Virus record (IMG/VR): IMGVR_UViG_3300049893_002132
Location: 1 to 23,174 of that record
DNA: 23,174 bases
DNA from: a virus
Reading direction: 5' to 3' (one strand)
This document shows, piece after piece, positions 1-23,174 of this stretch. The stretch's first letter is position 1; every line of letters begins with the position of its first letter. The notes under the pieces are model-generated. The model worked only from the letters and a program-made list of their open reading frames with translations. It was not told where the DNA came from and searched no databases. The position numbers were made by a program, and so were the translations under genes.

Positions 1-903
1 CAACCTGCCCGCGTTAAGTGCAGCGGTGTACTGCCTGACCATCTTCTCATCCTCCCACCGCCCGAACTCCTGGACCAGCCGCGTCGGCGCTCCCTGCTCG
101 ATCAGCAGGCAGGCAAATGCCCGTCTGAAACTATGCGGGCTGACCCCGGCTACCCCCGTCCGTTTCCCAAGATTGGACAGGATGCGCCCCAGGCCGGACG
201 GCGTGAGCGGCTGCCCAGGATGAATCCCCCCGATAGCCACAAAAACGGTCTCCACCTTTGGCCCGGCAATTCTGATCGCTCGCCATTCCTCAAGGAGCGT
301 CACCGTCTCCGGCCCGTAATGCCCCGGCTCCTGATTACCGCCCTTGACGATCACCTTCAAGCGCAGGTGCGCTAAATCCAGGTCGTCCCAGCACAGCCGG
401 CACATCTCCGCCGCCCGCAGCCCGGAATCGACCAGGAGCGAGACCATCGCCGCATTACGCCGCCCCGCTGCTGTCTGATCGCAGCCGTCCAACAGCATGG
501 CAATCTCGGCGGCCTCTAAAGTTCTCTGGATGCGTTTTTTCACGGGCGGGAGTTTGAGACAATCCCGCAAATCTTCCCCGATGGCATGTTCTTCGTCGTA
601 CAGCCAGGCCAGCCAGGCTCGCGCGGCGCTGATCGCTTGTTTGACTGTAGGAGCCTGCCACCCCTCCCAGAGCGAGGCCCCCCATTCCCGCAGCAGGCCT
701 CGTGATAAACCTGCTGGGTCAAACACATCGCGCTCCGCCAGCCAGCGGGCCAGCCGTTCCAACTGCCAGGTATATTGTCTGACCGTTGTCGCGCTCAGGC
801 CCTCTTGCCGGGCCGCCGTCAGATATTCGGCAATAGATAGATCGAGTTTGGTTAAGTGAAATCCCAGATCGGTAACGGGTTGCAATGGAACACCTGTACA
901 CAT
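1..903 (-). CDS. int: Tyrosine recombinase, phage integrase (3' end off window)
   Basis: This is a site-specific recombinase that would integrate and excise the phage. The frame is open from an ATG at 903-901 to the left edge, 301 codons, so only a short C-terminal tail is missing. The N-terminal SAM-like core-binding domain spans about residues 20-105. The catalytic domain shows R163 in SGLRAAEM, K187 in VIVKGG, H257-S-F-R260, W283 in FGRW at the second His/Trp position (Cre also uses Trp), and nucleophile Y292 in VRQYTAAL. There is no obvious Shine-Dalgarno upstream of the ATG, so a downstream start such as TTG at 885 is possible. The gene diverges from the early operon. It lacks the extra helix between motifs II and III that marks integron IntI proteins, so it reads as a phage/XerC-like integrase and not as the enzyme that built the attC array to its right. 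Confidence 0.93.
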   Translation of the reverse strand, partial: MCTGVPLQPVTDLGFHLTKLDLSIAEYLTAARQEGLSATTVRQYTWQLERLARWLAERDVFDPAGLSRGLLREWGASLWEGWQAPTVKQAISAARAWLAWLYDEEHAIGEDLRDCLKLPPVKKRIQRTLEAAEIAMLLDGCDQTAAGRRNAAMVSLLVDSGLRAAEMCRLCWDDLDLAHLRLKVIVKGGNQEPGHYGPETVTLLEEWRAIRIAGPKVETVFVAIGGIHPGQPLTPSGLGRILSNLGKRTGVAGVSPHSFRRAFACLLIEQGAPTRLVQEFGRWEDEKMVRQYTAALNAGRL

Positions 904-914
904 TCTAACACAGG
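893..914. promoter_or_regulatory. Candidate operator dyad over integrase start
   Basis: CCTGT (893-897) and ACAGG (910-914) form a 22-bp dyad with a 12-base spacer in the divergent integrase/early-operon gap. The dyad covers the integrase start codon. Such placement suits a repressor or Cro-like site, but no repressor gene is recognisable nearby and the short arms could arise by chance. Confidence 0.25.
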
Positions 915-963
915 CCGACTTTATTATCAAGTACCAATTTCAAATAGAAAAGGAGTCGAGTTT

Positions 964-1677
964 GTGGAACCTAGCCAAATAGCCAGCATCACCCGCAGCC
1001 TGAAAGGAGCACCTGCTATCTGCTTGATTGCGATGCAGCTTCTAAACCGGCGCACCGGCAGAGAAGAACTTACCATGCTTACCGGATACTCAGAGAAACC
1101 TATCACAAAAGCCCTGCGATTGCTAGAAGTCTACAGGTTAACTTATAACGATAGGCGTTATCAGGGTTGGCAGCTTACCGATCTGGGGCGACAATTGCCA
1201 CTTTTCATAAAGTCGCTTGGCGAGTCGCTTGGCGAGGGGGAAATTCCCTCTCCCGGTAGTAGTAGTAGTAAAGAATCTATATTAATAGATTCGCGCTCAT
1301 GTGTGCGTACACACAAAGAGTCTTTAAAACAACTACAACTGCAAATCGAGGGGGAAATTCCCTCTCCCGCCTTACCTGATAATCCCGCCTTTACTCGATT
1401 GACTGACCTGCTGATTAAACGATGCGGTACTGCTCCCGCCAAAGCAAAGGAAGCGATCAGCCAGGCTCTTAAATCTGGTGATGAACCCTCAACCTTGATC
1501 TATGACATTCTAACCTGGCTGGCTTACTGTCAATCAGAACAGGGTAGGGGTAGCAAACCAGCCACCCTAATTCCGGCCCGGATACGCGAGGGTATTCCCC
1601 CTCCTGAGTTTTTTCAGGCCCCAATTGGCGTTGAATTGGAAATTCAAAGATTACAAGGAGAATTTCTATATGACTAA
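964..1677 (+). CDS. Winged-helix protein, candidate lambda O-type replication initiator
   Basis: This 237-residue protein opens the early operon. The GTG at 964 is chosen because AGGAG (951-955) lies 8 bases upstream; an upstream in-frame GTG at 856 would overlap integrase coding and has no such site. Residues about 33-56 resemble a helix-turn-helix (EELTMLTGYSEKPITKALRLL) followed by a wing to about residue 73 (YNDRRYQGWQLTDLG), as in MarR-like or replication-initiator winged helices. The middle, about residues 88-136, is a low-complexity linker with two EGEIPSP motifs encoded by an exact 23-bp repeat. The C-terminal third is helical and ends with a related REGIPPPEF motif. The layout of N-terminal DNA-binding domain, linker containing iteron-like DNA and C-terminal domain resembles lambda O, but no sequence homology to O can be claimed. 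It could instead be an early transcription regulator. Confidence 0.55.
   Translation: MEPSQIASITRSLKGAPAICLIAMQLLNRRTGREELTMLTGYSEKPITKALRLLEVYRLTYNDRRYQGWQLTDLGRQLPLFIKSLGESLGEGEIPSPGSSSSKESILIDSRSCVRTHKESLKQLQLQIEGEIPSPALPDNPAFTRLTDLLIKRCGTAPAKAKEAISQALKSGDEPSTLIYDILTWLAYCQSEQGRGSKPATLIPARIREGIPPPEFFQAPIGVELEIQRLQGEFLYD
1233..1369. repeat. Two exact 23-bp direct repeats flanking an A+T-rich tract
   Basis: Positions 1233-1255 and 1347-1369 are identical 23-mers, 114 bp apart and in the same reading frame. Each contains an inverted repeat, GAGGG and CCCTC around an AAATT core. A degenerate third copy begins near 1587. Between the copies lie a short AGT run (1257-1269), a 7-bp-arm hairpin (1274-1291) and a 6-bp-arm TGTGTG/CACACA hairpin (1300-1315). 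This looks like initiator-binding iterons beside an unwinding region. Confidence 0.5.
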
Positions 1678-1858
1678 AAAACATCCATCCCACCGTGAGG
1701 CATGCGCCTCTTGCCAGGCCGGGCACTGCTGCGGCCACTGCTGGTGCTGCTATGACCGTGACCGGCAGGCAGTGAAAAAAGGTGAATTTTCTGGTAACTC
1801 CTGGAGCGGCGCTCGCCCCGGAAAATCATCAAGGGAGGTGAAAAAATGCAAACTCTAG
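1670..1858 (+). CDS. Cysteine-rich mini-protein, putative zinc knuckle
   Basis: This is a 62-residue protein starting at ATG 1670, with AAGGAG at 1655-1660. The start overlaps the 3' end of the winged-helix gene and the end overlaps the start of the methyltransferase-like gene, so it is translationally coupled on both sides. Residues 12-27 contain CASCQAGHCCGHCWCC, seven Cys and two His in sixteen residues, which strongly suggests zinc or other metal binding. The rest is basic and probably disordered. I do not recognise the family. A small nucleic-acid-binding or host-takeover protein would fit the position, but this is inference. Confidence 0.6.
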   Translation: MTKKHPSHREACASCQAGHCCGHCWCCYDRDRQAVKKGEFSGNSWSGARPGKSSREVKKCKL

Positions 1859-2475
1859 CCTATGACGGCTCATCTTTTGAAAAGTTAGCAATCCTGGATG
1901 TATCACAAGAATCATGGTTACAACCATTCAACTACAAGCGCGACACCAAAAGCGCCCGCCCTGCTGACATCTACACTCCGCAGGGTTACGACGCCTGTCA
2001 AACTCCAGCCTATGCCATTGATCCACTTTTGCCCTATCTGGTAGAGGGTTGGAACATTTGGGAGCCAGCAGCGGGCGAAGGGTATCTCGAAGGCGCACTT
2101 TACGACAGCGGATTTAGTGTCATTCCTTCTGACATCCTGACCGGCCAAAATTTCTTTGAGTTTGAGCCGGATAGTTGGGATTGCCTGATTACCAATCCGC
2201 CCTTTAGCGTCAAGTACAAATGGCTGGAACGATGTTATCAACTCGGCAAGCCCTTTGCCCTGCTGATGCCGGTTGAAACGTTGGGCACCAAAAGCGCCGC
2301 AGTTCTGTTTGAGGAGTTTGGTACCGAGATCATCTTTGTGCGGCCGCGCATCAATTTCAAAATGCCCAATAAAGGTTGGGATGGCGGCGGCGCTCAATTT
2401 CCGGTGGCCTGGTACACCTGGAAGTTAAACATCGGGCGGGCAATGATCTTTGCCAAAATCAAGCCCGAAGAATAA
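1846..2475 (+). CDS. DNA N6-adenine methyltransferase-like protein
   Basis: This 209-residue protein has an amino-methyltransferase core. The SAM-binding motif I is EPAAGEG (residues 73-79) and the catalytic motif IV is NPPF (117-120), the form used by N6-adenine DNA methyltransferases. The start is ATG 1846 with AAGGGAGGTG just upstream, overlapping the preceding small gene. It lacks a recognisable target-recognition domain and is shorter than restriction-system enzymes, as is common for phage solitary methyltransferases. The likely role is modification of phage DNA for protection from host restriction or for timing. No cognate endonuclease lies next to it. The target sequence cannot be read from the protein. 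Confidence 0.8.
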   Translation: MQTLAYDGSSFEKLAILDVSQESWLQPFNYKRDTKSARPADIYTPQGYDACQTPAYAIDPLLPYLVEGWNIWEPAAGEGYLEGALYDSGFSVIPSDILTGQNFFEFEPDSWDCLITNPPFSVKYKWLERCYQLGKPFALLMPVETLGTKSAAVLFEEFGTEIIFVRPRINFKMPNKGWDGGGAQFPVAWYTWKLNIGRAMIFAKIKPEE

Positions 2476-2534
2476 TCACGCTTCATTTTACAAGACTTAT
2501 CAGTACCAAAATCAGCCGCGAGGAGGCGGCATCT

Positions 2535-2729
2535 ATGAAAAGAAAAACCGTCAAAATCATAATCGAAGGCGAAGTAGAAATGGTCGAACTGGTGGCCGCC
2601 AGTATGCGGGCCATCTTCCAGGTCGCCGAGGAAAGCCGGAATATGACGATCCATCTCCGGCCCAGCGACATTCGCCGGACCATGCGTATCCTGCCTCTGT
2701 CTGATCCGCTGGAAGATAAGGTGGCCTGA
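2535..2729 (+). CDS. Small protein of unknown function, 64 aa
   Basis: The start ATG 2535 is supported by GAGGAGG ending about 8 bases upstream; longer in-frame starts would overlap the methyltransferase. The protein begins with a basic strand (MKRKTVKIIIEGEVEMVEL) and then a helix and strand, a compact alpha/beta pattern. The stop is one base before the next ATG, so it belongs to the operon. I do not recognise a family. Confidence 0.6.
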   Translation: MKRKTVKIIIEGEVEMVELVAASMRAIFQVAEESRNMTIHLRPSDIRRTMRILPLSDPLEDKVA

Positions 2730-2730
2730 G

Positions 2731-3018
2731 ATGACAACCCAACGTCGTTACAGTTTACTACATCCCGCTCTGGTCAAAATGAGCGAGGACAATGCTCAAC
2801 TGCTGGCCCGCAACCTCACCCGCGCTGAGGAAATTGCACAGCTAAAGGCTAAAATATGTCTCCTTGAGGAGCAGCGCCGTACCGCCCTTTTCAGGGTCAG
2901 CGATTGCCTTAATTTTCTGCATGACCTGCGAAATGACATAAGGGCAGCCAATGGCACCAGCATCAACGAGCAGCTTGATCGCTCAATCCAATCATTTATT
3001 GGGGATTCTCACCTATGA
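2731..3018 (+). CDS. Coiled-coil small protein, 95 aa
   Basis: ATG 2731 follows the upstream stop by one base, and the end overlaps the next gene by four bases (ATGA type). Residues about 18-70 are rich in Leu, Glu, Lys and Arg in heptad-like spacing (AEEIAQLKAKICLLEEQRR), which suggests a coiled coil and oligomer formation. A related design recurs in the 3280-3630 protein, and the two may be distant paralogues or partners. The function is unknown. Confidence 0.6.
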   Translation: MTTQRRYSLLHPALVKMSEDNAQLLARNLTRAEEIAQLKAKICLLEEQRRTALFRVSDCLNFLHDLRNDIRAANGTSINEQLDRSIQSFIGDSHL

Positions 3019-3278
3019 TTTGCCCCACGTGCCATCGCTCTAAACCAGAAACCCATTTTGAGAATCAGCAAGGCCGCCAAATCCGGCTCACCCGCGATTG
3101 TCTCGCCTGTCGTATCCGCAGGCAAGAACGAAAGAATGATCGCAAGCTGATAAATCATCGTGGGGAGGAGCGATATTGGCTCAGAGATCGGGCCGGCCTG
3201 GATTGTCTCAACTGCCCGCTGTCAGAATGTGTTTTTGTTATCAACCACCCCGCTAAATTATGTCCAAAGGAGAATTGA
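3015..3278 (+). CDS. Zinc-finger-like small protein, 87 aa
   Basis: The start overlaps the stop of the coiled-coil gene (ATGA). An N-terminal CPTC (residues 3-6) and a later CLAC (about 29-32) make a two-knuckle Cys4 zinc site followed by the very basic RIRRQERKNDRK. A second pair, CLNC and a following Cys, lies near residues 64-71. The pattern resembles N-terminal zinc modules of some phage HNH or recombination proteins, but no HNH core is present. It probably binds nucleic acid. Confidence 0.6.
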   Translation: MICPTCHRSKPETHFENQQGRQIRLTRDCLACRIRRQERKNDRKLINHRGEERYWLRDRAGLDCLNCPLSECVFVINHPAKLCPKEN

Positions 3279-3279
3279 C

Positions 3280-3630
3280 ATGAGTGAAAATCGTATCCGC
3301 TACAACATTCCAAATGACCAGCCCGTTAGCACTCCGCGGCACCGCCGTTATCGCCGACTCAGCCCTATTCAGCTAAACGCAGAGAATGAGTTATTGGTCC
3401 AGCAGTCGCTGGACCGGGCCGCGGAAACTAACGAGTTGCGGCTCAAGATCAGGGAAATGGAGTTCACCATCATGCGGCTGAGCGATAAATTGGCAATTTT
3501 AACCAGCGCCGCCCGCGAGGTCATCGCCGCAGATGAGGCCATCCTTGCCATCGGCGGCTTTGACCCGGCCAAAGACTTCCGCTTTGAGCGGGCTATCAAC
3601 GATCTAAAAAATATCGTGAGAGGAAATTAA
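3280..3630 (+). CDS. Coiled-coil small protein, 116 aa
   Basis: ATG 3280 has AAAGGAG at 3266-3272. An in-frame start further upstream would overlap the zinc-finger gene and has no comparable site. The N-terminus is basic (TPRHRRYRRLSPIQLNAENELL) and the middle, about residues 35-85, is a heptad-like helix (ETNELRLKIREMEFTIMRLSDKLAIL). The sequence -LSPIQLNAENELL- parallels -LHPALVKMSEDNAQLL- in the 2731 gene, suggesting an old duplication. The function is unknown. Confidence 0.6.
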   Translation: MSENRIRYNIPNDQPVSTPRHRRYRRLSPIQLNAENELLVQQSLDRAAETNELRLKIREMEFTIMRLSDKLAILTSAAREVIAADEAILAIGGFDPAKDFRFERAINDLKNIVRGN

Positions 3631-3632
3631 AT

Positions 3633-3824
3633 GTGAGTTTCACCCGCTGCCCGTTGGGGCATAAAATTAACCTGGATCATGGTAAAACCTGCCGGGTCTG
3701 CCAGCAAAATAAAATTAACCGCGCAGCCAAGCGCAGCCAGCCCCCGGCACGGAGACACATCTACCCGCAGTATTACAGATGGTTGAGGGAGATTAAGGCA
3801 GAGGTCAGGAGGATAAGCGGATGA
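3633..3824 (+). CDS. Small basic CxxC protein, 63 aa
   Basis: The likely start is GTG 3633, with AGGAAA about 9 bases upstream. Residues 6 to about 24 hold CPLGH and CRVC, a plausible single zinc site. The remainder is rich in Arg and Lys with aromatic residues (RRHIYPQYYRWLREIK). The last codons overlap the next start (ATGA), so it is in the same operon. It probably binds nucleic acid; the family is not recognised. Confidence 0.5.
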   Translation: MSFTRCPLGHKINLDHGKTCRVCQQNKINRAAKRSQPPARRHIYPQYYRWLREIKAEVRRISG

Positions 3825-4144
3825 CCCTCACCCAAATCGCTCTGCTCATGCGCCGCGAGGCCAGGGCCGGAGGCCGGGCGCAGCATAAATTAGAACGGGG
3901 ATTGACACTCACTCTCTGGCAGGACGGCGGTGATTGGATACTCAGCCTGACCCGCAAGGGCCGACCGGCCAGCGAAACCGAAATCATTATCTGCAGACAA
4001 TGGTTTGAGATTCCGGCATCGGCAGCGATTGAACAGGATCGGGTAGGCCAGTACCATATCATCCGGCTAAGGTGGAGCGAGGCGGCGGCCGAGCAGTTGC
4101 CATTGATCGAGCCAGAGAAGCCGAATCAGTACAAATATGATTAA
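3821..4144 (+). CDS. Protein of unknown function, 107 aa
   Basis: ATG 3821 overlaps the previous stop. The protein begins with a short helix (MTLTQIALLMRREARAGGRAQHKL), continues with a strand-rich stretch (LTLTLWQDGGDWILSLTRKG) and ends in an acidic tail. It is the last gene of the overlapping early operon. Its TAA stop (4142-4144) lies inside the TAAC that begins the hairpin region before the cassette array, a placement often seen at integron cassette ends. No family is recognised. Confidence 0.6.
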   Translation: MTLTQIALLMRREARAGGRAQHKLERGLTLTLWQDGGDWILSLTRKGRPASETEIIICRQWFEIPASAAIEQDRVGQYHIIRLRWSEAAAEQLPLIEPEKPNQYKYD

Positions 4145-4202
4145 CATAAATCCTTCCGTCCTAAAGTTTAGGGCGGAAAGATCAATCTAAGAATTGTTAG
4201 GT
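4139..4202. other. Left boundary hairpin of the cassette array (attC-like or entry site)
   Basis: A 12-bp stem, 4154-4165 against 4167-4178 with one G-T pair, lies between a TAAC (4142-4145) and a core-like GTTAGGT (4196-4202), which is where the first cassette begins. The outer TAAC/GTTA spacing and hairpin resemble a short attC of about 64 bp, but the usual pair of extrahelical bases is missing. It could be a degenerate attC, an attI-like entry point, or a terminator of the early operon; no T-run follows the stem. Confidence 0.45.
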
Positions 4203-4207
4203 GGATT

Positions 4208-4429
4208 ATGGGAGCATATATAGCATTACGTTGCCCCGATTGTGGGCGTGAAGCCGTGTATAACGGAGCCGGATTTTGCACTTGTGGAGCGCAGCTTATT
4301 GCCTTTTGGGAAAGAATGAATCGTGGGCGTGGGCGGCCTTATGATTCAAGTCGTCGCGTTTGGGTATGGGAAAATGGATCGCCCAGACTTTTTAATGATC
4401 CTAAAAACCGCCTTGAAAGAAAAACATAA
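4208..4429 (+). CDS. Cassette protein: zinc-ribbon, 73 aa
   Basis: This is the first cassette gene, starting 6 bases after the GTTAGGT core. AGGTGG of the core itself is the only ribosome-site candidate. Residues 9-12 (CPDC) and about 24-26 (CTC) form a short zinc ribbon (ALRCPDCGREAVYNGAGFCTCG). The C-terminal half is basic with aromatic residues (RGRPYDSSRRVWVWENGSPRLF). It could be a nucleic-acid or protein adaptor. It has no recognised family, like most cassette genes. Confidence 0.6.
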   Translation: MGAYIALRCPDCGREAVYNGAGFCTCGAQLIAFWERMNRGRGRPYDSSRRVWVWENGSPRLFNDPKNRLERKT

Positions 4430-4439
4430 TGGACTATTT

Positions 4440-4502
4440 GTATTATCGTACCATGGCTTTTTATTGTCTCATCATGGCCCAATATTATCGTACCATGGTT
4501 AT
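4440..4502 (+). repeat. Three 21-bp tandem repeats
   Basis: Units 4440-4460, 4461-4481 and 4482-4502 share TCRTNNCATGG-type cores; the first and third units share an exact 16-mer (4441-4456 and 4483-4498). They lie in the 3' untranslated part of the first cassette. In one plus frame they would encode three heptads of the form (V/L/I)LS(Y/H)HG, but that frame has no supported start. They are probably a minisatellite. Confidence 0.6.
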
Positions 4503-4548
4503 CATCCTGCGGTTGATAGTAAAATGTTTGCGTTGGTTCTTGAAATCC

Positions 4549-4656
4549 GCCTAACAAGGCAATCAACCCGACGCCCGACTCAGGGCCATTGGAACTATCG
4601 GAACAAACTAAGTAAATTTATTACGCGGGCGCGGGTTATTGCCCGGCTCGTTAGGC
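4549..4656 (+). other. attC: attC site A (108 bp)
   Basis: The site runs from R'' GCCTAAC (4549-4555) to R' GTTAGGC (4650-4656). The inner arms pair as AAT/ATT, AACCCG/CGGGTT and CGCCCG/CGGGCG. They leave an unpaired C at 4564 and A at 4571, six bases apart, on the top strand. On the folded bottom strand these are G and T, as in classical attC sites recognised by IntI. The central loop is about 48 bases. Confidence 0.92.
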
Positions 4657-4662
4657 GGATAG

Positions 4663-5040
4663 ATGAGCCACCAAGAAAATTATGAGGATTATTTAAAAAG
4701 TGACCATTGGTATTTTATGATCATTCTCAAACGCCTTCAGGTTGATAATAAGTGCGAAATTTGCGGAAGTTCTCACGGTCTTGAGGTACACCATCTAACC
4801 TATGAGCGATTAGGCAATGAAAATCTTGAGGATTTACAAGTTCTATGTTCCTATCATCACAAAAAAGTGCATGGCATAGAAAGTCTTGTGAAACAATTAA
4901 TGAAAAGGAAACGGGATATTTTAAAAAACTTAATTGTGTTTTGTTATCCACCTGATAAATTAATGGGCAATCCGCCTAACAAGGCAATCAACCCGACGCC
5001 CGAATCAGGGCCGTTGGAGCAATCGTCAAAATCGAAGTAA
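4663..5040 (+). CDS. Cassette protein: HNH endonuclease, 125 aa
   Basis: This is a small HNH nuclease with a zinc-stabilised beta-beta-alpha metal fold. It shows C31-E-I-C34, the catalytic H43-H44, N54, C62, H65-H66 and H70, in the usual order CxxC, HH, N, CxxHH. It is the second cassette and starts 6 bases after the attC core; AGGCGG of the core is the only ribosome-site candidate. About the last 21 residues (NKAINPTPESGPL...) are encoded by attC site B and so are a cassette by-product, not part of the nuclease fold. The domain covers about residues 1-85. It may act as a homing, defence or packaging-linked nuclease; the context gives no single answer. Confidence 0.85.
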   Translation: MSHQENYEDYLKSDHWYFMIILKRLQVDNKCEICGSSHGLEVHHLTYERLGNENLEDLQVLCSYHHKKVHGIESLVKQLMKRKRDILKNLIVFCYPPDKLMGNPPNKAINPTPESGPLEQSSKSK

Positions 5041-5081
5041 TTTTATTACGCGGGCGCGGGTTATTGCCCGGCTCGTTAGGC
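4974..5081 (+). other. attC: attC site B (108 bp)
   Basis: R'' GCCTAAC (4974-4980) and R' GTTAGGC (5075-5081) bound arms nearly identical to site A, with top-strand extrahelical C at 4989 and A at 4996. The site has the same length as site A and most loop positions are shared. The two cassettes therefore probably came from one host array with homogeneous attC sites. The HNH stop codon is within the loop. Confidence 0.93.
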
Positions 5082-5106
5082 GGCTTCCGTCGCCAAGTGA
5101 GGAAAG

Positions 5107-5307
5107 ATGCAACAGCGATATTATTTTGAAATTGAAAAACGAGATGATAATCCTCTAACTTTCGCGTACATTTGGCGGGCAGAGGACGATGCTACCACCG
5201 CACCACCAGTAAAGGAATTTCACTCTGCGCGGGATGGCGATGAGGCTTTTAGGCGAGTTACCAAAAAGGCCGTGAAATGGATAAACGAGCACGGTATTTT
5301 TGTGTAG
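5107..5307 (+). CDS. Cassette protein of unknown function, 66 aa
   Basis: This is the third cassette gene. The ATG at 5107 has GTGAGGAAAG immediately upstream, an independent ribosome site. The protein is an alpha/beta-like mixture: MQQRYYFEIEKRDDNPLTFAYIWRA suggests two strands, and EAFRRVTKKAVKWINEHG suggests a C-terminal helix. It ends just before attC site C. The overall look is of a small double-stranded-RNA-fold or HicB-like antitoxin-size protein, but there is no motif to prove either. The function is unknown. Confidence 0.65.
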   Translation: MQQRYYFEIEKRDDNPLTFAYIWRAEDDATTAPPVKEFHSARDGDEAFRRVTKKAVKWINEHGIFV

Positions 5308-5311
5308 CGCC

Positions 5312-5414
5312 GCCTAACAATGGCTTGCACGCGACCGAGCAACCGCGCCTTTTCACGCAAGGCGCTCTAATTAACGATGGCACTCCCGGCGCGTGAAGCC
5401 GGGGGGCGTTATAC
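5312..5414 (+). other. attC: attC site C (103 bp)
   Basis: R'' is GCCTAAC (5312-5318) and R' is GTTATAC (5408-5414). Arms pair as GGCTT/AAGCC, CACGCG/CGCGTG and CCG/CGG, leaving unpaired G at 5327 and A at 5334, again six bases apart. R' differs from R'' because R' belongs to the next cassette, whose own R'' is GTATAAC. The arm sequences differ from sites A and B, so this cassette has another source. Confidence 0.9.
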
Positions 5415-5428
5415 GGCAGAAGACACGC

Positions 5429-6007
5429 ATGTTGATACTTGATTTGGGTAGCGGGCTTGGTGGAGCGAGCCAGGCAATGAAAAAAAGGGACTGGCAGGTA
5501 ATCACGGTTGACATCAATCCTGATTTTCACCCTGATATTGTGGCCGACTTGCGAGAGTTTCATTACACCGGCCCGCGCCCTGATTTGGTCTGGTGTTCGC
5601 CGCCGTGTACTGAGTTTGCAAAATTCGCTATGCCCTGCTGGTACAACCTGGCTGATTTGCCCGCGCCGGATATGTCCCTGGTCGAAGCCTGCAAACGGAT
5701 TATAGACGAATGTCAGCCGCGCTATTGGATTATTGAAAATGTACGGGGCGCTGTTCCATTTTTTGAGCCGCTTTTGGGTAAGCCGACTGGCATTTTTCGG
5801 CCCTATTTTCTGTGGGGCCATTTCCCAAATATCGGTAAGCCTGGTGGTTGGGGAACAAAAACCAAAAAACTTCCCTCAACCGCCAAAGCAAAAAGGGCAG
5901 AAATACCAATGCAGCTATCTTTTGCAATCGCAATTGCTATTGAAAGCCAGATGGAACTGCCGTATAACAATTCGTTGCAGCCGAATGGCTACCGGTCGGG
6001 TTTTTGA
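5429..6007 (+). CDS. Cassette protein: DNA cytosine-5 methyltransferase-like, 192 aa
   Basis: The start is taken as ATG 5429 because an in-frame start at 5393 lies upstream of the cassette boundary (5409). Residues 3-12 (ILDLGSGLGG) match SAM motif I, D28 follows the second strand, S57-P-P-C60 carries the catalytic cysteine of motif IV, and E103-N-V is motif VI. At 192 residues it lacks a full target-recognition domain and motif X swap, so it is a minimal phage-type Dcm-like enzyme or a relative that methylates another substrate. The final residues (from about YNNSLQ) are encoded by attC site D. It probably modifies phage or host DNA, giving protection from restriction. Confidence 0.78.
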   Translation: MLILDLGSGLGGASQAMKKRDWQVITVDINPDFHPDIVADLREFHYTGPRPDLVWCSPPCTEFAKFAMPCWYNLADLPAPDMSLVEACKRIIDECQPRYWIIENVRGAVPFFEPLLGKPTGIFRPYFLWGHFPNIGKPGGWGTKTKKLPSTAKAKRAEIPMQLSFAIAIAIESQMELPYNNSLQPNGYRSGF

Positions 6008-6085
6008 GCATTATTTGCTGGCGGCGTGGTTTTTAAGCAATCTATCTTTGCTGGCCCGCCATCGGCTGAACTTTATCTGTTAGGT
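5962..6085 (+). other. attC: attC site D (124 bp)
   Basis: R'' is GTATAAC (5962-5968) and R' is GTTAGGT (6079-6085). Arms pair as GTT/AAC, CAGCCG/CGGCTG and ATGG/CCAT, leaving unpaired G at 5977 and A at 5984, six bases apart. R'' is the exact complement of the cassette's own start (GTTATAC at 5408), as expected for a cassette inserted as a circle. The methyltransferase stop codon is inside the site. Confidence 0.88.
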
Positions 6086-6091
6086 GCTCGT

Positions 6092-6439
6092 ATGCCATTC
6101 AAACGTGACAGATACCCGGAAAATTGGAAAGAAATCAGTCTCTCCATTCGCAACCGCGAGGGATGGCGTTGCAAATGGTGCAGCGCCGAAAATGGCAAAA
6201 TGCACCCGGAAACAGGTTCTAAAGTCGTTTTAACGGTGGCGCATCTTGGAATAAAAAGGCCGGATGGTTCGCCAGGAGATAAACACGACAAAATGGATGT
6301 AAGGCCGGAAAATCTGGCGGCTCTATGCCAGCGGTGTCACCTAAATTTCGACCGTGATGAACACACCTTAAATGCCGCGCTCACTCGCAGGCAGCGCAAA
6401 ATTGATGCGGGTCAAATGCTTCTGCCGGTGTCCGAATAG
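6092..6439 (+). CDS. Cassette protein: HNH endonuclease, 115 aa
   Basis: This is the last cassette gene, with ATG 6092 seven bases after the attC core. An earlier in-frame start lies inside attC site D and is unlikely. The HNH fold shows C27-K-W-C30, H51 in LTVAHL, N74 in PENLAALC, C79-Q-R-C82 and H83. Single HNH proteins of this size are frequent in phages and cassettes. It is not closely similar to the 4663 HNH protein (AHL instead of HHL, wider spacing), so the two arrived separately. No attC follows its stop. Confidence 0.83.
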   Translation: MPFKRDRYPENWKEISLSIRNREGWRCKWCSAENGKMHPETGSKVVLTVAHLGIKRPDGSPGDKHDKMDVRPENLAALCQRCHLNFDRDEHTLNAALTRRQRKIDAGQMLLPVSE

Positions 6440-6481
6440 CGGTTCATAATACCTTGCAATCAACGCAGACTGAATTAAATT

Positions 6482-6507
6482 GGCCCGACTGCTTTTCCAG
6501 CCGGGCC
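6482..6507. other. Hairpin in the 6440-6571 gap
   Basis: A 10-bp stem (6482-6491 with 6498-6507, one A-C mismatch, loop CTTTTC) lies downstream of the last cassette. No T-run follows, so rho-independent termination is doubtful. The 132-bp gap shows no recognisable attC core, which leaves the last cassette without a visible right boundary. Confidence 0.4.
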
Positions 6508-6571
6508 GACCAGGGTGACTGGGAAGAAACCCCGGTTGAAGCGATTATAACACAAAAGAAAGACTGGGAAA

Positions 6572-7255
6572 ATGCAAACCAATCTAACCGCTATTGCCAA
6601 AGCTTACTTTGGCAGCGCCGCCTTTTTTACCATCGCAGGGGAAGGACTGATGTACCTCTCCGCCCGCGCCCATTGGCTAAACAACCCTGATTATCTCTTG
6701 CCCGTCATCGGCTCATTTTCTGTCCCCGCCCTGCCCTTTGGCTTTTATCTCGCCGCCCGCGTCGCCCGGCTGACTCAACCCCCTGCTAGGCCCGGCCCTA
6801 GATGGCCGATGGCTACATCTACCCTGGCCTCACTCGCTCCCTGGTTCGTGCCACCCCAAACCCCGCGGGGCACCGCCTGGGGCCTGGAACATCCAGAGGA
6901 ATTGACCGGCAAACCGATCCGTTACCCCCGCGAGCCGAACCGGGTAGAATTTGTATTTTACGAACCGGGGATGCGCAGCCAGATCAGCGAAAGCCGTCTA
7001 TACGATTTCTGCAAAATAGCATGGCGGAGGCAGCAGCAAGTCCACTTTGGCGGCCTCGCCAGCAATCGGGTCATGAGCCGCGAATATTTTACTAAAGAGG
7101 CTCGCCCGCGCTTCCCAATGCCCGCCTATCAAAGCTGTATCTACATCCTCGATACCCGGCGGCTCATTATCAACCGCTACAAGGGCGGTGAGTTATTTTA
7201 CACGCCGGGGATCACCGTAGAAGAGGCAATGAAACGTTGGATTCATCCCCCGTAA
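6572..7255 (+). CDS. Two-helix membrane protein of unknown function, 227 aa
   Basis: The N-terminal quarter holds two hydrophobic segments, about residues 12-30 (YFGSAAFFTIAGEGLMYLSA) and 42-65 (LLPVIGSFSVPALPFGFYLA). A Pro/Arg-rich linker follows, then a soluble domain of about 130 residues with aromatic and basic patches. The hydrophilic part is likely cytoplasmic, attached to the inner membrane. The ribosome site is weak (GGGAAA). It could be a superinfection-exclusion or replication-anchoring protein, both common for phage membrane proteins, but nothing in the sequence decides this. I do not recognise the family. Confidence 0.6.
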   Translation: MQTNLTAIAKAYFGSAAFFTIAGEGLMYLSARAHWLNNPDYLLPVIGSFSVPALPFGFYLAARVARLTQPPARPGPRWPMATSTLASLAPWFVPPQTPRGTAWGLEHPEELTGKPIRYPREPNRVEFVFYEPGMRSQISESRLYDFCKIAWRRQQQVHFGGLASNRVMSREYFTKEARPRFPMPAYQSCIYILDTRRLIINRYKGGELFYTPGITVEEAMKRWIHPP

Positions 7256-7294
7256 CCGATCCCGACTAACCCGTTTCTCTTTTTCCAACTAGTA

Positions 7295-7362
7295 CAGGTT
7301 GAACCGGGTTTTCCCGGTTGATATAGGTTCAACCAGGTTGAAACAGGTTGAAAAAGGTTAGA
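7295..7362. repeat. Phased AGGTTGAA repeats with perfect hairpin
   Basis: AGGTTCAA, AGGTTGAA, AGGTTGAA and AGGTTAGA begin at 7325, 7335, 7345 and 7355, exactly 10 bp apart. A further AGGTTGAA begins at 7296. Between them AACCGGG-TTTT-CCCGGTT (7302-7319) is a perfect 7-bp-stem hairpin, and GGTTGAA (7297) is inverted against TTCAACC (7329). Helical phasing suggests cooperative protein binding, as in an operator or iteron cluster. Confidence 0.6.
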
Positions 7363-7378
7363 AAAAGGACCGTGAAAA

Positions 7379-7603
7379 ATGTCTACCTATTTAGTTTGGC
7401 GGCGAGAACCTACCGCCGATAATATTCAAATGGCTCTAAGCCAATTTCAGGCCAGGCTAAACAGCCGGCCCGAATCAATTACCACCAACCCAAAGGACGC
7501 TCCCGCTGTGGCAATGCTGGCTCCGGGGCTGGCTGTACAGACGACGGGCGGTTGTCTCAAGAATGAATTTTGGCTAAAGGTGAAGGAAATTGACCCAAAA
7601 TGA
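7379..7603 (+). CDS. Small protein of unknown function, 74 aa
   Basis: ATG 7379 has AGGA at 7366-7369, nine bases upstream. The gene lies directly downstream of the phased repeat cluster and may be controlled by it. The sequence suggests a short helix (NIQMALSQFQARL) between strands, with a C-terminal WLKVKEID strand. There is no recognised family. Confidence 0.55.
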   Translation: MSTYLVWRREPTADNIQMALSQFQARLNSRPESITTNPKDAPAVAMLAPGLAVQTTGGCLKNEFWLKVKEIDPK

Positions 7604-7632
7604 AACAATCTCTAAGACCACCCGCAATTAAG

Positions 7633-7732
7633 CCTTCTGCACCCCTTCTGCACCCCCTAGAAGCGTCCAAAATACCAAACTTGACCCATAAGACCTATCT
7701 AATCAAAATCACCGCCTGCACGCCTTCTGCAC
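7633..7732. repeat. Three copies of CCTTCTGCAC between genes
   Basis: Exact decamers begin at 7633, 7644 and 7723, with a partial copy (CCTGCAC) at 7715-7721. They lie in the 145-bp gap before the 7749 gene. Two are 11 bp apart. They could be a binding site for a phage regulator, possibly the HTH-like protein that follows. Confidence 0.5.
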
Positions 7733-7748
7733 GGCCAGGAGAGGAGCT

Positions 7749-8168
7749 ATGATAGATCAGCTAAAATCAATTTATCAACACGTCTATGGCGACCTGTCCG
7801 CACCGGGCCGCCTCGCCAGCCTGGAAGAATTAGCCGGGGCGCTCTCCAAGATTGTCCACAAAGAGCCACCCTGGACCGCCCGCTATCTCAACTCCATTAT
7901 CCTCGGTCACAAGGGATTTACCGTCACCGCTGAGTTACGCCAGGCCATTGAGGTCTATGCCGCCCGGCTTGACGATGCCCACCCATTGCAGGCGCTGCTA
8001 GTCGAGATCACCGCCTTTAGCATCAACGGCTCGGTACAGCCCGGCTCGATCATCACCGGCCACTCTAAACGCTGTGACTGCGGCCTGCTGTTTGTCCCCC
8101 ATCATCCGCGCCAGAAATATTGCTGTTTGGAGTGCCCGCAAAAGCCGGGCCGAAAAGTGGCAAAATAG
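7749..8168 (+). CDS. Protein with HTH-like N-terminus and zinc ribbon, 139 aa
   Basis: AGGAGAGGAG lies just before ATG 7749. Residues about 20-75 (LASLEELAGALSK...WTARYLNSIILGHKGFTVTAELRQAI) are helical with spacing like an XRE-type helix-turn-helix. The C-terminal part has CDCGLLFVPHHPRQKYC with a following CxxC pattern, a short treble-clef or zinc-ribbon like those used for "C..C......YC...C" nucleic-acid binding. It is probably a DNA-binding regulator of the phage; the upstream repeat cluster is a candidate site. The family is not recognised. Confidence 0.6.
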   Translation: MIDQLKSIYQHVYGDLSAPGRLASLEELAGALSKIVHKEPPWTARYLNSIILGHKGFTVTAELRQAIEVYAARLDDAHPLQALLVEITAFSINGSVQPGSIITGHSKRCDCGLLFVPHHPRQKYCCLECPQKPGRKVAK

Positions 8169-8180
8169 GAGAATTGACTT

Positions 8181-8459
8181 ATGCAACCCGCGAACCTTAG
8201 ACATTTAGAGTTGATCTTCCCCGCCGCCGTCTCCCCCGGTGATATGGAATTGATCGCCCCCGCTGGTAGGGACAAACCAGGCCAGGCCGTACTACTAGCC
8301 GCCCGCGTCGAGCGATGCAACGAAACCTGCTGTCGGGTCTATTCTAGCAATGGCGGAGCATTTATCGGCATTACTGCCGAGGAAGACCCCTGGTGGCCTT
8401 ATAATTCAGCTTATTGGCTACAGGAGGATTACGCAATATACCCTGTACCCCCCCATTGA
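8181..8459 (+). CDS. Protein of unknown function, 92 aa
   Basis: This is the last rightward gene, with AGGAG upstream of ATG 8181 and 12 bases after the previous stop. It has a probable small beta-rich fold (HLELIFPAAVSPGDMELIAPA, AVLLAARVERCNETCCRVYSS) and an aromatic tail with many Trp and Tyr residues. No family is recognised. It ends 46 bases before the convergent late-gene stop. Confidence 0.6.
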   Translation: MQPANLRHLELIFPAAVSPGDMELIAPAGRDKPGQAVLLAARVERCNETCCRVYSSNGGAFIGITAEEDPWWPYNSAYWLQEDYAIYPVPPH

Positions 8460-8505
8460 AGAACTCTTAACTAAAATCGCTCAATAAACGCAAATAAAGC
8501 GGAGT

Positions 8506-8826
8506 TCACAACTCAACAGCAATTCTATTTTTAATTGCGGTTTTGAGTTGTGCTTCTGTGCGAGCAGTTAAACCAGCCCGTACTCGCAATGTGTTTATCT
8601 CGTCCAGCATCACCAACGCTAACGCCTCGATAATTTCATCGAGCAATTTCCACTTAAAAACTTTGGTATCAATCTCGTCGGGTATTAAAAAATCTGGCTG
8701 ATGAAAATACAAAGGATGCGCCAATTGACCATCAGGCAAACGCAACCGATGAGGAGCCGTCAACAATTCCCGTACTTCCGGTGTGACAATCAAATAACCC
8801 GGTCTTGTTGGATGTTTTACAATCAT
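8506..8826 (-). CDS. Last late-operon protein, 106 aa, unknown
   Basis: The start overlaps the tail-fibre stop by four bases, so it is co-translated with it. The first half is beta-like with a Pro-rich segment (HPTRPGYLIVTPEVRELL, HPLYFHQPDFLIPDEID); the second half is two helices. Its position after the fibre suggests a fibre-assembly chaperone, a lysis gene or another late accessory protein; no hydrophobic holin-like helix is visible. I do not recognise the family. Confidence 0.6.
   Translation of the reverse strand: MIVKHPTRPGYLIVTPEVRELLTAPHRLRLPDGQLAHPLYFHQPDFLIPDEIDTKVFKWKLLDEIIEALALVMLDEINTLRVRAGLTARTEAQLKTAIKNRIAVEL
8507..8552. terminator. Nested inverted repeat at the convergent junction
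   Basis: An outer arm pair CACAACTCAA/TTGAGTTGTG (8507-8516, 8543-8552) encloses an inner pair GCAATT/AATTGC (8519-8524, 8533-8538) with a T-rich loop. It overlaps the last codons of the minus-strand gene and lies just after the plus-strand early module, so it may act as a two-way terminator. No T-run follows either outer arm. Confidence 0.5.
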
Positions 8827-10832
8827 GTGATAATTACCTCATCAATATACGCCTCATGATATTGTGGGAAAACATAATGGCGCACCGTCTTGAAGTTAGA
8901 CGGATATCCGGCTACAGCTGGCCCGCCATTTGTCACCAGCGCCCCATCACTCACATAGATTAGATAGCTGAATGTCCCCCCAGCAGATAAGGCTGCGATA
9001 ACATAATAATCCAGCCCAGGCACCCAGGGCGTTTCTGCTGTTTTTGAGCCGTTCGTTGTCGTAAATGTGGTGCCGGTTCCATACCAAACCGAAACCTGAA
9101 ATGGAAATTGTGTTCTTGTTGAGCCGTACCAAATCCAGCGAATTGCCCAATATTTATCAGACCCGCCCGGTGCTTGGACATCCCAGAATCGCAACTCCGA
9201 TACCAACACATCGGACGCAGACGTATAAGGCGATAGACTCACCAGCGTTTCCTGGCGTGTTTTGGCTCCGCTAGCTGTCCATTGGTTATACACCGTCGCT
9301 GATGCGTCATAATTATAAATCCTGAGCCAATGCAAGCGAGTGCTGGATAACGCTCCGCAGTTTGCTCCTACGGTGAGCGAGAATCCACCCGGCGAGCCGC
9401 CATACGAGTATGGTGAAGATTGGCTGTCCTGATAACCTGCAATATCGCTAGTAAAAGCATTGACCTTAAAATTGCGCCGGGTAAACCCGTAGGAATTGGC
9501 CGGCTTATCGTCACCGAAGAGGTTCTCTAGCCGAGCGTTTAATCCATTGGCTGATGCCTGGGGAAAAATATCTCGCGTACTGTTGCCGGTCAATTGTCCC
9601 GCTGTATCGGTTTGCCAGGCCACAGCCCCGCCATCTGATTCCCATAACTGAGAGACTTTGCCCGAATCCAGCGCAGTCGTAGCAAACGCTGAGGCGTGAT
9701 TGCCGTCGAGCAGGTCCGCATCCAGGCCACTTCCCGTACCGTCTACCGTCTTGATCTTGGTCAGAATACTATCGGCGGTCATCACCAACTGGCCCGGAAA
9801 TTCCAGGCGGCTGTAGGTCACGCCGTCGTAATAAATCGCCACTGTTGGATCACTGCCTACCCCGCTAGGCGATGACAGGATTTTGACCACCAGCCTATCG
9901 GTCAGGTCCAGGTCTACCTCCGCAATCGCCACTTCCATATCGTACTCGGTTTCAACCGCCCCAACGCTGACAATGGCATCGGTCGTGGCGATTAGCGTCT
10001 CCGTCCCGCCGGAGGTGCGCCGGTAAATGCGGGCAAACAGGGAGGCGACCTTTGTCCCCCCGGTTTTGGCCGCGTGGCAGTGAACGTGGTACACCCCATC
10101 GGTCAGGTAATCCAGGCCCAGGCCGACCGAGGCTGAGGCAAATTCCTCAATGACCGTATTCGCGCCGGTAATCGAGGCCGAAACCGTCTGCTTGCTCCCG
10201 GTCGGATGCGCTTCGGTCATCGCCTTGTAGCCGCCGATGTCGCTGGCCGCAGTTACAAAAAACTGCAAGAGCAGGCCGCTAATGCTCAAATCATCCAGGT
10301 GATCCAGGGCTAATTGAACCGTATTCTCGCTAGCCGAGAGGTTGCCGTCGAAATTGGTGGTGTCAACAGAAATGGCCGAGGCAGCCGGGGCGCTGTGGCT
10401 GTGCCCGGCCACCGCAAAGGCCGCCGCCTCATTCCCATCGAGCAGGTCCGCGTCGAGGCCGGAGGCCGCCCCGTCTACATTTTTGACTTTGGCTAAAACG
10501 TCGCTGTCCTCATAGTCCGAGGTTAGCACGTAACCCGCTATGGCCCCGGTCCCCCCCTGGCTATAAACCACAAATAAGCGGTAGCTGGCAAAATAGAGCA
10601 CATCTACAAAATCACCAACCTGGACATTTCCTATTTGCCCCTTCCAGCGGCATCTCTGCTGATTATGTTGGCCGACCCGCGCCTCAATCCAGCCATTATT
10701 GGCAGCGTAGAGGTTCCTGTCGGTAATATCCAACACCTCACAGCCGGGGATCAGGTCGGGAGGAGTGAACAACCCCGCCATTTCATCGGCCAATGCCCGA
10801 ATTTGCTCAGATGTTTTAGCTGAGAGACTCAA
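8823..10832 (-). CDS. Tail fibre / receptor-binding protein, 669 aa
   Basis: The start is a TTG at 10832, supported by GGAGG (10839-10843) six bases upstream; it overlaps the hub-like gene's end. Residues about 25-100 look like a baseplate-attachment beta domain. Two copies of a fibre repeat, D-G-x-x-S-G-LDADLLDG-N-x-x-A-F-A, lie near residues 120-140 and 370-390; this LDADLLDG repeat is common in phage tail fibres. Collagen-like or helical stretches are absent. The C-terminal about 200 residues are rich in Tyr, Trp, Gly and Ser (YGGSPGGFSLTVGANC..., WIWYGSTRTQFPFQVSVWYG), consistent with a jelly-roll receptor-binding tip. It would decide host range. Confidence 0.8.
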   Translation of the reverse strand: MSLSAKTSEQIRALADEMAGLFTPPDLIPGCEVLDITDRNLYAANNGWIEARVGQHNQQRCRWKGQIGNVQVGDFVDVLYFASYRLFVVYSQGGTGAIAGYVLTSDYEDSDVLAKVKNVDGAASGLDADLLDGNEAAAFAVAGHSHSAPAASAISVDTTNFDGNLSASENTVQLALDHLDDLSISGLLLQFFVTAASDIGGYKAMTEAHPTGSKQTVSASITGANTVIEEFASASVGLGLDYLTDGVYHVHCHAAKTGGTKVASLFARIYRRTSGGTETLIATTDAIVSVGAVETEYDMEVAIAEVDLDLTDRLVVKILSSPSGVGSDPTVAIYYDGVTYSRLEFPGQLVMTADSILTKIKTVDGTGSGLDADLLDGNHASAFATTALDSGKVSQLWESDGGAVAWQTDTAGQLTGNSTRDIFPQASANGLNARLENLFGDDKPANSYGFTRRNFKVNAFTSDIAGYQDSQSSPYSYGGSPGGFSLTVGANCGALSSTRLHWLRIYNYDASATVYNQWTASGAKTRQETLVSLSPYTSASDVLVSELRFWDVQAPGGSDKYWAIRWIWYGSTRTQFPFQVSVWYGTGTTFTTTNGSKTAETPWVPGLDYYVIAALSAGGTFSYLIYVSDGALVTNGGPAVAGYPSNFKTVRHYVFPQYHEAYIDEVIIT

Positions 10833-11865
10833 ATTCTGCCTCCAATCCCAGGGTCGTCACCGCCGTAAAATTGGCCGCCAACTCCACCGTAATCTTGTGT
10901 ACCCAGAATTTTTTTTCCGACCAGGCAATCCCATCTACCGAACTGCTGTAGGTCACACTGACCCGATCCAGCAGATCAAGCAGCAGCCCCATCCCGCCGG
11001 CGCATTTGGCCTCAATCGAGTAATCCCGATTCTCAAAGCGGTACATTCGCTCAGCAATATCGTTCATCAGCGTGTTAGTGGTGCCCATATACCCGCCCCT
11101 GGTCACAATCGGCCCCGGCTCCGGGTCAGTAGGGTATTTTCCGCTGATTTGCAGCCCCGCCGGCGTCTGTCCTTGCAGCCTCATCTGTCCAATGGCCTCC
11201 TCATTCCGCCGGGTAATCCTGAGCGGTTCCAGCAGGAGGCTGCTATCCAGGGTCAGCACCGGATCAGGGAGAGTTCCAAACATCGGATGGGGGATAAAAT
11301 TCAGGGTATTGGTTTTGTCCACGTAAAGCAGATAAAAATCTATTTCGGCGATTTGTTTCAAGGCGTCCCAGAACCCGCCCTCTTTGATCTCATGCTCGGC
11401 AATCTCAGAACTGTTGGCGCTGTCGGCATTGAGGCTGATAATCCCCTCCGGCCAGACGCCCCGGCGCAGGTTACAGTGTCCAAACTGGGCAGTCTGACCG
11501 ACCAGGTGCGTCACAATATCGGCATAGGTCATATTCACAATCTGATGCTGGTTGGCTGGTGCACTGTCCACGTGGCGAAAATAAATCCCCTGCACCCGGC
11601 CCCGTTTCATAAATTCCTGGGCCGTAAACGCGGACCAGGGCGTATTGGACGATTGGAACGTTTTTTCCCAGGTATCGGGCAGCAGATGACCAATGAAACC
11701 GGGCCGAGGAAATTCCTCCCATCCCTCTGCGTACAGATCAAACCAAACGTCAATCTGTTGGTAAAAATTCAGCCGGTCGGCGTCACCCAGCACCGCCCCG
11801 CTGGCCTTCCAGCCGCCGTCCTCGACATCGGCCTCAATCCGGGCGATCACGTCAACGTTAGTCAC
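10816..11865 (-). CDS. Baseplate hub-like tail protein, 349 aa
   Basis: The start is a GTG at 11865 with GAGGT upstream, overlapping the previous gene's stop by eight bases. The sequence has alternating strands with a conserved-looking core, including NMTYADIVTHLVGQ and ALKQIAEIDFYLLYVDKTNTLNFIP, which resemble domains of the gp27/GpD-like hub (late control protein D, siphovirus tail-tip protein). It lies between the propeller-like proteins and the fibre, as such hub proteins do. No lysozyme motif is visible. I infer a tail-tip connector to which the fibre attaches. Confidence 0.55.
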   Translation of the reverse strand: MTNVDVIARIEADVEDGGWKASGAVLGDADRLNFYQQIDVWFDLYAEGWEEFPRPGFIGHLLPDTWEKTFQSSNTPWSAFTAQEFMKRGRVQGIYFRHVDSAPANQHQIVNMTYADIVTHLVGQTAQFGHCNLRRGVWPEGIISLNADSANSSEIAEHEIKEGGFWDALKQIAEIDFYLLYVDKTNTLNFIPHPMFGTLPDPVLTLDSSLLLEPLRITRRNEEAIGQMRLQGQTPAGLQISGKYPTDPEPGPIVTRGGYMGTTNTLMNDIAERMYRFENRDYSIEAKCAGGMGLLLDLLDRVSVTYSSSVDGIAWSEKKFWVHKITVELAANFTAVTTLGLEAEFESLS

Positions 11866-12892
11866 GGCTGACCTCGATCACGTTGACCGTCCCGACCGTA
11901 TCCGAAACGTCGGCAAAGGAACTGCCCAGGTTGTTGGTCAATGATAGCGTATCGGCTGCCTGGGCCGCGAGCAATAATATTTGAGGGTTGGATAGATTGC
12001 GCCCTGCCGCCCGCAGCGTATCCGGGGCGTTCCCGGTCTGGCTCCATGTAGTGGCGTTGTCCTCACTCTGAAATAGATCGTCGTCGTCGAATACAGCTAC
12101 TAGGTCGTCAGGCCGCAGCGGATCAGCCAACAGGCCAGCACAAACTTTGCTGCTAGACCAGCCGGCGTCGCCTACATCGCCAAAAGTCTGCCCGTTGTCG
12201 CTGGAATATTGCACCTGGAGATTATTCCCATCCCGCCCCCGCAAAAAGAGCAGCCCCGCCGCCCCCGGCCTGATCAGCGGTATCAAGGCGCGCTCGCGGT
12301 TGTCTATCTCGCTCATTGTCGCCGCGCCAAACGTGGGGTTATAGGTTTCGGTCAAGGTTTCCAGGTTGATCACCCGTAGTTCCAGTATTCCATCATTGAG
12401 CCGCGTCGCATATAGATTACTCGCATCAGCCGCCAAGCCTAGAAAACGCATTTCAGGCTCAGAAGCCGTTGTTACTGTTACCGTATCAAAAAAGACACTG
12501 GTTAGTGTTCCACCGGCAGCACTGGCGGTAAATGTAATAGAGGAAATAGTACCTGCCGATAAAAACCCTGATTTTACACTCCATGTTGTGTCGCTGGGTG
12601 TCCCCACACCGTAAAACACAGAAATATCACATAATACATTATCAAAAGCATCCTTAGCACTCAAACTCAACGATGCCGACGAACCGGCTGTGCGCGTAAA
12701 TTTCACAACAAAACTTAATTGATCCCAATCAGCGACAGGAATGGACAGCGCCGCAACATATGTAACTGCGCTAGAAATTGAACCGCTGATAGACAAACAG
12801 CCAGCATCAGGAGAACCGTCTCCCGCATCAAATGAAAATTGGGCTGTGCTCCACGCCCCTGCGTCAGCATCAAATGTCCACTGAGTCGTCAT
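11858..12892 (-). CDS. Tail protein with jelly-roll-like and BNR/propeller-like parts, 344 aa
   Basis: Residues about 1-145 are a Ser/Thr/Gly-rich beta domain (WTFDADAGAWSTAQFSFDAG, DTVTVTTA), similar in pattern to carbohydrate-binding jelly rolls. Residues about 150-340 contain BNR/Asp-box-like repeats, for example YSSDNGQTFGDVG, QSEDNATTWSQTG and LTNNLGSSFADV, typical of sialidase-type beta-propellers. The ATG at 12892 overlaps the upstream stop by four bases. It may bind surface glycans of the host; enzymatic residues for sialidase are not recognised. Confidence 0.65.
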   Translation of the reverse strand: MTTQWTFDADAGAWSTAQFSFDAGDGSPDAGCLSISGSISSAVTYVAALSIPVADWDQLSFVVKFTRTAGSSASLSLSAKDAFDNVLCDISVFYGVGTPSDTTWSVKSGFLSAGTISSITFTASAAGGTLTSVFFDTVTVTTASEPEMRFLGLAADASNLYATRLNDGILELRVINLETLTETYNPTFGAATMSEIDNRERALIPLIRPGAAGLLFLRGRDGNNLQVQYSSDNGQTFGDVGDAGWSSSKVCAGLLADPLRPDDLVAVFDDDDLFQSEDNATTWSQTGNAPDTLRAAGRNLSNPQILLLAAQAADTLSLTNNLGSSFADVSDTVGTVNVIEVSRD

Positions 12893-13743
12893 AATTCAAT
12901 CCACGTTACCGGGCCATCTGTATCCGCCCGCATCGCCGGTGCGTCGTCGCTGTAAAACAGCCAGCTGCGCCAGGCATCGCTGCCATTTTGCCATTCCGCC
13001 GCCGCAAACAGCCGGTCTCCAGCAAATTGCAGCGCGCTAAATACCAGATCATCCACATCCGGGGCGGGGTCATCAGACCAGGTGTTAGTCACGCTGGCTG
13101 GATTTTTCTTGACCCAACTGCCGCCGCCGTCGTTGGAAACATATAATCCGCCGCCTGTCGCCGCCCAGATCGTCTTGTCGTCGTCATCCTGGTTTTGAGT
13201 GGCCGGATCAATCTTCAAATCGTTCACTGTCAGCGCCGCCCCGCTCAACCCCGTATTTTTGGCCGTCCAGGTCTGACCCCCATCGTCGGTAAAATAGACC
13301 CCGGTCGAGGTGCCGATAAAATATTTCCCGGCTGCCTCCTGCACCCGCATCGTCACCCTGGCAGGGCTGGACCGCAGCCCCGTCCCATCCGTCACCACCA
13401 GTTTGACCTCATACTCCCCCGCCGCCGCCCATGAGACCGTGCCATCATCGGCGGTGCTGCTCGACGGCGTTCCGCTGGGGAAGGTCCAGGCCCAACCCGT
13501 CACCGTCCCATCGGGATCATACGAATCGGTTCCATCAAACGTGATCGTGTCCCCAGGGAAGGCCGGATTAGGCGATAGCCGCAGCACCGCTACCGGATTT
13601 TTGCCCTCTACCGTACCCATCTCATTGGGATCGGTGCAGCAAAAAAAACGAGGCGTGAAAACCGGCCCTAACTGGCTGCCGAAGCGCCAGGCCGTCGCCC
13701 CTTTTAATTTCTCAACTAATTCAGCACTCAGCGGAGCCGTCAT
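12889..13743 (-). CDS. PKD-domain and BNR-repeat tail protein, 284 aa
   Basis: Residues about 48-133 form a PKD domain (PVAVLRLSPNPAFPGDTITF, then SYDPDGTVTGWAWTF and AGEYEVKLVVTD, the classical PKD signatures). Two Asp-box repeats follow: VYFTDDGGQTWTAKN and LYVSNDGGGSWVKKN, with a third, weaker one near the end. PKD and propeller repeats occur on extracellular proteins and phage adhesins. It overlaps its neighbours on both sides, so it is part of the tail-tip operon. It shares the propeller-like architecture of the next protein, and the two may form one complex or a split propeller. Confidence 0.72.
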   Translation of the reverse strand: MTAPLSAELVEKLKGATAWRFGSQLGPVFTPRFFCCTDPNEMGTVEGKNPVAVLRLSPNPAFPGDTITFDGTDSYDPDGTVTGWAWTFPSGTPSSSTADDGTVSWAAAGEYEVKLVVTDGTGLRSSPARVTMRVQEAAGKYFIGTSTGVYFTDDGGQTWTAKNTGLSGAALTVNDLKIDPATQNQDDDDKTIWAATGGGLYVSNDGGGSWVKKNPASVTNTWSDDPAPDVDDLVFSALQFAGDRLFAAAEWQNGSDAWRSWLFYSDDAPAMRADTDGPVTWIEL

Positions 13744-14081
13744 ACCACTACCAATATCTCCAACTCCACCCCGGTGATGGTCAGATCGCCCGGCATATCA
13801 AAACTCTTGATCTTCCGGCTGACTACCCCTGAGCTATAAACCACGTCGGCAGCCGTTGGCCTCGCCCCCGGTGCAAACGCCTGGAGACTGGTCAGTACCT
13901 GGTTTTCATAGGTTTGCCAATTGAATGTCTGGCCCACCAGAATCGGCGCTGAAATGCGGAACAACTTATAAGCCCCCAGGGCATCGGTGCCATCCAGTTT
14001 ACCGCCGCTGATCGTCTCCTCCCACCGCGCCGCCGCCGGCTGAGGTGATAATTCCGTTCCATTTATCTCAATCGTCGCCAT
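13740..14081 (-). CDS. Small distal-tail-like protein, 113 aa
   Basis: It lies between the tape measure and the tail-tip proteins, where distal-tail components sit. The sequence is beta-rich (MATIEINGTELSPQPAAARWEETISG... VELEILVVV) and ends in a strongly hydrophobic strand, fitting a compact beta sandwich. The stop overlaps the next gene by four bases. There is no family-level match I can name. Confidence 0.55.
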   Translation of the reverse strand: MATIEINGTELSPQPAAARWEETISGGKLDGTDALGAYKLFRISAPILVGQTFNWQTYENQVLTSLQAFAPGARPTAADVVYSSGVVSRKIKSFDMPGDLTITGVELEILVVV

Positions 14082-14101
14082 ACCTGCTACCTGCCAACCT
14101 G

Positions 14102-15865
14102 CTACCTTTTGCTCTTCAACCGCTGCCGCAATAGCTCAAATGCGCTTTGCAGGGCCTCATCTACCGGATCACCGCCGCCGCCGCCAGTCGTTAGCGCCTG
14201 GATGCCGTCAATGTAAATATTGGTTGTGGTGTTTCCGCCGCCCCCGGCGCCCACCGCCGTCAGGCCGGGCGCGTTGAAAGTGGCTCCTATATCCGGCAAT
14301 TGCTTGATCGCCGCATTGATCCCCCGCAGCCCTATCTCAAACGGTGTGGGGCTGCCGGGTTTGAGCCAGTCAGGAATGTCAATGGGTTGGGACAATATCC
14401 CAACTAGGTCATCCCATGCCTTCTTCACCGCGAGGATAGGGCGGAGCAAATTGCTCAGTGCGCCCGCCGTGATTTCAATTGGGGTGGGGATTGGATCAAG
14501 CATTTTCTTGAGCCATTCGGCGGTACGAGCCATTAATTCAAACGCCACTGCTGTCGCCTCGACGGCCGTCACGATCAAATCCAGAGTTCCCTTCAATAGT
14601 TTGAGGAGCAAATCGCTTGCGCTGGTTTTCTCATTGGTCAGGCCCAGGGCCACGGCTATCCGGCTGATGGCATCGCCGATAATCGTCGCCGCCGGTCCCA
14701 ATTTGCTGCCCAGGTTTTCGGCAAATGCCTCGAAAATCGGTTGGGCCTGGGTCATCACCTGCTGAATGAACGGCATAGCCTGCGTCCCCAATTCGACCAA
14801 TTTATCAATCAATGGGGCCAGCGATTGGCCGGTCATCAATAAAAATGTTTGGCCAAGGGCCTGGGCCTTCGCCAGCGATTGGCTGATCCCGGAGTCCATT
14901 GTCGTAAAGGCGGTATTGGCCGCGCCGGTGCTGTTGGCCATCGCCGCTAAATTGCCGGCAAACGTAGCCGCCCCGCTCCCGGTCAGGGCCAGGGCCGCGT
15001 TACCCGCCTCAACGCTGCCAAACATATCCGATAAGGATTTACCGGAAGTGTCGGCGGCCTGGATCATAACCCCCAACGCATCGTTGAGATTATGCCCCTG
15101 GGCGATAAACTGCTGAAAGCCCACCCCAGCCGCCTCCTGAAATGCCTTGCTCGCCCCGCTGCCGCTCTTGGATAATTCAACCAATAATTGCCGCAGTTGC
15201 GTCGTAGCCACCGAGGTCGGCACGCCCTGGGCCGTCATTGAGGCCAGGGCCGCCGTCACATCGCCAAACTGGACCCCCAGGCTGGCCGCCGTAGGAATGA
15301 CGTTAAAGAGCGAGTTGGATAATTCGTCAAATGTAGTTTTGCCCTTGACTACCGCCGTGAACATCAAATCGCTGGCCTGGGTCGCATCTATCATGTCGGA
15401 GCCGTAGGCGTTCACTACCGAGGTGATTCCATCAATCGAGGTCGTCAGGTCACTGACCCCGCCCGTGGCCGCCTTCTGGGCTGTTTCCAGGAAAGTGAAC
15501 ACGTTATCCGGTGGCACCCCCGCGCTCAGGGCCTGATACAGTGCCGGCACTACCTCTTCCGGCAATGTCCCAAATTTGGCCGAGAAATCGAGTACCTGGC
15601 TGGTCATCTCTTCCATTGCGCCCTGGCTGATGCCCGGCAGCAGGGTAAAGACCTCATTCATTTGTTTCTGAAAGGGGATAAACGCCGAGACGCTCTCTGC
15701 CGCAAAACCGGCAATTGCTGCTGCGCCACCAGCCACAGCCACGCCCGCGCCCAATACCGCCGTTTTGCCCAGGTTTTCAATCAATCCGGTGGCCTGCCCT
15801 AAACTCTTTTGCAAGCCGGCTATGTTTCCGGTGATGTTGATTAGTAAATTGCCGATTGCTGACAT
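14102..15865 (-). CDS. Tail tape measure protein, TP901-like, 587 aa
   Basis: The start is ATG 15865, whose first base overlaps the stop of the chaperone T frame (TAATG); a longer in-frame start at 15892 is less likely. The N-terminus (MSAIGNLLINITGNIAGLQKSLGQAT) followed by a hydrophobic Ala/Gly stretch near residues 35-58 and a helix-rich body (TSQVLDFSAKFGTLPEEVVPALYQALSAG, TTIDELSNSL-like) is typical of TP901-family tape measures. The last part contains a hydrophobic-proline stretch and a Gly-rich end. It sets tail length and is threaded inside the tail tube. It is short for the family, suggesting a short siphovirus tail. Confidence 0.88.
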   Translation of the reverse strand: MSAIGNLLINITGNIAGLQKSLGQATGLIENLGKTAVLGAGVAVAGGAAAIAGFAAESVSAFIPFQKQMNEVFTLLPGISQGAMEEMTSQVLDFSAKFGTLPEEVVPALYQALSAGVPPDNVFTFLETAQKAATGGVSDLTTSIDGITSVVNAYGSDMIDATQASDLMFTAVVKGKTTFDELSNSLFNVIPTAASLGVQFGDVTAALASMTAQGVPTSVATTQLRQLLVELSKSGSGASKAFQEAAGVGFQQFIAQGHNLNDALGVMIQAADTSGKSLSDMFGSVEAGNAALALTGSGAATFAGNLAAMANSTGAANTAFTTMDSGISQSLAKAQALGQTFLLMTGQSLAPLIDKLVELGTQAMPFIQQVMTQAQPIFEAFAENLGSKLGPAATIIGDAISRIAVALGLTNEKTSASDLLLKLLKGTLDLIVTAVEATAVAFELMARTAEWLKKMLDPIPTPIEITAGALSNLLRPILAVKKAWDDLVGILSQPIDIPDWLKPGSPTPFEIGLRGINAAIKQLPDIGATFNAPGLTAVGAGGGGNTTTNIYIDGIQALTTGGGGGDPVDEALQSAFELLRQRLKSKR

Positions 15866-16188
15866 TATTGCCCGCCCAGGCGTTTGTGCCACTGCTGCAC
15901 AGCCGCCAATTGCTCAGCCATAGATTGTCCCCGGTCCTGTTCAAATTTCGGCATAAACACGGTGGGGTTGACTGGCTTGCTGCCCTGTTTCCGGTTCACG
16001 TTGGCAATGGTCGCGGCCACTATCGCCGCCTGAATATCGCCCCGCATATCCCCAAACGGCTCTATACTAAAAAATGCCGCCCACTCTGTTAGTTCCCGGC
16101 TGCTCATCCTGGCCAGCCCCCACTCTACCGAAGGCCAGCCCAGGGCCAGGGCTAAACGGAAGTAGAATCGCCGTTCGGGCCGCTCGTA
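15865..16188 (-). CDS. Tail assembly chaperone T part, expressed by -1 frameshift
   Basis: From 16188 the -1 frame is open to the stop at 15865 (107 residues), starting YERPERRFYFRLALALGW. Later residues include MSSRELTEWAAFFSIEPFG, the pattern typical of gpT-type or DUF4035-like extensions of tail assembly chaperones. An internal ATG at 16107 exists but lacks a good ribosome site. The fused G-T product would have 122 plus 107 residues. It acts with the tape measure in tail assembly and is not in the finished virion. Confidence 0.78.
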   Translation of the reverse strand, partial: YERPERRFYFRLALALGWPSVEWGLARMSSRELTEWAAFFSIEPFGDMRGDIQAAIVAATIANVNRKQGSKPVNPTVFMPKFEQDRGQSMAEQLAAVQQWHKRLGGQ

Positions 16189-16553
16189 AAATTTGTGGTC
16201 ATTGCCTCAACGTCCTCCGCCCCCAGGCCGGCCAGCCGTTGAGCTACCCCAAACACCCGCACCAGGGCCAGCGCCGACTTTTTACCCAACGCCGCTACAT
16301 CGGCGTCGCTAAACAGCCGCTGCCCCTCCTCGTCCACGCAGGCCATAGCCACCAGCCGCGCCCGGAAATTTTGCAGATTTTGCTTGACACCCTTACCGGC
16401 CGCCTGCACCGTCATCATGCTGGCCTCAAACGCATCCCGCTCGCTGCCGCTGATACCCTTGAGCCTGACCGCGCCGCCCCATTCCGGCACTTCCACCGTC
16501 TCATAAACGGTGTCATCAATTTCCAGGATTTGCTGCTTACTGAGGAGTTTCAT
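16152..16553 (-). CDS. Tail assembly chaperone G-like protein, 133 aa
   Basis: It lies between the tail tube and the tape measure, the invariant position of tail assembly chaperones. The sequence opens MKLLSKQQILEIDDTVYETVEVPEWGG and continues with helices (SGSERDAFEASMMTVQAAGKG), as in Gp13/TAC-like proteins. It ends at a TAG after a disordered tail (NFTSGPNGDSTSV). A slippery heptamer within codons 120-122 sends a fraction of ribosomes into the T frame. The start overlaps the tail-tube stop. Confidence 0.82.
   Translation of the reverse strand: MKLLSKQQILEIDDTVYETVEVPEWGGAVRLKGISGSERDAFEASMMTVQAAGKGVKQNLQNFRARLVAMACVDEEGQRLFSDADVAALGKKSALALVRVFGVAQRLAGLGAEDVEAMTTNFTSGPNGDSTSV
16188..16194 (-). 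promoter_or_regulatory. -1 ribosomal frameshift heptamer A AAT TTT
   Basis: On the minus strand the sequence is A-AAT-TTT in the G frame (codons AAT 16193-16191 and TTT 16190-16188), matching X XXY YYZ. Slippage by -1 continues directly as TAC-GAG-CGG in the open T frame. No downstream pseudoknot was modelled. Confidence 0.75.
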
Positions 16554-16978
16554 CAGGCCAATGTCGGCGCGCCGCTGACCCGGATGGTCACGGTGGCAGT
16601 CATCTCATTATCCGTATCCAGCGCCCCCGGCTCAAAGGTCTTGACGAATCCGGGGAAGTACCAGATAGTCCCATCCGGGAAAGTTAATCTAAATGTCGCA
16701 ATGTCGGCACTGACCGCCCCCGACAATAGACCGGTCGTCGCGTCGTGAGTGGCCGCATCCGGGTCCCAAACTAATTCGATCTCAACCTCTCCGCCATCTT
16801 TCAGCGGAGCGGCGATAAATTCCCGGTAGCCCCCGGTTGAATCGTGGGTTGTTACCTCGATCTCATCATTCTCCACCATCGGCGGCTTGATGCTCCGCAC
16901 CTGGGCGATGGCCGTATATGACGATCCACCCGATGAATCCCATGCCAATTCAGCCCCAAAGGATGCTGTTTTCGCCAT
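16553..16978 (-). CDS. Major tail tube protein, 141 aa
   Basis: This is a beta-rich protein before the chaperone genes, as expected for the tube. It shows MAKTASFGAELAWDSSGG, then TTHDSTGGYREFIAAPLKDGGEVEIELVWDPD and a C-terminal ATVTIRVSGAPTL strand, fitting the tail-tube fold shared by lambda gpV and related proteins. TTHDS...G..EF is a common stretch in these tubes. AAGGAG lies upstream. It would polymerise around the tape measure to form the tail. Confidence 0.8.
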   Translation of the reverse strand: MAKTASFGAELAWDSSGGSSYTAIAQVRSIKPPMVENDEIEVTTHDSTGGYREFIAAPLKDGGEVEIELVWDPDAATHDATTGLLSGAVSADIATFRLTFPDGTIWYFPGFVKTFEPGALDTDNEMTATVTIRVSGAPTLA

Positions 16979-17002
16979 AATAAATCTCCTTCTGATTACT
17001 GA

Positions 17003-17353
17003 CTAGTGTGAAATCAACAACGCCTTACCGGCGATGTCGCAATCCACATAAACCTTGCCATCGGTCTGTTTGTAAACCGAGGCCAGCTTGACCAGGGCCG
17101 TGTCACCGGCCGCTACCGCTACGGTATCATCCGGGATCGTCGCAATGCCGCTGTACGTGCTGGGTGTCGGCACTTTGATTGTAAATGCCGCCGCGCCCCC
17201 GGTTGTGTTTTTGAGCAGCAGCAGATGTGCCGGATTATGGGTAAATTCCACCCCGTTTCCCGCCCCGGTTGACAGCGTAGTAAACGCCGCGCTGTCGGTC
17301 AGGTTGTAGGCTTCTCCCGGCACTGCCACTGCCGTTATCGTCGCTCTTGCCAT
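17003..17353 (-). CDS. Tandem paralogue 2: putative tail/capsid surface protein, 116 aa
   Basis: It has the same length as the neighbour at 17391-17741 and is clearly homologous (GAGNGVEFTHNPAHLLLLKN, FTIKVPTPSTY, LVKLASVYKQT, VYVDCD shared). It is probably a beta sandwich with loops (TLSTGAGNG, TPSTYSG). It lies between the tail-terminator and tail-tube genes, so it may be a decoration or minor tail protein. The leader (AGAAGGAGATTTA, about 17355-17367) is nearly the same as the leader of the tail-tube gene. No family is recognised. Confidence 0.6.
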   Translation of the reverse strand: MARATITAVAVPGEAYNLTDSAAFTTLSTGAGNGVEFTHNPAHLLLLKNTTGGAAAFTIKVPTPSTYSGIATIPDDTVAVAAGDTALVKLASVYKQTDGKVYVDCDIAGKALLISH

Positions 17354-17390
17354 AGTAAATCTCCTTCTGACTACTGACTATTCTCTTGCC

Positions 17391-17741
17391 TTAATGCGAT
17401 ACCAGCAAAACATCACATGCCTGGTCGCAGTCAACGTAAACCAGGCCGTTAGTCTGTTTGTAAACCGAGGCCAGTTTGACCAGGTACGTTTTGCCGTCCG
17501 CCACCGTGATCACATCGTCGTTGACTGTAGTGATGTCGGTGTAGGTGCTCGGCGTCGGCACTTTGATCGTAAAATCCGCCGAGAGGCCGCTGGCGTTTTT
17601 GAGGATCAGTAAATGGGCCGGATTGTGGGTAAACTCCACCCCATTTCCCGCGCCAGTCACCAGCGTTTCAAAATCAGTACTGTCGGTCAGATTATAGGTT
17701 GCCGCCGGCACCGCCGTCGCGGTTATAAGCACACGTGTCAT
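17391..17741 (-). CDS. Tandem paralogue 1: putative tail/capsid surface protein, 116 aa
   Basis: This is the first-transcribed copy of the pair. It starts at ATG 17741 with GAGGTGAG upstream, a different leader from copy 2. Its N-terminus (TRVLITATAVPAATYNLTDS) matches the sister's ARATITAVAVPGEAYNLTDS. Divergence lies mostly in the variable loops, which suggests the two copies now make distinct surfaces or a heteromer. The location between tail terminator and tube suggests a minor tail or decoration role; this is inference. Confidence 0.6.
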   Translation of the reverse strand: MTRVLITATAVPAATYNLTDSTDFETLVTGAGNGVEFTHNPAHLLILKNASGLSADFTIKVPTPSTYTDITTVNDDVITVADGKTYLVKLASVYKQTNGLVYVDCDQACDVLLVSH

Positions 17742-17748
17742 AATGTTC

Positions 17749-18123
17749 TCACCTCCATTTCAGCATAAAATCAATAATAACTCTAAAGGTTTCGGTCAGG
17801 TCGTCGTACAGATCAAACTCGTTTTCCAGCAGACAGGCCATGATATTATTATCCCGGTCTACCCAACCGTCCAGCGCCCCGCGCACCGCCCCGGCCAGCG
17901 CCCGCGCCCCGGCGTAGTTTGCCGCCAGGCAGTCCACCTGCAAGCGGCTCTCGCTCAGGCCACCCGCCCGATCATGAGTATGAGCCTCAACGGTGCTGAT
18001 CCGGCTATAGGCAATGGCCGGATAGGTTGGAGCCTGGGGCAAATGGAGCGGATAAACCCGCGTCCCGACCAACGCGGCCACCTCGCTGTTTCCAGTCAGC
18101 CGCCCGTAGACCAATGCCTCCAT
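17749..18123 (-). CDS. Tail terminator, DUF3168-like, 124 aa
   Basis: The protein starts MEALVYGRLTGNSEVAALVGTRVYPLHLPQAPTYPAIAYSRIS, a characteristic opening of DUF3168 tail completion proteins (short helix, then RVYP..PQ.....P...Y). The middle carries ESRLQVDCLAANYAGARALAGAVRGAL, the usual strand-helix that follows. It caps the tail tube and joins it to the head. The start overlaps the stop of the gp10-like gene by one base. Confidence 0.85.
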   Translation of the reverse strand: MEALVYGRLTGNSEVAALVGTRVYPLHLPQAPTYPAIAYSRISTVEAHTHDRAGGLSESRLQVDCLAANYAGARALAGAVRGALDGWVDRDNNIMACLLENEFDLYDDLTETFRVIIDFMLKWR

Positions 18124-18545
18124 TACAGATCAAGCCCCTTTTTTAATTCGCGTTCAAAAATATCAATTGCCGCCTGTTTACGCAGATCAAAAGCAGGGCG
18201 GATAAATTGTCGTTGGCCTTTTTTACCAGAGACAAAACGCCCGCGAGCATCACGGGTTTTTTGCCCTTTTCGTCCAAATTCAAGATAGAACGCATATTCA
18301 AAAAAACGGCTACTGATCGTTATAACCGCGTTGGCTCCACCTTGTTTTTTTGAGCCTGGTTTGACGATAAATCCTGCGTCCCGCAAATCTCCGGTGCGCA
18401 CCGGCGCACTATTTTCTATTTCTTCCCGTATCTCCTCGGCCCCCTCAATAGCCGCCCGCTTGACGATTTCCAGCCCCTCATCACCCAACTTTTTGAGTTT
18501 CCGGGCAATCTCCGGGCCGTTTTCAACCTTCAATTTCACCTTCAT
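18123..18545 (-). CDS. HK97 gp10-like head-tail joining protein, 140 aa
   Basis: ATG 18545 overlaps the head-closure stop (ATGA) and is preferred over a start seven codons upstream. The N-terminal helix (EIARKLKKLGDEGLEIVKRAAIEGAEEIREEIENSAPVRTGDLRDAGFIV) ends in APVRTGDLR, the hallmark of HK97 gp10/minor-tail family proteins. The C-terminal part has ARGRFVSGKKGQRQFIRPAFDLRKQ, also typical (PRPFLRPA-type). It acts between the head-closure protein and the tail terminator. Confidence 0.88.
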   Translation of the reverse strand: MKVKLKVENGPEIARKLKKLGDEGLEIVKRAAIEGAEEIREEIENSAPVRTGDLRDAGFIVKPGSKKQGGANAVITISSRFFEYAFYLEFGRKGQKTRDARGRFVSGKKGQRQFIRPAFDLRKQAAIDIFERELKKGLDL

Positions 18546-18874
18546 ACCGGGTTGACCTCGCTGCACAGCAGCACTATCTGCCTGGCCAGTGTGGGGTCGC
18601 GCTCTATCCGCTCGATGTTATAATAATTCGAGTTGTGGGCGATTCGCATCTTGGGGGTCAGATCGCTGCGATGCCGCAGCCTGATCCGGGTCAGCCGTTC
18701 GGCCACCCGCTGCTCGCCCGCCGCCGTCACAAATCGCTCAGCGCCGCTTTCGTCCTCCACCGCCGCCCACGCCTCGCCCAGCCTGGCCCACATCGCCACC
18801 TCATCCCCATAGATGTCCCTGGTGATGACCTGCTCTTCAATTGTGATCCTATGCCGCAGTTCGCCCGCTCTCAT
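18542..18874 (-). CDS. Head closure / head-tail adaptor protein, 110 aa
   Basis: It shows RAGELRHRITIEEQVITRDIYGDEVAMWARLGEAWAAVEDESGAERF, the signature of SPP1 gp16-like head-closure proteins (RHRI.I..........G.....W......WA.V), and ends with MRIAHNSNYYNIERIERDPTLARQIVLLCSEV. Its place directly after the connector agrees. It closes the portal channel after DNA packaging and receives the tail. Confidence 0.88.
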   Translation of the reverse strand: MRAGELRHRITIEEQVITRDIYGDEVAMWARLGEAWAAVEDESGAERFVTAAGEQRVAERLTRIRLRHRSDLTPKMRIAHNSNYYNIERIERDPTLARQIVLLCSEVNPV

Positions 18875-19444
18875 CTATCCTCGATTGAGCCAGACCAGGC
18901 TCTTGACCCCCATGGGGATTTCCCGCGCAATCGGCCCGACCAGGGCGGCCTCGCGGTTCTCGTACCAGTGCCCGATCAGCAGTAAAATTGCCTGTTTCCA
19001 GACAGCCGGTACGTCTGATGCGCTGCCGTAGCCGGCCACAAAATCTATTTCGATAGCGTTGGCGGGGGCCAGGGTCGCGCCCGGCCAGTTGGCCCCATGC
19101 GCCAGGACAATCCGGCCCGGCTCGCTGATGTCGTCTACGATGTAATTAGCGGCTGCCCAGGTCGTCTCATTGCCATCCTGGTCCGTATAGATTATGCTGT
19201 CCACCTCCTGGAGCGGCGGCAGGGGTAGGCTGATATAATCCACCGCCGGCCAGCGGCCCAGGCTCAGCCGCCAGCACTGGCTGACCAGCGCCCTGTGAGC
19301 CATATCCTCAACCGTCGTCCGGGCCGCGCTGATCAGGCCGGTGATCAACGTATCGTCGTCGGCAATGTCTACCCGGCACTGCGCTTTTGCTTCGGCCAGC
19401 GTCACCGGCTCGGTCGTGGGGGGGTCAATCAGTTTTAACGCCAC
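18875..19444 (-). CDS. Head-tail connector, gp6/gp15-like, 189 aa
   Basis: Residues 1-60 (LIDPPTTEPVTLAEAKAQCRVDIADDDTLITGLISAARTTVEDMAHRAL) match the start of HK97 gp6-type connectors (P.....EPVTLAEAK..LR.....DD..I..LI..AR). Residues about 95-189 contain the ...VDFVAGYG...VPAVWKQAILLLIGHWYENRE end typical of the family. The protein forms a ring below the portal. The start overlaps the end of the preceding 74-residue gene by 20 bases. Confidence 0.9.
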   Translation of the reverse strand: MALKLIDPPTTEPVTLAEAKAQCRVDIADDDTLITGLISAARTTVEDMAHRALVSQCWRLSLGRWPAVDYISLPLPPLQEVDSIIYTDQDGNETTWAAANYIVDDISEPGRIVLAHGANWPGATLAPANAIEIDFVAGYGSASDVPAVWKQAILLLIGHWYENREAALVGPIAREIPMGVKSLVWLNRG

Positions 19445-19649
19445 GTGTCTCCCTCTTTCTGGCCTGGGGCAGCACTGCCGTTGCCCTGGCCTGGGCCTCG
19501 GTTTTGGCCCGCTCGGTGTCCAGCAAGGCCACCACCGGCCCCAGCCGCCTGATCTCGGCGTCGTCCAGGTCCAAAATTTCGCCCTCGCTGCCCCGGATCA
19601 GCCGCCCCTCGATATAGCCCGCAAATGATTTCAGCACCTTGCATTTCAT
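19425..19649 (-). CDS. Small head-region protein, 74 aa
   Basis: ATG 19649 overlaps the stop of the glycosyltransferase gene (TGATG). The protein opens with MKCKVLKSFAGYIEGRLIRGSEGEILDLDD, a strand pair like a small SH3-like barrel, and continues with a Glu/Arg/Ala-rich helix. A similar small gene often sits before the connector in HK97-like phages. The precise role is unknown. Confidence 0.55.
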   Translation of the reverse strand: MKCKVLKSFAGYIEGRLIRGSEGEILDLDDAEIRRLGPVVALLDTERAKTEAQARATAVLPQARKRETRGVKTD

Positions 19650-20200
19650 CAGTCTGGCCTGCCTCTGCTCTGGCGGATAACCCAACACATCAGCTTATCC
19701 AGCCAGCACATTTCTTTAGGGTGATCCCGGTAAACCGAGGCGATCAAATCGAAATCGCTGGCATAATGGCCGGGCGGCTGCCGCTTGATGTAATCGTTAA
19801 AAATATCCCGGCGTAAAATAAAGCTGCAAGAACCGATATGCCCACTTTCCGGCTGTCGCTGCCAGTACCCGTTTTCGGGTAACACTCCCATTTCATTATG
19901 CCAGGTCTTGAAGATCACCCCCGCCGGATTATCGTCCACCGCCACCCTGAGCAGTTCCACGCCCAGGGCATTAATCATCACGTCGTCGTCGTCCAGGATC
20001 ATCACATAATCGCCCTTGACCCGGCTGCTGGCTTCAATCAGCATCTGTTGAACGTACTCCCAGCCCCGGCCCTGGTCATCCTCCATCACGATTTGTTCAA
20101 AATCCTGGTCAGTTTGCAGCCACAGGCTGGCCCGGTTGAGCAGCAAAAACTCCTTGCGGCCCGGCATATGCCGGGTAATGATGCTCAGGAAGGGGGCCAT
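19649..20200 (-). CDS. Glycosyltransferase family 2-like, 183 aa
   Basis: The start is taken as ATG 20200 with ACGGAG before it; a longer start is possible. MAPFLSIITRHMPGRKEFLLLNRASLWLQT opens a GT-A fold, residues 38-42 (VMEDD) fit the nucleotide-sugar site, and D70-D-D-D73 supplies the DXD metal site after a GDYVMIL strand. It overlaps the preceding glycosyltransferase-like gene by 16 bases and sits inside the head operon. It would transfer a sugar from a nucleotide donor; the acceptor (phage capsid, phage DNA or host surface) is unknown. Confidence 0.72.
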   Translation of the reverse strand: MAPFLSIITRHMPGRKEFLLLNRASLWLQTDQDFEQIVMEDDQGRGWEYVQQMLIEASSRVKGDYVMILDDDDVMINALGVELLRVAVDDNPAGVIFKTWHNEMGVLPENGYWQRQPESGHIGSCSFILRRDIFNDYIKRQPPGHYASDFDLIASVYRDHPKEMCWLDKLMCWVIRQSRGRPD

Positions 20201-20817
20201 GTAATTACTCCGTCCGTATTTTTGTGACCGCACAGTACCTGCATCTCCGCTCTCATCCGGTAGCCCTTGCGAAAAACAGCCTGGGTCCAATGCCAGTCAA
20301 AATATTCTTTCGCCGGGTCAGTGGGCGCGCCCACAAACGGCGTCTCCTCCAACACTCTCCGCTGGATCAGGATACAGCCCAGCCCGGCCCCGCTGCAATC
20401 AATGATACCCTGTTTCCGGGCCGCCTTCCATAAGCCAGGGGTGACGCTCAGGCTCTCGCCCAGGTTGCGCACCGGCTCAGGGTGCGGCTTGTACCGCTGT
20501 AAAATGTTGCTGACCCCGTTGTTCCTAAACTGGTAGCAGCCATAGGCTACATCGCAATCCAGCGCCTCCAGGCGGGTCAGCGTGTCGGGAGGCGGGATAA
20601 TATCGCTCTCGATCACCAGCATCGCCCCATACGGGCCGCTTAAGAACAGGTCTCTGGCCCGCTGGTACTGGTGCAGGTGATCGAGATACGGATTGCCGGT
20701 CGGGTTATCGTGCTGGAACAGGAGGGAGATTGCCTCCTCCCGTTCCAGCGATAACACCGCCCTAACCGTTTCAGGTTCCAGCCGGTAAACCGGCGTAAAC
20801 GCCAAAACGTCGGTCAT
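20185..20817 (-). CDS. Glycosyltransferase-like protein, 210 aa
   Basis: It lies directly after the major capsid gene. MTDVLAFTPVYRLEPETVRAVLSLERE looks like a GT-A opening, LVIESDIIPPPDTL (residues 68-80) carries an ESD in the DXD position, and the C-terminal half has CSGAGLGCILIQRRVLEETPF followed by a W-rich region (DWHWTQAVFRKGYRMRAEMQVLCGHKN), a pattern typical of GT-A transferases with a late aromatic/acidic loop. It overlaps the next GT gene. Paired glycosyltransferases in a phage head operon would suit decoration of capsid or DNA. Confidence 0.65.
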   Translation of the reverse strand: MTDVLAFTPVYRLEPETVRAVLSLEREEAISLLFQHDNPTGNPYLDHLHQYQRARDLFLSGPYGAMLVIESDIIPPPDTLTRLEALDCDVAYGCYQFRNNGVSNILQRYKPHPEPVRNLGESLSVTPGLWKAARKQGIIDCSGAGLGCILIQRRVLEETPFVGAPTDPAKEYFDWHWTQAVFRKGYRMRAEMQVLCGHKNTDGVITWPPS

Positions 20818-20820
20818 AGA

Positions 20821-22017
20821 TCAACCGGTTGGATGATCCTTGTAGCCAATCGCCTCGGCCTGCAACACCCCGTACACGGTGCGGAAGTAGTAGTGCAGGC
20901 TGATTTGCCCGGTGGACGCCTTGCTGTAGGGGTCGCGCAGCACAGTGAAGCCCGGCGCTTCCCGGTAGCCGACAAAGTTCCAGTTGCCAAAGTAAACACT
21001 CTTGGCGCTGGCTCCGATAGCTGCCGCCTTGTCGCTCAAGGCGACCGGATAGCCGAGCAGCTGCCCCGGTGCGGCGCTGCCAAGCGTCTGCTCAGCGTAC
21101 AGCCGCTCCGTCCCAGTGAGCGCCCGGATGGCCCACAGCGTCGAGGATCGCATCACCCAGGCCACACTGGCGGTATCGTCCAGGTAGTGCGACAGGTCCA
21201 CGTTGCCGCAGATCGCTTCCAGTTCCCCCGCCGCAATGGCCGAAGCCGAGGCGAAGTTCCCGAAGTCGGTTCCGTTGGAGGCCACCTCGGTCAAGAGCAG
21301 GTTGTTGTGCGTTTTAGCCATTCCCCGGCCCACGAAATCGGCCAGGAAGTCCAAAATTCGGCTGTCCTCGTCCTCAAGCAGTTCCAGCGACAAATCCACC
21401 CGCTTGGTGTATTTCACCAGGGTCAGGGCCTTCGTGCCCAGGGCCGGCGCATCCTGATCGTTGCCGCTGCCCTCGGAGGTGCTGACAAACTCACCATCCG
21501 CCTCGGCGTCAAGCGGTACGTTCACGGTAGTGCCCTGGCCGGGGATCAAACGGATACCCAGGCGAGCCGCCAGCATGCTTTCGTCGCGCCGGGCAATGAT
21601 CCCCTGGAAGTGGCCATCGGGGACAGCATAGCCACCGTCAGCATCTGTGCCCACGTTCATGTCGGTCGCGTTGCTGGCCCGCAGTTCCCGCAGCCCGCCG
21701 CCGTCGCCGGTGCGCACCCAATGGGAAAAGGCTTGGGTCTCACTGCTGCCTCTGGGCAAGCGGTTGATCCGGGGCGCCTCCATCCGGTGGATGGGCGCAG
21801 CCTGGCTTGCCGTCATTTGCATTTCCATCGCCCGCTGGCTCTCCAGCCGCTCGATGCGGGTTTGCACCCCATTGGCCTGGCTCACAAAGTCGTTGTACTC
21901 GCCCTGCTCGGCTTCGCTCAGGTCGCGGTTCTCGGCCTCCGCCTTATTCAGCATGGCCCCCGCCTGCTCAATCAGGCCGGCCCGCAGTTCTCTTAATTGT
22001 TGGATCGGGTCCATCAT
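20821..22017 (-). CDS. Major capsid protein, HK97 fold, 398 aa
   Basis: The first about 110 residues are a helical delta/scaffold domain (QLRELRAGLIEQAGAMLNKAEAENRDLSEAEQGEYNDFV), normally cut off by the protease gene just upstream. The remainder has the HK97-fold pattern: ATDMNVGTDADGGYAVPDGHFQGIIARRDESMLAARLGIRLIPGQGTTVNVP, then VKYTKRVDLSLELLEDEDSRILDFLADFVGRGMA and a C-terminal LGYPVALSDK...YFGNWNFVGYREAPG. AAGGAG lies seven bases before ATG 22017. It forms the icosahedral shell. Confidence 0.95.
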   Translation of the reverse strand: MMDPIQQLRELRAGLIEQAGAMLNKAEAENRDLSEAEQGEYNDFVSQANGVQTRIERLESQRAMEMQMTASQAAPIHRMEAPRINRLPRGSSETQAFSHWVRTGDGGGLRELRASNATDMNVGTDADGGYAVPDGHFQGIIARRDESMLAARLGIRLIPGQGTTVNVPLDAEADGEFVSTSEGSGNDQDAPALGTKALTLVKYTKRVDLSLELLEDEDSRILDFLADFVGRGMAKTHNNLLLTEVASNGTDFGNFASASAIAAGELEAICGNVDLSHYLDDTASVAWVMRSSTLWAIRALTGTERLYAEQTLGSAAPGQLLGYPVALSDKAAAIGASAKSVYFGNWNFVGYREAPGFTVLRDPYSKASTGQISLHYYFRTVYGVLQAEAIGYKDHPTG

Positions 22018-22027
22018 AAACTCCTTG

Positions 22028-22648
22028 TTATTTTTTTAGCTTGATCAACTCTAATCTATGCCGCCGCAGATTCAGCCGCCCGGCTGCCTCTGCCCTGGCC
22101 CGCTCAGCCGCCCGGCTGAGTAAGATGTCCTGTTTCTCTTTGATCGCCGCCAGGTGATCCCGTACCGCCACCGAGGTCGTCGGATAGGCCGGAAATGTCA
22201 CCGGGCTAACATCAAACAATTTAACCCGGTGCAGCAGGCGGATCGGTAAATCCTGTTCTCCGCCTGCCGGCTGCCAGCTTTCATTTTCCACCGTAAAGCC
22301 AAACGAGGATTGATTGACATCGCCCCGTTTCAGGCTGACCAGCAGATCACGGGCCATCTGGGTATCGGGAGGGATAATTTCATAGCGCAGCCCCAGGTCG
22401 TCTTCTACCAGTTTAAGCGTCCCTGCCCGGTTGCGCCCCAGCACCGCCGAGGGGTCGTGATTAAAAAGTGCCCGTACATCGTCGTCCCGAATAGCCTGGG
22501 CAAACGCTCCCGGCCTGACAATCTCCCGAAAGCCGCCCAGGTCCTCAGACACCTGGTTGAACACGGCCCCATAGCCGATAATTTTGGCCTGGCTGCCCTC
22601 TTCCACCAGCCGAATTTCGGCCTGATAAAATCGTCGCTCGATGTCCAT
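22028..22648 (-). CDS. HK97-type prohead protease, 206 aa
   Basis: A serine protease of the herpes-assemblin/HK97 gp4 family. H64 in LFNHDPSAVLGR and S115 in QSSFGF are the catalytic His and Ser, and GFREIVRPGAFAQAI and VKLFDVSPVTFPAYPTTSV are family blocks. The helical C-terminus (residues about 165-206) fits a removable tail. GGAGAGGTG precedes ATG 22648. It would cleave the scaffold domain of the major capsid protein and itself during maturation. Confidence 0.94.
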   Translation of the reverse strand: MDIERRFYQAEIRLVEEGSQAKIIGYGAVFNQVSEDLGGFREIVRPGAFAQAIRDDDVRALFNHDPSAVLGRNRAGTLKLVEDDLGLRYEIIPPDTQMARDLLVSLKRGDVNQSSFGFTVENESWQPAGGEQDLPIRLLHRVKLFDVSPVTFPAYPTTSVAVRDHLAAIKEKQDILLSRAAERARAEAAGRLNLRRHRLELIKLKK

Positions 22649-22651
22649 TAT

Positions 22652-23174
22652 TCACCTCTCCGCTATTACTACACAGTCACAGCCGCCGTGCGCCGGCGGA
22701 TGGCCCAGGTCTACCCGGCTAGAAAGTGGCCTGTCAGCGCCTTCCGGCTGAAAATCCGTATCTTTTCCCAGGAAAACTTTTTCAATTTCTACTACCGTGC
22801 CATTTAGCGCGCGGCAGTAGGGGCAGGTTTCGCCCGTAGCCACCCACCGCTTACGGGTAATCTGGAATAAACCATAAAATGTCAGGGTCAGGGCATTGAG
22901 CGCGTTAAATGTTTCGTGCCGGCCCACCTTGCCCGCCCGCTTTTCGTCCCATTCGTCCAGCCGCCCGGTCAGCAGCGGCTGCGGCTCCACATTGGCCTGG
23001 ATCGCCTCATCCAGAATCGACATCAGTTGCAGGCGGCTGGAATTGGCCTCCCGCGAAGCCAGCGCAGCCGCGTATGCCTCAATAAACTGGCGGATGTCCT
23101 CGCTGGATTTTGGCTCCTGCTCTAGTTCATTTCCCACCAACAGCCCCGCCTGGTCCGCATAGGCCAGCAGAACC
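22652..23174 (-). CDS. MuF-like head morphogenesis protein (5' end off window)
   Basis: The frame is open to the right edge, so the visible 173 residues are the C-terminal part; a GTG at 23140 is only an internal codon. Residues in the last third show CPYCRALNGTVVEIEKVF and a final LGHPPAHGGCDCVVI, the CxxC/HPxCxC pattern of MuF/SPP1 gp7-type head morphogenesis domains. The N-terminal visible part is helical (EDIRQFIEAYAAALASREANS). The protein lies before the protease and joins the portal; it may be a fusion with portal or a separate gene. Confidence 0.75.
   Translation of the reverse strand, partial: VLLAYADQAGLLVGNELEQEPKSSEDIRQFIEAYAAALASREANSSRLQLMSILDEAIQANVEPQPLLTGRLDEWDEKRAGKVGRHETFNALNALTLTFYGLFQITRKRWVATGETCPYCRALNGTVVEIEKVFLGKDTDFQPEGADRPLSSRVDLGHPPAHGGCDCVVIAER

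Follow-up and report, generated by a model that had tools for sequence, protein, structure and literature searches.

The stretch from position 4197 to about 6440 of the window, by which we mean the whole 23174-base viral sequence analyzed here, is read as a CALIN of five cassettes inside the early operon of a phage. Judged from sequence, the array probably occupies a fixed attI-like site, with cassettes that would be exchanged in trans by an integron integrase (IntI) of the host. A CALIN is defined by two or more attC sites lying within a few kb, with no intI nearby. Two independent methods place four attCs in 1.5 kb here, and no intI was found on the window contig, which is a fragment, or on the apparently circular related phage G412. 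A complete integron has intI, attI and Pc; in this locus intI is absent and the only attI element is an attI-like box. The scanner, the covariance model and the phage genes on both sides all agree with the preliminary description, which had proposed a CALIN carried by a phage.

Phage contig and position of the array

The window (G000), an IMG/VR virus record, is a linear sequence that probably represents a fragment. The late genes lie on the minus strand and comprise the portal end (22652-23173), protease (22028-22648), HK97-type capsid (20821-22017), head-tail adaptor, tail terminator, major tail protein, tape measure (14102-15892) and fibre (8823-10832). The early genes run on the plus strand from 856 to 8459, and the array is situated inside them; GC and GC skew shift at its edges. 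No relatives of the early genes g6572 and g856 were findable in viral contigs. A phage/Xer-type tyrosine integrase at 1-930 on the minus strand (Phage_integrase, 4.1e-29) is cut by the contig end. The phage is tailed and probably temperate. Its recombinase is not an IntI: it reaches 18.9 bits with TIGR02249 against a cut-off of 265, the best score on the contig, and the earlier statement that IntI is absent holds for this fragment.

The attC sites

We used a structure scanner based on the published attC architecture only (R''/R', the L''/L' stem and two extrahelical bases) and a covariance model, R2. The scanner picks exactly four attCs in the window and none elsewhere, all on the plus strand in one orientation, with scores of 17-22. 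Its background is a single match of score 15 in 60 dinucleotide shuffles on both strands (120 shuffled strands, 2.8 Mb), and there were 0 matches in 311 kb of relatives that have no array. As a positive control, it recovered one site in phage TJE1, for which attCs have been published; it found no attC in P12002L. R2 was trained on 28 of 32 attCs taken from near intI loci of Chloroflexota, none of them from the window. It includes long loops, since an earlier model with the variable loop cut out missed long-loop attCs. R2 ranks the same four sites on top in the window, and the next best candidate has 13.5 bits. It gives no match in TJE1 or P12002L and is therefore a narrow model. Its first-pass genome search misses long-loop sites (two of the six attCs in the related contig G410 were found), and absences were re-checked on the sequence. 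Rfam has no attC family and gave no match, and a search of viral contigs with exact and degenerate attC1 patterns matched only L024.

The sites attC1 (4549-4656; scanner 22, R2 34.1 bits) and attC2 (4974-5081; 22 and 34.0 bits) are 91% identical. They are followed by attC3 (5312-5414; 17 and 26.1 bits) and attC4 (5962-6085; 20 and 23.3 bits). The four sites have R''/R' cores (RYYYAAC/GTTRRRY) and L''/L' pairing with two extrahelical bases, which in attC1 and attC2 are placed as GGCAAT-C-AACCCG-A-CGCCCG vs CGGGCG-CGGGTT-ATTGCC. The bottom-strand DNA folds have z values of -5.4 (attC1), -5.2 (attC2), -1.2 (attC3) and -1.1 (attC4). The fold energies of attC3 and attC4 are weak, so these two sites are supported by architecture and model and not by free energy. 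The preliminary description had likewise given four sites with correct cores, both extrahelical bases and a common orientation, and the covariance model it called for scores the four sites found here well above background.

That description had given the array a span of 4139-6439. The array is real, but the part from 4139 to 4205 contains no attC; the first cassette starts from a G|TT junction located at 4196. The fold of 4139-4206 shows a terminator-like hairpin (4154-4178, plus strand) just past the stop codon (4142-4144) of the early gene g3821. As a candidate fifth attC this hairpin was dropped; neither the scanner nor R2 picks it.

Cassettes and their cargo

All five cassettes lie on the plus strand. 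Cassette 1 (4197-4650) encodes a Cys-rich protein of 73 aa (ORF 4208-4429) with no Pfam or PHROG match, and its head is complementary to the flank of its own attC. Cassette 2 (4651-5075) encodes an HNH-endonuclease-like protein (ORF 4663-5040; phrog_1271, 1e-6; Pfam HNH just under the cut-off). Cassette 3 (5076-5408), between attC2 and attC3, encodes 66 aa (ORF 5107-5307) without a family match. The product of cassette 4 (5409-6079; ORF 5429-6007) is a short C5-cytosine-methyltransferase-like protein, which matches phrog_363 DNA methyltransferase at 2.8e-15 and Pfam DNA_methylase at 6.6e-4, below the cut-off; PPC and ENV motifs are visible. Cassette 5 (6080-~6440) encodes an HNH endonuclease (ORF 6092-6439; phrog_1571, 4.7e-18). 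The single-gene units had been described as separated by attCs. Cassettes 1-4 each have an attC behind them; the attC behind cassette 5 is missing and its right edge is approximate, GC skew being positive to ~6440 and negative beyond.

The HNH protein of cassette 5 pointed to the IMG/VR phage contig G410 (L085, 28805 bases), which carries the full cassette at 81% identity with attCs on both sides. Homology with this copy starts at 6079, the crossover G of attC4, and ends at 6426; thus one HNH cassette is common to two different phages and the homology begins at the G|TT point. An initial view, that this gene belongs to the phage sequence flanking the array on its right, was rejected, as the G410 copy has attCs on both sides.

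An attC in an array consists of the R'' side of one cassette and the R' side of the next. If cassettes move as circles, pairing of the bases at a cassette's head is expected with the attC of that cassette and not with that of its neighbour. For 17 cassettes from four phages, compared at ten positions beyond GTT, 129/170 positions pair with the own attC and 83/170 with the neighbour's. The shuffled mean is 81, and 0 of 20000 shuffles were as high as observed. By this comparison attC3 is a hybrid (R'' of cassette 3, R' of cassette 4) and so is attC4 (R'' of cassette 4, R' of cassette 5), with 10 and 12 consecutive bases pairing with the own head and 4 with the next. Such hybrid sites indicate that the cassettes were assembled one by one.

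The cargo of the window is thus HNH proteins (cassettes 2 and 5), the cytosine-methyltransferase-like protein (cassette 4) and two small proteins without family match. The G410 cargo consists of HNH and a methyltransferase-like protein of the N6/N4 type. In the more distantly related G444 (L125), six attCs accompany three methyltransferase cassettes (MT-A70, N6/N4 and D12-like). The prevalence of DNA methyltransferase and HNH nuclease genes in the cargo points to a plausible role in anti-restriction or competition.

Sister phages differ from one exact point

The structural proteins of G410 are related to those of the window at the amino acid level (portal 53%, protease 48%, MCP 57%, head-tail adaptor 52%). 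Its array lies, as in the window, after the replication genes in the early operon, and the contig stops inside this array. Widening the capsid search led to a second IMG/VR contig, G412 (34986 bases), which has the same capsid sequence as G410. The ends of G412 overlap by 130 bases at 99%, so that it is apparently circular, and it carries its array internally; the best IntI score on it is 17.4 bits against the cut-off of 265. At about 23366 of G412 an apparent broken attC was seen by eye.

The two sisters are 98.3% identical over 7489 bases of the early block (G410 3313-10801, G412 25166-32654), which ends at the array, and 99.5-99.9% identical on the late side. Their nucleotide identity ends exactly at TCTAAATGTT|GTTA, and beyond it stand unrelated cassettes with their own attCs. 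Base by base, 120/120 positions are identical up to and including ...TCTAAATGTTGTTA and the sequences are unrelated afterwards. The identical stretch ends ...GAATCAGTCTAAATGTTGTT and continues as AGAGCGCAGG in G410 and ATATTGCTAA in G412, each of which is a cassette head that pairs with its own attC. The preliminary description had proposed searching related phages for this locus with other cassette contents; G410 and G412 are such a pair, 98-99.9% identical up to G|TT and completely different beyond. From this full difference beyond a fixed point, genes for DNA modification and nucleases seem to be swapped by these phages through a host integrase.

In most relatives no array was seen (~40 records, many of them fragments, with a search tool that misses long-loop sites). 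In G444 the array stands beside the portal gene, so arrays entered the clade more than once or moved.

The left junction

In the window, cassettes begin at ATCTAAGAATTG|TTA (4185-4199, plus strand), with an L-box-like ATCTAAG; the crossover falls between 4196 and 4197. The L box of attI1 is CCCTAAA (PMC12901181). The left junctions read ATCTAAGAATT|GTTAGGT in the window and GTCTAAATGTT|GTTA in G410 and G412. Among the 628 GTT sites of the window, this junction is the one most like that of the sisters (10/14, next 8/14). Host attIs, located by head/tail matching beside intI alone, include GTCTAATACTT|GTTAGCC, GTCTATTTCAT|GTTGGGC and GTCTAATTAATA|GTTAGGC. A weak matrix made from 15 host attI sites ranks the phage junctions 8/628 (window), 23/990 and 18/847, while left-out host attIs mostly rank 1-4. 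The attI-likeness of the phage junctions therefore exceeds that of most GTT sites and stays below that of host attIs; in two phage lineages cassettes start there. With two lineages and a weak matrix behind it, the resemblance of the phage left junction to a Chloroflexota attI is suggestive.

The strongest competing explanation, which we judge unlikely, is that the phage has no dedicated attI-like site and that host IntI inserted the cassettes at a non-classical genomic site, called attG (PMC12901181, citing Loot et al. 2024). Later exchange would then be mainly attC x attC. The similarity of the junction to attI is only moderate, and the different place of the G444 array implies more than one entry point, both of which agree with attG. 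A dedicated site accounts better for an L-box-like stretch that is common to the junctions of two diverged phages, ranks 1/628 and lies in the same early compartment, and the phage junctions look like host attIs that were located without use of this motif.

Proposed exchange in trans by a host integrase

The action of a host integrase in trans on the phage attCs is the best explanation we can infer from these sequences. A footprint of recombination at G|TT, with cassettes moving as units, is seen in the divergence point of the sisters and in the head/tail pairing. During infection or lysogeny, the host-supplied integron integrase would fold the single-stranded bottom strand of attC and cut G|TT, and cassettes would be inserted or excised at the phage attI-like junction or at resident attCs. 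Since the cassettes are oriented along the early operon, they would be transcribed with it, the operon replacing the Pc promoter.

If the array had entered as a block, through homologous or illegitimate recombination with an integron of bacteria, it would now be a static relic without cassette exchange. We consider this improbable. The missing attC of cassette 5 shows decay in part of the array, and the apparent broken attC of G412 would fit such decay; entry of this type was also suggested by Qi et al. (PMC9892861). However, sisters of 98-99.9% identity differ from an exact G|TT, where illegitimate events would not stop, and the hybrid attCs indicate assembly cassette by cassette.

Exchange in trans by host IntI also has to be weighed against an autonomous phage, in which a phage-encoded tyrosine recombinase works on the attCs. 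The window does have its integrase at 1-930, and two tyrosine recombinases are encoded in G410, but none passes the IntI model (18.9, 39.2 and 17.4 bits vs 265) and the recombinase common to G410 and G412 is only ~22% identical to that of the window, which makes this very improbable. An assembly chimera of a bacterial integron and a phage contig, which the preliminary description had named as a possible refutation and which the GC and GC skew changes at the array edges could suggest, has a negligible probability, because the same kind of phage/array junction recurs in several separate related phage contigs and G412, with the end overlap expected of a circular genome, has its array inside.

On the host side, the host phylum is likely Chloroflexota. 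A contig in a Chloroflexi MAG (J033, L020, G001) has genes 63-73% identical to those of G412 (terminase-like 73%, MCP 65%), a link that hangs on binning, which may err. This MAG contains intI-like fragments of 257 and 114 bits, below the full-length cut-off, with one attC beside the second. Other capsid relatives are in Chloroflexi, Dehalococcoidales and one Chitinophagales MAG. IntI is above the cut-off in 42 of 400 sampled Chloroflexota genomes, and in none of the 400 was an attC close to attC1 found. Among the Chloroflexota HNH homologues, none adjoins attCs.

A broader view, to which we give about even chances, is that this phage lineage maintains an attI-like site dedicated to docking, lacks an integrase of its own and hitch-hikes on host integrons. 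With every infection or lysogeny of an IntI-bearing host, anti-restriction and nuclease cassettes could then be loaded, dropped or swapped, and cassettes would circulate from phage to phage.

Comparison with known systems

Integrons are seen as bacterial gene-capture devices and have lately been discussed as stores of phage-defence genes. The present locus suggests that phages turn this device against their hosts, carrying the passive parts (docking site and cassettes) and borrowing the enzyme. Near-identical sisters with swapped cassettes would be evidence from natural populations that phage cassettes move one by one. The existing report, in which phage attCs were shown by assay to work with IntI1, was not able to provide such evidence (PMC9892861).

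Sedentary chromosomal integrons of Chloroflexota share with the window the attC architecture, on which R2 was trained, and an attI-like box before the first G|TT. Unlike them, the window array has no intI, lies in a phage operon and has cassettes rich in phage-type HNH and methyltransferase genes, and the attC1 family was not found in the 400 sampled Chloroflexota genomes. The Vibrio anguillarum prophages with complete integrons of Qi et al. 2023 (PMC9892861) share with it a temperate phage and integron parts; those integrons are pieces of the host's chromosomal integron with intI, whereas the window has no integrase and a separate cassette content.

Cassettes in phages had been called rarely described. 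This holds, yet they are already on record: Qi et al. 2023 report 17 phage CALINs, for example in Tetrasphaera phage TJE1 and Polaribacter phage P12002L, with methyltransferase cassettes and with attCs that recombine with IntI1 at frequencies like attCaadA7 (PMC9892861). Sister phages diverging at an exact crossover, or an attI-like site in an intI-less phage, were not found in the open-licence papers searched; fixed-site swapping between sisters and the attI-like site appear to be new, phage CALINs being known. The CALINs of Qi et al. resemble the window in having single-gene cassettes separated by attCs, mostly in one orientation, no intI and methyltransferase cargo (PMC9892861). To these features the window clade adds a fixed-point cassette difference between sisters, an attI-like docking site, neither of them apparently described by Qi et al., and Chloroflexota as the likely host phylum. 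For entry, Qi et al. propose homologous or illegitimate recombination (PMC9892861), whereas the site and its precision in the window clade argue for site-specific exchange.

Attachment-site arrays in other viral contigs

Each of two cassettes in sister phage G412 (25166-23974, locus L180) combines a strong sigma-70-like promoter with a pair of small ORFs whose function is unknown. In sister phage G410, a similar promoter is located after the last attC. Two-gene cassettes with their own promoter are recurrent in these phages.

The array of the related phage G444 has six attCs (485-3043 of its locus L125) and lies directly upstream of the portal gene. Its cargo includes three differing DNA methyltransferase genes and one zinc-ribbon-like gene. 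Viral contig G005 (39496 bases) has at least six attCs detected with model R2, a covariance model trained on Chloroflexota attCs. Three of these are found at one end (1355-1442, 2267-2326 and 4142-4199 of locus L024) and three at the other (contig positions 38342-38398, 38746-38844 and 39165-39242), as if a single array of a circular genome had been cut there.

Repeats and other gene differences

G410 has a second tyrosine recombinase gene (13255-14175), which is missing from the otherwise nearly identical G412. A gene between portal and protease contains an internal repeat array with a step of ~66 bases (5900-6800 in G412), and the copy number differs between the two phages. In the window, copies of ATTATCGTACCATGG occur at 4436-4502 in cassette 1, together with similar sequences that include CATGG; they lie in the part that separates its ORF from attC1. 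Also in the window, two tandem paralogous genes (17003-17353 and 17391-17741), 73% identical over 300 bases, lie between the gene for the major tail protein and that for the tail terminator.
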